This document shows, in pieces, positions 1 through 64,000 of a stretch of 64,000 nucleotides of DNA. The notes beneath the pieces are model-generated. The model was not told the DNA's origin, ran no database searches, and was given only the letters and a program-made list of their open reading frames with translations. Location: assembly GCF_000444995.1 (NCBI RefSeq), contig NC_022050.1, positions 1 to 64,000 on the forward strand. The letters run 5' to 3'. The position numbers were made by a program, and so were the translations under genes. Within the stretch, counting starts at the first letter, position 1; the number at the start of each line of letters is the position of its first letter. Source of the stretch: Paracoccus aminophilus JCM 7686. Its GTDB lineage: Bacteria > Pseudomonadota > Alphaproteobacteria > Rhodobacterales > Rhodobacteraceae.

Positions 1-1170
1 TTACGCTGGGACGATATGCTCGCGAGTTAGCCCTGCGATAAGACGGGACGGTGAGAGCAAGCCGGCTTGTGCTTTCTTGCACAGGCTACGCAAATATGCG
101 CCCGGGGAGCGGATTCTTGATATGCGCTCTACGATGTAGAGGATCACAACACTCCTTGCATGTCTGCCGAGATTTCTTTCGGCAAAGCCCATGAGTTCGT
201 GAGTTACACCTATCATTGGAGCTAGCGCCCAACTGAATCGTTCCAGTTCGTACCAGTTGTGGATCGGTGCTTGAGCTAGCTCCATAGCAGATGGGCAGGC
301 CTCGCAAACTCTTCCTAGGGTAGGGAGGATCGCGTCGGAGGAGCTATCCGTATGTTCCCCTTCTGAAGCTTGCTGTGTTGTGACCGGGTTGCTGAACTGT
401 GCCGATTTCGTGAGAAGTTCGCCTTCAGATTCATTTAGGTAATCTTGTGATTCCTGTATGTGCCGGACATTCTGGCCGGCAGCGCCGGACATTTCTTCTG
501 TTGAATGCAAGGCAGACGCACTGTTCGGGCGGGCTAACAGGATCCCTAGCTTGTCGCGGAGGGCGATGAGTTCTGCTTCGGTCAGCTTGCGCTTCAGGGC
601 TTTCCGGATTGCGTCAGCGATGACGAGTTGGTTAGGGTCAGCTTTGATCTCATTGCGGATCAACGACAGCTCTTCGCGCAGTGTCTTGATACGGACTCTG
701 CTGGCCTCTTCGGTTCGAGCGGCATCCTCGATTTCAGCGTGTCGAGCGAACAGCGGAGTGAGGTCGAAACCGAACGGTGACTGGATCTCTCCATCTAGAC
801 TGCGACGAGCGTAGCGTTTGCGGTTGGGGGAGTCCCGGCGCACAATGATGCCCGCATCTATCAATGCGGCCAGGTGTCGGCGAAGCGTTCGTTCGTGCAT
901 GCCCTGGGTGCGGCTGGACAGGGTGGCATTTGACGCGAAAGCTGTCATGAACCGACGGTCATCGCCGGGGAGGCAAGATAGGAGCGCCTGCAAGACAGTG
1001 AGATCGCGGTCAGTCAGTCCAAAGTGATCTTTCGCGAGGACGAGTGATCGCAGAAGCTGCCAGCGAGAGGCAGGGAGATGGGCAGGTGACTGGCGCAAGC
1101 CGTCTTCATGCACATAGGTCTCGATCCCATCGGGGGTATATCCGTGGGCTTTCAGGGAGTAAAATGCCAT
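1..1170 (-). CDS. repC: Plasmid replication initiator RepC
   Basis: Initiator protein of a repABC replicon. In studied members RepC binds an origin lying inside its own gene and is rate-limiting for copy number. The 389-residue length fits the family (about 400). A winged-helix segment is visible around residues 85-130 (HERTLRRHLAALIDAGII followed by basic residues), then the FGFDL motif near residue 135 that RepC proteins share, and a charged helical stretch at about 145-225. The C-terminal 100 residues are less distinctive. The gene is last in the leftward order repA-repB-repC, and a 243-bp gap with a likely antisense RNA separates it from repB. The Shine-Dalgarno signal before the ATG is weak (AGG very close to it), consistent with translation being the controlled step. 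Identification is firm from both sequence and gene order. Confidence 0.95.
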   Translation of the reverse strand: MAFYSLKAHGYTPDGIETYVHEDGLRQSPAHLPASRWQLLRSLVLAKDHFGLTDRDLTVLQALLSCLPGDDRRFMTAFASNATLSSRTQGMHERTLRRHLAALIDAGIIVRRDSPNRKRYARRSLDGEIQSPFGFDLTPLFARHAEIEDAARTEEASRVRIKTLREELSLIRNEIKADPNQLVIADAIRKALKRKLTEAELIALRDKLGILLARPNSASALHSTEEMSGAAGQNVRHIQESQDYLNESEGELLTKSAQFSNPVTTQQASEGEHTDSSSDAILPTLGRVCEACPSAMELAQAPIHNWYELERFSWALAPMIGVTHELMGFAERNLGRHARSVVILYIVERISRIRSPGAYLRSLCKKAQAGLLSPSRLIAGLTREHIVPA

Positions 1171-1272
1171 GCCTCATCGTCACGGGAAGGCCGATCCCCG
1201 AGGAGAACCTGCTGAAAACAGGTCCTGGATGCCAACAGGCAAAACTTTACCGTTCAACCGATTCGGTTGCTG

Positions 1273-1300
1273 TTGACATGTGATTGAAGGATGCTACATC
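1273..1300 (+). promoter_or_regulatory. Promoter of the repB-repC antisense RNA
   Basis: A near-consensus sigma-70 promoter is read on the plus strand, opposite to repABC: TTGACA at 1273-1278, a 16-nt spacer, and TACATC at 1295-1300. It points into the repB-repC gap, where repABC plasmids carry a strong promoter for a small counter-transcribed RNA. Transcription should start near 1307. Confidence 0.7.
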
Positions 1301-1306
1301 TGAGTT

Positions 1307-1360
1307 ACCACACAACAGATGGGCCCTTCGGGATATGATGTCCTGGGGGGCTTTTCTTTT
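1307..1360 (+). ncRNA. Counter-transcribed RNA (incompatibility RNA) of the repABC replicon
   Basis: A short RNA of about 55 nt is predicted from the promoter at 1273-1300 to a GC-rich hairpin ending in a T-rich run (CTTTTCTTTT, 1351-1360). The right half holds GGGCCC (1321-1326) and GGGGGGC (1345-1351) arms with an inner GGGA/TCC pair, which can fold as a terminator. In known repABC plasmids an RNA of this size, in this gap and on this strand, pairs with the repC leader, lowers RepC synthesis and sets incompatibility. The location and signals are seen; the function is by analogy. Confidence 0.65.
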
Positions 1361-1413
1361 GGCCTTCGGTCGTGCCTCCTTTCTTTTGGGTTGCGTGAGA
1401 GCTGAAGCGTGCT

Positions 1414-2397
1414 TCAGCCGGGGTTGTCTTTTGACCACCGCTTGTGGAGTTCGAGGATCTCGTCCGAGAGATTGTCCTCTAGCCATCGCGCGAAGGCTGC
1501 ATGCTGTTTGGCGTCCACCCGAAGTGTCAGTGTGGAAGCCGTCGGGGTAACTTTTGCGAGGATAGAACCATCTTGCAGACGAACCTCTGTGCTACGTGAT
1601 CTGTCGGCAGGAGGTTCGACGCTTGGCTGGTTCCACTGGCTCACAGCCTCTGCAAAAGCTTCGAAACGAGCATCAGAATCCAAGTCACTCAATGGAAGAG
1701 ACTCGAGAAGATCTTCGGTATTCACATCCAAGTCTTTAACCTGCTTCGCCGCGGCGACCCAACGACGCCAACCGATCGCGTGAGCAGGACCGATCAGTTG
1801 GATGCTTGTAAACGGAATCGACGCAATGACGCCCTCCATTCTGGAGAGCCTTGTTTTGTCGATGTTGAGCGCATCGAGAATGACGGGCGTCTTGTAGCCA
1901 GCTGCCCTGAGCTCACCGACGAACACTGCCTTTTCGATGAAAGAGGGGTCCTTGCGAACACTGTTCTCCTGACCCTGTGCGAGTACGAGTTCTTGGTCGT
2001 CAAGCGTCCTGACGAGGGCCTTTGCCGGGATCTTGAGCTTCCGAAGACTTCTCAGCCGGCGACGTCCGAAAACGATCTGGTAGCGCCCGTCGTGCTCCGG
2101 ATGCGGGCGGACTACCACTGGACTAAGCTGCCCGTAGCGCTCGATACTGGACCGTAACTCTTCGTCAGACGCGTCATCGTGTTCAAGCCGATCACGCAGG
2201 CCAGCATCATCAATGAGATCGGGATCGATTTCCCGGATCGAGCGGGAGTGAAGGTCTGCGAGCGAGCCATCCATGGAGCCGAGCGCACCGCCGCTGAAGT
2301 TCTTCTGCAACGCACCCTTGCGCTCCGAGGAGTCTGTGAGGGCTCTATCCCTCAGGCTTTCCTCGATGACAGATGAAAAGACATTCTTGCGGGCCAT
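1414..2397 (-). CDS. repB: Plasmid partitioning protein RepB (ParB family)
   Basis: Centromere-binding partner of RepA. A ParB N-terminal domain lies at about residues 50-140: the stretch EELRSSIERYGQLSPVVVR followed by the family hallmark GRRRLRSLRKL. A helix-turn-helix region follows (AAGYKTPVILDALNIDKTRL). The C-terminal third should dimerise. I chose the ATG at 2397 (MARKNVFSS) because its A overlaps the repA TGA stop, giving translational coupling, and because RepB proteins usually begin this way; an upstream start at 2412 is possible. The product is 327 residues, normal for RepB. It forms an operon with repA upstream and repC downstream. Confidence 0.93.
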   Translation of the reverse strand: MARKNVFSSVIEESLRDRALTDSSERKGALQKNFSGGALGSMDGSLADLHSRSIREIDPDLIDDAGLRDRLEHDDASDEELRSSIERYGQLSPVVVRPHPEHDGRYQIVFGRRRLRSLRKLKIPAKALVRTLDDQELVLAQGQENSVRKDPSFIEKAVFVGELRAAGYKTPVILDALNIDKTRLSRMEGVIASIPFTSIQLIGPAHAIGWRRWVAAAKQVKDLDVNTEDLLESLPLSDLDSDARFEAFAEAVSQWNQPSVEPPADRSRSTEVRLQDGSILAKVTPTASTLTLRVDAKQHAAFARWLEDNLSDEILELHKRWSKDNPG

Positions 2398-3581
2398 CAG
2401 GTTCTCCCCCAAGCGGATTGGATCATGGTTTCGAGTTCGTTCGCTACTCCGTTGATCGACTCGACAGCACGGTCATAGGTGTTTCGGTGAAACTGGGCGC
2501 GATCGACCTCGTAGAGAGTTTGCTGGGTCAAGCCGGCGTCCGAAATTGCCGTGCTTTTCAGGAAGGTTTCGACCATCACTTGCTTCCCAAAAAGTGACCT
2601 GAGCAGCGCGGCCATCTGGGTTTGCGGTCCGTCGGACGGTTCGTAGCGTGTGATCATGAAGCGGAGGAAGTCGTAAGACATATCCACATCGTACTTTGCG
2701 ACGACTGCCAGAAGGCCTGATGCCATCTGCAGAAACTGAGACATCGAAGCGACATCAAGCATACTCGGGATGACTGTAATCAGCATCGTTGTCGCCGAAA
2801 CCATCGCCGAAAGTGTGAGGAACCCCAGCTGAGGCGGGCAGTCGATGATTACCACATCGTAATCGGCATCAACCTGCTGCAGCGCCATTGGCAATCTGAG
2901 GTAGAAGGGAGGATCGACCTGCTGCCGGATGGCTATAGGTGTCTCGTGCTCGAAATCGGCCAGTCTCAAGCCCGCGGGAGCGAGATCCAAGTTAGGAAAG
3001 TAGGTCTTGATGATCACGTTCCGCAAAGGGACAGGATCCGCGTATCTGATGGCGTCGTATATCGTACCACCACTGGCGAACTCAATTTCTGCACGATATC
3101 CGAACATCGAGGTCAGACTCGCCTGAGGGTCGATGTCGATAGCCAGGACCCGATACCCGCGCAGGGCCAAGCGTTGAGCAAGATGAATACTCGCGGTTGT
3201 CTTGCTAGAGCCGCCCTTGTAGTTGGCGATGGCAATTACCTGCAATTTGTCGCCAGGACGACGCCCAGGTAGAAAGCGGGCTGAAGTGCCAGATTTTGCA
3301 GCGGCTGCTAAAGCGTCCCGCATTTCGAGGAGATCCTCTGCGCGATACTGACGACGAGCTCGGCCGTCTGCCTCAATGGCTGGCAGCTTTCCGTCAAAAT
3401 GCAGTTTGCGAAGATGCGACTGAGAGAGGCCAAGAAGTTCAGCGGCTTCCGCAGAGCTGAAGGTGCGTAGCGTTTTGCGGGAATCTGGAAGGAAGGTCTT
3501 CCGAAGGTGCGACTCAAGCGCCGCGTCAAGAATGTCAGCATTCTCGCGGATCGCCTGATCGATGCGAACGGATTCGCGCAT
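2397..3581 (-). CDS. repA: Plasmid partitioning ATPase RepA (ParA family)
   Basis: ParA-type ATPase that segregates plasmid copies and represses the repABC promoter. The N-terminal part carries a MerR-like helix-turn-helix (SSAEAAELLGLSQSHLRKL, about residues 40-60) typical of type Ia ParA proteins. The deviant Walker A is clear (NYKGGSSKTT, with the extra lysine), and Walker B reads DVVIIDCPPQLGFLT. The start at 3581 (MRESVRIDQ) is preferred over an upstream ATG at 3683: AGAGGGG sits just before it, the product is then 394 residues as in other RepA proteins, and the upstream extension is arginine-rich and unlike the family. It overlaps repB by 1 nt. Confidence 0.94.
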   Translation of the reverse strand: MRESVRIDQAIRENADILDAALESHLRKTFLPDSRKTLRTFSSAEAAELLGLSQSHLRKLHFDGKLPAIEADGRARRQYRAEDLLEMRDALAAAAKSGTSARFLPGRRPGDKLQVIAIANYKGGSSKTTASIHLAQRLALRGYRVLAIDIDPQASLTSMFGYRAEIEFASGGTIYDAIRYADPVPLRNVIIKTYFPNLDLAPAGLRLADFEHETPIAIRQQVDPPFYLRLPMALQQVDADYDVVIIDCPPQLGFLTLSAMVSATTMLITVIPSMLDVASMSQFLQMASGLLAVVAKYDVDMSYDFLRFMITRYEPSDGPQTQMAALLRSLFGKQVMVETFLKSTAISDAGLTQQTLYEVDRAQFHRNTYDRAVESINGVANELETMIQSAWGRT

Positions 3582-3963
3582 AGTTGCCCCTCTTCCTCGC
3601 ACTTGCGAGGTTTCTGCTCTCCGACCCTCTTGCCGGGGTCGCCGTAACGCAAAAATGCGACTAAGCGCACAGAAGCGTTTCACTTCCGACTAATGCCACC
3701 GCGGTGCCGGCTCGCGCAAGCATTTTCTTGCACTACATATAGGGCCGACCATCGCGCTTGGCCGTCTATTTTGCGGCCGACTTCGTGCCGAGCACTAGAT
3801 GCGAAACTTAAGAAATTGATAACACGTGGTTTTTCTTGAGATTGCTTGCGGTTTTGGTGATCGTAGCGATCTAAGGTACCAGCCAGCAGCCGGTCGACAG
3901 CGATCCTCACCGTTCGGTAGCTTACTGCGCCTTGGCCGAATCGGTCGTCTTTGCCTGCGCGCA
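3582..3963. other. repA upstream region without a convincing gene
   Basis: About 380 bp between repA and the recombinase gene. It holds the palindrome at 3595-3610 and a small hairpin, GCAAG/CTTGC (3716-3731). A frame of 94 codons runs leftward here but has no recognisable domain, so I treat the region as the repABC control region. No promoter could be fixed with confidence. Confidence 0.5.
3595..3610. promoter_or_regulatory. Palindrome just upstream of repA (operator or parS candidate)
   Basis: Two 7-bp arms, CCTCGCA and TGCGAGG, flank a 2-nt centre, 14 nt before the repA ATG. RepA/RepB of repABC plasmids repress their own promoter and bind palindromic sites, so an operator or centromere role is plausible. 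Only the symmetry is seen. Confidence 0.45.
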
Positions 3964-5007
3964 CTATAACCCTGCGGCCTTTGTCAGGTTGACCCTGAAC
4001 CTGTCGCGTCGCCGCTGATACCGGCGTGTCATTTCCGCGCTCGCATGACCAAGCTGCTTCTGTACAAATCGCTCATCGACCTCTGCAGAGGAGGCGAGAC
4101 CGGCCCGGAGCGAGTGGCCCGAGAACAGGGCAGGGCGGTCCTTTTCGGGCAGATCACCGCGGAGCCCGGCGGCATCGGCGGCACGCTTTACAAGTCGCGC
4201 GACCTCGCGGTCGTTCAGACGCAGCGGCCCAGGCTCCTTCCCCTGTCCCGTGATGCGGCGGAACAGCGGGCCTTGGCTGATGCGCGCGAGTTTCAGCCAG
4301 GTTTCGAGTGCAGCGACAGGACAGGTCGCGGCCGATGATCCGCGCCCGATCTCGACCTCGCGCCAACCGGTCTTGCCGCGAAGGGTCACCAGCAGGCCGG
4401 CGGGCAGCACCTCGATCCAACCGCGTCCGTCTTCGGTCTGGCCACGGCCGGCATCCAGCCCGGTGATCTCGGAGCGCCGCAACCCGCCGGCAAAGCCGAC
4501 CAGCAGCATCGCCCGGTCGCGCAATCCGCGAAGAGTGCCGCGAGCACAGGTTTCGAGCATCGCTAGCAGATCCTCTGGCAGGATCGCCTCCTTCTGTCGG
4601 GGCGGGGCTGCATGGCTATTGCGGATCCCGGCCAGGACCGTAGCGATGTGGCGGTCGCGCCGGGCGAGGCTCAGGCCGCGCTGCGTATAGGCCCAGACGA
4701 GCGCCGACAGCCGCCGTTCGATGGTCGAGACTGCGTTCTTGCGGCCACCGACCGATTTCGCACCGCTGGCGCAGGCGGTGATGTAAAGGCCGACCGCCTG
4801 CGGATCGGGCACGGACGCATCCAATCCCTCGCGCCGACACCAGCCGGCAAAATGCTTCCAGTCGGCGGCATAGGCCTTGCGGGTATTGGCCGAACTCGCC
4901 GCCTCGGCATAGCTGCGCGCCCGCTCGGCCAGGTCGCGCAGGGCAGGGGGCTGGTGATCGGGCAGGGCAGGGGAGGGCCGCAAGGTTCCTGTCGGGTCAC
5001 TGGCCAT
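3964..5007 (-). CDS. Tyrosine recombinase / integrase
   Basis: Site-specific recombinase of the phage integrase (XerC/D-like) family, 347 residues. The N-terminal SAM-like core-binding domain covers about residues 25-125 (NTRKAYAADWKHFAGWC). In the catalytic domain the first Arg is in GGLRRSEITGL, then HSLRAG supplies His and Arg, LGHAS supplies the second His, and the nucleophile is Tyr in MTRRYQRR near the C-terminus; all catalytic residues are present. It may resolve plasmid multimers or integrate a cassette. The first codons overlap the end of the upstream ParE-like toxin gene by 11 nt, so toxin, antitoxin and recombinase are probably one transcript. Confidence 0.9.
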   Translation of the reverse strand: MASDPTGTLRPSPALPDHQPPALRDLAERARSYAEAASSANTRKAYAADWKHFAGWCRREGLDASVPDPQAVGLYITACASGAKSVGGRKNAVSTIERRLSALVWAYTQRGLSLARRDRHIATVLAGIRNSHAAPPRQKEAILPEDLLAMLETCARGTLRGLRDRAMLLVGFAGGLRRSEITGLDAGRGQTEDGRGWIEVLPAGLLVTLRGKTGWREVEIGRGSSAATCPVAALETWLKLARISQGPLFRRITGQGKEPGPLRLNDREVARLVKRAADAAGLRGDLPEKDRPALFSGHSLRAGLASSAEVDERFVQKQLGHASAEMTRRYQRRRDRFRVNLTKAAGL

Positions 5008-5356
5008 GGCGCGGCTCCAGCAGGCGTATCAACATTCGGCGCTGTTGGTCCTGCGCGCCGAAGAATACCGCCAGAACGCGGATCAGCCCTGCGTCGTCGT
5101 CCGTGGTGAACCAGAAGCTGGCCTTGCCAAGGGTCAATTGCCGCAACCCTGGCAGCAGATCATCGTACTGGCTGCCGCGATGCGGGGCTGTTGCGACACG
5201 CTGCGTGTCGTCGAATATCTCGATCAGGCGCTGCCCGGTCCGCTTTGCCGCCTCGGCTGGGCTGTCGCCGAACGAGAGGTAGCTCTCGATCAGATGGTCG
5301 CGGATCAGGGCAAAGTCGCGCTCAGCCGCCGAAGCGAACTCGATGCGCCAGGTCAT
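4997..5356 (-). CDS. parE: ParE/RelE-family toxin
   Basis: Small 119-residue toxin of the RelE/ParE superfamily. The fold is suggested by MTWRIEFASAAERDFALIRDH, a long helical hairpin (residues 20-55), the HRGSQYDDLLPGLRQLTLG segment typical of ParE proteins, and a final strand with VLAVFFG. ParE toxins poison DNA gyrase, whereas RelE cleaves mRNA; the proline/glycine-rich middle and the ParD-like partner favour ParE. The start overlaps the antitoxin stop by 4 nt (ATGA), a common toxin-antitoxin arrangement, and the 3' end runs 11 nt into the recombinase gene. Confidence 0.85.
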   Translation of the reverse strand: MTWRIEFASAAERDFALIRDHLIESYLSFGDSPAEAAKRTGQRLIEIFDDTQRVATAPHRGSQYDDLLPGLRQLTLGKASFWFTTDDDAGLIRVLAVFFGAQDQQRRMLIRLLEPRHGQ

Positions 5357-5625
5357 TGCGCCGCGGGGTCGCCAGACCGGGATGCAGCGAACACGCCGAT
5401 ACGGCGGCGCATCTCGTCGTTGCTGATGAAGGGCCCGGCGAGGCGTTCCTCCAGCAGAGCTCTTAGGGCTGCCCGTTCCAGACGCTCATCTTCGGCCTTC
5501 TGCCGCAGCAGATCGAGCCCATGCTGCACGACGGCGCTAACCGAAGTGAAGCGCCCATCCTGCACCTGCGCGCGGGCAAAGGCATGATGTTCGTCGCTGA
5601 GCGAGATCGAGGATTTCACGGTCAT
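5353..5625 (-). CDS. parD: ParD-like antitoxin (ribbon-helix-helix)
   Basis: Antitoxin of 90 residues. The N-terminus (MTVKSSISLSDEHHAFARA) is a typical ribbon-helix-helix strand and helix, followed by GRFTSVSAVVQHGLDLL, the conserved ParD signature. The C-terminal third should wrap the toxin. I chose the ATG at 5625 because AAGGAG stands 8 nt upstream; the longer frame to 5700 would start inside the promoter. It is expected to repress its own promoter at 5648-5676, which carries repeated CATACC sites. Confidence 0.88.
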   Translation of the reverse strand: MTVKSSISLSDEHHAFARAQVQDGRFTSVSAVVQHGLDLLRQKAEDERLERAALRALLEERLAGPFISNDEMRRRIGVFAASRSGDPAAQ

Positions 5626-5647
5626 GGCACTGCTCCTTGCGCCCTCA

Positions 5648-5676
5648 ATGGTATGACTGGGTGGTATGCCCGTCAA
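5648..5676 (-). promoter_or_regulatory. Promoter and operator of the parDE operon
   Basis: On the minus strand TTGACG (5671-5676) and TACCAT (5648-5653) are separated by 17 nt, a good sigma-70 promoter about 25 nt before the antitoxin ATG. The spacer and -10 contain two direct copies of CATACC, a fitting target for the ribbon-helix-helix antitoxin. Confidence 0.65.
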
Positions 5677-5889
5677 GCTTTCCCGCGGAGACCACAGCAA
5701 AGCAGGGCGCCGCTGAGGCGTCCCCGGGCCCGAATTCCAGCCATTTTGGCTGTCAGAACGCTCATCTTTCTATAAAAGAGCAAAACATCCGATAATGCAA
5801 TCTTATTGGATATTATTCAGGAATGACAGGCGCGGCGGATATTGCAAGTAAAACTAGCATGATACGCCGATACTTGTTAGCGTCCCGCC

Positions 5890-6807
5890 ATGAAAATTGC
5901 CGCAAAATCTCCCCTGCCTCCCTCAAATCCTCCGGCATTACCGCGCTGGATCCGGCAGGGCGCTGGCCGCGATGATCTTGAAACAGCGATGTTTTTCGCC
6001 GGAGCAGCCCTTGCTGTGCTGGACCCGATAGCCCGGTCCGAGGACCCGCTTGGCATCCTCTGGCGCAAGCGGCTCGCGCTCGCTGCGGCGGTGGCAGTTT
6101 CCCAGTTGGAAGGGCGCCGGGAAGGCGAGGCGCAGTTGCGCGACGTCTTCGCCCTGCGCAGACCCGGTGATGATCCCGGCCCTGGCGGGCGTGTGCTGAT
6201 CGGCTGGCGCGCCTTAGGCGAGGCACGGGCGCTGAGATCAACCGACTGGCCGGTGCGCTTGCCTGGCTTCTTCGATCTGTCGCCTGGGCCGGGCGCGGAG
6301 ATTTTGCGTGACCTCGGCGCGCGGTTTGTTGGTCGCGCCTTGCCTTTGCGCTTTGCCGCCGAGGCCGCGCGCGAGGTTCTCGTCCTCGGCCCGGCCTATC
6401 GCGGCTTAGCGCTCTGGTTGGCGGATGCGCTTTTGGCCCGGGCGCTTGGCTGGGATCGGCCGGCGCCGCTGCTCGCATCGCATCTTCCGCGCGCGGCGTT
6501 CCGGCTGGAGGGCGAGGCTTGGGTTGCGGCCTGCGCGAGCGCCTTGGGAAGGGGGGCGGTTGCGGCCTGTGATCTGCACATCGATCTGACCCGCCGCGCG
6601 ACTGCTCTGCGCGCGGCACATCTGCGGCGGCCGGGAAAGGACACCGCCGCCATCCTCACCGCACTCCTGACTGAGGATGCGCTGGCGGCCCAGGCCGGGG
6701 CCGAGGCCAGTGACCGCGCGGCGCGGCGGTTGTTTGATCGGCTGACCTCGCTCGGTCTGGTGCGTGAGCTGACCGGACGGCCGACCTTTCGGCTTTACGG
6801 GTTGTGA
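5890..6807 (+). CDS. DUF1403 family protein
   Basis: Protein of 305 residues matching the alphaproteobacterial DUF1403 family, whose biochemical role is unknown. It is rich in Ala, Arg and Leu, with long helices throughout (for example DDLETAMFFAGAALAVLDPI near residues 28-47, and AAILTALLTEDALAAQAG near 255). The end (SDRAARRLFDRLTSLGLVRELTGR) looks like a small winged helix and would suit DNA binding; this is inference. Its stop overlaps the GTG start of the ScpB-like gene, so the two are coupled. The pair is often found on plasmids and islands of Rhodobacteraceae. Confidence 0.8.
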   Translation: MKIAAKSPLPPSNPPALPRWIRQGAGRDDLETAMFFAGAALAVLDPIARSEDPLGILWRKRLALAAAVAVSQLEGRREGEAQLRDVFALRRPGDDPGPGGRVLIGWRALGEARALRSTDWPVRLPGFFDLSPGPGAEILRDLGARFVGRALPLRFAAEAAREVLVLGPAYRGLALWLADALLARALGWDRPAPLLASHLPRAAFRLEGEAWVAACASALGRGAVAACDLHIDLTRRATALRAAHLRRPGKDTAAILTALLTEDALAAQAGAEASDRAARRLFDRLTSLGLVRELTGRPTFRLYGL

Positions 6808-7445
6808 CAATGGCCCCGAGAACCGCCGAGCCACTGGACGCCGAAATCGCCGAGTTGCCGCAGGCGCTGCGCTGGCGGGAATGGATGGCGCGGGTCGAGG
6901 CGGTGCTGTTCGCCGCCTCCGAGCCGGTGGGTCGGGATGTGCTGGCGCGGGTGGTCGGTCGTGACTGTGCGCTCGATCTGCTGATCGAGGACATTGCTGC
7001 CGAACTCGTGGGGCGTCCGTATGAGATTGCCCGCATCGCAGGCGGCTGGCAGTTCCGCACGCGGCCGCAACACGCGGCGGCGATCCGAACTGCGCGCGGT
7101 GAGGGTGACGCTGTCCGAGATCTCACGAAGAATGAAGCGCTCGTCTTGACCATAATCGCCTATATGCAGCCGGTGACACGTGGTGCGATCTCGCGACTGA
7201 CCGGCCGCGAGGTTAGCCGTGATCTGATCGCACGGCTGCACCGCCAGGCCCTGATAGCTCGCGGCCCGCACAGCCCCGAACCCGGTGCGCCCTACACTTA
7301 TGTCACCACGCCGGGGTTTCTGGTGCAGTTCGGGCTGGAAACCCTGCGCGATCTGCCGGACCTCGAGGCGTTGCAGGATGCAGGGCTGCTGAAGCCTGCG
7401 GGCGATATCGTGCTGGATCTGCCGATTGCGGGCGAGGTCAAGTAA
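6804..7445 (+). CDS. scpB: ScpB-like chromosome segregation protein
   Basis: Homologue of ScpB, the dimeric winged-helix subunit of the SMC-ScpAB condensin. The product is 213 residues with two winged-helix domains: AVLFAASEPVGRDVLARVVG near residue 35 and LTKNEALVLTIIAYMQPVT near residue 110, the latter with the ScpB-like TRGAISRLTGREV. The start is either GTG 6804, overlapping the DUF1403 stop, or ATG 6810. No scpA or smc lies nearby, so it may act with the host complex or have a plasmid-specific role with DUF1403. It differs from the chromosomal ScpB pattern in gene context. Confidence 0.8.
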   Translation: MTMAPRTAEPLDAEIAELPQALRWREWMARVEAVLFAASEPVGRDVLARVVGRDCALDLLIEDIAAELVGRPYEIARIAGGWQFRTRPQHAAAIRTARGEGDAVRDLTKNEALVLTIIAYMQPVTRGAISRLTGREVSRDLIARLHRQALIARGPHSPEPGAPYTYVTTPGFLVQFGLETLRDLPDLEALQDAGLLKPAGDIVLDLPIAGEVK

Positions 7446-7651
7446 CTTTTCTTCCCCGCGTTGGTATGGGTGATCAGTTCGGGGTGGCGGATGCCCCGCG
7501 ATAACGATTGGCAAAACCTCTGCGCACATCAAGATTGAGTGGAGGATTTGTAGCATGACACCGGTTCAGGGTTCGCAGAAGACAAAGCTGATGTGTCTGC
7601 GCAACGCGCGCGGCAGCTCGGGTGATGTAAGATGACGCATAGATCAGCCTT

Positions 7652-7705
7652 CTATAACTCACAAAACTCCTATAACTTGAGTGATAGATGGAGACTCTAT
7701 AACTC
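7652..7705 (+). promoter_or_regulatory. Triple CTATAACT repeat upstream of the Fic gene
   Basis: CTATAACTC at 7652-7660 and 7697-7705 and CTATAACTT at 7670-7678 are near-identical direct repeats, spaced 18 and 27 nt apart. The last abuts the ATG. Each includes TATAAC, close to a -10 box. The Fic protein ends in a winged-helix domain, so these may be its own operator sites. A GGAGA ribosome-binding candidate lies at 7690-7694. Confidence 0.5.
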
Positions 7706-8809
7706 ATGCGCTGGAACTGGACCCAGAAAGACTGGCCGCGTTTTCGATATGACGACGAGGCAGTCAAGCCTCTTGAGGAGAAGTTCCTGATCTCGTCTGG
7801 CGAGATCGTCGGCGCTGTTCGCCATGTCACGGGCGATGATCGGGATCGCCTGCGGATCGAGCTTCTGAGCGAAGAGGCTATGCGGACAAGCGCGATCGAG
7901 GGCGAGGTCTTGGACCGTTCAAGCGTCCAATCCTCGCTGCGGCGCCAGTTCGGGCTGGCGATCAATGGCACGCTTGTGAAGGCACGTGAAGAGGGCATCG
8001 CCGAGATGATGGTCGATGTCTACTCGCGCTATGCCGAACCGTTGGATCACGACACGCTTTGCCGCTGGCATGGGATGCTCTTGTCCCATGACCGACACCT
8101 TGAAATCGTCGGAGCCTTTCGCAAACACAGCGACGCGATGCAGATCGTGTCCGGCCGTATCGACCGGCAGCGCGTGCATTTTGAGGCACCGCCATCCGCT
8201 CAGGTGCCTGCCGAGATGGACAGGTTCGTTGCCTGGTTCAACGCATCCGCTCCAGAAGGAGCGGCACCTGTCGCGGCGCTGACCCGGGCTGCACTTGGGC
8301 ATCTGTGGTTCGAAAGCATTCACCCCTTTGAGGATGGCAACGGTCGTCTTGGCCGCGCTCTGGCGGAGAAGTCGCTGGCTCAGAACATCGGTCAGCCCAG
8401 CCTGATCGCGCTCGCCTATACGATCGAACGCGATCGAAGGGCCTATTACGAGCAGCTTGAAACCCATCAGAAGACTTTGGACGTGACGCCATGGCTTCTC
8501 TGGTTCGGCGAGACAGTCCTCAAGGCGCAGCAAGCAACGCTGGAGCGTGTCGCGTTTTTCATTTCCAAGGCAAGATTCTATGACCGGCTGCGGGGCAGGT
8601 TGAACGTGCGGCAGGCGAAAGTGGCCGAGCGCATGTTCCGTGAAGGGCCGGAAGGTTTCCGAGGGGGGCTCAGTGCCGAGAACTATATCTCCATCACTGG
8701 CACGTCACGGGCGACAGCGACTCGAGATCTTCAGGACCTCGTGGAGATGGGTGCCCTGACGCGAACAGGCGAGCGGCGTCATACCCGGTATTGGTTGCTG
8801 AACGCCTGA
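7706..8809 (+). CDS. Fic family protein (probable AMP transferase) with C-terminal winged helix
   Basis: Fic-domain enzyme, 367 residues. Fic proteins transfer AMP or other nucleotide parts to target proteins. The active-site motif is complete: HPFEDGNGRLGR, with the catalytic His near residue 206. An N-terminal SAIEGE motif (about residues 63-68) matches the inhibitory (S/T)xxxE(G/N) helix of class II Fic proteins, so the enzyme is probably self-restrained. The N-terminal DUF4172-like segment (WNWTQKDWPRFRYD) is usual for this subgroup. The last 60 residues resemble a winged helix (TGTSRATATRDLQDLVEMGAL) that could bind the repeats upstream. It stands alone, with no antitoxin-like neighbour. 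Confidence 0.9.
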   Translation: MRWNWTQKDWPRFRYDDEAVKPLEEKFLISSGEIVGAVRHVTGDDRDRLRIELLSEEAMRTSAIEGEVLDRSSVQSSLRRQFGLAINGTLVKAREEGIAEMMVDVYSRYAEPLDHDTLCRWHGMLLSHDRHLEIVGAFRKHSDAMQIVSGRIDRQRVHFEAPPSAQVPAEMDRFVAWFNASAPEGAAPVAALTRAALGHLWFESIHPFEDGNGRLGRALAEKSLAQNIGQPSLIALAYTIERDRRAYYEQLETHQKTLDVTPWLLWFGETVLKAQQATLERVAFFISKARFYDRLRGRLNVRQAKVAERMFREGPEGFRGGLSAENYISITGTSRATATRDLQDLVEMGALTRTGERRHTRYWLLNA

Positions 8810-8838
8810 GGGGCCTTGGCTGTGAGCCCGTCTCGAGG

Positions 8839-10534
8839 TCATGTTTCTGGAGCGCCGGGCAGCGGAGAGAAGTCGGGAGTTGCGTTGCGAACGACTGCCA
8901 CCACTTCGCTTGACGGCTGGCTCCTGGACTTTGCCGAAGCGAAGACTTCGCCGTTCATCTGGGCGCGATAGCTGTCCCATCTCTCGTTTAGAACCTCCCA
9001 ATTATGCTCGTCGTAAGAGCCGGGGAGTTCGACGGGCAAGATCCGGATCTTCGGCGGTTCAGTGTTGCCCCGGTGCTGCGAGACCATCTCTTCCCAGAGC
9101 GAGCCGATCCGGTCGACCCGCCCGATCTGCTGCTCGACGACGCCCGGGTTCCATTCCGGCTGGAACAGCACCACGGTGCGGCAGGATTTGTGAAGGTTCA
9201 GGCCCTCACGGCCAACACTGGATTGCGCGACGAGAACCATAGGCCAGCTTGCACGCCGGTTGAATGCCGTTTGCAGGTGTTGCTTTGCTGCGGGCCCCAT
9301 ACCGCCAGCCAGCCGACGGGCAAAAAATCCGCTGCGACCATCGAAATCACTCAAAGCCAGCCTGATCTCTGACGACAGATCCTTTACTGAATCCGCGGTT
9401 CCGTCTTCGTCCTCTTCGTAGCGGGGCAGGTTTTCCTTTTGAAACTCCTCCCAGGCCTCGGCAGGGTCCGAGCGCCCCTGTCGGCTTTGCTGATCATCCA
9501 TGATTTCGATCAGCGCCTGTGTCAGCTGCAGGACGAGCTTTTCGTCTTGCGCGGCCAACCCTATCTGTGGCCCGAGCGTTTCGGTGACATAAGATCTCAC
9601 CTCGTCGAGGGCTCTTGCGCGCTGCGAGCGGTATTTGTCGTATTGTCGCTGCATCAGGCCCGACAGCGTGGCAATATCGTGATTGCCCACAAGGTTACGC
9701 ATATCGGCCATTTGAAGGGCTGCCGCCAGCGCCTCGCGGAAATGGGCATCCACGGGGATGGTTTCTCCGGGCCAGTGCCAGGTTTTGAACGGGGCATCCG
9801 GGTTGCACGAAAAGACCATCAGGCGCCGGATCATTTCCCGGGCGTTCAACAGATCCGTCAGGCGGCGCATTGCCTGCGTGAAAATGCCGAAAACCAGAAC
9901 CTTTTCCGGGGCCTCCGCATGTGTCGTGATCTCTTCGATCGCCCTGACGGCGGCAAGCAGTGCAGGATGCGCGTAAGGATTGGCAGCTGCCGGTTTCAGT
10001 CTGTCGAGCCAGAACCCGGCCCGTTCGCGCCGCCGTTTTTCCTGCTGGTTGATGACCGGGTCACGGCCGGGGGCAGACAGTGTTTGTTCGTCGCTGTCCC
10101 GCCAATCGCCTTTCTCCGGCTTCTCCGCCGCATTAAACGCGGATGCGAGCGAAAATCCACGCGCGAGCGCGAGCCGCAAACGCTTCTGCGGCGCGAGCCC
10201 GGTTGCGGGCATGAGAGACAGGGCTTCGACGGCCATCATGGCAACTGACCACTCCTTGCCAGCCACCTCGGCGGTGATCCTTTGACTGCGGTCCCGGTAA
10301 TCCGGCCCATGGTCGCGGATAAAGCGTTCAAGGACGCTGTCATTGCCGGCAACAGCCTTGCGACGGCGTAGCACCCAAGGCGAAAGCTGCTTCTGGAATT
10401 CCTCTGCAGCGATCCTGAATGCATCTGCGGTTGCCGGGCCGGGCAAAAGCTGGACGGCCTTTGCCGCCGCCAGGAACTGCTCTGATTCCTTGCCACAGGA
10501 CTTTGCTTTCTTGTCAGCTGCCCCCGCGCGCAGA
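8839..10534 (-). pseudogene. SNF2-type helicase, 5'-truncated
   Basis: The C-terminal half of a large superfamily 2 ATPase/helicase. Visible motifs are KVLVFGIFTQAMRRLTDLL, QSSVGREGLNLHKSCRTVV (motif V) and VVEQQIGRVDRIGS (motif VI with its arginines). The first helicase lobe with Walker A and DExx is absent: the reading frame runs into the end of an IS66-type element at 10535, and the upstream part of the gene is not in the window. About 565 codons remain. The parent could have been a defence or DNA-repair helicase of the DrmD/RapA-like kind, which I cannot decide. Without motif I the product would not hydrolyse ATP. Confidence 0.8.
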
Positions 10535-10684
10535 GTATCCGTCCGGTGTCGGTGCGGTTTCAGGCCTTCTCGGCCTGCCAGTTCCACGGCATGAGTTCAT
10601 CGATGCGATTGATCTTGTGATCAGGCAAGCGCTGGAGGACCGATGTGAGCCATGCTTCGGGGTCGACGTTGTTCAGCTTGCATG
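10535..10684 (-). mobile_element. IS66-family end fragment (tnpC C-terminus)
   Basis: A terminal piece of an IS66 element. The coding part on the minus strand (10560-10684) translates as ...[16 protein letters not shown] and ends [13 protein letters not shown], the well-known IS66 transposase tail. The outer end GTATCCGTCCGG begins at 10535, where the helicase frame is broken. The inner side is cut by the IS5-family element at 10685. The tail differs from that of the IS66 element at 25989-28454, so it came from another member. Confidence 0.75.
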
Positions 10685-11738
10685 GGCATTGTTGCAGAAG
10701 TCCGGCTGCGGCCAGACGCGCCCCTTTCCCCGTTGGGTTCAGGCCACGCGTTCAATCTCGGCAGTGCCGAGTGCATTGAAGCGGTTCATGAGTGCTACGC
10801 GGATCTGGACCTCGGCGGTTTGGCGATCCGGGTCGCGTGATGCAATGCGTTCCCCGAACGACTTGAGACACCTCATCTTGGCCTCGATCCGGCTTCGGGC
10901 GTGATATCCTGACCAGCGTTTCCAGACTGCCCGCCCCAGGCGTTGTGTCGCCTTGAGGATCTCGTTGCGGGCCCTGGCGGCGGGACAGTTCTCCCGCCAT
11001 CGCCGCCCGTTCTTGCGGATGGGTATGATCGCCGTTCCACCGCGCTCGAGGATCGCGCTATGGCATCGCCTTGTGTCAAAAGCGCCATCGCCGGTCACGG
11101 TGCCGATCTGTTCATCGGCAGGGATCTGGTCCAGCAGGTGGGGCAGAACGGGGCTGTCGCCCTTGTCGCTCGAGGTGAACTCTACTGCACGGATGTCGCC
11201 GGTGGCCGTATCCATCGCCAAATGAACCTTGCGATATTGGCGCCGACGCTGCGTGCCGTGCTTACGCGCAAGCCACTCCCCATCCCCGAGGAACTTTATT
11301 CCGGTGCTGTCAACAAGCAGGTTGAGCGGACCGGACGCACGGCGGTTCGATATTTGCACCGTGATGCGCTTCTGCCGACGGCTCAGGGTCGAAAAGTCAG
11401 GCACCGGCCAGTCCAGACCGGCCATCGACAGAATGCTTGCCACCATCCCGGTCGTCTGGCGAAGTGGGAGCCCGAACAGAACCTTCACCATCAAACAAAA
11501 CTGGACAGATGCATCGCTGAACACCGGCGGTCGGCCATTGCCACCGGCCTTCGGCGCAAGCCACGTCATGTCTTTGTCCAACCAGATCAGCAGGGAACCG
11601 CGCCGCTTCAGGGCCTCGTTGTAACTCTTCCAGTTATTCGTCCGATAGCGGGCAGGATCAGGTCTCGTCATCTCAGACCATTAACCCCATGGATTCCCCG
11701 TGTGAATCCTGCTCCCTGGGGACTTCTGCAACAAAGCC
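10685..11738 (-). mobile_element. IS5-family insertion sequence
   Basis: Element of 1054 bp with 19-bp terminal inverted repeats, GGCATTGTTGCAGAAGTCC on the left (10685-10703) and its complement with one mismatch on the right (11720-11738). It has one intact transposase gene. Flanking bases do not show a target duplication, and the two sides are different IS remnants (IS66 on the left, IS481 on the right), suggesting recombination between two copies rather than simple insertion. Confidence 0.85.
10739..11671 (-). CDS. IS5-family transposase
   Basis: DDE transposase of 310 residues that cuts and joins the IS5-family element ends. The N-terminal DUF4096-like part ([18 protein letters not shown]) and the DDE core are typical: [17 protein letters not shown] holds the first Asp, [14 protein letters not shown] the second, and [17 protein letters not shown] the catalytic Glu. 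The frame is complete and sits properly within the inverted repeats, so the element may still be active. Confidence 0.93.
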
Positions 11739-11863
11739 GGATTGATGCCCAACTCACGGCTCAACTGCGCGAGCGAAGCTTGCGATCGCTGTATTGCTGC
11801 TCTGACGGCGTGCGTGGTCGTGGCGCTGCCATGACGAATTTGTCCCATAGGGCGTCCTTCCAT
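11739..11863 (-). pseudogene. IS481-family transposase, N-terminal stub
   Basis: The start of an IS481-type transposase on the minus strand, beginning at 11848 or 11863, with GQIRHGSATTTHAVRAAI and QASLAQLSRELGIN, the family's usual N-terminal helix-turn-helix. The frame passes into the IS5 right end after about 36 codons, so everything downstream, including the DDE domain, is missing. Confidence 0.75.
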
Positions 11864-11905
11864 TCCAGAGAAAGGATCGCACCATCAAACCGTGGGATCA
11901 AACAC

Positions 11906-12673
11906 CTAGCCGTGATCGCAGATTCGAACACTGGTTCTCCACTCTGCACAACGCTCGCTCAGCGGCTCGGGCAGCGCATGATCGCAGAACAATATGTCGA
12001 TCTCCGCCAGGCTGGCGATTCGCGCCGGTGCGGAGCGGCCAAGCTTGCTGTAATCGGTCACCAGAAAAGCCTGTCTTGCCTGTTTCAGAATGGCACGGCT
12101 TACCCTGACCTCGGCCAGATCATAGTCAAGAAGATCACCGTCCAGGTCCATCGCAGACGTGCCGATCACCGCGTAATCGACCTTGAATTGCTCAATGAAC
12201 TGGGTGGCCAACTCTCCCACCAGCCCGCCATCCGAGCGTCGCAGAGCTCCGCCGGCTACCATGATCTCACAGCCCGGATTGTCCGCAAGAATATTGGCAA
12301 CATTCATGTTGTTCGTAATCACCGTGATGTTCTGGTGATGAATCAGCGCGCGCGCCACGGCCTCGGTCGTCGTGCCGAGATTCAGGATCAGGCTGGAATT
12401 CTCAGGTATCGCTGCGGCACAGGCGGTGGCGATTGCTGCCTTTGCCTCGGAATTCATCTTCCTTCGCGCCTCATAGCCCAGATTGACCATGCCGGTCCGG
12501 GGCACAGCACCACCATGCACGCGTTCAAGCAGGCCGGCCTCAGCCAATTCGCCGAGATCACGGCGGATGGTCTGCAATGTCACCTCGAATCGGTGGGCGA
12601 GGTCTTCGACAAGAACCCTGCCTTCGGCACGGGCAAGTTCGAGAATCTGGTTCTGGCGGACGCTGGGGATCAT
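11906..12673 (-). CDS. glpR: Glycerol-3-phosphate regulon repressor GlpR (DeoR family)
   Basis: DeoR-family repressor of 255 residues. The N-terminal helix-turn-helix is canonical (VLVEDLAHRFEVTLQTIRR, near residues 19-37), followed by the DeoR hallmark LLERVHGGAV. The C-terminal sensor domain contains LNLGTTTEAVARAL and NNMNVANIL, the sugar-phosphate pocket motifs. In the family, glycerol-3-phosphate releases the protein from DNA. I chose the ATG at 12673 (MIPSVRQNQIL), with GAGG before it; the frame extends further but that part is unlike GlpR. The gene is divergent from glpD and shares a 257-bp control region with TTTCG-type repeats. It ends just before the IS481 stub and seems undamaged. 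Confidence 0.92.
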   Translation of the reverse strand: MIPSVRQNQILELARAEGRVLVEDLAHRFEVTLQTIRRDLGELAEAGLLERVHGGAVPRTGMVNLGYEARRKMNSEAKAAIATACAAAIPENSSLILNLGTTTEAVARALIHHQNITVITNNMNVANILADNPGCEIMVAGGALRRSDGGLVGELATQFIEQFKVDYAVIGTSAMDLDGDLLDYDLAEVRVSRAILKQARQAFLVTDYSKLGRSAPARIASLAEIDILFCDHALPEPLSERCAEWRTSVRICDHG

Positions 12674-12821
12674 GGCTTCCTCTCCCGTGCGGGTTCGCGT
12701 CATGTTCGCTTTTGCTCGGTTTCCTGCGGATTTTACGCAACGAGCCCGCGCATGCAAGGCGGCAATTTCCCTCACTTTCTTTGGATTTGGTTCGCTTTCT
12801 TGCCGCATTGCAGAACCAAGC

Positions 12822-12859
12822 ATTCGTTTTTCATAATAACGAAAGCTAAACGAAAATCG
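12822..12859. promoter_or_regulatory. Probable GlpR operator in the glpR-glpD gap
   Basis: A cluster of TTCGTTTT/AACGAAA half sites: CGTTTTTC (12825-12832), AACGAAAG (12838-12845) and AAACGAAAATCG (12848-12859). Alphaproteobacterial GlpR sites are described as repeats of TTTCG with a few bases between them. Its position about 70 nt before glpD and 150 nt before glpR suits control of both genes. A further TTCGCTTTC lies at 12791-12799. Confidence 0.6.
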
Positions 12860-12930
12860 TTCTTGACCGACCTCGCGAAGCTGTTACTCGTAAGAAAGCA
12901 CGGAAGACGCAAAGCGAAGGGAGGGGTCGC

Positions 12931-14526
12931 ATGGCATCGACAGAGTCTGACATGGCAGATCTCTTCGTCATCGGCGGCGGCATCAATGGCTGCGGGATTT
13001 CCCGCGATGCGGCCGGGCGCGGGCTTTCGGTTATTCTGGCCGAGCAGGGCGATCTTGCCCAGGCGACCTCTTCGGCCTCGACCAAGATGTTCCATGGCGG
13101 GCTGCGCTATCTGGAATATTTCGAATTCCATCTGGTGCGCGAGGCGCTGAAAGAGCGCGAGACGCTGCTGGCCGCCATGCCGCATATCAGCTGGCCGATG
13201 CGGTTCGTGCTGCCCTACAGCCCGGGGATGCGGTTCGAAAGTGAAACGCCGACCTCGCGGCTGCTGGGGGTGGTGATGCCCTGGATGAAGGGGCGCCGCC
13301 CGGCCTGGCTGATCCGGCTTGGCCTGTTCCTCTATGACACGCTGGGTGGGCGTAAAATCCTGCCGGGCACTAGCAAGCTTGATCTGAACACCGATCCAGC
13401 CGGGCGTTGGCTGAAGCCGGGCTTCGGCCTTGCCTGGGAATATTCCGATTGCTGGGTGCAGGATTCCCGGCTTGTCGTGCTTAATGCCCGCGATGCCGAG
13501 GCGCGTGGCGCAACGATCCTGACCCGGACACGGGTGGTCTCGGCCACGCGCAACGGCAGGTACTGGGACATCGTCACCGAAGGCGAGGGCGGGCGGAAGA
13601 CCTGGCGCGCCCGTGGCCTAGTGAATGCGGGCGGACCCTGGGTCGAGGATATCATCCGCAACGTGGCCTGTGTGCCCTCGACCGAAGGGGTGCGGCTGGT
13701 GCGGGGCAGTCATATCGTCACCCGCAGGCTTTACGATCATGACCGCTGTTATTTCTTTCAGGGCAGCGACGGGCGGATCATTTTCGCCATTCCTTACGAG
13801 GACGATTTTACCTTGATCGGCACCACCGACAAGGACCATCAGGGCAGCCCGCTTGACGCCCGCTGCACCGATGAGGAACGCGATTACCTCTGTGCCTTTG
13901 CCAGCCAATATTTCGCGAAGCCGGTCACGGCGGAGGATGTGGTCTGGAGCTATTCCGGCGTCCGCCCGCTTTACAATGACGGGGCGAAATCGGCGACGGC
14001 GGCGACGCGGGAATATGTGCTCAGCCTGGATGATGGTGCCGGCCATGACGAGGCGCCGCTGCTGAATGTGTTCGGTGGCAAGATCACCACCTATCGCCGC
14101 CTGGCCGAGAACGCGCTGGCAAAGCTCGCCGGTCATTTTCCGCAGGCCGGCGCAAACTGGACGGCGGGCGTGGCGCTGCCGGGCGGGGATTTCCCACATG
14201 ACGGCGTGGCAGATCTGCGGCTCAGGCTTGGCAGCGCCTATCCGTTCCTGACCGGCGCGCAGGTCATACGGCTGGTCCGCACGTATGGGACCGACAGTTT
14301 CGCCCTTCTGGGCGAAGCGAAGGCATGGGCGGATCTGGGCCCTGATTTCGGCGCCGGCCTGACCGGGGCAGAGGTCGACTGGCTGATGCGCCGCGAATTT
14401 GCCCGGAGCGCCGAGGATGTGCTTTGGCGCCGCACGCGGCTTGGACTGCATATGAATGAAGAAGATGTCGCGGCGCTTGCATCCTGGATGGAGCGCGCGA
14501 AACGTCGGGAAGTTCCGGCGGCCTGA
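12931..14526 (+). CDS. glpD: Glycerol-3-phosphate dehydrogenase GlpD
   Basis: FAD enzyme that oxidises glycerol-3-phosphate to dihydroxyacetone phosphate at the membrane and feeds electrons to quinone. Length 531 residues, normal. The dinucleotide-binding motif DLFVIGGGINGCGISRDAAG is at residues 10-29, and the family motif SASTKMFHGGLRYLEYFE is near 48. A substrate-domain stretch FGGKITTYRRLAENAL near 384 closes the FAD site. The start is supported by GGGAGGGG 5 nt upstream. First gene of the rightward glpDSTPQUV-K run, and divergent from glpR. GC-rich throughout, with no damage. Confidence 0.95.
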   Translation: MASTESDMADLFVIGGGINGCGISRDAAGRGLSVILAEQGDLAQATSSASTKMFHGGLRYLEYFEFHLVREALKERETLLAAMPHISWPMRFVLPYSPGMRFESETPTSRLLGVVMPWMKGRRPAWLIRLGLFLYDTLGGRKILPGTSKLDLNTDPAGRWLKPGFGLAWEYSDCWVQDSRLVVLNARDAEARGATILTRTRVVSATRNGRYWDIVTEGEGGRKTWRARGLVNAGGPWVEDIIRNVACVPSTEGVRLVRGSHIVTRRLYDHDRCYFFQGSDGRIIFAIPYEDDFTLIGTTDKDHQGSPLDARCTDEERDYLCAFASQYFAKPVTAEDVVWSYSGVRPLYNDGAKSATAATREYVLSLDDGAGHDEAPLLNVFGGKITTYRRLAENALAKLAGHFPQAGANWTAGVALPGGDFPHDGVADLRLRLGSAYPFLTGAQVIRLVRTYGTDSFALLGEAKAWADLGPDFGAGLTGAEVDWLMRREFARSAEDVLWRRTRLGLHMNEEDVAALASWMERAKRREVPAA

Positions 14527-14586
14527 GAAAGGGATCGGGCGCGGAAGCCGGAAGAGGGGCGACCGCTGGCCTGAAGGGGAGGATGG

Positions 14587-15675
<1,089 letters not shown>

Positions 15676-15678
15676 CCC

Positions 15679-16764
15679 ATGGCAGAGATCACGCTGAAAA
15701 ATCTGGCACACAGCTATCTTGCCAACCCGACCTCGGATGCGGATTACGCGCTGAAAGAGATGGATCATATCTGGCAGGATGGCGGCGCCTATGCGCTGCT
15801 CGGGTCCTCGGGCTGCGGCAAGACCACGCTTCTGAACATCATCTCGGGGCTGATCCGCCCCAGCCATGGAAGGGTGCTGTTTGGCGGGCGCGATGTGACC
15901 GATGCCGCCACCGCCGAGCGCAATATCGCGCAAGTGTTCCAGTTTCCGGTCGTCTACGACACCATGACCGTGCGCGACAACCTGGCTTTCCCGCTGCGCA
16001 ATCGCGGCATGGATGCGGGTTACATCAAAGCCCGCGTCGATCAGATCGCGCAGATGATCGGTATGGAGGCGATGCTGTCGAAAAAGGCGCGCGGTCTGGG
16101 CGCCGATGCGAAACAGAAGATCAGTCTTGGCCGGGGTATGGTGCGCGAAGACGTGAACGCGATCCTGTTTGACGAGCCGCTGACGGTGATCGACCCACAT
16201 ATGAAATGGGAGCTGCGCACCCAGCTGAAACAGCTGCACCGCGAGTTCGGCCATACGATGATCTATGTCACCCATGACCAGACCGAGGCGCTGACCTTCG
16301 CCGATAAGGTGGTGATCATGTACGACGGCCGCGTCGTGCAGATGGGCACGCCGGAAGAGCTGTACGAGGCGCCGGCCCATACTTTCGTGGGTTACTTCAT
16401 CGGCTCGCCGGGGATGAACTTCTTCGATGCCGAGGTCTCGGGCAATCGCGCCACGCTGCCGGACGGCACTATGATTGCGCTCGGCGCCGATTACGCGCCG
16501 ATCTCTGGCCAGATCGGCATCCGGCCGGAATATGTCGGGCTGACGGATGAGGGCGGGCTGCCGCTGACCATCCACAGGATCGAAGATGTCGGCCGTCACC
16601 GCCTGATCCGCGGCGAGGTTCTGGGTAAACCGCTGAATGTGGTGGTGCCCGAAGGCCAGGCGGTTGCTGCTTTGCCGCGCGTCGCCTTCGCCCCGGACAA
16701 GATCAATATCTATGCGAATGAATGGCGGGTTGCTCCGCGTGGTCCTGCGGAAAGGGCGGCCTGA
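15679..16764 (+). CDS. glpT: Glycerol ABC transporter ATP-binding protein GlpT
   Basis: Second ATPase of the glycerol importer, 361 residues. Walker A (GSSGCGKTT, about residues 41-49), Walker B (AILFDEPLTVIDP) and the H-loop (YVTHDQTEA, about 195-203) are intact. The ABC signature is degenerate: where LSGGQ is expected the sequence reads LGADAKQKISLGRG (about 141-154). With GlpS this gives a heterodimer in which one composite site keeps all motifs and the other lacks both signature and H-loop. A C-terminal TOBE-type domain is present. The TGA overlaps the ATG of glpP by 1 nt. This GlpT is unrelated to the E. coli glycerol-3-phosphate antiporter of the same name. Confidence 0.92.
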   Translation: MAEITLKNLAHSYLANPTSDADYALKEMDHIWQDGGAYALLGSSGCGKTTLLNIISGLIRPSHGRVLFGGRDVTDAATAERNIAQVFQFPVVYDTMTVRDNLAFPLRNRGMDAGYIKARVDQIAQMIGMEAMLSKKARGLGADAKQKISLGRGMVREDVNAILFDEPLTVIDPHMKWELRTQLKQLHREFGHTMIYVTHDQTEALTFADKVVIMYDGRVVQMGTPEELYEAPAHTFVGYFIGSPGMNFFDAEVSGNRATLPDGTMIALGADYAPISGQIGIRPEYVGLTDEGGLPLTIHRIEDVGRHRLIRGEVLGKPLNVVVPEGQAVAALPRVAFAPDKINIYANEWRVAPRGPAERAA

Positions 16765-17633
16765 TGGAAAAGACGCAGAACAACCGCGCCTGGTTCTTGG
16801 TGATCCCGGTTCTGGTGCTGGTCGCCTTTTCGGCGGTGATCCCGCTGATGACGGTGGTGAACTACGCCTTCAACGATACGTTCGGGAACAATGATTTCTT
16901 CTGGGCGGGTCTGGAATGGTTCGACGAGATGATCCATTCCGAACGCCTGCACGGCGCGCTTGGCCGTCAGGCGATGTTCTCGGCGATCATCCTGGCGATT
17001 GAGGTGCCTCTGGGGATTTTCGTCGCGCTGAACATGCCGAAAAAGGGATTCTGGGCCTCGTTTTGCCTCGTGCTGATGGCGCTGCCGCTGCTGATCCCGT
17101 TCAACGTGGTCGGTACGATCTGGCAGATCTTCGGCCGGGTGGATATCGGCCTTCTGGGCAGGACGCTGGCTGGACTGGGCGTCGACTACAATTACACCAA
17201 TGACCCGATCGACGCCTGGGCCACGGTCATCGTGATGGATGTCTGGCACTGGACCTCGCTCGTTGCACTGCTGTGCTATGCCGGGCTGCAATCCATTCCG
17301 CAGGCCTATTACCAGGCGGCAAAGATTGACCAGGCCTCCCGCTGGGCGGTGTTCCGCTACATCGAACTCCCCAAGATGCAGGGCGTGCTGCTGATCGCGG
17401 TGCTGCTCAGGTTCATGGACAGTTTCATGATCTATACCGAGCCCTTCGTTGTCACCGGCGGCGGCCCGGGCAATTCGACCACCTTCCTGTCGATTGACCT
17501 CGTGAAGATGGCGGTGGGGCAGTTCGACCTCGGCCCGGCTGCGGCCTTCAGCCTGATGTATTTCCTCGTGATCCTGCTCGTCTCCTGGGTGTTCTACACC
17601 GTGATGACCAATATGGACAAGGAGGCGAAGTAA
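16764..17633 (+). CDS. glpP: Glycerol ABC transporter permease GlpP
   Basis: Inner-membrane permease of the binding-protein-dependent sugar type, 289 residues with six predicted membrane helices (the first at AWFLVIPVLVLVAFSAVIPL). The cytoplasmic EAA-type loop that contacts the ATPases is YYQAAKIDQASRWAVFRYI. The start ATG at 16764 overlaps the glpT stop. An in-frame ATG further upstream at 16722 would overlap glpT by more than 40 nt and is less likely. Works with GlpQ to form the channel. Confidence 0.92.
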   Translation: MEKTQNNRAWFLVIPVLVLVAFSAVIPLMTVVNYAFNDTFGNNDFFWAGLEWFDEMIHSERLHGALGRQAMFSAIILAIEVPLGIFVALNMPKKGFWASFCLVLMALPLLIPFNVVGTIWQIFGRVDIGLLGRTLAGLGVDYNYTNDPIDAWATVIVMDVWHWTSLVALLCYAGLQSIPQAYYQAAKIDQASRWAVFRYIELPKMQGVLLIAVLLRFMDSFMIYTEPFVVTGGGPGNSTTFLSIDLVKMAVGQFDLGPAAAFSLMYFLVILLVSWVFYTVMTNMDKEAK

Positions 17634-18436
17634 TGCGGATCAAATCCTCTGCAATCGTCATGGCGCTTTATCTGCTCTTCTTGCTGATCCCGATCTACTG
17701 GCTCGTGAACATGAGCTTCAAAACAAATGCCGAGATCACCGGCGCCTTCACCCTGTTCCCAGCGGACTTCACGCTCCGCAATTACACGGTGATCCTGACC
17801 GACCCGAGCTGGTATATGGGTTACGTCAATTCGATCATCTATGTGGTGATGAATACCGCGATCTCGATCTCGGTGGCGCTGCCGGCGGCCTATGCCTTCT
17901 CGCGCTACAGCTTCATGGGCGACAAGCATCTATTCTTCTGGCTGCTGACGAACCGGATGGCGCCGCCTGCGGTTTTCGCGCTGCCATTCTTCCAGCTCTA
18001 TTCCTCGGTCGGGCTGTTCGACACCCATATCGCAGTGGCACTAGCGCATTGCCTCTTCAATGTCCCGCTAGCGGTCTGGATTCTTGAGGGCTTCATGCGC
18101 GGCGTGCCGAAAGAAATCGACGAAACTGCCTATATCGACGGCTATTCCTTCCCGCGCTTCTTCGTGAAGATCTTCATGCCTCTGATCGCGTCGGGCATCG
18201 GGGTCGCGGCTTTCTTCTGCTTCATGTTCTCCTGGGTAGAGCTTTTGCTGTCTCGCACCCTGACTTCGGTGAACGCCAAACCCATCGCTGCGACCATGAC
18301 GCGCACGGTTTCCGCCTCGGGGATGGACTGGGGCGTGCTCGCCGCCGCCGGGGTACTGACCATCGTTCCGGGCGCTTTGGTGATCTGGTTTGTCCGCAAC
18401 TACATCGCCAAGGGCTTTGCCCTGGGGAGGGTCTGA
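17633..18436 (+). CDS. glpQ: Glycerol ABC transporter permease GlpQ
   Basis: Partner permease, 267 residues, MalG-like. Helices are clear, starting with AIVMALYLLFLLIPIYWLV, followed by the typical periplasmic NMSFKTNAEI motif. The EAA loop reads PKEIDETAYIDGYSFPRFF, with the conserved Gly. It overlaps both neighbours by one nucleotide (ATG on the glpP TAA; TGATG at the 3' end), showing strict coupling in the operon. It is not the E. coli phosphodiesterase GlpQ. Confidence 0.92.
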   Translation: MRIKSSAIVMALYLLFLLIPIYWLVNMSFKTNAEITGAFTLFPADFTLRNYTVILTDPSWYMGYVNSIIYVVMNTAISISVALPAAYAFSRYSFMGDKHLFFWLLTNRMAPPAVFALPFFQLYSSVGLFDTHIAVALAHCLFNVPLAVWILEGFMRGVPKEIDETAYIDGYSFPRFFVKIFMPLIASGIGVAAFFCFMFSWVELLLSRTLTSVNAKPIAATMTRTVSASGMDWGVLAAAGVLTIVPGALVIWFVRNYIAKGFALGRV

Positions 18437-18861
18437 TGAGCACCGCTACCCAATTCGCGCCGCGCCGCGCCAACTGGACCCTGATCACGCTGACCGTCGT
18501 CCTGCTCCTGGGTGCCGCGCTGGCTTTCCTGATCTGGGCCACGCCGGTGCGCGACGGTGCAAAGGCCTGGACCGACCCGATGATCCGGGGCGGCTGGATG
18601 GCCTGGACCTTCCCGGTGGCGCTCTTCTTCTGGTGCATCGCGAGCCTGCTCGTGACCTTCACCATCCTCGCGATCCGTTTCCCGGAAACCCCGCGCAAAG
18701 GGTTTCTGCAGATCGAGACCACGCGCGGCGACCGGCTGTTCATTACCCTGCTGGGTTCGGCTTTCATCTGCCTGATCTGGCTGTTCTTCCTGGGGACACC
18801 CGTGTGGTGGGCCCTGGTCCTTTGCCCTTTCTACGCCGCAGCGGTGTTCCGCTGGGTCTGA
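18436..18861 (+). CDS. glpU: DUF2160 membrane protein of the glycerol transporter operon
   Basis: A 141-residue integral membrane protein of the DUF2160 family, with about four hydrophobic segments (LITLTVVLLLGAALAFLIW, MAWTFPVALFFWCIASLLV, LFITLLGSAFICLIWLFFL and a last one). In alphaproteobacterial glycerol operons this gene sits between glpQ and glpV and is called glpU; its function is not known. The ATG overlaps the glpQ stop. A hairpin, CCCGGA/TCCGGG, follows the stop at 18873-18888. Confidence 0.82.
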   Translation: MSTATQFAPRRANWTLITLTVVLLLGAALAFLIWATPVRDGAKAWTDPMIRGGWMAWTFPVALFFWCIASLLVTFTILAIRFPETPRKGFLQIETTRGDRLFITLLGSAFICLIWLFFLGTPVWWALVLCPFYAAAVFRWV

Positions 18862-18872
18862 GTACCCCGTCT

Positions 18873-18888
18873 CCCGGAATGATCCGGG
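18873..18888 (+). other. Hairpin between glpU and glpV
   Basis: CCCGGA-ATGA-TCCGGG forms a perfect 6-bp stem with a four-base loop and no T run, so it is not a clear terminator. Such stems in transporter operons often protect a transcript end, and this may help raise the level of the following binding-protein message. Function is inferred. Confidence 0.4.
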
Positions 18889-18925
18889 CCGGGCAAACTG
18901 ACAAGCATTCTCAGGGAGGAGAAGC

Positions 18926-20647
18926 ATGAGACTGAAAAACACAACCACCGCCATGGCGCTTGCGCTGATGGTCTTCGGCGCACCCGCCTGGGCGGACATG
19001 GACGCCGCAAAGAAGTTCCTCGACGCCGAGATCGGCGATTTGTCGTCGCTCTCCCGCGCCGATCAGGAGGCCGAGATGCAATGGTTCATCGACGCCGCCA
19101 AACCGCTGGCCGGGATGGAAATCAAGGTCGTCTCGGAAACCATCACCACCCATGAATATGAAGCGAAGGTGCTTGCCCCGGCTTTCACCGCGATCACCGG
19201 GATCAAGATCACCCATGACCTGATCGGCGAGGGTGATGTCGTCGAAAAGCTGCAGACCCAGATGCAGACCGGCGAAAACATCTATGACGGCTATATCAAT
19301 GACTCGGACCTGATCGGCACCCACTGGCGCTACAAGCAGGCCCGCAGCCTGACGAAATGGATGGAGGGCGACGGCAAGGCCTTTACCAACCCAGGGCTTG
19401 ATCTGAACGACTTCATCGGGATCAAATTCACCACCGCCCCGGATGGGGAGCTGTATCAGCTGCCCGACCAGCAATTCGCCAACCTCTACTGGTTCCGCTA
19501 TGACTGGTTCAACGATCAGAAAACAAAAGACGATTTCAAGGCCAAATACGGCTATGATCTGGGCGTTCCGGTCAACTGGTCGGCCTATGAAGACATCGCC
19601 GAATTCTTTACCGGCCGCGATATGTCCTATATCGAGGGCGGCCCCGCCAAGGCCTGGGGCAATATGGACTACGGCAAGAAAGACCCGAGCCTCGGCTGGC
19701 GTTACACCGATGCCTGGCTCTCGATGGCCGGCGGCGGCGACAAGGGCGAGCCGAACGGATTGCCGGTCGATGAATGGGGTATTCGGGTCGACGAAAACAG
19801 CCGTCCGGTCGGTTCTTGCGTGGCCCGCGGTGGTGCGACCAATGACGCCGCAGCAGTCTATGCTGTGACCAAAGCGGTTGAATGGCTGCAGAAATACACT
19901 CCGCCGGAAGCGCAAGGCATGACCTTCGGTGAGGCCGGCCCGGTTCCTGCGCGTGGTGACATCGCACAGCAGATGTTCTGGTACACCGCTTTCACCGCCG
20001 ACATGGTCAAACCCGGCACCCCGGTGATGAATGAGGATGGCACGCCGAAATGGCGTATGGCCCCCAGCCCGCATGGCGCCTATTGGTCTGAAGGCACCAA
20101 GATCGGCTACCAGGATGTGGGCTCCTGGACGCTGATGGAATCCACCCCGGTTGACCGGGCACAGGCCGCCTGGCTCTATGCACAATTCGTCAACTCGAAG
20201 ACGGTCGATGTGAAAAAATCGCATGTCGGTTTGACCTTCATCCGTGAATCCACGATCCTGGACGAAAGCTTCACCGAGCGGGCTCCGCAACTCGGTGGCC
20301 TGATCGAGTTCTATCGCAGCCCGGCCCGTGTGGCATGGTCGCCCACTGGCACCAATATTCCTGACTATCCGAAGCTGGCTCAGCTGTGGTGGCAGAATAT
20401 CGGCGATGCGATGTCGGGCGCGAAAACGCCGCAGGAAGCCCTCGACAGCCTCTGCGCCGAACAGGAACGTGTGCTGGAACGCCTCGAGCGAGCCGGTGTC
20501 CAGGGCGATCTGGGCCCGAAGATGAACGAACCGAAGGACCCGCAGGAATGGCTTGATGCCCCGGGCGCGCCGGTGGCGAAGCTGGAAAACGAAAAGCCTG
20601 CGGGCGAGACGGTTTCCTATGATGAGCTGATCAAGTCCTGGCAGTAA
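18926..20647 (+). CDS. glpV: Glycerol-binding protein GlpV (ABC transporter substrate-binding)
   Basis: Periplasmic binding protein for the importer, 573 residues, large for a sugar-binding protein but normal for GlpV. A Sec signal peptide is evident (MRLKNTTTAMALALMVFG, cleavage after AWA near residue 23). The body has solute-binding family 1 features, such as TTHEYEAKVLAPAFTAITG, and aromatic-rich stretches (QFANLYWFRYDWFND). A good AGGGAGGAG lies before the ATG. It comes after glpU and before a strong terminator-like hairpin. Confidence 0.93.
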   Translation: MRLKNTTTAMALALMVFGAPAWADMDAAKKFLDAEIGDLSSLSRADQEAEMQWFIDAAKPLAGMEIKVVSETITTHEYEAKVLAPAFTAITGIKITHDLIGEGDVVEKLQTQMQTGENIYDGYINDSDLIGTHWRYKQARSLTKWMEGDGKAFTNPGLDLNDFIGIKFTTAPDGELYQLPDQQFANLYWFRYDWFNDQKTKDDFKAKYGYDLGVPVNWSAYEDIAEFFTGRDMSYIEGGPAKAWGNMDYGKKDPSLGWRYTDAWLSMAGGGDKGEPNGLPVDEWGIRVDENSRPVGSCVARGGATNDAAAVYAVTKAVEWLQKYTPPEAQGMTFGEAGPVPARGDIAQQMFWYTAFTADMVKPGTPVMNEDGTPKWRMAPSPHGAYWSEGTKIGYQDVGSWTLMESTPVDRAQAAWLYAQFVNSKTVDVKKSHVGLTFIRESTILDESFTERAPQLGGLIEFYRSPARVAWSPTGTNIPDYPKLAQLWWQNIGDAMSGAKTPQEALDSLCAEQERVLERLERAGVQGDLGPKMNEPKDPQEWLDAPGAPVAKLENEKPAGETVSYDELIKSWQ

Positions 20648-20657
20648 ACTGACCTGT

Positions 20658-20692
20658 GGCCGGGCGGCGTAACTTGCCGCCCGGCCTTTCTT
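20658..20692 (+). terminator. Terminator or attenuator between glpV and glpK
   Basis: GGCCGGGCGGC (20658-20668) pairs perfectly with GCCGCCCGGCC (20676-20686) over 11 bp with a 7-nt loop, followed by TTTCTT. It lies between glpV (stop at 20647) and glpK (start at 20716). It should reduce read-through, so glpK is likely expressed below the transporter or from another start. Confidence 0.8.
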
Positions 20693-20715
20693 CCGCAATC
20701 GAGGAATCCCGAGCG

Positions 20716-22203
20716 ATGTCCCATATTCTTGCCATAGATCAGGGGACGACTTCGTCGCGGGCAATCCTCTTCGATCAGGCGCTGAAGCCTGTTACCTCGG
20801 CGCAGGAGGAATTCCCCCAGTACTACCCGGCTTCGGGCTGGGTCGAACATGATCCCGCCGATCTCTGGGCCACCGTCGCCGGCACCGCCCGCGCCGCGAT
20901 CGAGCGCGCCGGTATCGGCGCGGAGGATATCGCCGCCATCGGCATCACCAATCAGCGCGAGACCACCCTGCTCTGGGACCGGTCCACCGGCCAACCGCTT
21001 CACAATGCGATTGTCTGGCAGGACCGCCGCACCGCGAGCCTCTGCACCGCGCTGAAAGAGGCCGGGCATGAGCCGATGATCACCGCCCGCACCGGCCTGC
21101 TGCTCGACCCCTATTTCTCGGGGACCAAACTAAAATGGCTGCTCGACACGGTTGGGGGCGCCCGCGACCGCGCGCGGCGTGGCGAGCTGGCCTTTGGCAC
21201 GGTCGACACCTGGCTGATGTGGAACCTGACCGGCGGGCGCGTGCATGCGACGGATGCCACCAATGCGGCCCGCACCATGCTATACAACATCGCCGAAAAC
21301 CGCTGGGATGACGAAATCCTTGCGCTTCTCGACATCCCGGCCGCGCTCTTGCCCGAGGTGAGGGATTGCGCCGCCGATTTCGGGGTGACGCGGGCCGATC
21401 TTTTCGGGCGCGAGATCCCGATCCTGGGCGTCGCGGGCGATCAGCAGGCGGCGACCGTGGGTCAGGCCTGTTTCCATCCCAGCATGATGAAATCCACCTA
21501 TGGCACCGGATGCTTTGCGCTTCTTAATACCGGCGATCAGATGGTGCCGTCGCAGAACCGTCTGTTGACCACCATCGCCTATCGACTGAACGGGCAGACG
21601 ACCTATGCGCTGGAAGGCTCGATCTTCATCGCAGGGGCGGTGGTGCAATGGCTGCGCGACGGGCTGCAGATCATCCGCTCCGCCGCTGAGACACAGGGCC
21701 TCGCGGAACGCGCCGATCCTGCGCAGGAGGTGATCCTGGTTCCGGCCTTCACTGGCCTCGGCGCGCCCTGGTGGCGACCGGAAGTGCGGGGCGCGATCTA
21801 CGGTCTGACTCGCAATTCCGGCCCCGCCGAATTTGCCCGCGCGGCGCTTCAAAGCGTCGGCTACCAGACCCGCGATCTGCTGGAGGCGATGCGCGCCGAC
21901 TGGGGCGCTGCGGGCGACGGAGTGCTGCGGGTCGATGGCGGTATGGTGGCCAGCGACTGGGCGATGCAGTTCCTCTCCGATATTCTCGGCGCGCCGGTGG
22001 ACCGGCCTTCGGTCACGGAGACTACGGCGCTTGGCGTGGCCTATCTGGCGGGCCTGCAGGCCGGCCTGCAACCCCCGCCCGAAGATTTCGCAAACAACTG
22101 GGCGCTTGAGCGGCGCTTTGTGCCTGGCATGGACCCCGGCCTGCGAGAGAAGAAATATGCCGCCTGGAAACGTGCGGTCGCGGCCACGATGGCCGCCGCA
22201 TGA
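20716..22203 (+). CDS. glpK: Glycerol kinase GlpK
   Basis: ATP-dependent kinase of the FGGY family, making glycerol-3-phosphate from imported glycerol; 495 residues, standard. The N-terminal phosphate-binding strand [17 protein letters not shown], the conserved [18 protein letters not shown] and the ATP-site [13 protein letters not shown] are all present. The start at 20716 is set by the family's [11 protein letters not shown]; the frame opens earlier at 20656, inside the terminator hairpin, which argues against that start. Its stop overlaps the next gene by 4 nt. Confidence 0.95.
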
Positions 22204-23336
22204 TGCCCGCTTTCTCCGTAGCGTTGCCCGGGCAAGTCCTGTTTGGCCGTGGCGAGGCCACAAAGGCTCCGGCCCTGACCCGCAGCTTTGGCGAAAAGGT
22301 GCTGGTGGTGCATGGCCGCGACGCCGCGCGCGTCGGCTGGTTGCTTGCGGAGCTTGCCGGCAGTGAAATCCGCACGATGCGCTGCGCCGCTGAGCCGACC
22401 CTTGCCATGATCGAGGCCGCCCTGGGAGAGCTTGCAGGGTTCCGGCCCGATGTTGTGGTCGGGATCGGCGGGGGGGCGGTGCTTGACATGGCCAAGGCGC
22501 TGGCGGCGCTGATCCCGGCACCGGGGGGCCCGATGGACCATCTGGAAGTGGTCGGGCGCGGCCTACCACTGGCGCTGCCGGCGTTACCTGTCATCGCCCT
22601 GCCGACGACAGCCGGTACCGGGGCCGAGGCAACAAGGAACGCTGTGCTTGGATTGCCCGACCATGGGCGCAAGGTCTCGCTGCGCGACCGAGGCATGTTG
22701 CCGCGCATTGCGATCGTAGATCCCGCGTTGACCGATGACTGTCCGCGCGGAGTGACGCTGGCCTCGGGGTTGGATGCGCTGGCCCAGGTCATCGAGCCCT
22801 ATGTCTCGAACAAGGCGACCCCCTTCACCGATGCGCTGACGCTGCCGGCCATCGGGCGCGGTCTTGCCGCCCTGCAAAGCCTGATGCGGGGCGAGGATCC
22901 TGCGGCCCGCGACGAGATGGCCTGGGTCAGCCTCACAGGCGGGATCGCGCTGGCCAATGCCGGGCTGGGCGCGGTGCATGGCCTTGCCGGTGTCATCGGC
23001 GGAATGACGACGGCGGCGCATGGTGCAGTCTGCGGCGCGTTGCTCGGGCCGGTGATTGCGGCAAATCGGGCAAAGGCAACGGGTAAGATCGCGGCCCGGC
23101 TCGACACCGTCTGTGATATTCTGGCCGCAGGCCTTGGCGTATCTGCTGACGATGCCCCCCGGGCACTGATCACATGGGCGCGCGAAGCGGGGCTTCCCGG
23201 ATTGCAAGCCCATGGGCTGTTGCCAGAATCCTTTGCTGATGTGGCAAGGGGTTCGCTCCAGAGCAGTTCCTTCAGGGGCAACCCCGTCACGTTGACGACT
23301 GTGGATCTTCAAGAGGTTCTGGCGGAAGCGTTCTGA
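22200..23336 (+). CDS. Iron-containing alcohol dehydrogenase family protein
   Basis: Type III (iron) alcohol dehydrogenase, 378 residues, similar to maleylacetate reductases and glycerol-type dehydrogenases. The NAD(P) site [15 protein letters not shown] and the family motif [10 protein letters not shown] are clear. Metal ligands are partly kept: [14 protein letters not shown] has the Asp but a Gln where the first His is usual, while GAVHGLAGV and AAHGAV retain the two later His residues. It overlaps glpK by 4 nt, so it belongs to the operon; oxidation of glycerol or a related polyol would fit the context, but the substrate cannot be told from sequence. Confidence 0.82.
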
Positions 23337-23502
23337 ACGCCGCAAGCACCGGTCAAAACTGCATTATATTTCCTCGCTCTGAGGCATTGTTCCAATCGGG
23401 TGACTCGTCCCATCGCAGTTCTCAACCAGAACGGGATGTGTCGATCTGATCATTCCGTAGCCGACTGCTATGCATCAGTCCTGCTGACCTGCCACTGATC
23501 TT

Positions 23503-24432
23503 TCACCCAGCTGCGACCGGAGCCGGTAGTTGATTTACGCCTTTCAGCGTGGGTTGAGCAATCGCCCGGCGCGCGGAACCCTCATCGCGTGCAGCGGGAC
23601 GGGCGATTGCGGTGGTCAGATGCAGGGCGAAGCCTGCGGGGGTCTGGTAGCCGAGGGCCGAATGGGGCCTTTCGGTGTTGTAGTCGGTGACCCAGGCCGC
23701 GATCAGATCGCGGGCATGAGCGAGGTTGCGGAACAGCGTCTCGTTGAGAAATTCGTCTCGAATCCTGCCATTGAAGCTTTCCACAAAGCCGTTTTGCATT
23801 GGCTTGCCCGGCGCGATGTAGTGCCATTCGACCTTGTGTTCGTCGCACCACTTCAGGATCGCGTTCGAGGTCAGTTCCGTCCCGTTATCGCTGACGATCA
23901 TGCCGGGCTTGCCGCGGCGTTCGATCAGCGCCGCCAGTTCCCGCGCCACGCGACGACCGGAGATGGACGTGTCCGGGATCGCCGTGAGGCACTCGCGCGT
24001 GACGTCATCGACCACGTTAAGCACCCGGAATCGTCGCCCGCAGGCGAACTGGTCATGGACGAAGTCGAGGGACCATCGCGCATTGGCCCGCGCCTCGATC
24101 AGGATCGGGGCCCTTGTGCCAATGGCTTTGCGCCGTGCTTTGCGTTTACGCATCGTTAACCCTTCCTCGCGGTAGAGCCGGTAAATCCGGTTGATCCCAG
24201 ACGCCTCGCCCTCCCGCCTGAGCAGCACGAAGAGCCGTCGGTAGCCGAACCTGCGCCTCTCATTGGCCAGATCACGCAACCGCCCGCGCAGCGCCGTCTC
24301 TGGCGTTCGCTGCGACTGGTAGCGCACCATCTTACGGTCCGCCCCGGCAATCTGACACGCCCGCCGCTCCGACAACCCGAGATGGGCCTTCAGATGCGCG
24401 ACAGCCTCGCGCTTCGCGACGGGCGTCACCAT
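23503..24432 (-). CDS. IS3-family transposase OrfB
   Basis: Catalytic subunit, 309 residues, DDE integrase fold. First Asp in [15 protein letters not shown], second in [15 protein letters not shown], and Glu in [16 protein letters not shown], at the expected spacings. The N-terminal HTH_21 segment ([16 protein letters not shown]) is typical. The frame overlaps orfA by 7 nt at a run of eight A (24432-24439 on this strand), where a -1 ribosomal frameshift would make the OrfAB transposase. Complete and probably functional. Confidence 0.92.
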
Positions 24433-24692
24433 TTTTTTTGGAGAAGCTCTCGCATCGCCGCCATGTCGAGCATCTGCTCGGCCAGCAGCTTCTTCAGCCT
24501 GGCATTCTCATCCTCCAGTGACTTCAGCCGCTTGGCTTCCGAAACCGTCATCCCGGAATACTTCGCCTTCCAGGCATAGAACGTGCCTTCCGACATCCCG
24601 TGCTTACGGCAAAGATCGGCACACTTCGCGCCCGCCTCATGCTCCTGCAGGATGCCAATGATCTGCTCTTCCGTCAGTCGTGCCTTCTTCAT
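24426..24692 (-). CDS. IS3-family transposase OrfA
   Basis: DNA-binding subunit of 88 residues: helix-turn-helix [19 protein letters not shown] followed by a leucine-zipper helix ([19 protein letters not shown]). The gene ends at an A8 run that serves as a frameshift site into orfB. OrfA alone usually binds the ends and restrains transposition. Confidence 0.9.
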
Positions 24693-24774
24693 CGTCCGTC
24701 CTCTCCATGGGCCGGACTCTAATCCCAGATGGAGGAAAAATCCCGTGGCAGGTCACTGCCGCCGCAAGCCGCGG

Positions 24775-24945
24775 GTACGCGACTTTCCAGCCTCGGTCTT
24801 CAGCCAACCGGCCAGCTTCTCGGCATAGGGATCAAGCTTGCTGGGCCGCTCCGGCGTTGCAAATTTTGGCTCTATCGTATTAGCTGTGTTTCGGCATGCA
24901 ATCTTGGCCCCTTAGGCGGGGGTATCGGCACCCAATTTTGGGTCT
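24775..24945 (-). pseudogene. IS21-like istA remnant
   Basis: On the minus strand a frame without a start reads CRNTANTIEPKFATPERPSK and continues LDPYAEKLAGWLKTEAGKSR, resembling the region behind the helix-turn-helix of IstA-type transposases. The similarity stops after KSR near 24775, close to the IS3 right end. The stretch upstream (near 24900-24945) may include the element's end (CCCAATTTTGGGTCTGAC). Only about 40 codons are left. Confidence 0.5.
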
Positions 24946-25012
24946 GACGCAGATTTGGTGCAGTTGAACTTCAACCTCGCTACATTTTGACCTTCTTTCA
25001 GGGAGGTTACCG

Positions 25013-25988
25013 ATGGCGTCATGGTTTTCACGCCGAGATTTTCTGCCGGCAGGGCTTACGGCCGATCAGATCGAGCTCGATGGCAATACCATCCGTATCC
25101 ATGCCCGCTCTTCGGCGGCCGCGGCCGCCTGTCCACACTGCGGGAGCATTTCGGAGCATGTCCACAGTCGGTATCGACGTCGCCCGGCCGATGTTCCTGC
25201 GCATGGGCGAGCCGTGGAAATCGTCTTGCAGGTTCGTCGCTTTCGCTGCCGCGCGCCCGGCTGTCCGGCCCGGATTTTCGCCGAACGGTTTCCGCCCGGC
25301 GTCACCCGACCGCATATGCGACGCACCTCGCGCTTGCAGGATCTTGTGCGTCACCTCGGTGTTGCCCTCGGCGGACGACTTGCTCAGGCGCTTGCCCGGC
25401 GCCTTCTCGTGCCTGCAAGCAAAGACACGTTCTTGCGTGGGGCGCGGAGCCTGATGGGCCTCGTCTCCGAACCACCGCGTGTCATCGGCATCGATGAGTG
25501 GGCATGGCGCAAGGGGCAGCGTTACGGCACGATGATCTGCGACCTGGAACGGCGGCAGGTGATCGACCTGCTGCCCGATCGCGAGCCTGGCACCGTGGAA
25601 GCGTGGCTCCGCGCAAATCCCGGCATCCGGATCATCGCCCGCGACCGCAACGGCGGCTATGGCGGTGCCGCCACCCGTGCCATGCCACAGGCAGTTCAGG
25701 TCGCCGATCGTTGGCATCTGCTTGAGAACGCGAGTGCCGCATTCTTGGCGGCCGTGCAGCGCAGCATGCCCGTCTTCCGCAGGGCGATCGGGGCGAAGAC
25801 GCTCGATCCCGCGCTGCTGACGGCAGCGGAAAGGCTGCAATACGAAGGCTTTCGACGTCGCCAGCAAACCAATCGGATGGTGAGGACGATGGCCGGTGAG
25901 GGCCTGCCCATCAAGCGTATCGTCCGCTCGACCGGCCTCAGCCGCAAGCTCGTTCGCCAGATCCTGCGTGGCGAGCGCGAAGATGTCT
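25013..25988 (+). pseudogene. ISL3-family transposase, 3'-truncated
   Basis: First 325 codons of an ISL3 transposase. The N-terminal zinc-binding motif [18 protein letters not shown], then [16 protein letters not shown], and the DDE_Tnp_ISL3 start [20 protein letters not shown] are characteristic. A helix-turn-helix ([19 protein letters not shown]) is reached just before the break. The IS66 inverted repeat at 25989 cuts the frame and the rest is not found on the other side, so a deletion accompanied or followed the insertion. The first 28 bp upstream include GGGAGG as ribosome-binding site. Confidence 0.82.
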
Positions 25989-26017
25989 GTAAACGGTCTC
26001 TGGGCGGCACTGTCAGC

Positions 26018-27573
26018 TTAGCTTGACGGCCTGAAGTTCCAGTGCAGCAGGTCGTCGATGCCGCTTTGCGGGTGACCACTGGCGATGGCTGCGAGGGTTG
26101 CCTCGAGGTAGGCGAAGGGCTCGATGCCGTTGATTTTGCAGGTCTCGATCAATGAGGCGATGCGCCCCCAAGCGGTGCCGCCTTCGTCGTGGCCGGCGAA
26201 GAGGGCGTTCTTGCGATTGAGGGCGATGGGACGGATCAGATTTTCAACCCTGTTGGAGTCGATCTCAACGCGGCCATCGGTCAGGAAGGTCTGCAACCCA
26301 TCCCATTGGTTATGGATGTAGGAGAGCTTCTCGCCCAGCCGGGATTTGGAGGAGATTTTCCGGCGCTGTGCCTGAAGCCATTCACCGAAGGCTGCCACCA
26401 GCGGCACGGTGCGAGCCTGACGGGCGGACAGGCGCTGGCCGGGCGAGATACCGCGGATGTCGGCCTCGACGGCATAGATTTCGGCGATCTGACGCAGGCC
26501 CTCGGCGGCAATCTCCGAGCCATCGCGGTCGAAGACCTCCTTCAGCTTGCGTCTGGCATGCGCCCAACAGTGCGCCACCCGAATGGGGGCGCCGCCCTTG
26601 CGCGAGAGTTTGGTCAGGCGGTTGTAGCCGGTGTAGCCATCGACTTGCAGGATACCGTCGAAGCCGGTGAGGAAGGTTTCGGCATTCTCGCCCGCACGCC
26701 CGGGGGCATAGAAGTAGACCACGCCGGGCGGATCGTCCCCGCCCCATGGTCGGTCATCGCGGGCCAAGGCCTAGAGATATCCGGTCTTTGTGGTCCCCGC
26801 CCTGGGTCCAGCACCGGGGCAGTGGTTTCGTCCATGAACAGCTTGCCGGATCGTTTCAGGTGCCCGGCCAGCCGGTCCACCACCGGTTTCAGATGGAACG
26901 CGGCACGGCCGACCCAGTCGGCCAGCACAGAGCGGTGCAGATCAAGACCCGCCCGCGCGAGGATCTGGCTCTGGCGATACAAGGGCAAATGATCAGCATA
27001 TTTGCTGACCAGCACATGGGCGAGCGTCGCCTCGGTCGGCAGGCCGCCCATGATCAGGTGGCTGGGTGCCGGGGCCTGGGTCACCCCGTCAGTGCAGGTC
27101 CGGCAGGCGTATTTCGGCCGCACCGTAACAATGACCCGCAACTGGGCCGGCACGATGTCCAGCCGTTCGCTGCGGTCCTCGCCGATCTTGTGCATGACAC
27201 CGCAACCACAGGGGCAGATCAGGCTGTCAGGCTCGATGATTTCCTCGATGCGCGGCAATGCAGCCGGCAGGTTGCCGATGGTGCGCTTTGGCGCGGGCCT
27301 GGTTGTCCCGTCGCCCCCTTTGGAGGAACGGGTTTCTTTCTCGGCCTCGACCTCGGCCAGCGCGATAGACAGGTCCTCGAAGGCCAGCTGCCGCTCGTCC
27401 TCGGACAGCTTTTCCGACCGTTTGCCATGCAGGGCATGGTTCAACTCAGCGATCAGATGCTCCTGCCGCCGGGTGATTTCCGTCAGCGCCGCCACCGTTT
27501 CCATCAACGCCTGCACCGCCGCGCGTTGCGCAGACGGGATGGTGGACAGATCAAGAGCGGGGACGGCCTGCAT
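26018..27573 (-). pseudogene. tnpC: IS66 TnpC transposase with a frameshift and an amber codon
   Basis: The IS66 DDE transposase, about 518 codons if repaired. The N-terminal part (from MQAVPALDLSTIPSAQ) has the leucine zipper, the zinc motif CPCGCGVMHKIGEDRSE and the start of the catalytic domain (DETTAPVLDPGRG). The correct frame then shifts: the homologous continuation TTKTGYL is in another frame, and the next codon, expected to be Trp (TGG), is TAG at 26771-26773. The rest (ALARDDRPWGGDDPPGVVYF to the C-terminus HWNFRPSS) is open. Two independent lesions mean the transposase is dead unless the assembly is wrong. Confidence 0.85.
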
Positions 27574-27627
27574 GGCCTGAAGCTATCACCAAACCCCAGC
27601 AAAAACACGCAAAACCAACCCGTTGAT

Positions 27628-27981
27628 TCACTCCGCCGCAGCTGGCGGGCGTGCCTCCAACGCCTTAACCTTGCGCCAGTCCAGTCCGGCAAACAGCGCC
27701 TCGAACGGGGCATGGTTCAGCGCGATCAGCCCATCTTTGATAGCAGGCCAAGTGAAGCCTCCCCCTTCCAGTCGCTTGTAGGCCAGCACCAGACCAGTGC
27801 CGTCCCAATAGAGCAGCTTCAATCGATCAGCGCGGCGCGAGCGGAACACAAAGACCGTGCCGGTGAACGGATCCTTGCGCAGCACCGACGACACCAGCGC
27901 CGCCAAACCATCATGCCCTTTCCGGAAGTCGATCGCCTTCGTCGCGACCATGATCCGAACCGGGTTCGACGGGAAGATCAT
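27628..27981 (-). CDS. tnpB: IS66 accessory protein TnpB
   Basis: Orf2 of IS66, 117 residues. Hallmarks are VRIMVATKAIDFRKGHDGL, VFVFRSRRADRLKLLYWDG and the tail HAPFEALFAGLDWRKV. Required for transposition of IS66 elements, though its exact role is unclear. The start at 27981 overlaps the tnpA stop by 4 nt, the usual coupling. The frame is intact. Confidence 0.9.
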   Translation of the reverse strand: MIFPSNPVRIMVATKAIDFRKGHDGLAALVSSVLRKDPFTGTVFVFRSRRADRLKLLYWDGTGLVLAYKRLEGGGFTWPAIKDGLIALNHAPFEALFAGLDWRKVKALEARPPAAAE

Positions 27982-28370
27982 GCGCCAGCCGTCAGCGCGC
28001 GGGCCACCGATGCTATCCGATCTGCCGAGGCCCCGGCTTCCAGGCGGATAGTCACTGCACCGACAACGACCTCGGCCCGCTCCGCCACAGGCCGCACGAC
28101 GAAAGCGGGCGGCTCCTCGACCGGGCCCAGCATCAACATCGCGAACTCTTCGGGGTCTTCCGGCGCGGGCAGAACCAGCCGCCCCTTCCGCGCCAGCGTT
28201 CGCCACGATGATACATGGTTTGCAGGCACTCCGTGCCGTCGCGCCACCTCGTTCACCGATGCGCCAGGCTCCAGCGTTTCCGCCACGACCCGAGCCTTCA
28301 CCTCATCCGGCCACTTCCGGTTCCGACGGCCACGGCCGCCAACCGGGAGAACCTCCAATGTAGTCTCCAT
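27978..28370 (-). CDS. tnpA: IS66 accessory protein TnpA
   Basis: Orf1 of IS66, 130 residues, with a helix-turn-helix of the transposase_8 kind (VNEVARRHGVPANHVSSW) after a basic start (RRNRKWPDEVKARVVAETL). The C-terminal half is less conserved. It overlaps tnpB by 4 nt and stands 84 nt from the right inverted repeat. Confidence 0.88.
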   Translation of the reverse strand: METTLEVLPVGGRGRRNRKWPDEVKARVVAETLEPGASVNEVARRHGVPANHVSSWRTLARKGRLVLPAPEDPEEFAMLMLGPVEEPPAFVVRPVAERAEVVVGAVTIRLEAGASADRIASVARALTAGA

Positions 28371-28454
28371 GGAGAAACTCCGTCCTGATCATCACGAACA
28401 TCCAATGCGACAATCAGGTCAAAGCCTGGAAGGTGCGGTCCAGCCGCCGCTTAC

Positions 28455-28625
28455 GAATATATGCGTAAGGTCCGGTAATTGGCGCAGGCAGGGAGTGGCA
28501 ATTCTCACCCATTGTCAGGGCTAATATGCGGACCTCCACCTGAAAATGCCAACCATTGAGTTCCTGGGCGACGTTGATGTTTGGCCGGCTTTACATTTTG
28601 ATGAGGTTAGAGGCGAAGAGGTGTT
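28455..28625. other. Gap between IS66 and the next gene
   Basis: I see no recognisable gene here. A 29-codon frame (28546-28635, plus strand) has no known motif and no ribosome-binding site. The missing ISL3 3' end is not present. Confidence 0.5.
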
Positions 28626-29462
28626 TCATCGTTGAATCTTGCCTGTCGAGACTGCAATGCCGTGTGCGGCCAACTGCGCCTGTAATCCCGAGCATCCAAA
28701 TCGGATCCGAATTTCTGTAACGCGCGCTGCGTAAGCCTCAGCTCCGATCGCCCGTTTCAAATCGCGCTCGTGGAAATATCGGTTGATGAACGGGGCTGGC
28801 GCCATCAGACGTTGCAACTGGCTGGCCACTGGCGAAATCGACTTGGCAGCTTGTGGAGGCGGGCCCGGCCGAATTTCACCATCGCCGCCTCGCCACTTCC
28901 GCATGAACCCGAGCAGATACCCCGCCGGCACAGCCTCACGCCCACGCCGCCGGTTGAACTCCCGGAACCGCTCCCAGATGTGCCGGCTGTCCGCCACACT
29001 GCAGGGCAGGGTGGTCTTGGCCTGCCCGATCAGCGCCAGCCAGCGTGCTGCCGCTTCAGGCTTTTCACGATCCACCATGATTGTTCCGTGAAATACATTT
29101 TTGTTTGAATCTCTTATATAAGGCGAAGTGTCGTCTGTGGTTGACACCTCATCCACTGCATCCGTCTCATCGCAGCAGCCGAACCGGAAGAGCCAGGGCG
29201 CGAACCTGCCCCTGCCGCGACGGCGCAGAAGCCGCAGCCCGGAAGCCGCCAGTTCCGTCAGCAGGCTGTGCAGATGCTGGCGCGAGACCTCCATCCGTTC
29301 GGCGAGATCGCTCAGGGTAAAGGCGGCGGTGCCATGGGGCAGGCCGTTGTAGCCCTCCTTCCAGGCGATGCCGTCGAGAATGAGGGTCGCAAGCTTGTGT
29401 GCGGCGCAGGAGAGGTCGGTGTGGGTGATGCGGCGAAGGATGGCGCCAGTGGTGAGTTCCAT
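28626..29462 (-). CDS. Helix-turn-helix protein at the edge of the conjugation region
   Basis: A 278-residue protein, not recognised by name. Residues about 45-85 form a winged helix (FTLSDLAERMEVSRQHLHS followed by LLTELAASGLRLLRRRGRG). The middle (HIWERFREFNRRRGREAVP) and C-terminus are basic and helical. Such proteins in plasmids are replication-initiator-like or transcriptional regulators of transfer genes; I cannot choose. A dyad CGTCGT-N7-ACGACG (29466-29484) lies directly upstream of the ATG and may be its own operator. It reads away from the virB genes. Confidence 0.65.
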   Translation of the reverse strand: MELTTGAILRRITHTDLSCAAHKLATLILDGIAWKEGYNGLPHGTAAFTLSDLAERMEVSRQHLHSLLTELAASGLRLLRRRGRGRFAPWLFRFGCCDETDAVDEVSTTDDTSPYIRDSNKNVFHGTIMVDREKPEAAARWLALIGQAKTTLPCSVADSRHIWERFREFNRRRGREAVPAGYLLGFMRKWRGGDGEIRPGPPPQAAKSISPVASQLQRLMAPAPFINRYFHERDLKRAIGAEAYAARVTEIRIRFGCSGLQAQLAAHGIAVSTGKIQR

Positions 29463-29465
29463 GAT

Positions 29466-29484
29466 CGTCGTCTCCGATACGACG
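29466..29484. promoter_or_regulatory. Dyad before the HTH gene
   Basis: CGTCGT and ACGACG arms with a 7-nt centre, immediately upstream of the gene ending at 28626. Position suggests autorepression by the winged-helix product. Symmetry is seen; binding is inferred. Confidence 0.4.
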
Positions 29485-29541
29485 CGCCAGGCTCACAGCA
29501 ATACATCACCATCGCAAACAATAGAGCATTATTGGTTGCGC

Positions 29542-29594
29542 AACCTCAAAGGATGTGCTAGAACACTCTGGCTAGGTGAGTGTTCTTTGAGGTT
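29542..29594. other. Long bulged inverted repeat
   Basis: AACCTCAA (29542-29549) pairs with TTGAGGTT (29587-29594), and AGAACACTC (29560-29568) pairs with GAGTGTTCT (29578-29586), a 17-bp stem interrupted by a 10-nt bulge, with a 9-nt loop. It lies in a noncoding gap and may be a protein-binding or RNA element. No Rho-independent T run follows. Confidence 0.5.
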
Positions 29595-29657
29595 TTGGTG
29601 TTGGACCTTTGGTCTGGCGTCTTCTTCAAAAAAGGGGATCGAACGTCCCCGACACAG

Positions 29658-29692
29658 AAAGCCGCCGGGGCCGCAAGGCTCCGGCGGCTTTT
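29658..29692. terminator. Bidirectional terminator
   Basis: AAAGCCGCCGG and CCGGCGGCTTT arms enclose GGCC-GCAA-GGCT, giving a stem of about 14 bp with flanking A and T runs on the two sides, so it can end transcripts from both directions. It directly follows the stop of the 222-codon gene on the minus strand. Confidence 0.8.
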
Positions 29693-30360
29693 CAATAGCG
29701 GACCTCTTCCGATCCATAGTTTCCGGCATGGTCACGCCAATCCACGAAGACCGAGCGCCAGGAATAGCTGCGGCAATGCTCCGGGACCGCGAGGCTCGAT
29801 GCCTCCGGGACAGCTGCAACCGAGGATCTGGCCCAGCCATAGTCGCCTTGCGTGCCATAAGATCCGAGACGGGTGGAATCGCTGCGGATACAGTCTCCAT
29901 CCCGGTTCTGATGCTGGCTGAACTGGATGTGGTAAACCCGGATGCTGCGCACGAAGTCGAAAGCATCGCCGGAGATGTCGATATCGGCCTGCTCCAGGGC
30001 CTGCGCGAGGATAAGTCCCGGCACTTCGATAGGGGTCGGCCGAGTGCTTACAGGCGGCTCGCGGAACGCGATGTCATAGAGTCGCTCCATCGGGCTGAGC
30101 GGCGCACCGCCACTGACGGATGCGCCCATCGGGCAGCGCCAGATCTGCAGGGGCGGTTCAACCGGCCAGGGCGTGATGCGGCGAATGAACTCAGCGCGGG
30201 CCCGGGCGCAGGGGACGGAGGCTGGCCAGCCGCCAGCGAGGCACAGAAGGATGGCGCAGTCGATCTGGTAGGTCTGTGCCTGGACGGGGGCAGGGCTCGA
30301 TACTGCGGCGGTCAGGGCCAGAGAGGCTGACAAAACGGTGGTTCGAAGGGCAGGGTACAT
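29692..30360 (-). CDS. Secreted protein of unknown function, TrbM-like cysteine motif
   Basis: A 222-residue exported protein. The signal peptide is clear (LSASLALTAAVSSPAPVQAQ, cleavage near residue 29). Just after it, DCAILLCLAGGWPASVPCAR recalls the N-terminus of TrbM/KikA-type conjugation proteins (Cys-rich, with LCL and a Cys at the end), so a periplasmic role in mating is possible. The rest is rich in Arg and Tyr and contains HQNRDGDCIRSDS. No enzyme motif is visible. It is upstream and divergent from the virB genes and ends at a terminator. The TrbM link is weak. Confidence 0.6.
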   Translation of the reverse strand: MYPALRTTVLSASLALTAAVSSPAPVQAQTYQIDCAILLCLAGGWPASVPCARARAEFIRRITPWPVEPPLQIWRCPMGASVSGGAPLSPMERLYDIAFREPPVSTRPTPIEVPGLILAQALEQADIDISGDAFDFVRSIRVYHIQFSQHQNRDGDCIRSDSTRLGSYGTQGDYGWARSSVAAVPEASSLAVPEHCRSYSWRSVFVDWRDHAGNYGSEEVRY

Positions 30361-30396
30361 GGAGGCGACTCGCTCAGTTACCCCCTATCGCTACGA

Positions 30397-30410
30397 TACA
30401 CCATTATTGA
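30397..30410. promoter_or_regulatory. Regulatory motif copy 1 (TACACCATTATTGA)
   Basis: A 14-nt sequence, TACACCATTATTGA, upstream of the leftward secreted-protein gene. Its exact inverse complement occurs at 30842-30855 upstream of the rightward virB transcript. The two copies look like sites of a common regulator of transfer genes. Confidence 0.5.
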
Positions 30411-30462
30411 ATGCAACATTCTTGCATTGCTTATCGTATGGCCTGCGCGTCCGGTTTTCGCC

Positions 30463-30738
30463 TCAGTGCCCCACCACGCTCTGGAAGCGACCGAAATCCT
30501 GACTGACCTCCTGTGCCTCAGAGAAGGCGCGGGCACGCTCGGCATCGAGGCAGCGGAAGTAGTCCTGCACTGCGGAGATGTAGCCCTCGAAGTCCTCCCG
30601 GATCAGATCGGCATAGGCCCGTACATCGGCCGGGTCGCTTGGCAACCATGGCCGTTCGGGAGGATCGCATGACGCTGAGGCGGCGGAGCAACTCACCATG
30701 ATCGCGACAAGGCAGGGTAGCAGGCGCAGCTTCACCAT
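30463..30738 (-). CDS. Small secreted protein of unknown function
   Basis: A 91-residue protein with a signal peptide (MVKLRLLPCLVAIMVSCSAA, cleavage near residue 22) and only two cysteines in the mature part. The mature region is acidic and helical (DVRAYADLIREDFEGYISAV). No family recognised. It lies among conjugation genes, oriented left, and may be a periplasmic accessory of the mating apparatus. Confidence 0.55.
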   Translation of the reverse strand: MVKLRLLPCLVAIMVSCSAASASCDPPERPWLPSDPADVRAYADLIREDFEGYISAVQDYFRCLDAERARAFSEAQEVSQDFGRFQSVVGH

Positions 30739-30841
30739 GTTTCGGACGAGACCCCGTCATTGCTTTGATTTGTCACAGTCTTGGGCTATCCACCCTTATG
30801 GAGCGATGATCTGCCGTCAATACGACAAATAATCATTGCTA

Positions 30842-30855
30842 TCAATAATGGTGTA
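30842..30855. promoter_or_regulatory. Regulatory motif copy 2 (TCAATAATGGTGTA)
   Basis: Inverse complement of the motif at 30397-30410, located about 85 nt before the first gene of the virB transcript, within an AT-rich stretch suitable for a promoter. Confidence 0.5.
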
Positions 30856-30925
30856 ATGATACGGCTATGGTGATTTGATTCCCCATGGCCTGACCCATTC
30901 TATGGAGAGGAGCCGCGGGGAGACC

Positions 30926-31261
30926 ATGCTAGAAGACGCCCCGAATGTGGTTACAGAAGACGGATTGCGACAGCTGCTCGCCCAGGGCTATTCGGCCGAA
31001 GTGGTCTGTCGGACCGCAGCCGAGAAGCGCCTCAACGCCTGGTACGGCTCCTGGTATGTGCGGGCCATCGGGCCCGCTGGCGGCGATGAGAAGATCGTCG
31101 TCACCAGCCGCAATTACATCAAGGCGCGCGAGTTCAAGACCGTCGCCGGGCTTGTCAGCTTCCTCTCGGATATCGGAATGCGCACGGCGCATATTCCGCT
31201 CGAAGAAGGGGGACGCTCTCTCCACCAACTGCCGGAGCCCGCGCCCGCGCAGCAGGGCTGA
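30926..31261 (+). CDS. Hypothetical protein, first gene of the virB transcript
   Basis: A 111-residue protein with no recognised domain. It is hydrophilic, without signal peptide or membrane helix, with a possible alpha-beta pattern (VVCRTAAEKRLNAWYGSWY, then EKIVVTSRNYIKAREFK). The ATG at 30926 is favoured by CGCGGGGAGA just upstream; 30902 is an alternative. It overlaps the probable beginning of the virB1-like gene. Its place suggests a cytoplasmic regulator or chaperone; that is only context. Confidence 0.5.
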   Translation: MLEDAPNVVTEDGLRQLLAQGYSAEVVCRTAAEKRLNAWYGSWYVRAIGPAGGDEKIVVTSRNYIKAREFKTVAGLVSFLSDIGMRTAHIPLEEGGRSLHQLPEPAPAQQG

Positions 31262-31925
31262 GGCTTCATCCCTTCTTCTGGCCCTTTGCGTCCTTGCCGG
31301 GTTCAATCCGGTCGATGCGAGCGCAGAGGGTTTTGTGTTTCGGGTGGCGCTGGATGGCCAACTGGCCTCGGTGTCATCCGACACGGGCTTCATGCGCCAG
31401 TTCGGTGCCGAGACGCCGGATCGTCTCTTCCTCTTCACGACACCGCAGGACGAACCGGGCGCTAGTGCCAGCGCCGTTGCGCCGCAGCCTGTTTCTGCCA
31501 GCCCCGAGATTCTGCAAGGCATCGAAGACACCGCCTTGCGCTATGGTGGCCATGCCGCGCTGAGGCGGGCGGGGCTGTCTGTTACTGACTGGACGCTGTT
31601 CTACCGCGCCAATATCGAGGTCGAGAGCGCCTATAACCCTTCTGCGCTCAGCCATGCCGGAGCCATCGGCCTCGGCCAGCTGATGCCCGATACCGCCAGC
31701 TTTCTCGGGGTCGATCCGAACGACTGGCGGCAGAATCTCGACGGATCGGCCCGCTATCTCCTCCTGATGCTTGAGACATTCGGCACGCCGGAGCTGGCGC
31801 TGGCCGCCTATAACGCCGGACCCGAGGCCGTCAGCCGCCACGGTGGCATCCCCCCTTATGTTGAGACCCAGGGCCACGTGGCCCGTGTGCAGGCCGTTTA
31901 TACGCGGCTGAAAGGAACGAGTTGA
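31152..31925 (+). CDS. virB1: VirB1-like lytic transglycosylase (start uncertain)
   Basis: Soluble lytic transglycosylase that opens peptidoglycan for the secretion channel. The catalytic Glu is in NIEVESAYNPSALSH, followed by GAIGLGQLMPDTASFLG and ELALAAYNAGPEAV, the SLT-domain motifs. A signal peptide core LLLALCVLAGFNPVDASA (about 31272-31325) is obvious, but no ATG or GTG stands just before it: the nearest in-frame candidates are a TTG at 31152 and an ATG at 31068. The start given is provisional. The 3' TGA overlaps the virB2 ATG. Confidence 0.8.
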   Translation: MSASSRISECARRIFRSKKGDALSTNCRSPRPRSRAEASSLLLALCVLAGFNPVDASAEGFVFRVALDGQLASVSSDTGFMRQFGAETPDRLFLFTTPQDEPGASASAVAPQPVSASPEILQGIEDTALRYGGHAALRRAGLSVTDWTLFYRANIEVESAYNPSALSHAGAIGLGQLMPDTASFLGVDPNDWRQNLDGSARYLLLMLETFGTPELALAAYNAGPEAVSRHGGIPPYVETQGHVARVQAVYTRLKGTS

Positions 31926-32212
31926 TGAAGTCCCCTTCCGTCACCGGCATCATGACGATGGCCTTTGTGGTCCTGGCCGGTCCCGCGCTGGCACAGAGCA
32001 TCGACCTCTCGCCGGTGCAGACCCTGCTGCAAGGCATCGTTGATGCCATCACCGGCCCCCTGGGCATCGTGATCGGCACGCTGGCGCTGATCGGGGTCTT
32101 CCTGTCCTGGCTGTTCGGGATTCTCGACTTCCGTCAGGCTCTCTGGGTACTGGTGGCAATCGCCGGCATTGCCGCCGCGCCGACCATCGTTGCCGCGATC
32201 TGGACCACCTGA
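31925..32212 (+). CDS. virB2: Type IV secretion pilin VirB2
   Basis: Major pilus subunit, 95 residues: signal peptide ending GPALAQ (residue 24), a short polar stretch, and two hydrophobic helices (GPLGIVIGTLALIGVFLSW and ALWVLVAIAGIAAAPTIVA) separated by the small cytoplasmic loop, as in VirB2/TrbC. It follows virB1 with an overlap and precedes virB3 by 12 nt. Confidence 0.88.
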   Translation: MKSPSVTGIMTMAFVVLAGPALAQSIDLSPVQTLLQGIVDAITGPLGIVIGTLALIGVFLSWLFGILDFRQALWVLVAIAGIAAAPTIVAAIWTT

Positions 32213-32224
32213 GGTCGCAGAGCC

Positions 32225-32503
32225 ATGGCGGAACAGTCGCGCGTCTTCATCGGCCTCTTGCGGCCCCCCAAGCTGATGGGACTGCCGATCATGTATTCCA
32301 TGGTCTGGCTCTTCGGCTCGTCGATGCTGTTCCTCTGGGCCCAGAGCTGGATCATCGTCGTGGCGGCCGGGATTGCCTGGCCGCTCTTATGGAAGGCGGC
32401 GGACTGGGATCCGAACTTCCTCGACGTGCTGGTGATCACGCTGCAGGAGACCCCGCCGACACGGAATCGCAAGCATCACGGGGGAGACAGCTATGCCCCG
32501 TGA
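32225..32503 (+). CDS. virB3: Type IV secretion protein VirB3
   Basis: Inner-membrane protein of 92 residues, with the family start (RVFIGLLRPPKLMGLPIMY) and one or two membrane helices (MVWLFGSSMLFLWAQSWII). VirB3 works with VirB4 in pilus assembly. It overlaps virB4 by 11 nt. Confidence 0.88.
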   Translation: MAEQSRVFIGLLRPPKLMGLPIMYSMVWLFGSSMLFLWAQSWIIVVAAGIAWPLLWKAADWDPNFLDVLVITLQETPPTRNRKHHGGDSYAP

Positions 32504-34889
32504 TGCCGTGACCGCTGCAATGGATGAGTCAGCAATTGGCTCCGATCCGATCTCGGCGCTGCCGACCTGGGCCGGGAAGGAGAAGCGGCTCGCACATATG
32601 CTGCCCTATGTCAGCCTGGTCGCTGGAAACACGATCCGCACCCGGGGCAATGAGCTGATGCAATGCATCCGGCTGGAGGGAGTGAACAGCACAACCTCCG
32701 AGGACAGCCATCTTGACCGGATCGGGGCATTGCTTGCGGGTGTGGTGGCGCAGGTCGGGACGGAGTTTTCGTTCTATCTGCACAAGGTATCGAAGGCGGT
32801 GGACACCAATCTGCCGCCGATACCGGGCGACGGGTTTGCCGCTGCGGTCGATACGCGCTGGCAGGCGCAGCTTGCGAAGAGCTGGCTGCGCGACAAGACC
32901 CTGACGCTATCAATCCTGAAACGCCCCGCCCCGGGCAGCCGGACCCCCTTCATCGCCGCGGCTTCGCGCGCCCGACTTGCCGCCGATACCACGCGGAGGC
33001 TGCGGAAGCTTGATGAGGTCGTCGGCTTCATGCTCTCCAGCTTCTCCGATCTGAAGCCCCGCCTGCTGACGGCCGAAAGCGGCGAGTTGCTCGGCTTCCT
33101 CGGCAGCCTGAACACTGGGGAGGAACACCCGCTCTTCCCGACCTCGCGCCTCGGCATCCTCGCCGAGGACGTTGCCAATACCCGCGTCACCTTCCGCGGC
33201 CCGGAGATCCACCTGACTGATGGCGCCGTGGGCGAGAAGTTCGGGGCAATCTTTGCCGTGAAGAACTACCCGGCCAAGACCGACAGCCTGATGCTCGATG
33301 AGCTGAATCTGCCGGTCGATATGGTGGTCACCCATTCCTTCGTGCCGATCAATTCGAACATCATGGCGGGCCGGATCAAACGCCAGTTGCGGCTGATGCA
33401 GGCCGCCAATGATGGTGCGGTCAGCCTCGCTCAGGAGTTGGAACTGGCGCAGGATGATCTGGAATCGAAGCGCCTGATCTTCGGCGAACACCATATGACC
33501 GTGGCGGTCTATGCCAGATCCCGGGCCCATCTCGACGACATCTGCGCCGAGATCCGCAACATCTCGGCCAGTTCCGGCATCAACCTGATCTCGGAAGGCT
33601 TTGGGTCGCGTGCGCATTTTATGGCGCAGCACCCGGGGAACACCGGCGCTCGCAGCCGAAAAGCAGCGATCACCAACCACAATTTCGCGGATCTCGCGAC
33701 CTTCCACCGCACGCCACTCGGCAAGACCGGTGAGGAACTGCCCTGGGGCGTGCCAATCTCTGTGTTCCCGACTCCGGAGCGAAGCGGCTTTCGGTTCAGC
33801 TTCCATGAGCAGGGCTCGCCGCTCAAGGAACCGACCGGCGGGCACACCCTGATCCTCGGGCGCCCCGGTTCCGGGAAGTCGGTGTTGGCCGCTTTCCTGA
33901 TGACCATGGCACGGCGGGCCGGTGCGCGGCTTTTCATCTTTGATTACCGCGCCGGAATGAAGATGGCCGTCCGCGCTCTTGGCGGCAGCTATGCCACGGT
34001 ACGTGCGGGCAAGCCCACGGGGCTGAACCCGCTTCAGACCGAGATCGACAATCGCGGTCAGGCGTGGCTGGCCGATTGGCTGGCGACACTGCTGGAACGC
34101 CGCGACCGGCCGCTGACCCCTGTTCAGACCAACCGTCTGCAGGAGGTTGTGCGCCAGAACGCCGGTGCCGACCATGCCGGACTTCGCAACTGGTCGGACT
34201 TTGCCTCACTGCTGGTCTCGACCGATGACGATGGCGATCTCTTCGAGCGGATGCAGGAATGGACCGAGACCGGCCGCTATGGCTGGATCTTCGGGGCCAA
34301 CCCGCAAGACAGCTTCTCGCTCGGCGGTGAAGTATCCGGGTTCGATCTGACCGGCATCCTCGATTCCGAGAGTGAGCGCGAGCGGATGGCCGTGCTCTCT
34401 TACCTTTTCCGCCGGGTCGAGCGGGTGATCGAGGATCGCCGCCCGACGGTGATCCTGATCGACGAGGCCTGGAAGGCGCTCGACAATGGCTATTTCGCGG
34501 ATCGTCTGAGCAACTGGCTGGTCACGGCCCGCAAACAGAACGCGGTCGTTGTGATGATGACCCAATACGCGAGCCAGCTCGAACGCACACGCACCGGCAA
34601 GACCATCGTCGAGGCGGTGCCGACCCAGATCCTGCTGCCAAATATCCGCGCCAGCGCGGCCGATTACGCGATGCTCGGTCTCAGCGGGAAGGAACTCGAT
34701 GTCCTTCTGGGTGTGGGTACCGCATCGCGCCTGGCGCTGGTGCGCGACGACCGTGGCTCGGTTGTCATCGATGCCGATCTCTCAGCCCTCGGCCCTCTCG
34801 TCACCGTCCTTGGCGGGATGGAGAAAGGCGAGCAACTCGTGGGGGCGGATTACCGCGACCGCCCTGATTTCTGGAAGGAGAAGTCGTGA
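32493..34889 (+). CDS. virB4: Type IV secretion ATPase VirB4
   Basis: Large ATPase that powers pilus assembly, 798 residues as in the family. The N-terminal CagE/TrbE domain includes GNTIRTRGNELMQCIRLEG. Walker A is LGRPGSGKSVLAAF and Walker B TVILIDEAWKALDN, with MMTQYASQLERTR after it. The stop overlaps the lipoprotein gene's ATG. Intact. Confidence 0.94.
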   Translation: MPRDAVTAAMDESAIGSDPISALPTWAGKEKRLAHMLPYVSLVAGNTIRTRGNELMQCIRLEGVNSTTSEDSHLDRIGALLAGVVAQVGTEFSFYLHKVSKAVDTNLPPIPGDGFAAAVDTRWQAQLAKSWLRDKTLTLSILKRPAPGSRTPFIAAASRARLAADTTRRLRKLDEVVGFMLSSFSDLKPRLLTAESGELLGFLGSLNTGEEHPLFPTSRLGILAEDVANTRVTFRGPEIHLTDGAVGEKFGAIFAVKNYPAKTDSLMLDELNLPVDMVVTHSFVPINSNIMAGRIKRQLRLMQAANDGAVSLAQELELAQDDLESKRLIFGEHHMTVAVYARSRAHLDDICAEIRNISASSGINLISEGFGSRAHFMAQHPGNTGARSRKAAITNHNFADLATFHRTPLGKTGEELPWGVPISVFPTPERSGFRFSFHEQGSPLKEPTGGHTLILGRPGSGKSVLAAFLMTMARRAGARLFIFDYRAGMKMAVRALGGSYATVRAGKPTGLNPLQTEIDNRGQAWLADWLATLLERRDRPLTPVQTNRLQEVVRQNAGADHAGLRNWSDFASLLVSTDDDGDLFERMQEWTETGRYGWIFGANPQDSFSLGGEVSGFDLTGILDSESERERMAVLSYLFRRVERVIEDRRPTVILIDEAWKALDNGYFADRLSNWLVTARKQNAVVVMMTQYASQLERTRTGKTIVEAVPTQILLPNIRASAADYAMLGLSGKELDVLLGVGTASRLALVRDDRGSVVIDADLSALGPLVTVLGGMEKGEQLVGADYRDRPDFWKEKS

Positions 34890-35098
34890 TGTCTCGTGTA
34901 ACTGGTGCCCGGTTTCTTCATCTTCCCGTCCTCGGCAGTCTCCTGCTCCTTGCCGCTTGTGCAGGCGGGCAGGCCCCACGGGCCAATTGCTTCAGCTTTG
35001 TCGAACGTCCTTCCCGCGTCACGGTCTCGACCATGGGCGGCGAGGTCTCGCGAGCGGCAGACCCTTGCGCTTTCACCCTGATCGGCGCGGCGAACTGA
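34889..35098 (+). CDS. Small lipoprotein (VirB7-like position)
   Basis: A 69-residue protein with a lipoprotein signal: LLLLAAC, lipobox LAAC with Cys near residue 25. The mature part is about 45 residues and carries two further cysteines. VirB7 lipoproteins anchor VirB9 at the outer membrane; size and signal fit, but the place (after virB4) is unusual, and similarity to VirB7 is too short to prove. The ATG overlaps the virB4 stop. Confidence 0.6.
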   Translation: MSRVTGARFLHLPVLGSLLLLAACAGGQAPRANCFSFVERPSRVTVSTMGGEVSRAADPCAFTLIGAAN

Positions 35099-35102
35099 CG
35101 CC

Positions 35103-36248
35103 ATGGCGCGGATCTTGCCACAGGTTATGATCGGCATTTCGCTTGCGCAGCCCTTGGGCGCGCAGGGTGTGCCGACCTTTGACGCTCAGGGCTTTGCCAG
35201 GACGGCGGCGACGATTGCACAGCGAGATCTGGATATCGCGTTGCAGCGCGACCGGCTGGCCCGGGAAGAGGAACTGGCCGAGATTGAGCGCCAGCAGCTG
35301 GCCTCATTGGAGAGCATTCTTGGCGCGATGACCACCGGCGCAAGCGCTTCAGTCGGTGCCACCGTCGCAGCGCTGGAGGCCGGGCACGTGGGAGAGACGG
35401 CTGCATCGTCAGTCTATGCGACCGAAGACGGCAACCCCGCCGCCACCCGCCTGTTCGGAGACGCCCGCGAAACGGTCGAAGAGCTGATCATCCGCGGAGC
35501 CCGCGACACCTACTCTCTCTCAGGCGTGTCGCGCGCTGGCCTGACGCCGGTGCAATGGCGCTGCCTCCTTCAGGCTCTGATTTGGCAGGAAAGCCGCTTC
35601 CAGATCGGCGCTCAGTCCGGCGTGGGTGCCTTTGGCCTGACGCAGATCATGCCGGGCACCGCCGGCGATCTCGGGATCTACCCGGCCTATTATGAGGATC
35701 CCTACCTGCAGGTGACCGGCGGCGCACGTTATCTGGCGCAGATGCTCGGCATGTTTGACGGCAACATCATCCATGCGCTGGCCGCCTATAATGCCGGGCC
35801 CGGCCGTGTGCAGCAATACAGCGGCGTGCCGCCCTTTGCCGAGACCCAGAATTATGTCGTGGTGATCCCGGCGCAGTACAATCGCTATCTCGCGATGGTG
35901 GGCGGCCCCGATGCGCTCGGCACCATCGATCCGGTGCTGCTGGCCAATGCGAGCTTCAGCCTCTCGGCGCATGGATCCGGTGTCTATGGCGATTATTCCA
36001 TGGTGTCGGTTCAGGCTGCGGCACAGCGCTTATATGACATAATTCAGATTATCGGAGCGACTGAAGACGTGCAGGCGTCCATCGCCCTGAACACCTATGC
36101 GCGTGCCGAGCTGGCCCGGATCGTTGCCATCCGCACCCGGCTCAAAGCGGCGCAGACCCAACCCTTGAGTGACGAACAGATCGCGCTGGCCGCTGCACAG
36201 GCGGCCGAGCGGCGGTTCATGGATTTCCGATTGGAGGATTTGCGATGA
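35103..36248 (+). CDS. Lytic transglycosylase with VirB5-like flanks
   Basis: A 381-residue secreted protein. Residues about 140-262 form an SLT domain: LLQALIWQESRFQIGAQSG with catalytic Glu163, then FGLTQIMPGTAGDLG and ALAAYNAGPGRVQQYS. The regions around it resemble VirB5: the N-terminus after the signal (AQGVPTFDAQGFARTAATIA) parallels the next gene's AQGVPTVDTQNIAQEIR, and both proteins end with a shared ERRxMDF segment (residues 369-375 here). It seems to be a VirB5 scaffold with a transglycosylase in the middle. It is the second transglycosylase in the cluster. The stop overlaps virB5. Confidence 0.8.
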   Translation: MARILPQVMIGISLAQPLGAQGVPTFDAQGFARTAATIAQRDLDIALQRDRLAREEELAEIERQQLASLESILGAMTTGASASVGATVAALEAGHVGETAASSVYATEDGNPAATRLFGDARETVEELIIRGARDTYSLSGVSRAGLTPVQWRCLLQALIWQESRFQIGAQSGVGAFGLTQIMPGTAGDLGIYPAYYEDPYLQVTGGARYLAQMLGMFDGNIIHALAAYNAGPGRVQQYSGVPPFAETQNYVVVIPAQYNRYLAMVGGPDALGTIDPVLLANASFSLSAHGSGVYGDYSMVSVQAAAQRLYDIIQIIGATEDVQASIALNTYARAELARIVAIRTRLKAAQTQPLSDEQIALAAAQAAERRFMDFRLEDLR

Positions 36249-37015
36249 GACGGTTTCTGATCAGCACGGCACTTTGTCTCGGTCTCGCCAGCGGCGCCTC
36301 GGCCCAGGGCGTGCCGACGGTCGATACTCAGAACATCGCCCAGGAAATCCGTCAGCTGCAGCAGATGCTGGAAGATTTCGGGATCCAGAGCGACATTTTC
36401 GAGAATGCGCTTGAGCAACTCGACGTGTTGCAGCAGCAGTTCGACCAGTTGCAGAGCATGTACGCGTCCCTCACCGGACCGCGCGAAATCCTCGGCCTGC
36501 TCATGGGCGGCGACCTCGATCAGCTTCTCGAGGCCAAGTTCGAAGACATCCCCGGCCTGATCCGCGGCATCCAGCAAGGCGACTGGAGCAATCTGCTCGG
36601 GGGCACCGCCGGGCCGATGCGCACCCAGATGCAAGCAGCGCTGGCGAGCGCGGGTTTCGACGAGGATTCCCTTCGTGAGATCGCCACCAGCGGGAGCCCC
36701 GGGGCCGAGGGCATTGCCACACGGGCGACCACGGGCGCGGTTCTCTCGGCAGCGGCACAAAACAGTCATGTGGAAGCGGCGCAGTCTCTGGCGCGGGTCG
36801 AGCGCCTCGTCGCGATGATCCCCGATATGGACGATCTCAAGGCCTCGATGGACCATAACACCCGTGTCACGGCAGAACTCGCCATCGCCATGACCCGGAT
36901 GTGGGAGTTGGAGGCGATCCAGACCATCGGCGCGGGCAACGCAGGCGTGGTCGATGCCGCGACTATTGCCGAAGAGCGGCGCTACATGGACTTCACTATG
37001 CCGAGCCTCGAATGA
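36245..37015 (+). CDS. virB5: Type IV secretion minor pilin VirB5
   Basis: VirB5/TrbJ-type periplasmic protein, 256 residues, that sits at the pilus tip. Signal peptide MRRFLISTALCLGLASGASA, a long amphipathic helix rich in Gln and Leu (QQMLEDFGIQSDIFENALEQ), and the C-terminal helix ending ERRYMDFTMPSLE. Overlaps neighbours by 4 nt on both sides. Confidence 0.88.
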   Translation: MRRFLISTALCLGLASGASAQGVPTVDTQNIAQEIRQLQQMLEDFGIQSDIFENALEQLDVLQQQFDQLQSMYASLTGPREILGLLMGGDLDQLLEAKFEDIPGLIRGIQQGDWSNLLGGTAGPMRTQMQAALASAGFDEDSLREIATSGSPGAEGIATRATTGAVLSAAAQNSHVEAAQSLARVERLVAMIPDMDDLKASMDHNTRVTAELAIAMTRMWELEAIQTIGAGNAGVVDAATIAEERRYMDFTMPSLE

Positions 37016-37677
37016 CGGCGGGCGCGAATATGGCCGTGCGGGAGGTCGTCGAGGAAGAACTGGTCTATGGCGCACTGCGCCGGGAGCGCCAATGGCGGGT
37101 GATCGGTCTGTCTGGAGCGGGCTTTGGGGTTCTGGGCTGCCTCGCGGCGGCCGCCGTCGCGATCCTTGTCGAGCCTCCCCTGCCCGTGGTGGTGCCTTAT
37201 GACCCCGAAAGCGGGCTCGCCTTGCCGAACGCGACTGTTCAGGCAGTGCGACTGTCCGAGCGCCCGGCGGTCATCGAGTCCCAGATCTATCGCTACATCA
37301 TTGACCGCGAGACCTACAACCAACTCGACAACGACCTGCGGGTGAACCGGGTTCTGGCGCAATCCATCGGCGCGGCGGAGGCCAGCATGCGGGCCATGTG
37401 GACCAGCGGCCAGGAGAGTTTCCCTCCGACCCGCTACGGCGCCACATCCGAGATGGCGGTCGAGATCGCCAGCATCACCCTTATCGGCGAAAATCGCGCT
37501 CAGGTTCGCCTGCGCAAGCGCCTGACCAGCCCGCAGGGCGGACAGGTCGGGCTCTTCACCGCGACGCTGATGTTCGAGTTCCGCCCAGAGCGTGCCCGCT
37601 CGATCGACGCTGTCTGGCAGAACCCCTTCGGCTTCACCGTCACCCAATATGCCATCAGATCGGACCGGTCGGAATGA
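37012..37677 (+). CDS. virB8: Type IV secretion protein VirB8
   Basis: Bitopic inner-membrane assembly factor, 221 residues. A cytoplasmic tail is followed by one helix (IGLSGAGFGVLGCLAAAAVA) and an NTF2-like periplasmic domain with the VirB8 motifs SQIYRYIIDRETYN and QNPFGFTVTQY. The ATG overlaps the virB5 TGA. Confidence 0.9.
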   Translation: MTAGANMAVREVVEEELVYGALRRERQWRVIGLSGAGFGVLGCLAAAAVAILVEPPLPVVVPYDPESGLALPNATVQAVRLSERPAVIESQIYRYIIDRETYNQLDNDLRVNRVLAQSIGAAEASMRAMWTSGQESFPPTRYGATSEMAVEIASITLIGENRAQVRLRKRLTSPQGGQVGLFTATLMFEFRPERARSIDAVWQNPFGFTVTQYAIRSDRSE

Positions 37678-38399
37678 AGCTTGCCCTGCCCCGCCTACTC
37701 CTCCCTTCCCGGCTTCTGTCCGCCGTCCTGATCGTCGCAGCCTTGCCCGCGTTCGCAGAAACCACACCGCGCCCCGGATCGCATGACAGCCGGGTGCGGG
37801 TTGCCACCTGGACCGAGGGACAGGTCTACCGCGTGGTCACCAATCTGACCCGCGTCACTTCGATCGAGTTCGGAGAGGGGGAAACCATCCGCTCGATCAT
37901 CGCGGGAGACACCGCAGGATTCCAGTTCGACGGCGTGCCCGGCGGCCGGGCCTTTGCGATCAAGCCGGTGGCGTCGAATGTCGCGACGAACATCACCGTC
38001 TATACCAACCGGCGCTCCTACTATTTCCATGTCGTCGAAGCGCGCGAGACTCCACATTATGTCGTGCAGTTCCGCTACCCTGATGCAGCCACGCCTGCCG
38101 TCAATGCCGTCGCTGCAGGTGCGCCGAACAGCAACTATGCTGTCAGCAGCCAGACCGAGTTCACACCGACAGCGGTCTGGGATGACGGCACATTCACCTA
38201 TTTCCGCTTCCCGCGGAACGCCCCTGTGCCTGCGATCTTCCGCTGGACCGGCGGCCGCGAGCGAACCGTGAACTCGGTCGCGCAGGACGAGGGTGTGATC
38301 CGGGTCTCCGGGGTTCACCGCCAATGGGTGTTGCGCCTCGGGGAGGAGGTCATCTGCATCCAGGACATGTCAGGCTCTGAGGGCGGGGCATCGTCATGA
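37674..38399 (+). CDS. virB9: Type IV secretion protein VirB9
   Basis: Outer-membrane complex protein, 241 residues. A signal peptide (cleavage after AFA, about residue 28) is followed by VYRVVTNLTRVTSIEFGEGE, TNRRSYYFHVVEAR and the C-terminal VHRQWVLRLGEEVICI, all in the CagX/VirB9 pattern. It links to VirB7 and VirB10. Overlaps by 4 nt on both sides. Confidence 0.9.
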   Translation: MKLALPRLLLPSRLLSAVLIVAALPAFAETTPRPGSHDSRVRVATWTEGQVYRVVTNLTRVTSIEFGEGETIRSIIAGDTAGFQFDGVPGGRAFAIKPVASNVATNITVYTNRRSYYFHVVEARETPHYVVQFRYPDAATPAVNAVAAGAPNSNYAVSSQTEFTPTAVWDDGTFTYFRFPRNAPVPAIFRWTGGRERTVNSVAQDEGVIRVSGVHRQWVLRLGEEVICIQDMSGSEGGASS

Positions 38400-39708
38400 G
38401 CGGCGCTCCCGACGATCTCTCTGCCCGCCTCAAAGCCATAGAGGCCTCGACGGGAAAGCGTAAGGTGCCCGCACGCCCCTCTCTCTTTGCGGCCCTGCTC
38501 GGCAGCGCCGCAATTCTGGTGATCGGTGGACTGGGGTGGTTGCTCCTACAGCCAAAGCCAGAGCCCAGCTTGCCAACGGCTGCTGCTGAAGAGTTCCAGA
38601 GCGCAGGGTCGGGCTTCGGAGAATTCCCGGTAACGCCGGTTTCAGAACCTGCTCCGGCACCCACGCCGGTTCCTGAAGGGCCAAGTGCCGCAGAACTCGA
38701 ACTGCGAGAAACCCTTGGCAGATTGCAAGCCGAACTGGCCGAAATGCGCGCGCGCCCCGTCGAAACCGGCGATCCAGCGGCGCAGGCGGCAATCGCGGAC
38801 CTGACAGCACAGCTGGCGGCTCTGGATGCCTCGAACGCGGAAGCCCGCAGCGCTCTTGAGCGGCAGCTCGTCGAGCGGGACCGCGAGTTGGAGCGGATCC
38901 GCATGGATCTCGAGATTGCCCGGCTAGGAGCGCCCGGCAACGGCGAGGAAGATGCAAGGCTTGCGGAGCTCGAGCGACGGCGGGCAGCTGAGGCAGCGGC
39001 GCGCGAGGCACGCATCACTTCCCCCATGCTGGCCTGGTCCGGTGTGGGTGGGGGAGTGAACGGAGAAACCGAGGTCGAAGCCGCCCGGTTGAGCGCCGAC
39101 GAGGCCTTCGTGCGGGGTGGCGCGGCGGCGGCGCCCATGACCCGCGCCGAGATCATCGTGAACCCCGGTCATACCGTGGTGCAAGGCACGATGATCCAGG
39201 CCGTCCTGGAAACCGCGATGGACAGCACCCTACCCGGCGTGATCCGGGCGGTCGTCTCGGAAGATGTACATTCCTTTGACGGCACCCGTATCCTGATCCC
39301 GCGCGGTGCCCAGTTGATTGGACGCTACCGCTCCGAGGTCTCCCTCGCGCAATCCCGGGTGATGGTCGGCTGGGATCGGATCATCCTACCCGACAACCAG
39401 ACTGTCCAGATCAGCGCCTTTGGCGGTGATGAACTCGGCCGCTCCGGTGTCACCGGAGATGTCGACAGCGCTTTGGCACCCGCTTTGGCTCGGCGGCACT
39501 CATTTCCCTCATCGGCGCGGTCCCGGCAGCGGCCGCCGCGAGCATTGACGACGACACGACCTCGGATGCGGCCAGCGATGTGGCGACGGACCTGCGCGAT
39601 GCCAGCCGCAGCGTGATGCAGGACTATCTCTCGATCCGCCCGGTGATCCGTGTGCCACAGGGCACCCGCATCACCGTGATGGTCGACCGCGATCTGGAGA
39701 TCCTCTGA
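38396..39708 (+). pseudogene. virB10: Type IV secretion protein VirB10, frameshifted near 39470
   Basis: Energy-sensing scaffold that spans both membranes. Intact features: inner-membrane helix (SLFAALLGSAAILVIGGLGW, residues 25-44), a proline-rich and coiled-coil periplasmic region, and the TrbI core (GTMIQAVLETAMDSTLPGV, then DGTRILIPRGAQLIGRYRS). After GVTGDVDS (39461-39469) the frame continues into nonsense to a stop at 39616, whereas shifting by one base restores the family sequence FGTRFGSAALISLIGA through PQGTRITVMVDRDLEIL and a TGA at 39706-39708 that overlaps virB11. One base, probably a C before GCTTT, is missing. Without repair, the last ~80 residues of the outer-membrane domain are lost. 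Sequencing error is a real alternative. Confidence 0.88.
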
Positions 39709-40712
39709 TGGCGGCAAGTTACCTCGAAGCCTCTTTGTCTCGATTGGGGGATCCGATCCGCAGTCCCTATGTGATCGAGATCTGCATCAACCCAGATGGC
39801 CGGGTCTGGGGCGAGTTCCAGGGCGATCACTTCATGCGAGACCTGGGTCAGCCGCTCACACAGATCGAGATCCGCGACCTCGGAAACCAGATCGCCTCGG
39901 CGGCGAATACGACGCTGAGCGCCCGCAAGCCCATCGTGTCGGTCAGTATCCTTTGGGGGAATCGACCGATCCGGGCTCAGGTCATCCAACCACCTGCGGT
40001 CGAGGGCGGATTTTCCATCTCGCTGCGCTTCTTCTCGACGCTCCCGCTCGAGCAGATCAGGCTTGGCTTCCTCTACGGCCGCGAACGTAGCCTTGAAGGT
40101 CTGCGCAAGGAACGCAACCTCGCGCTTCGGAAGGTGGTGGCCTCGGGCGAGATCGATGCGGCTCTACGCTTTTGTGTCGAAAACAAGCTGAACATGATCG
40201 TCTCTGGCGGCACCTCCACCGGCAAGACGGTCGCCGCCCGCAAGATCATCTCCCTCATCCCGGATGACGAGCGTATCCTGACCATTGAGGAAGCGGCCGA
40301 ACTCAGGCCCGAGCAGCCGAATGTCGTGACGCTGATCTCGGACAGAGAATCTGACGCCCGCAGCGCCGACGCGCTCCTGACCTCGACGCTGCGGATGCGG
40401 CCGGACCGGATCGTTCTGGGCGAGGTGCGCGGGAAGGAGGCGATGACCTTCCTCGAAGCGATCAATACCGGCCATGGCGGATCTCTGACGACGCTTCACG
40501 CCGAGACACCGCAGCTCGCCGTCCGGCGCCTTGCCATTGCCGCCCTGAAGACGGACCTTCCGATGACCTATGCCGACATGATCACTTACATCGAAGGCTC
40601 GATCGACGTGATCATTCAGGCCGGCCGGCATGAGGGGGCGAGAGGCATCACCGAATTCTACCTGCCCGGCATTGGACTTGATGAGGTCCCCTCACGCCTT
40701 GCCTCCGAATGA
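39708..40712 (+). CDS. virB11: Type IV secretion ATPase VirB11
   Basis: Hexameric traffic ATPase, 334 residues. Walker A GGTSTGKTVAARK, the Asp box ILTIEEAAELRPEQPN, Walker B RIVLGEVRGKEAM and the His box TGHGGSLTTLHAETP are all present. The N-terminal domain has YVIEICINPDGRVWGEF. Works with VirB4 and VirD4. Starts on the stop of the restored virB10 frame. Confidence 0.94.
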   Translation: MAASYLEASLSRLGDPIRSPYVIEICINPDGRVWGEFQGDHFMRDLGQPLTQIEIRDLGNQIASAANTTLSARKPIVSVSILWGNRPIRAQVIQPPAVEGGFSISLRFFSTLPLEQIRLGFLYGRERSLEGLRKERNLALRKVVASGEIDAALRFCVENKLNMIVSGGTSTGKTVAARKIISLIPDDERILTIEEAAELRPEQPNVVTLISDRESDARSADALLTSTLRMRPDRIVLGEVRGKEAMTFLEAINTGHGGSLTTLHAETPQLAVRRLAIAALKTDLPMTYADMITYIEGSIDVIIQAGRHEGARGITEFYLPGIGLDEVPSRLASE

Positions 40713-40726
40713 TGAAAGGAAACCCC

Positions 40727-41140
40727 ATGCGTGTTCTTGTTCTCGCCGCTGCTGTTTGCGCCGCCGCCTTTCCGGCCATCGGCCAGACGCCCGTCACCAA
40801 CGATCTGACACCTACGCTTGAGCCGCAACGGTACCGGATCTGCAACGACAGGCCCGAGCGCCCGGCATGGGTTGAAAATGTCCCTCCCCGCGAAGCCTAC
40901 AAGGCGCTGACCGTGATGGCCCTCTATGAATTGCGCTCGTGGGAAACCATCGTGGCAAATGGCGATTGTTCCTGCGAAACACGTTTCCCGGATTGGTCTG
41001 TTGCAGACGCTGAATATACCGAGCGCTTCGCGGACCTTCCGCAGGCTGAGCACACGCAAACCCAACGGGTATTGCGTCGCCAGGCCAATGACTTGCGCCA
41101 TGCAGTTCAAACTGTCTGCGAAGCGCAGGGCAACTGGTAA
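40727..41140 (+). CDS. Secreted protein of unknown function in the virB operon
   Basis: A 137-residue exported protein with signal peptide MRVLVLAAAVCAAAFPAIGQ and, in the mature part, cysteines in CNDRPE, NGDCSCETRFPDW and VQTVCEAQG. No enzyme motif. It sits between virB11 and virB6, where some alphaproteobacterial systems carry a small secreted gene. AAAGGA precedes the ATG at 40727. Its stop overlaps virB6, so it is co-translated with the mating system. Confidence 0.65.
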   Translation: MRVLVLAAAVCAAAFPAIGQTPVTNDLTPTLEPQRYRICNDRPERPAWVENVPPREAYKALTVMALYELRSWETIVANGDCSCETRFPDWSVADAEYTERFADLPQAEHTQTQRVLRRQANDLRHAVQTVCEAQGNW

Positions 41141-42165
41141 TGGGCGTCGTCAGCTGGATGGTCGGTTCAGCCGATAGCTTCCTCGCCTCGGCTGCGGAAT
41201 CGCAGTTCGGGGCGGTGGCGAGCAATATCGGCACGATCACCCTGCTGATGGTCACGCTCTCCCTGATTGGTCTCTGCATCAACATGGCCTTCCAGTACCG
41301 CAGCATGGATGGCGCAACCTTCTTCTGGTATCTGCTGAAACTGACCCTGATCGGGTTCTTCGCCTTCAACTGGACCCGTTTCAACGGGGTCGCGAATGCG
41401 GTGATCGGCGGTCTGGACTATATCGCAGGGGCGCTGGTCGCATCGGTTGGGGGTGGTGGGGCTGGCGCGACCCACTTTGCCGGTGAGTTCGACAATCTGA
41501 TCGAACGGTTCTCGGCCTATCTGAATGCCATCGGCAATAACTTGGGGTGGATGACAGGCGCGATCCTCGGCGGCATCGGCCTCATTCTGCTCAGCATCCT
41601 CGGCTTCATGACCGGGATCGTTCTGATCTTCGCCAAGATGATGCTCTCGCTGATGTTGGGCCTGGCGCCAGTGATGATCGCCATGTCGCTCTTCGATGCG
41701 ACCAAGGACTTCTTCCACCGCTGGGTCTCGACCACCGTCAGCTATGCGTTCTACCCGGTGGTGATCGCCGCGATGTTCTCGACTGTGGTGGGCATGGCAA
41801 ACGCCCTCCTTGCGCAGGTTGGAGACCCGGAATCCGCCACCAACATCGGCTCACTCATCCCCTTCTTCGTCATGATCTTCCTGGCGAAGGGCTTCGTCGC
41901 GGCCACGCCTCTGATTGTGCGCGGGCTGTCGGGGAATTTCATGGTGGTGGCGGGACCAGCGGTTGCAGCCGGGACTGCGGCAATGACCCGCGGCATGCTG
42001 AATACGCGCGGCGTGCAGGCGCGCGAGCGCATGGGAAATCTCAGTACCGGCGAAATGGTTGGGCACCAGATCGCTAAGAATGCACCTGCCGTGAAATCTG
42101 CCGCTCTGGCCGCCGGCGGGCAAGTTGTCCGGGTCGCGGAGAGAGCGCGGCGGCTCGGGAAGTAG
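41140..42165 (+). CDS. virB6: Type IV secretion protein VirB6
   Basis: Polytopic inner-membrane channel protein, 341 residues. Several membrane helices are visible (IGTITLLMVTLSLIGLCINM; ILGGIGLILLSILGFMTGIV; MMLSLMLGLAPVMIAMSLF; and others), with the VirB6/TrbL hallmark ATKDFFHRWVSTTVSYAFYP. The tail is cytoplasmic and basic. Last core gene of the virB run. Confidence 0.9.
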   Translation: MGVVSWMVGSADSFLASAAESQFGAVASNIGTITLLMVTLSLIGLCINMAFQYRSMDGATFFWYLLKLTLIGFFAFNWTRFNGVANAVIGGLDYIAGALVASVGGGGAGATHFAGEFDNLIERFSAYLNAIGNNLGWMTGAILGGIGLILLSILGFMTGIVLIFAKMMLSLMLGLAPVMIAMSLFDATKDFFHRWVSTTVSYAFYPVVIAAMFSTVVGMANALLAQVGDPESATNIGSLIPFFVMIFLAKGFVAATPLIVRGLSGNFMVVAGPAVAAGTAAMTRGMLNTRGVQARERMGNLSTGEMVGHQIAKNAPAVKSAALAAGGQVVRVAERARRLGK

Positions 42166-42219
42166 TCGACCGCAGGGAACCTACCGTTCAAGTTTAGTAC
42201 CGTAACGAGGAGAGATAAG

Positions 42220-42561
42220 ATGCTGTACACCTTCGCGGAATTCCAGATTCAGGGCTATGTCGGCCGTAGAACCGAGCTTGGCGGCGGCAAGGTCCTGAAG
42301 GTCAGCATCGCCGCAACCGACAGCTGGAAGGACAAGGACAGCGGCGAGTTGCGCGAGCGCACTGACTGGAACACCGTCACCCTTTTTGAGCGCAGCACGG
42401 CGGGTTTCGCCTGGCTGAAGGAGAACCTGAAACCCGGCGACCTCGTCCATGTGAGGGGGCGGATCGGCGAGAGCAATTACGCCAAAGACGGGCAGACCGT
42501 CTATGAGACCTCACTCACGGCTGATCGCTTTGCAGTCGTGCCGGTCGGGAAAGATGGGTAA
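42220..42561 (+). CDS. Single-stranded DNA-binding protein (SSB-like)
   Basis: A 113-residue OB-fold protein: GYVGRRTELGGGKVLKVSIA, then DWNTVTLFERSTAGFAWLKE and DLVHVRGRIGESNYAKDGQ, matching SSB strands. The acidic C-terminal tail of classic SSB is absent. Plasmid SSBs protect transferred single strands on arrival. It follows virB6 after a 54-nt gap with a GGAG site, and overlaps the next frame by 8 nt. Confidence 0.85.
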   Translation: MLYTFAEFQIQGYVGRRTELGGGKVLKVSIAATDSWKDKDSGELRERTDWNTVTLFERSTAGFAWLKENLKPGDLVHVRGRIGESNYAKDGQTVYETSLTADRFAVVPVGKDG

Positions 42562-42808
42562 GGGTTGCACTGCAACCCGCCTTCGCAGCGGTCTTCTGAA
42601 CCAGATGTATCTCGCTGGCTATTCGGGCCGCCAGCCGCCACGCTGGCTGCGTCTGCTGCTGGCCGGCTCGTGCTGGCATCGGGCGTGGCTGCTCGGGCAG
42701 TTGGGCTTCTTCCTCGAGAACGGGATAGGCTACGGACCTGCCAACCCCTATCCCGGTTGCTTTTCGCCCGAGAAACGGGAGAAGGCGTCCTCTGAACAGG
42801 TGCCGTAG
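42554..42808 (+). CDS. Hypothetical protein downstream of ssb
   Basis: A possible 84-residue protein starting inside the end of the ssb-like gene. It has a short hydrophobic segment (WLRLLLAGSCWHRAWLLGQL) and a Pro/Gly-rich end. No family recognised. Its ribosome-binding signal would be in the ssb coding region (GGGAAAG). It could be spurious, but the overlap and strand agree with the operon. Confidence 0.45.
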   Translation: MGKGCTATRLRSGLLNQMYLAGYSGRQPPRWLRLLLAGSCWHRAWLLGQLGFFLENGIGYGPANPYPGCFSPEKREKASSEQVP

Positions 42809-42857
42809 TGATCTGCGCCTGGCCCAAAGCTCTGTAACAGGGTCTTCCGGCTGTCAG

Positions 42858-43280
42858 TCACACTCTGACCCAAGGGTTAAGCAAGATCACCCCTGTGTCC
42901 CTGAAACCACCGGTGTTGCGGGTCACGACCGTGAAACCGTGGACCAGCCCCGTCGCCGCTATCAGCGCATCACGTTCTGATCTCGGATCAGGAACATGTA
43001 GACCCGCGCATCGCAGCGCCACGCTTGTATCCACCGGCAAAATCCGGTCCTGGAACTCCGGCAGGACCCGTTCTGCGAACCATGCCCGCAGCATGGCTCC
43101 CTGCACCGCATCGCGCCGCTCGATGCGGCGCACACCGATATCCAGCTCCATCACGGTAATTGCCGAGATGAACAGTGCCCCGGCATCCTGACCGCCCAGC
43201 CAGGCGGTGACATTGGCATCGGCCCTGCCATCCCCCGCCTTGCGCAACTCGGAAATCACATTGGTGTCGAGCAGGAACAT
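42858..43280 (-). CDS. vapC: VapC-type PIN-domain toxin
   Basis: Ribonuclease toxin of 140 residues. The PIN active-site acids are in FLLDTNVISELRK (Asp near 5), TVMELDIGVRR (Glu), ERDALIAATGLVHG (Asp) and TRNTGGF at the end. VapC toxins cut tRNA or rRNA. It lies directly behind its antitoxin (1-nt overlap) and is the first gene of the cargo span when read from the virB side. Confidence 0.92.
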   Translation of the reverse strand: MFLLDTNVISELRKAGDGRADANVTAWLGGQDAGALFISAITVMELDIGVRRIERRDAVQGAMLRAWFAERVLPEFQDRILPVDTSVALRCAGLHVPDPRSERDALIAATGLVHGFTVVTRNTGGFRDTGVILLNPWVRV

Positions 43281-43534
43281 CAGGACAGATCGGCCGGTCG
43301 GGACATGATCTCAGCCTTTGTCGGCTCGAACTCGATGTCAGACAGTCCTGGCACCGCAAGAGCATCGATGATGTTGCGGCGCTGGCCGCTCATCTGCTGA
43401 TACTGGGCAAAGCTCATAAGGACATGGGCCGGCCGGCCTCTGTCCGTGATGAACACCGGACCGTCAAGCGCCGCACGTTTTGCCCGGGCCAGATCCTGGT
43501 TCAGTTCACGGCTGCTGATCGTATGAATCGTCAT
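43280..43534 (-). CDS. vapB: Phd/YefM-type antitoxin
   Basis: Antitoxin of 84 residues. ISSRELNQDLARAKRAA is the Phd/YefM DNA-binding start and VFITDRGRPAHVLMSFAQYQ the conserved core; the rest should cover the toxin. CGGAGG precedes the ATG. The upstream stretch holds GTTACGTTAC (43551-43560), a likely autoregulatory site. Confidence 0.9.
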   Translation of the reverse strand: MTIHTISSRELNQDLARAKRAALDGPVFITDRGRPAHVLMSFAQYQQMSGQRRNIIDALAVPGLSDIEFEPTKAEIMSRPADLS

Positions 43535-43630
43535 CGCGGCCTCCGATTGTGGTTACGTTACTACATGTGAAACCTGCGACGAAAGTCAAGGCTGGGGATC
43601 TTGGCGATCAGTCTTCTGCGGATGAGCGGG

Positions 43631-43676
43631 AAGGGCGGAGAGCCGCCTGACGGCAGTGCGGCATGGCGTCCGCAGC
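43631..43676. repeat. Dispersed repeat, copy A
   Basis: Contains AAGGGCGGAGAGC followed by GACGGCAGTGCGGC and CGTCCGCAGC. It matches copies B (43735) and C (53835) in the same order with small differences in spacing. Confidence 0.65.
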
Positions 43677-43734
43677 AACATTACGGGAGCAACCGTTCGG
43701 ACAGCCCGCAGCGAGATCGCAACTGATCCAGCCG

Positions 43735-43781
43735 AAAGGGCGGAAAGCGGTCATGCGGCAGTGCGGCTTGGCACCCGCAGC
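43735..43781. repeat. Dispersed repeat, copy B
   Basis: AAAGGGCGGAAAGCGGTCAT, then GCGGCAGTGCGGCTTGGC and ACCCGCAGC. Same arrangement as copy A about 105 nt to the left; it is followed by AATTGCGGTCATTCGTGACC. Confidence 0.65.
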
Positions 43782-44036
43782 TAGGCTAGAATTGCGGTCA
43801 TTCGTGACCGAACAGAGAGCAGAAACTCCCATTAGTCGGCGCGCCTCGCCAGCTCGCCTATACCCTCGGGAAAACAGCGGCTTTTTCCGAGGACAAGTAG
43901 AGGATAGCGCGGCACAATATTGCGCGGAGCTAACTTCAGAAACACTCTTATTTGGAATGCATGGCGGTGCGCTACCGTGCACTTGCATCACAGGCGACGG
44001 AGCGGGACAACAGAAGGAAGGATACTAGGGGGGCGT

Positions 44037-47000
44037 ATGATCAATCGAGGTTCGGAATGGCACCGTTGGGAGCCGCATATCCATGCGCCCGGCACCTTGT
44101 TCAACAATCAGTTCAAAGGTCCGAATGCCTGGAGCGACTACTTCACTAGTCTCGAACAGGCAGCGCCGGTAATCCGCGCGATCGCGGTGACCGACTATTA
44201 TTGCACCGATACCTACCAGCACTTCGTGCGGGAAATGAAGGAAAACGGCCGCCTACCGGAGGTCGCGCTTGTCTTCCCCAACGTCGAGCTACGGCTCGAC
44301 GTCGCCACGGTGAAAGAACGCTGGACCAACATTCACCTTCTCGTCTGCCCCGACGATCCGAAGCATGTCTCGGAGGTTGAGCGATTTCTCAGCCGGCTGA
44401 GATTTGAAGCCTTTGGTGACAACTTTGCCTGCACGCGAGAGGATCTTGCTAAGCTAGCGCGGAAGTCCAAGCCGGAGCTGACGGATGAGCGGGCGGCGTT
44501 TCGCCATGGCGCCTCACAGTTCAAGGTCAACTTTGGCAAGTTGCGCGAGGAGTACGGCAGGAGCGATTGGGCGAAAGAGAACATCTTGATCGCAGTCGCC
44601 GGCGCCGAAACCGATGGCACGTCCGGCATCCGCGACGCCAATGACGCGACCCTGCGTCAGGAGATCGAGAAGTTCGCGCACGTCATTTTTGCCAGTAGCC
44701 CGGCGCAGCGGGATTTCTGGCTCGGCCGGAAAAGCGGCGTCGGAGAGGATCTGCTTCGCGAGCGATATGACGGGTGCAAACCGTGCTTGCATGGCAGCGA
44801 TGCGCATGAGCAGACGACCGTCGCCAAACCCGATGGCAATCGCTATTCTTGGATTAAAGGCGCGCTGGAATTCGATGCGCTACGCCAAGCCTACATCGAT
44901 CCCGCAGGACGGGCTTATGTCGGACCTCATCCCCCATTTCGGGCGACACCAGCACGCGTTGTCGCGGAGGTTGAATTGACCGGCGCCGACTGGGCGCAGA
45001 CGCCCAAGCTCGCGCTCAACCCCGGTTTGGTCGCCATCATTGGCGCCCGGGGCTCGGGCAAGACCGCGCTTGCGGATGCGATCGCGGCGGGATGCGACGC
45101 GACGGATGGACGATTGAGCAATGCGTCATTTATCGTGCGAGCGCGTGAGCATCTCGACGGGGTGGGTGTCCGGCTGAGCTGGGAGACCGGGGATCCGTCG
45201 GTGCGCCCCTTGCTCGACGACTCGTTTGATCCGTCGCTCTACCCGCGAGCGCGGTATCTTTCCCAGAAATTCGTCGAGGAGCTTTGCTCGGCTGATGGCC
45301 TCAACGACGAATTGCTGAACGAGATCGAACGGGTCATTTTTGAAGCGCACAGCACGCTGGAACGCGACGGAGCGACGGATTTTGGCGAGCTGCTGGAGTT
45401 GCGGACGATCGTGTTGCGCGACAACCGCGACCGTGACGAAGAGGCCATCGAGACACTCTCCGATCAAATCGGGCTCGAGCGCGAGAAGCAGAGCCAGATC
45501 GCGGGCCTCAAATCGCAGATCACTCAGAAGGACGCGCTGATCGCCGACTATATCAAGAGCCGAGACAAGTTGGTAACCGCAGGCAGCGCGGAGCGCGTCG
45601 CGCGGCTGAATGCGCTCACTGAAGCGGCCGATTATGTCCGGACGCAGATTCGGCTTTGGTCGCAGGAGAGCCAGGCTCTGCGCTCATTGCAGAACGACGT
45701 ATCGGATTTCCGAACAAATCGCGCGCCGATGGCCCTGCGAACGACCAAGCAGAATTTCGTTGGTGCACATCTCGACGACACGTCGTGGGAGGTATTCCGG
45801 CAGACCTACGCTGGCAACGTCGACGGGACATTGACCGAGCGGCTGGCCAAGGCCGAGAAGGCGACTGCGGGGTGGCGGGGTAAAGAGCTGCCGCGTAAGG
45901 CGAGCGACCAGGAGCCATTTGTCGCTGACGACGCCGAGCTGAAGCAATTGTCGCTCGGCGAACTTGAGGCCGAGATCGGCCGCATTCAGCGCCTCATCAA
46001 CATTGATACGGACACCGCCAATCGCTTGCGCACGATCACCACCAAGATCGGGGACGAGAACGCCGCACTGAAACGTCTGAAGGATTCCCTAGCCGACTGC
46101 GAAGGCGCGGCGGCGCGGACCACCCAGCTCCAATCCGATCGAGAGAAGGCCTATTTGCGGGTCTTCGAATCCATCGCCGCCGAAGAGCAAGTGCTGCACG
46201 CGCTGTATCGACCGCTCATGGACCGGCTTGCGCAAGCGTCCGGGACACTGCGCAAATTGTCGTTCTCGGTGTCGCGCCATGCGGACGTGCATCGCTGGGC
46301 GACGGAGGGCGAAGGCCTGTTCGACAAACGGCGCACCGGCCCGTTCAAGGGCGTAGGCACGCTGGAGGCCTGGGCCGACGCGCTGCTGAAGCCGGCGTGG
46401 GAATCGGGCGATCCAAAAGCCGTTGCCGAGGCCATGGCGGGATTCCGTCAGGCCCATCAGGCCGAACTACTCGATCTCTCCGAGGTGCCGCGATCACAGC
46501 AAGCGGATTATCGCTCCTGGCTGAGACGCTTCGCCAAGTGGCTTTACGGCACCAGCCATATCGAGATCAGCTACAGTATCGACTACGAAGCCGTCGATAT
46601 CCGCAAGCTCTCTCCGGGCACGCGCGGCATCGTCCTGCTGCTGCTCTATCTTGCCTTGGACGACAGCGATGACCGCCCGCTGATCATCGACCAGCCGGAG
46701 GAAAACCTCGATCCGAAGTCGATCTTCGACGAGTTGGTAGAGCTATTCATCGCCGCGAAAAACGTACGCCAGGTCATTATGGTGACGCACAACGCGAACC
46801 TCGTCGTCAACACGGACGCCGATCAGGTCATCGTCGCGTTCTCCGGCACTCATACGCCCGGCAAGCTGCCACCCATCCGCTATTTGTCGGGTGGCCTCGA
46901 AAACGCAGATATGCGCAAACATGTCTGCGATATCCTCGAAGGCGGCGAGCGCGCCTTCAAGGAGCGCGCCCGCCGTCTTCGCGTCCGCCTAGATAGATAG
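44037..47000 (+). CDS. trlF: TrlF-type PHP-ATPase (SMC-like)
   Basis: A 987-residue protein with an N-terminal PHP-like metal-hydrolase domain and a large AAA/SMC-like ATPase. PHP motifs: WEPHIHAPGT, AIAVTDYYC, FPNVELRLDV and CLHGSDAHE (about residues 15-260). Walker A IIGARGSGKTALADA lies near residue 335, a long charged coiled-coil follows (about 440-800), and the C-terminal half has LSPGTRGIVLLLLYLAL (signature-like) and PLIIDQPEENLDP (Walker B, about 881), then MVTHNANLVV. The layout matches proteins annotated as TrlF, thought to be defence effectors. The ATG at 44037 follows AGGGGGG. First gene of a four-gene operon. Confidence 0.85.
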   Translation: MINRGSEWHRWEPHIHAPGTLFNNQFKGPNAWSDYFTSLEQAAPVIRAIAVTDYYCTDTYQHFVREMKENGRLPEVALVFPNVELRLDVATVKERWTNIHLLVCPDDPKHVSEVERFLSRLRFEAFGDNFACTREDLAKLARKSKPELTDERAAFRHGASQFKVNFGKLREEYGRSDWAKENILIAVAGAETDGTSGIRDANDATLRQEIEKFAHVIFASSPAQRDFWLGRKSGVGEDLLRERYDGCKPCLHGSDAHEQTTVAKPDGNRYSWIKGALEFDALRQAYIDPAGRAYVGPHPPFRATPARVVAEVELTGADWAQTPKLALNPGLVAIIGARGSGKTALADAIAAGCDATDGRLSNASFIVRAREHLDGVGVRLSWETGDPSVRPLLDDSFDPSLYPRARYLSQKFVEELCSADGLNDELLNEIERVIFEAHSTLERDGATDFGELLELRTIVLRDNRDRDEEAIETLSDQIGLEREKQSQIAGLKSQITQKDALIADYIKSRDKLVTAGSAERVARLNALTEAADYVRTQIRLWSQESQALRSLQNDVSDFRTNRAPMALRTTKQNFVGAHLDDTSWEVFRQTYAGNVDGTLTERLAKAEKATAGWRGKELPRKASDQEPFVADDAELKQLSLGELEAEIGRIQRLINIDTDTANRLRTITTKIGDENAALKRLKDSLADCEGAAARTTQLQSDREKAYLRVFESIAAEEQVLHALYRPLMDRLAQASGTLRKLSFSVSRHADVHRWATEGEGLFDKRRTGPFKGVGTLEAWADALLKPAWESGDPKAVAEAMAGFRQAHQAELLDLSEVPRSQQADYRSWLRRFAKWLYGTSHIEISYSIDYEAVDIRKLSPGTRGIVLLLLYLALDDSDDRPLIIDQPEENLDPKSIFDELVELFIAAKNVRQVIMVTHNANLVVNTDADQVIVAFSGTHTPGKLPPIRYLSGGLENADMRKHVCDILEGGERAFKERARRLRVRLDR

Positions 47001-47009
47001 GACAGCGAG

Positions 47010-47696
47010 ATGGCTGCGCACAAAATTGCCGTCTCTGATACGGGACAGCCCCTCGGCCCGCTGGCAGAGCGCGGCTGGTTTCTTCATTGCAGCGAAGGCA
47101 TGGACTCAGACGCCACAGTGAAGGATCTGGGCAAGTTCGGTGATCGCCTCGGCACTCGCGTTGCAGGCCGCGCCGGCGCGCTCGAAGAAGTCATCGAGCC
47201 TCACGGTGCCGACAATGCGCATCCGCGATCCTTGAGCGTCCGCTACGGCCTAGACGCCTTGCCGTTCCACACAGAACTCAGCCATCGCACCAGACCATGC
47301 CGCTACCTTCTCCTCGGGTGTATCGACCCAGGATCGCCAGCAGCGGCGACGATGCTGCTCGACTGGCGAACGCTTGGCTTTTCGTCGGAAGAGCTTGACC
47401 TTCTCGAAGGCACGCCGGTGCTCGTTCGTAGCGGTCGGCGTTCCTTCTACTCGACGATCCTCGCGCCGGGAGGAGCCTTCCTGCGATACGATCCCGGCTG
47501 CCTTGAAGCCGTTGACCAGCGCGGCCGTATGGCCCTGGCGCTCATCGAGGACCGGATCGCCGCCGCGTCGCCCCAAGCCCATCACTGGCGCCAGGGCGAC
47601 ATCCTTATCATCGACAACTGGCGCGTCCTTCACGGGCGCAGTCCGTCGGGCCCAGGGTCCGGCCGACGCCTCGCAAGGATTCTCATCGATGCCTGA
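47010..47696 (+). CDS. TauD/TfdA-like Fe(II)/2-oxoglutarate oxygenase
   Basis: A 228-residue protein with the double-stranded beta-helix signatures of TauD-type dioxygenases: the metal pair H87-T-E89 in LPFHTELSHRTRPC, the distal metal His208 in IIDNWRVLHGRSP, and an Arg 11-12 residues later (R219/R220) as the 2-oxoglutarate anchor. All three metal ligands are present, so it may be active, though shorter than most TauD enzymes (280-300). Lies 9 nt after the TrlF-type gene and overlaps the following gene by 8 nt, so it is part of the operon. A hydroxylase modifying nucleic acid, nucleotide or protein would be one idea; the substrate is unknown. Confidence 0.7.
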   Translation: MAAHKIAVSDTGQPLGPLAERGWFLHCSEGMDSDATVKDLGKFGDRLGTRVAGRAGALEEVIEPHGADNAHPRSLSVRYGLDALPFHTELSHRTRPCRYLLLGCIDPGSPAAATMLLDWRTLGFSSEELDLLEGTPVLVRSGRRSFYSTILAPGGAFLRYDPGCLEAVDQRGRMALALIEDRIAAASPQAHHWRQGDILIIDNWRVLHGRSPSGPGSGRRLARILIDA

Positions 47697-48627
47697 CGAC
47701 GTCTTCATCGCCATAAACGGCGACGCGCTCCACGCGAAATCGAAGGTCTACATCGGCCGCGCGCTGGCACGGAAGAGCGCCGGCGATCTCGACGAGTATC
47801 AGCTCTGGGCCTCTCTTGCGCTTGAGCTGCTCGGCAAGGCCGCGCTCGCCCGCAAGCATCCGAGCCTCGTGGTCGATCCGATGCACTGGCAGTCGATGTT
47901 CGTCGCCGCCGGCATCAACGTCACCACAGACGTAAAGACGATCACCGCCAAGACCTTGTTCGAGCGCCTGGCCCATCTCGTCCCGCGCTTCGACAAGACG
48001 GTCCAGAAATTCTGCCAGGACATCGCGGAGCGTCGAAACGCCGAGCTGCACTCGGCCGATCTTCCGTTCCGGACGATGCGACTCGACGCTTGGGAGGCAC
48101 GCTATTGGCATGCGAGCGACACGATCTTGCACGAGATGGGTTCATCCCTGGAGCAATGGCTCGGCGCGGCCGATGCAAAAGCGCCCCGCCAGCTTCTCGA
48201 TGAGGCCGCCAAGGCCCTCGCGGCGGCCGTCAAGCTGCGCGTCGAGGCCGCCCGCGAGCAATTCGAGGCGTTGAAGAGGGCAGAGCGCGAGCGCCTGACA
48301 GCCGAAGCAGAATTGCGCGAACCGCAGCACCAGATGGGAATCTTCAAGGGCCGCTACGACGAGATCTGGTCGGAGAGCTGCCCGGCCTGCAAATGCCGAG
48401 CCTTCATGACCGGCGAGCAAACCGGCGAAGACATCAGCGAGGAGCGCGATGAGCATGCGATCTGGGAAGTCGTCGACCGCGAGTTCGTGGGTGAAGAGTT
48501 TCGCTGCCCGACATGCGATTTGACGCTGATGGGAAGCGACGAAATCGACGCCTCTGGGCTGAGCTACATCCACGAGGACCAACAAGAGCGTGAAATGGAG
48601 TACGAGCCGGACTACGGTAATGACTGA
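47689..48627 (+). CDS. HEPN-like protein with C-terminal zinc ribbon
   Basis: A 312-residue protein, not named in any family I know. The N-terminal half is all-helical and carries AERRNAELHSAD, an R-x4-H motif (R116...H121) like that of HEPN ribonucleases, preceded by ALELLGKAALARKHP, also HEPN-like. A coiled-coil (about 185-225) leads to a zinc ribbon: SCPACKC and, 50 residues later, FRCPTC. The very C-terminus is acidic. The start ATG at 47689 overlaps the oxygenase stop. HEPN function is inferred only from the motif and the defence-type context; a DUF4145-like binding role is another possibility. Confidence 0.55.
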   Translation: MPDDVFIAINGDALHAKSKVYIGRALARKSAGDLDEYQLWASLALELLGKAALARKHPSLVVDPMHWQSMFVAAGINVTTDVKTITAKTLFERLAHLVPRFDKTVQKFCQDIAERRNAELHSADLPFRTMRLDAWEARYWHASDTILHEMGSSLEQWLGAADAKAPRQLLDEAAKALAAAVKLRVEAAREQFEALKRAERERLTAEAELREPQHQMGIFKGRYDEIWSESCPACKCRAFMTGEQTGEDISEERDEHAIWEVVDREFVGEEFRCPTCDLTLMGSDEIDASGLSYIHEDQQEREMEYEPDYGND

Positions 48628-48662
48628 TCGCAAATGGGGACAGGCGCAACGGGGCAAGGCCT

Positions 48663-49163
48663 ATGCCGGTTTACTTCTTAGGCGAGGATGACAACGGGTG
48701 CTCGCCGATCAAGGTCGGCGTCGCCAAGGACATTGGCCGGCGGAAGAGCGACCTGCAGACCGGCAATCCGCTCGAACTCAAACTACTCGGCTGGATCACA
48801 TCGGCCGACGATTTCGAGACCGAGCGCGATCTGCATCGACGCCTCGCATCCCGGCGCGGCCGCGGCGAGTGGTTCTACATCGAGCCGGCCGATGTCCTGC
48901 CTTTCCTGATGGAGGTCGGACAGCGCGGTTTCGTCGCAAAGAACGCCGATGCCTTCGAGATCACCGGCTACGATCGCGACGCCATTCCTGAATATCTCGG
49001 TGTGTGGGAATGGGCTGACCTCGAAATCGACGAATGCTGTCCCTTCTGCGGATGCCTGGGCGGAATGCATTTTCAGGAGGCCTCTCAGATGCACTACTGC
49101 ATCCAGTGCGACACGCTCACCGACTTCTCGGAACTGTCCCCGGATGACCGCGACGGGCCATAG
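48663..49163 (+). CDS. GIY-YIG (T5orf172/Mug113-like) protein with zinc ribbon
   Basis: A 166-residue protein. The N-terminal 85 residues match the T5orf172 branch of GIY-YIG nucleases: MPVYFLGEDDNGCSPIKVG, DIGRRKSDLQTGNPLELKL, ETERDLHRRLASRRGRGEWF. The core Arg and the Glu/His of the fold are kept. The C-terminal part has a zinc ribbon (ECCPFCGCLGG and YCIQCD). Lies 35 nt after the HEPN-like gene, same strand. May cut DNA or be an inactive binding module. Confidence 0.72.
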   Translation: MPVYFLGEDDNGCSPIKVGVAKDIGRRKSDLQTGNPLELKLLGWITSADDFETERDLHRRLASRRGRGEWFYIEPADVLPFLMEVGQRGFVAKNADAFEITGYDRDAIPEYLGVWEWADLEIDECCPFCGCLGGMHFQEASQMHYCIQCDTLTDFSELSPDDRDGP

Positions 49164-49567
49164 GATTGACTGGCTCCTCCTGTATCAGGACGAACTTAGC
49201 GATCTTGATAATAGTTATCAAGTAGTGGGCAAGTGATGGTGGGTTTTGGTCGATTACCAACCAAGTTCCGGAGGCCAAACTGGTTCGCACCGACTGCCGA
49301 TCAGTTCGACAATCAGGCTGCTTGGGCGCAGGCCCTTGAGAGCACTTTGGATGATCGTTCGACGACGCGAAGGCACGGGCAGATCACTGTGCAGCATGGT
49401 GAGAGAACACCTCTGTGCCACCGTCGCCCAGGATGAGCGCTTCATTGCAGGCTGGCCGGTTTCTGGTCTTGGGCCGGGGGTGTCGGTCTGCGAATGTACC
49501 ACAGCTACCACGCTGGATTCACCAAATGAATTGCTCACAGGACCTGTGCAAAAGAACTTACCAGCAC
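49164..49567. other. Gap between the TrlF operon and the exporter operon
   Basis: About 400 bp without a recognised gene. Frames of 67 and 105 codons are present on the two strands but show no known domain and differ from neighbours in composition. The two flanking operons converge here, so a terminator is expected, but I see no clear hairpin. Confidence 0.5.
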
Positions 49568-50263
49568 TCATTGCTTTCCGGAATCTGACACGATGCGCCC
49601 ATCCTCCAGAGTCAGGATCCGGTCCGCGCGGTCGAGGATCCTGGGATCGTGGGTCACAAGCAGTGTTGTTGTGCCGCGCGCCGCGCCTAACCGCTTTAGG
49701 AGGTCCACCACATCGGCGGCGCTGTCCTTGTCCAACGCAGCGGTCGGTTCATCTGCCAGCACAAGCGCCGGGTTTCCGACCAGCGCACGCGCCACGGCCA
49801 CCCGCTGCTTCTGGCCGCCGGACAGGTTCGCGGGCAAGTAATCCATCCGGTCGGACAGCCCGACCAGACCAAGCGCGCGCGCCGCTGCCTTTTGTGCGAT
49901 GTCATCCGGCACGCCGGGGCGCACCTGTGCCCCCATGACGACATTTTGCGCGGCGGTCAGGCTTTCATGTAGGTTATGAGCCTGAAAGATGAAGCCGAGT
50001 TGCTGACGCTGCCGCGTAAGTTCGTCCGCGCCTGCGCCCAGCAATTCGCGGCCAAGCAACCGCACGGAGCCGTCCTGCACGGCCCGCAGGCACCCGACCA
50101 GCGTCAGTAGCGTGGTCTTGCCCGAACCCGACGGGCCCATCAGCACCGTGAAACTTCCGCGCGGCAGGCTGAGGGTGATGTCGAGCATGGCCTGTTTGCG
50201 GGCGTCACCCGTTCCGAACCAGTGGTTGAGTTCCTTTACCGCAACGATGGGCGCATCTGTCAT
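49568..50263 (-). CDS. ABC exporter ATPase (DevA/LolD-like)
   Basis: ATPase of a MacB/DevBCA-type exporter, 231 residues. Walker A GPSGSGKTTLLTLVG, signature LSGGQKQRVAVARAL, Walker B ALVLADEPTAALD, H-loop LLVTHDPRILD, all intact. LQRQQLGFIFQAHNLHESL-type Q-loop features (here RQQLGFIFQAHNLHESLT) match DevA. The start ATG 50263 has AAAGG upstream; a GTG at 50272 is possible. Last gene of a leftward operon. Confidence 0.88.
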   Translation of the reverse strand: MTDAPIVAVKELNHWFGTGDARKQAMLDITLSLPRGSFTVLMGPSGSGKTTLLTLVGCLRAVQDGSVRLLGRELLGAGADELTRQRQQLGFIFQAHNLHESLTAAQNVVMGAQVRPGVPDDIAQKAAARALGLVGLSDRMDYLPANLSGGQKQRVAVARALVGNPALVLADEPTAALDKDSAADVVDLLKRLGAARGTTTLLVTHDPRILDRADRILTLEDGRIVSDSGKQ

Positions 50264-50275
50264 TGTCTTCACCTT

Positions 50276-51448
50276 TCAGAACAGGTCGGCGGGATCAGCC
50301 GCGGCAAGCCGCCGGGTTGCAATCACCCCCGACAGCGCCGAAAAGACGACCGTTCCCACGAAAACGGTCACAGCCATGCCCGGCGTCATCAGCAAGGGCA
50401 ACGTCGTGACCTTGGCCATCAGCGTCAGGATCGCGGTGCCGATCGCAAGCCCTGGAAGAAAGCCCAACAGGCCCAGCACCAGCGCTTCCTCCAGCACGAT
50501 GCCCAGAAAGAAGCGCGGGCCATAGCCCATTGCCTTGAAGGTCGCGTATTCGCGCATGTGGTCTGCCACGTCTGCCGACAGCACCTGATAGACGATCACC
50601 AGCCCCACCAGCACACCGATCAACACACCAAAGCCGAAGATCACGCCGGTCGGGCGCTGGGTCTGCTGATAGCGCAGATCCTCTTGGGCGGCATCGGCAT
50701 AGCTGCGTACACGCAGGGTCTTGTCCGAGATCACGCCGCGCAACCGCGCCACGGTTGCGGTGACATCTGCGCCGAGGCGCAGGCGCAGCAGGATGTGGTC
50801 GGGCGCGGCGGAGGTTCGCGAAGGGAACAGCGACAAAAAGGTCTGATCCGACACCAGCATGAATCCGTCGCCGCCAAAGCCGCCGCCACCTGCAAAAGTG
50901 GACAGGGCGGTCAGCGTGCGCCCGAGGGTTTCAAACCGCAGCGGCGTTTGCGGGCGGATCGCGGCGGCCTCATCCGCAGGCAGGCCGCGTGCCAGCCGGT
51001 CAAGGATAGCCACGCCCTGCACCTGCAACAGATGCAGGCCGTCCGACATGGTCGGCGCAAGAAAGGCGGGTCGGGCCGGGTCGATCCCGAATGTGGTGAA
51101 GACAATCTCGTTGCCGCCCCGGTCCCAGGGCACATTCCCCACGAACAGGCCCATCCCTTCGGTCACATCCGGGTCGGCCAAAGCTTGCAACATCCATTGA
51201 CGCGCGACATTGTTTCCCTCGGCCAGAGCATTCGCATTGCCGGCCGAGATCATGACATCTGCCTGAAAAAACCCATAGGGTTTGAGCGTCGCCGTCGCCA
51301 TCGAGTTCATCAGCCCAAGCTGCACGAACACCAGCACATTGGCGAAAGCCACACCTGCCAGCGCAGCGGCAAAGCGTCCGCGCTTGTGGGTCAGTTGCAG
51401 CCAGCCGATGGGAAGTCGCCCGAAGACCCATTGCAAAAGGCGGCTCAT
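50276..51448 (-). CDS. ABC exporter permease (DevC-like)
   Basis: FtsX-like permease of 390 residues with four membrane helices: one near the N-terminus (GRFAAALAGVAFANVLVFVQ) and three at the C-terminus, bracketing a large periplasmic domain. The final stretch (GVLIGVLVGLVIVYQVLSAD, then EYATFKAMGYGPRFFLGIV) is the FtsX/DevC signature. It overlaps the adaptor gene by 4 nt. Confidence 0.86.
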   Translation of the reverse strand: MSRLLQWVFGRLPIGWLQLTHKRGRFAAALAGVAFANVLVFVQLGLMNSMATATLKPYGFFQADVMISAGNANALAEGNNVARQWMLQALADPDVTEGMGLFVGNVPWDRGGNEIVFTTFGIDPARPAFLAPTMSDGLHLLQVQGVAILDRLARGLPADEAAAIRPQTPLRFETLGRTLTALSTFAGGGGFGGDGFMLVSDQTFLSLFPSRTSAAPDHILLRLRLGADVTATVARLRGVISDKTLRVRSYADAAQEDLRYQQTQRPTGVIFGFGVLIGVLVGLVIVYQVLSADVADHMREYATFKAMGYGPRFFLGIVLEEALVLGLLGFLPGLAIGTAILTLMAKVTTLPLLMTPGMAVTVFVGTVVFSALSGVIATRRLAAADPADLF

Positions 51449-52662
51449 GGCGCGACCCGCGCCCGCGCGCCTGTGTCGATGCGGGCGACGGCTTCGAGGT
51501 TTGTGTATCGTGCGGCGATGATGGACGACTCGGGTTCCAGCACGACCAGCACCCGGATGACGCGCGCATCCGAATTTGCGGCGGCATCGTCCGAGATCAG
51601 CCCCTGCCGTCCAACGGTCAGGCCGATGCTGTCCACCGTTCCACGCAAGGACCGCCCAAGCGCATCGGCGACAATCTCGACCGGCTGGCCAAGGGCCACC
51701 GAGGCGATGCGGTCCTGCCAGATTTCCACTTCGGCCATCATCTGGCCGGTGTCGCCCATCTCCATGATCCCCTCGGCAGGCGGACGCTGGCCGGGGGTGG
51801 CGTGGATATTCAGGATCGTGCCGTCGATGGGGGCGCGCACCTCGGCCCGGCCAAGGTCCATGCGGGCACGTTCCAGTTCGGCTTCAGCGGCGGCAACATT
51901 GCGGGCGGCGACAACAACATCGGGCTGATCGTCAACCGCAAGTGAGGCAAAGCGTGCCAGCGTCGCCTCGGCCCGGGCGACGGCCTGCGCCGCCTCACTC
52001 GCGCGCGATTGCGCAGTATCGAGCGTGGCCGTTGTGGCGACCCCGCGTTCGCTCAGTGCCTGTGTCCGCTCAAGACTTGCAGCCGCTTCAGCCGCACCGG
52101 CGCGGGTCTGGTCAAGCGTCGCCTGCGCTTCGGCACGGCTGGCCTCGATGGAACTCCGGGTCTGCATCAGCGTCGCCTGCCGCACGGCAAGGTTCGCTTC
52201 GGCCTGAAGCACGGCCCCCTCCAGCGCCTGGGCATTGTCCAACCGTGCCAGCGGATCCCCCCGCGCCACCGTGTCACCGATTGCGACCAGAATCTCGGCC
52301 ACCCGCGCATCCCCCGCCCCATAAGGTGCTGCAACCACGGCCACGTCCCCGCGCGGCATGATCCGCGCCAGTCCCACCACATCGGAGGGCAACAGCGTCT
52401 CGGCCAGCTGCACGGGGAGCACGATTTCGGGCGGCAATGCGATCGGGCTGTTGGAACCGCCACCCGGTTGCAGGCCCGACATTTCGTAGAAACGCTGCAA
52501 TGCGGGCGGCTGGAAATACATGCCGAGTACCCCGCCCGAGAACATCAGCACCGGGATCAGCAGAACCAGCAAATATCTTTTGTGAAACACCTGGCGACGC
52601 GGCGGGGGGGCATCGGGACGTTCCAGATCAATGGGCAGGGTGGTGTCATCAGTCAGGGGCAT
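51445..52662 (-). CDS. HlyD-family periplasmic adaptor (DevB-like)
   Basis: Membrane-fusion protein of 405 residues. One N-terminal helix (RYLLVLLIPVLMFSGGVLGM), then a biotinyl-lipoyl-like part (GDVAVVAAPYGAGDARVAEI), a coiled-coil hairpin (about 160-260), and beta-barrel stretches such as VRAPIDGTILNIHATPGQR. Bridges the DevC-type permease and an outer-membrane channel, which is not encoded here. Cargo of DevBCA-type pumps includes glycolipids or small molecules. Confidence 0.86.
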   Translation of the reverse strand: MPLTDDTTLPIDLERPDAPPPRRQVFHKRYLLVLLIPVLMFSGGVLGMYFQPPALQRFYEMSGLQPGGGSNSPIALPPEIVLPVQLAETLLPSDVVGLARIMPRGDVAVVAAPYGAGDARVAEILVAIGDTVARGDPLARLDNAQALEGAVLQAEANLAVRQATLMQTRSSIEASRAEAQATLDQTRAGAAEAAASLERTQALSERGVATTATLDTAQSRASEAAQAVARAEATLARFASLAVDDQPDVVVAARNVAAAEAELERARMDLGRAEVRAPIDGTILNIHATPGQRPPAEGIMEMGDTGQMMAEVEIWQDRIASVALGQPVEIVADALGRSLRGTVDSIGLTVGRQGLISDDAAANSDARVIRVLVVLEPESSIIAARYTNLEAVARIDTGARARVAP

Positions 52663-52690
52663 GCCCGGTTTCCTTCACTATTCGGCGCCG

Positions 52691-53182
52691 TCAATCAGCC
52701 GGGCGGATCATCCGCAGCATCAGATTATTTTTGAGAACAATGCGGTGGAACAGCACGGCAAGAACGTGCAGCACGATCAGCGCAAGAAGTGCGATCTTCA
52801 CCACATTATGGGCCTCGGCGCCAGCCGCGATGTCGCCAAACCATGCCATCGCACCGGTGACCGCCATGGCAGCAAGCAGCACGTAAAAGCCCCAATGTGC
52901 GACATGGCTCAGCGTCTTGAGGGGGGCAGGCTCATTTTCCGGCGCGGGCGGCACGCCACGGGTCAACCGCAACACGAGGCGCCAAAGCACGAAGGCCAAG
53001 ATCAGCATACCCCCCGCGACATGGGCAAAAACGAGTGGCGAAAAGGCAATTTCCTGTCCCTCGGAATAGGCATCCCACGCGGACGAAATTCCGTCCTTGA
53101 ACATGTATTGCCCCGCCACAAGCACGGCCACAATCCAATGCAGGCCGATTTGAGTGGCGGAGTATCCGGTTGTCTGTTTCAT
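52691..53182 (-). CDS. Cytochrome b561 family membrane protein
   Basis: A 163-residue four-helix heme protein. Paired histidines are in IGLHWIVAVLVAGQYMF, LVFAHVAGGMLILAFVLW, LSHVAHWGFYVLLAAMAVTG and IVLHVLAVLFHRIVL, enough for two hemes. Electron carrier in the inner membrane. Start at 53182 (MKQTTGYSATQIG) chosen from family; the longer frame starts inside the EF-hand gene's terminal region. It is 28 nt upstream of the adaptor gene, so part of that operon. Confidence 0.86.
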   Translation of the reverse strand: MKQTTGYSATQIGLHWIVAVLVAGQYMFKDGISSAWDAYSEGQEIAFSPLVFAHVAGGMLILAFVLWRLVLRLTRGVPPAPENEPAPLKTLSHVAHWGFYVLLAAMAVTGAMAWFGDIAAGAEAHNVVKIALLALIVLHVLAVLFHRIVLKNNLMLRMIRPAD

Positions 53183-53249
53183 GGTCTGTCCGTTTATTTG
53201 CGAAGCAGCCGGGCGCGGCATGCCGCGTCCGGCCCTTTTTCCCCAAGCC

Positions 53250-53618
53250 TTATTCAGAGTCAGTGGCTGCGTCATTGACGTGCATCAGACGCATCCGGGC
53301 CATCATCTGCGCAGGGAACGCCATTTCCTCGGCGCTGATTTCGCCATTCTGATCGGCGTCCAGCATCCGAAACGGGCGGTCTGCCATGCCGCGTGTCATT
53401 CGCGCGAAAAGGCCCGAGAATTCATCCTGCGACAGCGCGCCGTTGCCGTCGGCATCATGCTCAGCCAGCAGCGCGGCAAGACCTGTGTCCATCTCCGCTG
53501 TGGACACCTTGCCGTCGCCATCCGTGTCAAACGACTGATAGACCGGGTTGTCGGCCATGTTGCCCATGCCCATCTGGCCCATGGTCATCGCCCCATGACA
53601 GAAGGCGCAGAAAGTCAC
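53250..53618 (-). CDS. EF-hand protein, possibly 5'-truncated
   Basis: A 122-residue protein with EF-hand loops: DTDGDGKVSTAEM, DADGNGALSQDEF and DADQNGEISAEEM, all with correct Asp/Glu ligands. Relatives are usually exported, but no signal peptide is seen; the N-terminus (MTFCAFCHGAM) starts with GTG beside a repeat-containing gap, suggesting that the original 5' end was lost. Starts at 53588 or 53579 are alternatives. Calcium sensing in the periplasm would fit; unproven. Confidence 0.65.
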   Translation of the reverse strand: MTFCAFCHGAMTMGQMGMGNMADNPVYQSFDTDGDGKVSTAEMDTGLAALLAEHDADGNGALSQDEFSGLFARMTRGMADRPFRMLDADQNGEISAEEMAFPAQMMARMRLMHVNDAATDSE

Positions 53619-54103
53619 AGATCCGAGACCACCTAAAGGCCTTCATCTCCGATCCGAAGCATCGTCATAGGCACGTCGCTGCTTTGTGCAAGCCAACTTC
53701 ATGAATGCATCGATCGCACGCCCCTCATCCGGATGCTGTTCGATCACGATCTACCCCCGCTGCCCAATGCCGCCTCACTCCCGGATCAGACCCATGCCAT
53801 AGAGACCCGATAACGTGGCAGTCCAATCGTTCAGAAGGGCGGAGAGCAGACTGACGGCAGTGCAGCTTGGCGCCCGCGGCGAACTTGGGATAGTGGTCAC
53901 TCATGCACTCCGCAGCACAGGTTGCTCGCCTTTGCCTATCACGCGGTGAATGGTGGACGTTCGCCGCGCGTATCACGAATGACAACAGTGCGCTGGAAAG
54001 CTGTCATTTGAATGAAAATCATTGAAAATAGTTGCGCATGGGCTGCGTCTGATTGTCTGAGGTTGCTTGCCTCCCGCGGCGGGGTAGTAGTTAAGTCTTT
54101 CGC
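53619..54103. other. Noncoding gap with the third repeat copy
   Basis: About 485 bp. Repeat copy C lies at 53835-53880, followed by TAGTGGTCACTCATG. I see no gene; short frames over the repeat are spurious. The two operons on either side both run leftward. Confidence 0.6.
53835..53880. repeat. Dispersed repeat, copy C
   Basis: AAGGGCGGAGAGCAGACTGA, then CGGCAGTGCAGCTTGGCG and CCCGCGGC. Same order of blocks as copies A and B near 43.7 kb. Found next to the left end of the DUF6119/ietAS block. Confidence 0.65.
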
Positions 54104-55759
54104 TCATTCAATGACCTCCGCACCATCTCCAGCGCCCTTCGCGGATCGTTTAGCTTTCGCCTTCGCGCCAGACTTTGGCTTCTCGATCCATGCGAAAGCC
54201 CATTTGTAGCCGAGAGCATGCAATTCGCGCGCTGCCTGTCGGAACGACACCAAGCTGAAGAAGGGAAGTTTCGGCTTATCCGATGCAACAATGACGCTGT
54301 AGACGACGGTGAAATCACCACGGGTGAAGTCAGTCCCGGAATTTGGGATGATCTCCTCGTAACCGGTCTGTCCGGTTTCAGCCTGGACCGCGATCACTTC
54401 GTTTCGAACGCTGTCGCGTGACGGCGGGTCGGTGGCAAGGACACGCGCGGAGACGGTTCCTTGACTGAAAAGGTGACTGAGTCGAGAGGAGGACGTCTTG
54501 TCCTTAACATGGATCAGTTGACGCCCACGGCCTAGAAAGTCGCAGGCTTCAATCTTACTTGCAGCACCTGTCGGCTTGATAAGCCGACGATCTAGGCAGA
54601 CCATGTCCGCATCAAGGCCCGCGACGCGCTTGTTGTAGGTCTCTTCTGTCTCGTCAGCCTCAGCGGCAGGCATATCGACCTTGCTTGTCGTGTCGAAAAA
54701 CTCTTGCACAGCTTTAGCTAGGTCCTGGTCAATCTGATACCAGCGGCCTCCAGAGAAAACGTAGGTCAGGCCATCGAATTCTGTTTCGAACACTATGCAT
54801 TCCCGTAACTTCCACTTCCCACCACAGTCGTGACCATCATCATCGACTTCGTGGACAGTGTGATTGCGGAGGTCCTCGTCCGAGTAACCGGCTTTCTCGC
54901 GCTCCTTCAATGCGTCCAGGTAACCGGGCAAGTCGAGGTCGGCATAGAGCTGCCAGCTTCGAAAACCCTTGTAGCGGATGAGGCTTGACTTCTCAGGGTC
55001 GTAAATGACCGGAAATGCGAGGTGAATACCGTCTGTCTCGCCTTCGTCAACCGCCTTCGCCAAAGCTCCGACCAGCTTGGCGTCCAGCTTGTCGATCAAT
55101 TCTTGCTCACGGATGTGTCGAATCTGGTCGATCCAGCCGAAGTCGGCTTTGTAGCTGGTCTTCTGGTAGATTGCATACGTGTCCGCACAGGCCTGGGCGA
55201 GTTTCGCAATCTCAAGCTTTCGGTTGAGCGTTAGGCCGTCGGTCCCTGCCACATAGGAACCGAACGCGTCATCTTTGGGTGTCCCTGCCAACCCGCGGAC
55301 GAGGTCGCGCTCGATGTCGATGGCGAAGGCAGTCTGATCGGAGCCCCGGCTGGTCTGCGTGCGGCGGGACAAAGTATTCTCATCGGGTGTCCGAACGTCC
55401 GCGCTTTTCAATTGCTTCGGGTCAACAGCATTGAGGACGACGCGCAGCCCAAAATCCTGCTCGAACGCCGCAGGATCGAGCTTGACGTGACCCATGCCAA
55501 AAGACACGGCGAACCATCGCCCTGACGCTGGGACGAACACGAGCCCGAAGGCTGTATGGTTGAAGACTTTCTTCTTGTCGTCTTCCGACAGTTCGAGGAA
55601 GCGCGCCCATTTTGGCGCGCCGCCGCCAAGCGTTGCCAATGAAATGAGAGCGCCTTCCAGCTTGTCCCACGATGCGAGATCAACACCGTCGCGAACTGCG
55701 TCAGCGGGGGCGAGACCATCTCTCAAGAGGCGAATCGAAAGCTTCTGGATATTGCTCAT
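54104..55759 (-). CDS. TIGR04141/DUF6119 family protein
   Basis: A 551-residue protein of the sporadically distributed TIGR04141 (DUF6119) family. Visible family features: the start (QKLSIRLLRDGLAPADAVRD), GRWFAVSFGMGHVKLDP, ALAGTPKD-like linker and the Cys-containing block DDDGHDCGGKWKLRECIVF followed by YVFSGGRWYQIDQD. A basic C-terminal tail (KAKAKRSAKGAG). The function is unknown; its patchy distribution and neighbours suggest a mobile defence role. It overlaps the preceding gene's stop by 4 nt. Confidence 0.78.
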   Translation of the reverse strand: MSNIQKLSIRLLRDGLAPADAVRDGVDLASWDKLEGALISLATLGGGAPKWARFLELSEDDKKKVFNHTAFGLVFVPASGRWFAVSFGMGHVKLDPAAFEQDFGLRVVLNAVDPKQLKSADVRTPDENTLSRRTQTSRGSDQTAFAIDIERDLVRGLAGTPKDDAFGSYVAGTDGLTLNRKLEIAKLAQACADTYAIYQKTSYKADFGWIDQIRHIREQELIDKLDAKLVGALAKAVDEGETDGIHLAFPVIYDPEKSSLIRYKGFRSWQLYADLDLPGYLDALKEREKAGYSDEDLRNHTVHEVDDDGHDCGGKWKLRECIVFETEFDGLTYVFSGGRWYQIDQDLAKAVQEFFDTTSKVDMPAAEADETEETYNKRVAGLDADMVCLDRRLIKPTGAASKIEACDFLGRGRQLIHVKDKTSSSRLSHLFSQGTVSARVLATDPPSRDSVRNEVIAVQAETGQTGYEEIIPNSGTDFTRGDFTVVYSVIVASDKPKLPFFSLVSFRQAARELHALGYKWAFAWIEKPKSGAKAKAKRSAKGAGDGAEVIE

Positions 55760-57096
55760 TTAGCGGCCTCCATTTCGGTCACATGGGGAGGTGGGGTGTG
55801 CTTGATGGCGATCGTGACTGTCTTCCCGGTTTCCAGCACCTGCCGGACAATCTCGCTGAGTACAGCGGATTGCTCAATCGAAGTGCCTACCCACGATCCG
55901 GCCACGAGCCCGACAAACTCCGAATTGTTGATTCGACGACCGACGTTCTTGAAGGTCAGAACCTTGCCCCCGCGCGGCCCCGTGAACAGACCAGCGACAT
56001 CTGCCCGCTTCCATAAATCGAGAGGCAGATAGATACCCTTGAAGAGCCCTTTGTCGTCCGGGTTGAAGACAACGCGCGGACAGAATTTCAGGAAAAATGG
56101 GTTATCCGAAAAGCGGAACCCGTCAGGGTGCTTGCCACTTGGGACCTTCCTGATCTCCTCCAGAAGGGTCTCCATCCGCTCAACTTCGTCGCAGAACTGA
56201 TCCTTCGCTTGCCAACGAAATTCCACCTCGTCTTCGCGCTTCTCCATCGCCTTGTACTGGACCATTACGAAGCTACGGTAAGCTTCGTTGAAGTAGATCA
56301 GGTCGGCGCCCGTCTGTTGTTCGAGGGGTAGACGGTTAGCCATGATCACCGTCAAACGTTTTGACGAATCTTCATCGCTCGCGAACACCTTCGAGCCGTA
56401 GTGGGTGGTCTCACCCATAGCTTCAAAGCCCGGCACCGTAGAGAAGTCGGACAAAAGCATGGCATCTTCCCGAACCTGTGCCCCCGGCAGTCCATCCAGG
56501 AAGGATTGCTGTGAAGCGTCCCTTGGGGTCCACGCCAAGAGATCATCTCGCGATATACCAGCAATCTCAAGTGCGAGGCCGAGCGTTTCCTTCTGGTAGG
56601 CGAGGTTTTCGCGGGCACGGGGCTCGAGCCGCCGCAGCGCTTGGGCGCGACGCTCGGAATAGCGCGCAAGGCGCGGGCTGACGGTCTCATCGAGTTGCGT
56701 AATACGATCAACAAATGCGCCGAGGGATTTCGGTGGGAGAAGGCCGCCTGTTTCCAAGCGATGCTTAACGTGCCGGGCAACGCGTGTGCCGATACCAGCA
56801 AGGATCTCATCGAAGCTCACGGGCCGCTTCAGCGGTTGGAGCTCTTCGAGATTCAGTCGGTCAAGGCCTGTGCCCGCTGACTGTCCCTTTCGGCCGCCGG
56901 CGATATGGGTGATGAAGCCATCCTCGAAGGACGCGAAGACGCAAAGCGGCGCTCTTCGGCTGTGGTCGAAGCGGGAAACAGGTTCCGAAACAAAGGGTTT
57001 TGGCGAATAGAAGGAACCGCCGTGCTCGGCTTCGTCGAGAAGCAGCTTTCTCCTTTGCGTGGGTACCTGCAAAATGTAGCCACCAGCCGCCACCAT
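55756..57096 (-). CDS. Unrecognised 446-residue partner of the DUF6119 gene
   Basis: I do not recognise this family. The start (MVAAGGYILQVPTQRRKLLL) has no signal peptide. Middle: VARHVKHRLETGGLLPPKSL and a helix-rich stretch with many Arg (RRAQALRRLEPRARENLAYQ). The C-terminal part has alternating strands (DLIYFNEAYRSFVMVQYKAM). No metal or nucleotide motif is clear. Translation is probably coupled with DUF6119 (4-nt overlap), so the two proteins likely act together. The neighbouring ietS gene is on the same strand 265 bp upstream. Confidence 0.6.
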   Translation of the reverse strand: MVAAGGYILQVPTQRRKLLLDEAEHGGSFYSPKPFVSEPVSRFDHSRRAPLCVFASFEDGFITHIAGGRKGQSAGTGLDRLNLEELQPLKRPVSFDEILAGIGTRVARHVKHRLETGGLLPPKSLGAFVDRITQLDETVSPRLARYSERRAQALRRLEPRARENLAYQKETLGLALEIAGISRDDLLAWTPRDASQQSFLDGLPGAQVREDAMLLSDFSTVPGFEAMGETTHYGSKVFASDEDSSKRLTVIMANRLPLEQQTGADLIYFNEAYRSFVMVQYKAMEKREDEVEFRWQAKDQFCDEVERMETLLEEIRKVPSGKHPDGFRFSDNPFFLKFCPRVVFNPDDKGLFKGIYLPLDLWKRADVAGLFTGPRGGKVLTFKNVGRRINNSEFVGLVAGSWVGTSIEQSAVLSEIVRQVLETGKTVTIAIKHTPPPHVTEMEAAK

Positions 57097-57361
57097 TACT
57101 CTACGCCCTTCTTCGTGGAGGGGGTATCAGGGCGAAAAGTCCAACGCATCCGGGCGCGTGGCTGGCCTGAAAAATAACAGAATACTTCGGATGTAAGTTT
57201 GACCTTCATGGTGCGTCCGCAATGTATTTTGATCTTTATCTCTTCTCGATATGCGCTCGAATTATCCAATATCCTCCGACAAAATCAACCAGAGCATGTC
57301 CGTCACATGCTTCATTTCGCTAGCCTAAGGTAGTTGCCTTGGCTTCACTGGGGATCATAAG
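57097..57361. other. AT-rich gap with a 7-bp inverted repeat
   Basis: 265 bp between the ietS stop and the next gene. AGCATGT (57293-57299) and ACATGCT (57305-57311) flank 5 nt, 50 nt after ietS; the T run needed for a terminator is lacking. A promoter for the 446-codon gene should lie here but is not obvious. Confidence 0.4.
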
Positions 57362-59584
57362 TTATGTGCGCAGCGGCACGTCGAGTATTGGTCGCAGTGG
57401 TTCGAGTTGAGTAGCGTATTTTCGCACAACTTGATCGTATAGGTCAGAGATACCCTTTGCCTGTACACTCACAACAAGCGCATATGGCAAATTAGGGGCG
57501 CTGGAAAAGTTTCGTCCTTCGATTCTCGAGTTATAGTGAATATCGAAGACAGGGTTCAGCAGCGAGTTGCCCCGCATTCGTTTCGTCGCGTACAGGCAGT
57601 TTTCCCATTTCATCGCATCACGGCGCAGCTCGTCTTCACCGGCCCCGCTTGGGGAGGAGCCAAAGAAAGATTTCGAGTCGGGATGGACCTGGCCGTCCCG
57701 GCTGAAGCGCTCATCATGCGGGCGGAACGTAACTTCGAGTCCTGCTCGGGTATAGTTTCCTGGATGGTGAGGGTCAGTCTGAGATTTATAGACAACCGTT
57801 GCGGAGAGAGAAACCATGCCTGCGATTTCTCCTGCGGGAACTGGGATTGCAGCGCGGATATACTTTGCCGGGGATATCTCCCCTTGATAAACGATGCGGA
57901 CCTCATCATCGGCGCACAATACAATGTCATCGATTTCTTGCGCTGCTCGACCCCAGCCGACTTCGCGCATATCGTGATCTCGGCGCTCGGCGGTATGGAC
58001 GAGTAGCGCACGTATCGCGAGATGATTTAGGTTCTTGCCAAAATGTGCCCGAACTCCGCTTGCCATGCGTATAATACTTGGCGTGGCGAATGATGTCCCA
58101 CCTGTGCCGACAACTGCGGGATTCATCTCAGGACTTAACACGAGGAACGGTCGTTCTATTGAACCGCCAAACCCGACGAGGTCAGGTTTTATTAGGCCGG
58201 GACTGCGCCCTGGCCCCTTTGAACTGTAAGGGGCACGCTGCCAATCTTTATCGGGGGTGTTACACGCTCCCACGGCCAGGGCGTTCACGCAGTCTGCTGG
58301 AACTTGGACACGGTCTAGGCCGAGTATCGCGTCTCCGTCTCCATCATTTCCGACAGCAACTGCAGCCAATGTCGATGTGTTGGACAAGCGATCATCAAGG
58401 ACGGCTGTCCAAGCGTGCACGTCGTCATCCTCAATCGGAAGGCTCGGACCGATACTCAGGTTGATGAAATCGTAGGTCTGGCTAGACAGAACACCTTCTA
58501 TTCGCTCAAGCACTTCGTAAAGTTCATGAAGGTTCTGGGCCGGATTGTCGTCAAGGACCCGGTAGTGGTCGATCGGCGCAAAAGGACGAGGTGCTGGGCG
58601 CCGTGGATCCAGGGTGCCGAACAGGGCCGCTGAGCTAACCGCTACGCCGTGCTCGTGGAACTCGGCACTTGCTGGACGCATTCCGTGCAGCTCGTAAGGC
58701 GTAACCCACTGCGTGATCGGATGACCTGCGGGCACTCCACCGTCAAAGATTGCAACGCGCACGTCGTTCGAAATCGGAGCATCGACGGGTAAGACTGGGC
58801 GTGCCGCCGGCAGGCCGGGGGATCGGATCATCGGACGAAGGACGCGGAGCTCTGGCATCCTGCGCAGCGCACGCACAGTTGAAAAAGTCGCAACTTCTTC
58901 GGCTCGTTCAGCGGGGGCATCAAGCTCTAAGAAGCAAAGGCCCTTGGCGTAAAAGCGTCGTCCAAGCTCGATCGGAACGTCACGGGCGCGCAAGAACCGC
59001 TGGAAAGCAGACAATATGTCTGCCTCTCCCTCCATGCCGTCCGCGTGAAGCACAACTTCCATGGGAAGGACACCTTTACTCGGCATGCTACCCTTGATCT
59101 TGTCGCTCGGCGATGGTGCCGCAATGACTTCTATGGCTCCTAGGTCATCCGCACCCCGGCGGTTGGACGCCCAATGCGATAAGCCCTCGCTCCAATGTCG
59201 CAGTGCGGCTCGGGAGCCACGCGCGAACAATTCCGTTGTCATCGCATCGACGGGCTCGCGGTCACGGGAGCGCTTCTCGGGCTTCACTCTTCGAGGGCGG
59301 CTACCGACAACTTCGATCCCCACGTCGCGTAATAGGTCTGTCGGAAAGTAGGATTTGGCAATGTACTCGGGGTTGAGGGTTAGCGAGACGATTGCTTGAT
59401 CGTTTGGATAGGCATCTGCCGGCAGTCGATCAAGGTCGACGACCGCTTGATCAAGCATCGGCACCAAGCGGCGCCTCGCTTCTTCGAACGTGTAGGGCGC
59501 GGCCTTAGGTCCGCCTCCGCCCCTGACCGTTACATCCGAAGTCAGGCGCTCACCGCGACCCAGAAGAAAGTTCTGTTTCATCAT
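57362..59584 (-). CDS. ietS: Subtilisin-like (S8) serine protease IetS
   Basis: A 740-residue cytoplasmic S8 peptidase without signal peptide. Catalytic triad: Asp281 in VRVAIFDGGVPAGHP, His312 in EFHEHGVAVSSAALFG, Ser498 in GTGGTSFATPSI; the oxyanion Asn is in VAVGNDGDG (about 413). A long N-terminal region (1-270) is specific to this subgroup. Paired with an upstream AAA ATPase, it corresponds to the IetS/IetA pair known from Agrobacterium plasmids as a stability and incompatibility factor and reported in screens for phage defence. The start has a weak AG-rich site. Confidence 0.85.
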   Translation of the reverse strand: MMKQNFLLGRGERLTSDVTVRGGGGPKAAPYTFEEARRRLVPMLDQAVVDLDRLPADAYPNDQAIVSLTLNPEYIAKSYFPTDLLRDVGIEVVGSRPRRVKPEKRSRDREPVDAMTTELFARGSRAALRHWSEGLSHWASNRRGADDLGAIEVIAAPSPSDKIKGSMPSKGVLPMEVVLHADGMEGEADILSAFQRFLRARDVPIELGRRFYAKGLCFLELDAPAERAEEVATFSTVRALRRMPELRVLRPMIRSPGLPAARPVLPVDAPISNDVRVAIFDGGVPAGHPITQWVTPYELHGMRPASAEFHEHGVAVSSAALFGTLDPRRPAPRPFAPIDHYRVLDDNPAQNLHELYEVLERIEGVLSSQTYDFINLSIGPSLPIEDDDVHAWTAVLDDRLSNTSTLAAVAVGNDGDGDAILGLDRVQVPADCVNALAVGACNTPDKDWQRAPYSSKGPGRSPGLIKPDLVGFGGSIERPFLVLSPEMNPAVVGTGGTSFATPSIIRMASGVRAHFGKNLNHLAIRALLVHTAERRDHDMREVGWGRAAQEIDDIVLCADDEVRIVYQGEISPAKYIRAAIPVPAGEIAGMVSLSATVVYKSQTDPHHPGNYTRAGLEVTFRPHDERFSRDGQVHPDSKSFFGSSPSGAGEDELRRDAMKWENCLYATKRMRGNSLLNPVFDIHYNSRIEGRNFSSAPNLPYALVVSVQAKGISDLYDQVVRKYATQLEPLRPILDVPLRT

Positions 59585-59605
59585 TCCCTCACTCCGAATC
59601 GTTCC

Positions 59606-60712
59606 CTAAAAACCTTTTGAACGCAGACGGTCGCGGATCGTCTCGCGTGCCACACCTGTCAGTTCGTGCGCACGCCTCTGCGATGCAATACCGGACTCGG
59701 CAAGTTGCACCGCTAGTTCGATGCGCTCATTCTTAGGGCGATCATTGACCGACAAAAGGGTGGCCAAGTGATCGCTGATCGATGTTCCATTGAGTGCGGC
59801 CGAGCGCCTTGCACTATTCACTTTCCGCTCGATGTCACTGAAAGATTGCCCTGACAAGGCGAGCGATAGAACGTCCGACCATTCCCTAGCATTGGGCTCA
59901 ACAAGCTCTAGAAGGCTGTTCACGAAAGCACGCACCGCCTCGCGATCGGGCAGGCCAAACGCGACTTGTTCCTCGAAGCGTCGCCACACTGCGGGGTCAA
60001 GGAGTTCGGCATGGTTTGTTGCCGCCAAGAGCAGGCCCGACGACGGCCAGTCATCCAGTTGTTGCAGCAATACTGTTACGAGCCGTTTCAATTCACCGAT
60101 TTCAGCCGCATCATCCCGGCGCTTGGCAATGGCGTCTAGCTCGTCAACCAGAAGCACGCAGTCGATCGACTTTGCATAGTCGAGAACGTAACGCAAATTC
60201 GTCCCCGTCCGCCCCAGATAGCTGCTCATCACAGCTGACAGATCTAGAATAAGAAGCGGCCTATCCAGTTCGCGAGCAATCCATCGCGCCGCCATCGTTT
60301 TGCCAACCCCAGGCGGGCCAGTGAACAGGACTGTGCGTGTTGGCTCTAGTCCGGCATGAGTCAGCGCCTCTAGGCGCATGCGCTCCTCGACCAGGCGCCT
60401 TAACATGTCCTGTACGGCGTCAGCATAGATGGGCTCATGCGGGAGTACTGGGCGCTCCTCCTGCCGCAACAACTGGAACCGGCTATCCGTATCTACCGGC
60501 AGGGCGACTGTCGGAGAGCGGCGCAGGGTCGATGAGCGGGTCGGACGCTTGCGTAACAGCTCCACAAGCGCGCTCGCCAGGCTTGGATCTTCAGTCCGCT
60601 TAGCAATGCGATGGAGGAACGCGTGCACATCTTGCTGGCGATCAGACAAGGCAATCCGCGCCAGGTGGATGAAATCTTCTGAAATTTTTTCAGATTCTTC
60701 CATTTTGCTCAT
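59606..60712 (-). CDS. ietA: AAA ATPase IetA
   Basis: A 368-residue AAA+ ATPase. Walker A FTGPPGVGKTMAARWIA, Walker B CVLLVDELDAIAKRRDD, then the sensor-1 region LLAATNHAELLDPAVWRRF (arginine finger RRF). The C-terminal 30 residues form a helix-turn-helix-like end (SQRRAHELTGVARETIRDR). It probably controls the protease IetS, 21 nt downstream. I prefer the ATG at 60712, which has GAGG 5-6 nt upstream; ATGs at 60715 and 60730 are also in frame. A 35-nt palindrome is just upstream. Confidence 0.85.
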   Translation of the reverse strand: MSKMEESEKISEDFIHLARIALSDRQQDVHAFLHRIAKRTEDPSLASALVELLRKRPTRSSTLRRSPTVALPVDTDSRFQLLRQEERPVLPHEPIYADAVQDMLRRLVEERMRLEALTHAGLEPTRTVLFTGPPGVGKTMAARWIARELDRPLLILDLSAVMSSYLGRTGTNLRYVLDYAKSIDCVLLVDELDAIAKRRDDAAEIGELKRLVTVLLQQLDDWPSSGLLLAATNHAELLDPAVWRRFEEQVAFGLPDREAVRAFVNSLLELVEPNAREWSDVLSLALSGQSFSDIERKVNSARRSAALNGTSISDHLATLLSVNDRPKNERIELAVQLAESGIASQRRAHELTGVARETIRDRLRSKGF

Positions 60713-60752
60713 CATTGCCTCGCACTTCATAGATATATTTGAACTGTATAGT

Positions 60753-60787
60753 GGAAGATTTTTTTGATTACCATCAAGAAATCTTCC
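60753..60787. promoter_or_regulatory. Palindrome upstream of ietA
   Basis: GGAAGATTT (60753-60761) and AAATCTTCC (60779-60787) are perfect arms; inside them TTGAT (60764-60768) and ATCAA (60773-60777) also pair. The whole forms a 35-nt near-palindrome 23-40 nt before the start codons, where an operator would sit. IetA's own C-terminal helix-turn-helix is one candidate binder. Confidence 0.6.
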
Positions 60788-61188
60788 GCCTGCATGCCTG
60801 GTGTTGCCGAAGCCTTCGCCTAATGGCTTAGGTGATGAGCTGAGTGAGCCGCGCTCACTCCATCAGGCGCTGCGCCGGAATGCCAACGAGAGGTGGGGTA
60901 GAGGCAAACTGCGAGCCACAGGCCTCGCGGCATACCGTGCCGCGTTTAAGCCCCTTCCGCGGGTGGCGCACCGCAGGGCAGAGCGACCGCCCTCCTGGGT
61001 GTGTGCAGGTGCCATGCGACGGTAGAGTGGTCTCGCAGGCTGCCGGTTGCGTGCTGCGGAGCACGACTAACGGCAGCTATGAGGAACGCTGCAAAGCAGC
61101 ATCTTGTCTGTGCGACCGTCCGCAAAGGGCCGAAACTGCTGACGCCTCGGCCCCGGTCAAAGAAGGCATGCACTGAACCCGCTCGGGT
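60788..61188. other. Noncoding gap between ietA and virD4
   Basis: About 400 bp without a convincing gene. Two dyads are close together: CCTAA-TGGC-TTAGG (60819-60832) and GAGTGAGC-CGC-GCTCACTC (60842-60860). The rest is GC-rich with short overlapping frames only. The virD4 gene ends at 61189. Confidence 0.5.
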
Positions 61189-63138
61189 TTAGCCAGTGGC
61201 TCCCAGGCCTCCATGTCCAGCGATGATCTCGGCGGTCGTGACGACAGCTTTCTGAACCGCAAGGCGGCTTTCCTCAGTCTGCCCAAGCGCGGAAAGGTCC
61301 AAACTGATCGGCTCTGGCGCGAGAGCCAGCGTTCCACGCCGGGCTGGTGCTCGCAACACCGGCTTCGGGTCGGGCGGAGTATCTGGTCCCTGCCCTCGCG
61401 CCGCTCCCTGCTGTACCGCCTGCAACTGCTGCGCCAGTTTCGCAACCGCCGCCTCGGCCTCATGCAGCCGTGAATCGTATTGCCGCTTTTCGGCGTCCGG
61501 ATTAGGAAGATCCCCCTTCTGCCCGGCATGGATCACCTTCAGGGCCGGATCCTCATAGTATTTGATGCGCCGCGCCCGGATCGGCATCTGGGCATCAACC
61601 ACGAGGATTACCTCGTCCAGATCCAGCCGCCGCGCCTCGTCCTCGTTGAGGAGCGGTGTTTCCTCGGTGCGCTCGGTGACGCTACGGCCTTCAAAGGGAT
61701 TTCGCCCTACAGAACGTGATCGCGTGACCACACGCTTGGTCGTCTTGCCGACAGCCTGACTCAGCTCTTCAATGGTCTTCTGGTCCGAAGGTGTCAGATA
61801 GAGTTTCACCCCTGCCCCGCCTTGCAGCGATCGACGGGTGTTCTCGCCATAGATCTCGTCCAGTGCAGGGATGGTCTGGGTGACGATGGCAAGGTTGCCG
61901 CCATAGGACCGCAGCGTCTTGATGCTCTCGGCCACGATCGGCATCTTTCCGAGCCGATCAAACTCATCAAGCATGATCATCACCGGCCAGGGCTCATCCT
62001 TTCCGGGTTCAGCGGCCTGCAGCGAGGCGATCAGATCCGAGAAGAACAGCCGGATCAATGGTGCCAGCGGCCCAACCATCTCAGATTCCACCACCAGATA
62101 AATCGCATGCGGCTGCCGGCGGATGTCTCGGAACGAAAAATCCGAAGTTGCCGTTGCTGCGTCGATCGCCCGGTTGTCCCAGGTATCGAGGCCGGACGTC
62201 ATCAGCAGCGAGAGGTAGGAGGTCAGCGTGTCGTTGTTGGTCGAGGCCATGCGCTCGAAAATCAACTTGGCGGAAGGGTTCTTCACCTCCTCCGCGCGCT
62301 TCAGGAACTCCAGCTGCTTGTTCCCGCCCGAGGCAGTGATGCGATAAATCTCGCCGATGGTCGGGTTGCCACGCTCAAAGGCCAGAAGCCCGGCCGCTAC
62401 GAAGAGATCAATCCCGCCGGCAAGCAGACCGCTGAGCTTTTCGTTGTCGGTCTGCAGGAAGAGCTTGGCAGTCAGCTTCAGCTCCATCTGCTGGCGGTTG
62501 GGGTTCTTCAGTGCCGCGATCCGGGCCAGCGGGTTGTAGCGATGCGTCGGTCGCTCCCAGTCGGTGGGCGCGAAGCGAAACACCTTGTCGCCAGTGGAAG
62601 CCCTGAACCGCGAAGTCTCGCGGAAATTCTCGCCCTTGACGTCGAGGACCACGGCCGAGCCACGATAGGTCAGCAGGTTCGGGATCACGAAGCCGACACC
62701 TTTGCCCCGTCCTGTCGGGGCCACGACCAGGGCATGTGGGAAGGTGCGCGAGACGATGAAGGGCTTCTTCGATTTTGGAGAACCCATCTTGCCGAGCAGG
62801 AACCCTGCCCCCGTCCCGGCGAAAAAGCCGTTGCGCTTCATCTCCGCCCGGCTCTGCCAATGCGTGGTGCCGAAACGGGTCAGCGCATCGCCGAGCATGG
62901 TCGCGGTAAGGAGGAGGGCCGCGAGACCCGTCCCAAGGATGATGCCATTCACCCAGAGGAAATCCTGCGGGGCCGAGGTTCTCAGCCCCAGCCAGTTCCG
63001 CGCCAGCAGAGTGAGATCAAAGCTACTCGTCGAGTGCCCATATTGGACGGCAAAATAGATCGTCGCCAGCACATAGCCGATGGCAAGCCCGAGCAGGGTC
63101 AGAACCACCGCGCCTAACAGCATGCGGCCCTTATCCAT
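61189..63138 (-). CDS. virD4: Conjugative coupling protein VirD4/TraG
   Basis: Coupling ATPase that brings relaxase-bound DNA to the secretion channel, 649 residues. Two N-terminal membrane helices (LLGAVVLTLLGLAIGYVLAT and INGIILGTGLAALLLTATML), Walker A VVAPTGRGKGVGFVIPNLL, Walker B MIMLDEFDRLGKMP, and the family motif YGGNLAIVTQTIPALDEIYG. The start ATG at 63138 (MDKGRMLLG) overlaps the stop of the upstream gene; the frame extends to 63159. Opposite to virB and 18 kb away from it. Confidence 0.93.
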   Translation of the reverse strand: MDKGRMLLGAVVLTLLGLAIGYVLATIYFAVQYGHSTSSFDLTLLARNWLGLRTSAPQDFLWVNGIILGTGLAALLLTATMLGDALTRFGTTHWQSRAEMKRNGFFAGTGAGFLLGKMGSPKSKKPFIVSRTFPHALVVAPTGRGKGVGFVIPNLLTYRGSAVVLDVKGENFRETSRFRASTGDKVFRFAPTDWERPTHRYNPLARIAALKNPNRQQMELKLTAKLFLQTDNEKLSGLLAGGIDLFVAAGLLAFERGNPTIGEIYRITASGGNKQLEFLKRAEEVKNPSAKLIFERMASTNNDTLTSYLSLLMTSGLDTWDNRAIDAATATSDFSFRDIRRQPHAIYLVVESEMVGPLAPLIRLFFSDLIASLQAAEPGKDEPWPVMIMLDEFDRLGKMPIVAESIKTLRSYGGNLAIVTQTIPALDEIYGENTRRSLQGGAGVKLYLTPSDQKTIEELSQAVGKTTKRVVTRSRSVGRNPFEGRSVTERTEETPLLNEDEARRLDLDEVILVVDAQMPIRARRIKYYEDPALKVIHAGQKGDLPNPDAEKRQYDSRLHEAEAAVAKLAQQLQAVQQGAARGQGPDTPPDPKPVLRAPARRGTLALAPEPISLDLSALGQTEESRLAVQKAVVTTAEIIAGHGGLGATG

Positions 63139-64000
63139 GGGTGATCCCCTTCTCGCCATGGGAGAGGGAATGCCTCAGATCCTCGCCGTGGCGCTCTTCC
63201 ACGATCCGCTCGAGCACCCGGTCCATTGCCGGATCATTGGCATGAACTTCTCTGGCCTCGAGATATGCCCGCGCCAGCTGCAGCTGCTCGAGCGCATTGG
63301 GGGTGATCCGGTCCAGCACCTTCGCATCGCCGCGGTGCAGATCATCGATTTCGGCTGGGGTCAGGCGGTCATTGACCTGCTCGACAAAGCGCTGGCGCGC
63401 CGCATCCGAGGCCAGATCCACCTTGCCATCGACCGCCTGTCGCAAGGCGGAGGCCAGTTGGGGCGCTGTCGCATCCAGATTGCGGCGTTCCGCATAAGCT
63501 TGACGGGTGTCGTCCTCAACCTCGGCCAGCCTCTCGATGATACGGTCGCGGGACGCGCCTGCGGCATGGAGCTGGTTGATTTCCAGGCTGACGGCATCGC
63601 GGATTTGCTCTTGTGGGGTCTCGGCCCGGAGGCGCGCCATCTCGCGAACTTCTTCGGTGATCGGACCGAGCCGGATCGACGGATCACGCTGCGCGAGATC
63701 CATATCGCCGGCATGGAGGGTACGATGTGCGGCCCGAATGCCGTTCGCTGGAGGCTGAATGACATCGGTGGCCTTTTCCCAGGCCATGGTGGCAATTTCG
63801 GCATGCTGGGGCGAGCGCTCGGCAAAGCGGTCGAAGGCCTCTTTCGCCTCGGCCACCTGCTTCTCGCCATCACGCCGCGCCCGCGGGTCATCGGAATAGG
63901 GGTAGCTGAAATCCGTCCGCTGGAACTGTTTGATCAAGGCACGGAACTCCTCCCGTTCCGTCGGACTGTAGATGTCCGGCTCGCTGCGCAGGGTTTCGTT
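63131..64000 (-). CDS. Conjugation-region protein, 5' end beyond the window
   Basis: The frame is open to the window edge (NETLRSEPDIYSPTEREEFR is coded by 63940-64000), so the TTG at 63937 is probably not the real start. At least 289 residues are visible. They are hydrophilic and helical (DGEKQVAEAKEAFDRFAER; DRIIERLAEVEDDTRQAYAE) with no enzyme motif. Overlaps virD4 by 8 nt, so likely co-transcribed; it may be the C-terminal part of a relaxase or an accessory relaxosome protein. The identity cannot be decided here. Confidence 0.6.
   Translation of the reverse strand, partial: NETLRSEPDIYSPTEREEFRALIKQFQRTDFSYPYSDDPRARRDGEKQVAEAKEAFDRFAERSPQHAEIATMAWEKATDVIQPPANGIRAAHRTLHAGDMDLAQRDPSIRLGPITEEVREMARLRAETPQEQIRDAVSLEINQLHAAGASRDRIIERLAEVEDDTRQAYAERRNLDATAPQLASALRQAVDGKVDLASDAARQRFVEQVNDRLTPAEIDDLHRGDAKVLDRITPNALEQLQLARAYLEAREVHANDPAMDRVLERIVEERHGEDLRHSLSHGEKGITHG

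Follow-up and report, generated by a model that had tools for sequence, protein, structure and literature searches.

The locus of Paracoccus aminophilus JCM 7686 studied here raises the question of whether four adjacent genes form one undescribed defence system or whether a smaller conserved unit lies within them, and what such a unit might do. The window, i.e., the whole stretch of DNA analysed, comprises 64,000 nt, and the features of the locus are collected in Table 1.

Organization of the locus

A sequence-only reading had described four tightly packed ORFs on the same strand, and the coordinates and sequence confirm this: the TrlF and TauD genes are separated by 9 nt, TauD and HEPN overlap by 8 nt, and 35 nt lie between HEPN and the GIY-YIG gene. 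Its family assignments were also borne out, as P0001 exceeds the NCBIfam TrlF cut-off (NF045780, 688 bits vs 350), P0002 passes the curated Pfam TauD cut-off (PF02668, 57 bits vs 27), and P0004 matches MUG113 (44.9 bits) and T5orf172 (33.5 bits) in Pfam. The operon looks plasmid-like. No RNA family reached the gathering score in the region 42500-49600, and promoter-like and terminator-like sites numbered 1 and 2, against 1.4 and 4.7 in shuffles, respectively.

Table 1. Features of the locus, with positions in the window. Residue counts refer to the non-redundant sets unless otherwise stated.
Feature	Position	Strand	Evidence
TrlF-family ATPase (P0001), accessory in this subclade, 987 aa	44037-47000	+	NF045780, 688 bits; adjoins pair in 8/95 loci
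TauD-type Fe(II)/2-oxoglutarate dioxygenase (P0002), core gene 1, 228 aa	47010-47696	+	PF02668 match
TauD iron-ligand motif H87-T-E89	47268-47276	+	H 74/74, D/E 74/74
TauD second iron ligand His208	47631-47633	+	H 74/74
TauD Arg219, putative 2-oxoglutarate-binding Arg	47664-47666	+	R 74/74
TauD/HEPN reading-frame overlap, 8 nt, ATGCCTGA	47689-47696	+	Sequence; frames overlap in 73/91 pairs
Putative HEPN-domain protein (P0003), core gene 2, 312 aa; C-terminal four-Cys beta-rich domain and conserved tail	47689-48627	+	
HEPN catalytic-type motif R116-N-A-E-L-H121	48034-48051	+	R 58/59, N 59/59, H 59/59
Four-cysteine, zinc-ribbon-like site C231-x2-C234 ... C273-x2-C276	48379-48516	+	Each Cys 59/59
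HEPN C-terminal tail YEPDYGND, candidate modification motif (Asn311)	48601-48624	+	pLDDT <50 at 310-312; motif Asn 91/91 (intact tails)
GIY-YIG-type protein (P0004), Cys-rich C-terminus, accessory, 166 aa	48663-49163	+	MUG113 44.9 bits, T5orf172 33.5 bits

Pairing and distribution of TauD and HEPN

The conserved unit of the locus is TauD with HEPN, a near-obligate pair. A TauD gene stands directly upstream on the same strand in 83 of the 84 loci found by the HEPN profile (cut by the contig edge in L024 and broken in L029), and the sole unpaired locus, L033, has a HEPN gene with a damaged N-terminus, where the tblastn match begins at residue 21 and the profile match at 69. The two frames overlap in 73 of 91 measured pairs (50 by 4 nt, 20 by 8 nt), and the two proteins co-diverge with r = 0.95 over 89 pairs (L003, L009, and L029 left out), the maximum of 1000 permutations being 0.08. 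For these two genes, the arrangement is not a product of chance. No partner swapping was seen in the form of two loci with TauD above 75% and HEPN below 70% identity, while the reverse pattern, HEPN above 80% with TauD below 62%, occurred in 34 locus pairs. As well, in the broken loci L003 and L045 the dioxygenase frame is intact and HEPN is the damaged partner.

The pair is rare: of 398 phylum genomes, seven carry it. TauDs of the clade (>150 bits) occur in eight of the 398, with HEPN adjacent in seven and the eighth TauD lying 136 nt from a contig end; among 289 genomes of the class they occur in five, each time with HEPN adjacent. These two sets share genomes and partly overlap the loci of the profile scan. 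The weak TauD matches at L113-L116 and L127 (43-75 bits) score too low to belong to the clade, and L127, the one of them that was read, has no HEPN ORF and, by reading, a nitroreductase-like ORF alongside TauD. P0003 had no match in 50,697 phage records, and all four loci found on IMG/VR contigs carry TauD and HEPN paired. The genome scan covered 80 of 125 confirmed relatives, the protein matches covered were 120 of 848 for HEPN and 120 of 350 for TauD, and the non-redundant sets (59 HEPN, 74 TauD) were drawn from fetched loci. TauD–HEPN appears to be a mobile two-component module.

Neighbouring genes

TrlF and the GIY-YIG gene are optional neighbours, probably recruited separately beside TauD–HEPN. 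Among the 95 fetched loci, TrlF adjoins the pair in eight, lying 8-14 nt upstream of TauD in L002, L013, L014, L015, L019, and L027 and, as a remote TrlF, downstream of the pair in L005 and L058; a close GIY-YIG homologue occurs in two (L002, L013), with a weak remnant in L029. The flank before TauD was 3.5 kb or longer in 79 of 93 loci, and that after HEPN 1 kb or longer in 88 of 93. TrlF scores above its cut-off in 28 of the 398 phylum genomes, and only in the window's own genome is it tied to TauD–HEPN. Five of the other upstream TrlFs resemble one another at 84-92% but share 55-57% identity with the window TrlF, whereas the window HEPN is 79-96% identical to the HEPNs of those five loci, suggesting that TrlF was exchanged or diverged independently. 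In five other loci, the upstream place is held by a UvrD-type helicase, probably Gabija GajB. The complete four-gene set was seen only in a few close relatives; under a single match, the annotations of three Agrobacterium vitis plasmids list these four products. The four-gene unit was rejected as the core on the counts of TrlF and GIY-YIG. Thus the co-occurrence of genes looked for by the sequence-only reading was found, but for TauD and HEPN, not for TrlF or GIY-YIG; neither is TrlF the only gene conserved here, as that reading had allowed. Among the matches listed, the name TrlF appeared in the literature, by title, only in unrelated uses.

Families found beside TauD–HEPN include Gabija, Fic, HipA, AbiEi, AbiH, DUF3644, and HsdR (104 nearest ORFs of at least 110 aa, of 204 considered, in 54 loci), and control ORFs gave few PADLOC matches. 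The pair lies in a defence-gene context, from which an anti-phage role may be suggested. The idea of the operon as a defence system is upheld in this respect and fails as to its four-gene extent, the core being TauD–HEPN alone.

The dioxygenase

The active site of P0002 is intact, with the residues for iron and 2-oxoglutarate in place, and the protein is probably an active dioxygenase. Arg219, which we take to be the 2-oxoglutarate-binding residue from its spacing relative to TauD, is as invariant as the iron ligands, and T114 is Thr in 72 of the 74 non-redundant sequences and Ser in two. An RxD motif (R159/D161) is present in 74/74 and aligns with LRIDP of 6daw, NapI. Among the matches listed, the nearest solved relatives are amino-acid hydroxylases (AsnO included) and other small-molecule oxygenases, their substrates being free Arg, Lys, Asn or proclavaminate, and no AlkB- or TET-type structure was found. 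P0002 has 228 aa compared with 273-403 aa in the PDB chains matching below E 1e-6, indicating that parts of those enzymes are missing, and its model is a single compact fold with no extra domain by secondary structure.

The HEPN protein

P0003 lies below every family cut-off in Pfam and NCBIfam, matches DUF3644 in PADLOC only at E 0.0067, and gave a single chance-level sequence match in the PDB (Csf2, E 0.055). Nevertheless, motif and model point to a HEPN protein: the R-x4-6-H motif required of the superfamily is present and intact as RNAELH, and the predicted structure has a HEPN-like helical fold. The fold suspected from the sequence is thereby supported, and the active-site residues named with it, H87 of the dioxygenase and R116 and H121 of HEPN, proved to be real (Table 1). 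HEPN proteins are RNases, and P0003 may be expected to act as one.

The end of the HEPN tail is predicted to be disordered. Across HEPNs the tail motif reads [x][YD][GN]N[DE], and its Asn is kept in all 91 intact tails, with AAC as codon in 61 and AAT in 30; such invariance despite the use of both codons suggests that selection acts on the protein. This count, which contains near-identical copies (86 different HEPN proteins), excludes L003 and L029, whose genes are broken at the 3' end, as well as L009 and L045, which yielded no HEPN frame at the coordinate step, and includes the 5'-damaged L033. The tail is retained though no neighbouring gene family is common to more than 8 of the 91 loci.

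Proposed function and alternatives

We propose, with a probability of roughly 45%, that the dioxygenase restrains the HEPN RNase, most likely by hydroxylating HEPN with Asn311 as the best candidate, in a two-component toxin/modifying-antitoxin module. HEPN, the product of gene 2, would be the RNase effector, and TauD, the product of gene 1, its dedicated and catalytically active Fe(II)/2OG dioxygenase; hydroxylation, best placed at Asn311 in the disordered C-terminal tail, would restrain the RNase as long as the cell is healthy. The trigger would be an invasion or a drop in dioxygenase activity, whether from loss of the plasmid, from lack of 2OG, Fe or O2, or from the action of a phage product; the freed HEPN would then cut RNA and growth would stop. 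We infer that HEPN is the substrate, which site is modified, the inhibitory direction, and the toxicity of HEPN. In toxin-antitoxin pairs the regulator gene commonly comes first and the effector second, with overlap, and the overlapping TauD-first, HEPN-second order resembles such pairs. As in type VII systems, the module consists of two adjacent genes with a modifying-type enzyme partner. The narrower version, a bacterial parallel to FIH in which the Asn of the tail motif is hydroxylated and RNA cleavage is gated by how much oxygen, iron and 2-oxoglutarate the cell has, or by a phage attacking their levels, is rather unlikely.

Hydroxylation might also have the opposite sign and license HEPN, whose RNase activity would then require oxygen, iron, and 2-oxoglutarate; the dioxygenase would not be an antitoxin. 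This improbable alternative would account equally well for the conserved tail and for no intact HEPN being found without a dioxygenase; however, gene order and overlap look like those of antitoxin-toxin pairs, and HEPN is the broken partner in L003 and L045, as expected for a toxin, though two cases prove little. A similarly low probability is given to a small-molecule route, in which the dioxygenase makes or removes an amino-acid-like metabolite sensed by the HEPN C-terminal domain. The substrates of its solved relatives and the invariant RxD motif shared with NapI speak for such a route, whereas the parts of those enzymes absent from P0002 speak against it, and a ligand alone would leave the tail motif unexplained.

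Still less probable, along the lines of the sequence-only reading, is that the dioxygenase modifies a nucleic acid (tRNA, rRNA or phage DNA/RNA), with HEPN cutting RNA according to the mark as RNA-level restriction-modification. A modification-cleavage pair would fit the tight pairing, HEPN proteins being RNases and the four-Cys domain perhaps binding nucleic acid, but the solved relatives listed are amino-acid or small-molecule hydroxylases rather than AlkB or TET types, and the compact TauD model has no added domain. One integrated four-gene system with TrlF as sensor ATPase is equally hard to credit: the close upstream TrlFs, the remote downstream ones, and the Agrobacterium vitis annotations agree with it, but TrlF and GIY-YIG are scarce beside the pair although most flanks were long enough, the window TrlF is less similar than the window HEPN to its counterparts in five of the TrlF-bearing loci, and the UvrD-type helicase occupies the upstream place in five other loci.

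Comparison with known systems

In the literature searched, no description was found of this gene combination, as the sequence-only reading had supposed, nor of a 2OG dioxygenase that switches a toxin or defence RNase by hydroxylating a protein; the passages of PMC7159879 and PMC8195603 are unrelated. Clavaminate synthase, AsnO, and VioC chains are longer than the TauD described here and, by their PDB titles, act on free amino acids. To our knowledge, they have no HEPN partner. P0001 belongs with the TrlF / Ppl ATPases by its score, and TrlF is usually unlinked to TauD–HEPN. AbiV, a HEPN RNase, belongs to an anti-phage system of two components; the title of its report mentions no dioxygenase partner, and no AbiV chain was among the PDB sequence matches of P0003.

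For the proposed chemistry, precedents from unrelated protein families are FIH, with hydroxylation of a tail Asn, and Hha-TomB, with an oxygen-dependent antitoxin. In HepT the modified Tyr lies in RX4HXY, whereas in P0003 the second residue past the catalytic His is Ala123, so the modified Tyr of HepT is absent; P0003 has, in addition, the four-Cys domain and the tail. Modification of HepT by MntA has been published (PMC7641770). HEPN-MNT has a nucleotidyltransferase partner while that of P0003 is an Fe/2OG dioxygenase, and the likeness is one of form: a HEPN toxin whose antitoxin would be a modifying enzyme, with hydroxylation replacing AMPylation. If true, this small module, found in distant phyla and with a defined candidate site, would extend the chemistry of enzymatic antitoxins and connect oxygen and central metabolism with systems of anti-phage defence or plasmid addiction.

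Gene organization and replicon

The window carries four same-strand genes, encoding a TrlF-family ATPase (P0001), a TauD-type Fe(II)/2-oxoglutarate dioxygenase (P0002), a HEPN protein (P0003) and a GIY-YIG-type protein (P0004). As the sequence-only reading had described, and as coordinates and sequence confirmed, TrlF and TauD are separated by 9 nt, TauD and HEPN overlap by 8 nt, and HEPN and GIY-YIG are separated by 35 nt. The window covers the initial 64 kb of contig C6 (202,421 bp), in an assembly of 4.87 Mb and six contigs, one of which (C1) measures 3.61 Mb. A VirD4-like coupling protein, together with VirB-type transfer proteins (judged from translations alone), suggests a conjugative plasmid.

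Other genes of the window were also noted. An IetS-like peptidase and an IetA-like ATPase match PADLOC models of the known anti-phage pair IetAS and fall below NCBIfam cut-offs, while a VapC-like PIN toxin (32 bits, under its cut-off) with a Phd-family antitoxin lies upstream of the operon. A TIGR04141 "sporadically distributed" protein (438.7 bits) overlaps a 446-aa ORF that matched no PADLOC or NCBIfam model at E 1e-5, and the two possibly form a further two-gene module.

Features of the window
Feature	Position	Strand
Putative VirB-type transfer proteins	~35-42 kb	
VapC-like PIN toxin and Phd-family antitoxin	42858-43534	-
TrlF ORF (P0001)	44037-47000	+
TauD ORF (P0002)	47010-47696	+
HEPN ORF (P0003)	47689-48627	+
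GIY-YIG ORF (P0004)	48663-49163	+
TIGR04141 protein and overlapping 446-aa ORF	54104-57096	-
IetS-like peptidase	57362-59584	-
IetA-like ATPase	59606-60730	-
VirD4-like coupling protein	61189-63159	

TauD and HEPN form a rare, near-obligate pair

Scanning with a profile (A1) built from P0003 and its relatives yielded 80 loci, kept of 125 confirmed in genome contigs, and four in viral contigs, from genera that we take to represent Alpha-, Beta- and Gammaproteobacteria, Verrucomicrobia, Planctomycetes, Gemmatimonadetes, Bacillota and Actinomycetota. A TauD match lies immediately 5' of HEPN on the same strand in 83/84 of these loci, including one cut at a contig edge (L024) and one broken (L029). 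The sole exception, L033, is damaged at the N-terminus of HEPN: its tblastn alignment begins at residue 21 and its profile alignment at position 69, within an open frame of 299 aa. All 11 further plasmid loci carry the pair, with the HEPN frame broken in L003 and L009. Of the 91 pairs measured, 73 have overlapping frames, and in the others the gap is at most 53 nt.

TauD and HEPN distances are correlated (r 0.95, n = 89 pairs; highest of 1000 permutations, 0.08). TauD diverges faster (mean identity 34% versus 40%), and 34 locus pairs have HEPN >80% but TauD <62% identical. The HEPN of a Burkholderiaceae locus (L018) is 87% identical to that of the window, which speaks for horizontal transfer.

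Among 398 genomes sampled evenly across the phylum, HEPN occurs in seven and the TauD clade (>150 bits) in eight; seven hold both at the same places, in the eighth TauD is 136 nt away from the edge of its contig, and the remaining TauD matches score at most 75 bits. The class sample (n = 289) has the TauD clade in five genomes, every one paired with HEPN, and HEPN in six, the sixth (G652) holding broken fragments and no TauD match. In the family sample (n = 198), HEPN is present in two genomes, including the window's own. Counted from both sides, therefore, the two genes have a rare and patchy distribution, and their pairing is nearly obligate.

Neighboring genes vary

TrlF, which had been proposed to belong with the pair in one four-gene unit, did not share this linkage. 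Searching with P0001, we found it adjoining the pair in 8/95 fetched loci; in six of these it precedes TauD by 8-14 nt, and in the other two a remote TrlF follows the pair. In the phylum sample, TrlF exceeded its cut-off in 28/398 genomes, of which the window's own was the sole one with TrlF linked to the pair; in G101 and G105 it is on contigs other than the pair's. Lack of room does not explain the missing TrlF, since in 79/93 loci the sequence before TauD extends for 3.5 kb or more. Three A. vitis plasmids, under one match, have the same four annotated products as the window. Compared with the upstream TrlFs of L002, L014, L015, L019 and L027 (L013 left out), that of the window shows only 55-57% identity; those five are mutually 84-92% identical, whereas the window's HEPN and TauD are 79-96% and 58-82% identical to their counterparts in those loci, so the slot itself is kept while its gene was exchanged or diverged, perhaps fast.

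In five loci (L007, L031, L077, L078 and L081), from two branches of the HEPN family, the gene directly upstream of TauD belongs to one family, annotated in L007 as UvrD helicase and preceded by an ATP-dependent endonuclease. This family is probably GajB of Gabija, a reading based on two neighbors matching GajB models, which the tally does not name. The most frequent other neighbor family occurs in 8/91 loci. The pair is thus a two-gene unit whose neighbors are different defence systems.

The 104 nearest neighbors (54 loci) matched 176 PADLOC models at E 1e-10, against seven for 104 chromosomal ORFs of the window's genome, a contrast inflated by GajB models matched by two proteins (16 of the best 25 matches) and by a control from a single genome with crude ORF calls. 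The best 25 PADLOC matches include Gabija, LmuB, Ppl, mad3 and Fic, and the best 25 Pfam matches include DUF3644, HipA, Fic, AbiEi, AbiH and HsdR, as well as metabolic, transposase and transfer families.

In one branch, seven loci (L066, L067 and L071-L075) have a gene for a ~679-aa protein family immediately 3' of HEPN. At L029, positions 8001-8861 hold a broken HEPN copy, within which 8553-8852 match the GIY-YIG protein in its C-terminal half (35%), perhaps a deletion fusion.

Dioxygenase active site and HEPN tail

The TauD residues H87, D/E89, H208 and R219 are each kept in 74/74 sequences (T114 in 72/74), spaced as in E. coli TauD, and the dioxygenase should therefore be active. Judging by its relatives, the substrate is more likely to be amino-acid-like. 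A 208-aa TauD-like protein at L127 (1336-1962), overlapping a nitroreductase-like ORF (read by eye), is perhaps a peptide-modifying relative.

HEPN residues 310-312 are predicted to be disordered (pLDDT <50). The motif [x][YD][GNH]N[DEC], widened once variants were seen (initial pattern 87/93), ends 91/91 intact tails (86 different proteins), with Asn in every one (AAC 61, AAT 30), 1-3 residues from the C-terminus; the plain alignment column is N in 44/59, because tail lengths vary. Disordered, invariant and in a HEPN almost always encoded with a dedicated hydroxylase, this motif is best read as a hydroxylase recognition site.

Proposed mechanism and comparison with known systems

The sequence-only reading knew of no described defence system with this combination, and no HEPN-dioxygenase module was found in the literature searched, most subscription papers and all preprints falling outside it. 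"Dioxygenase", "oxygenase" and "TauD" are absent from the main text of the 2013 HEPN survey (PMC3710099), and term look-ups in PMC7159879 and PMC8195603 showed no such module. The dioxygenase matched no PADLOC (2023) model at E 1, and HEPN matched DUF3644 alone (E 0.0067).

We propose that the dioxygenase would hydroxylate HEPN, a putative RNase, and thereby restrain it. The broken loci fit this weakly: TauD is intact beside a broken HEPN in L003 and L045, both genes are damaged in L009 and L029, HEPN is damaged without TauD in L033 and G652, and none of the examined loci has a fully intact HEPN that lacks TauD. That hydroxylation instead activates HEPN seems unlikely, and action of the dioxygenase on a small molecule just as unlikely; action on nucleic acid is more doubtful still. 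Restraint by hydroxylation is proposed because of the HEPN tail motif and a published precedent, HepT/MntA, in which a HEPN toxin is reported to be silenced through modification by its partner (PMC7641770).
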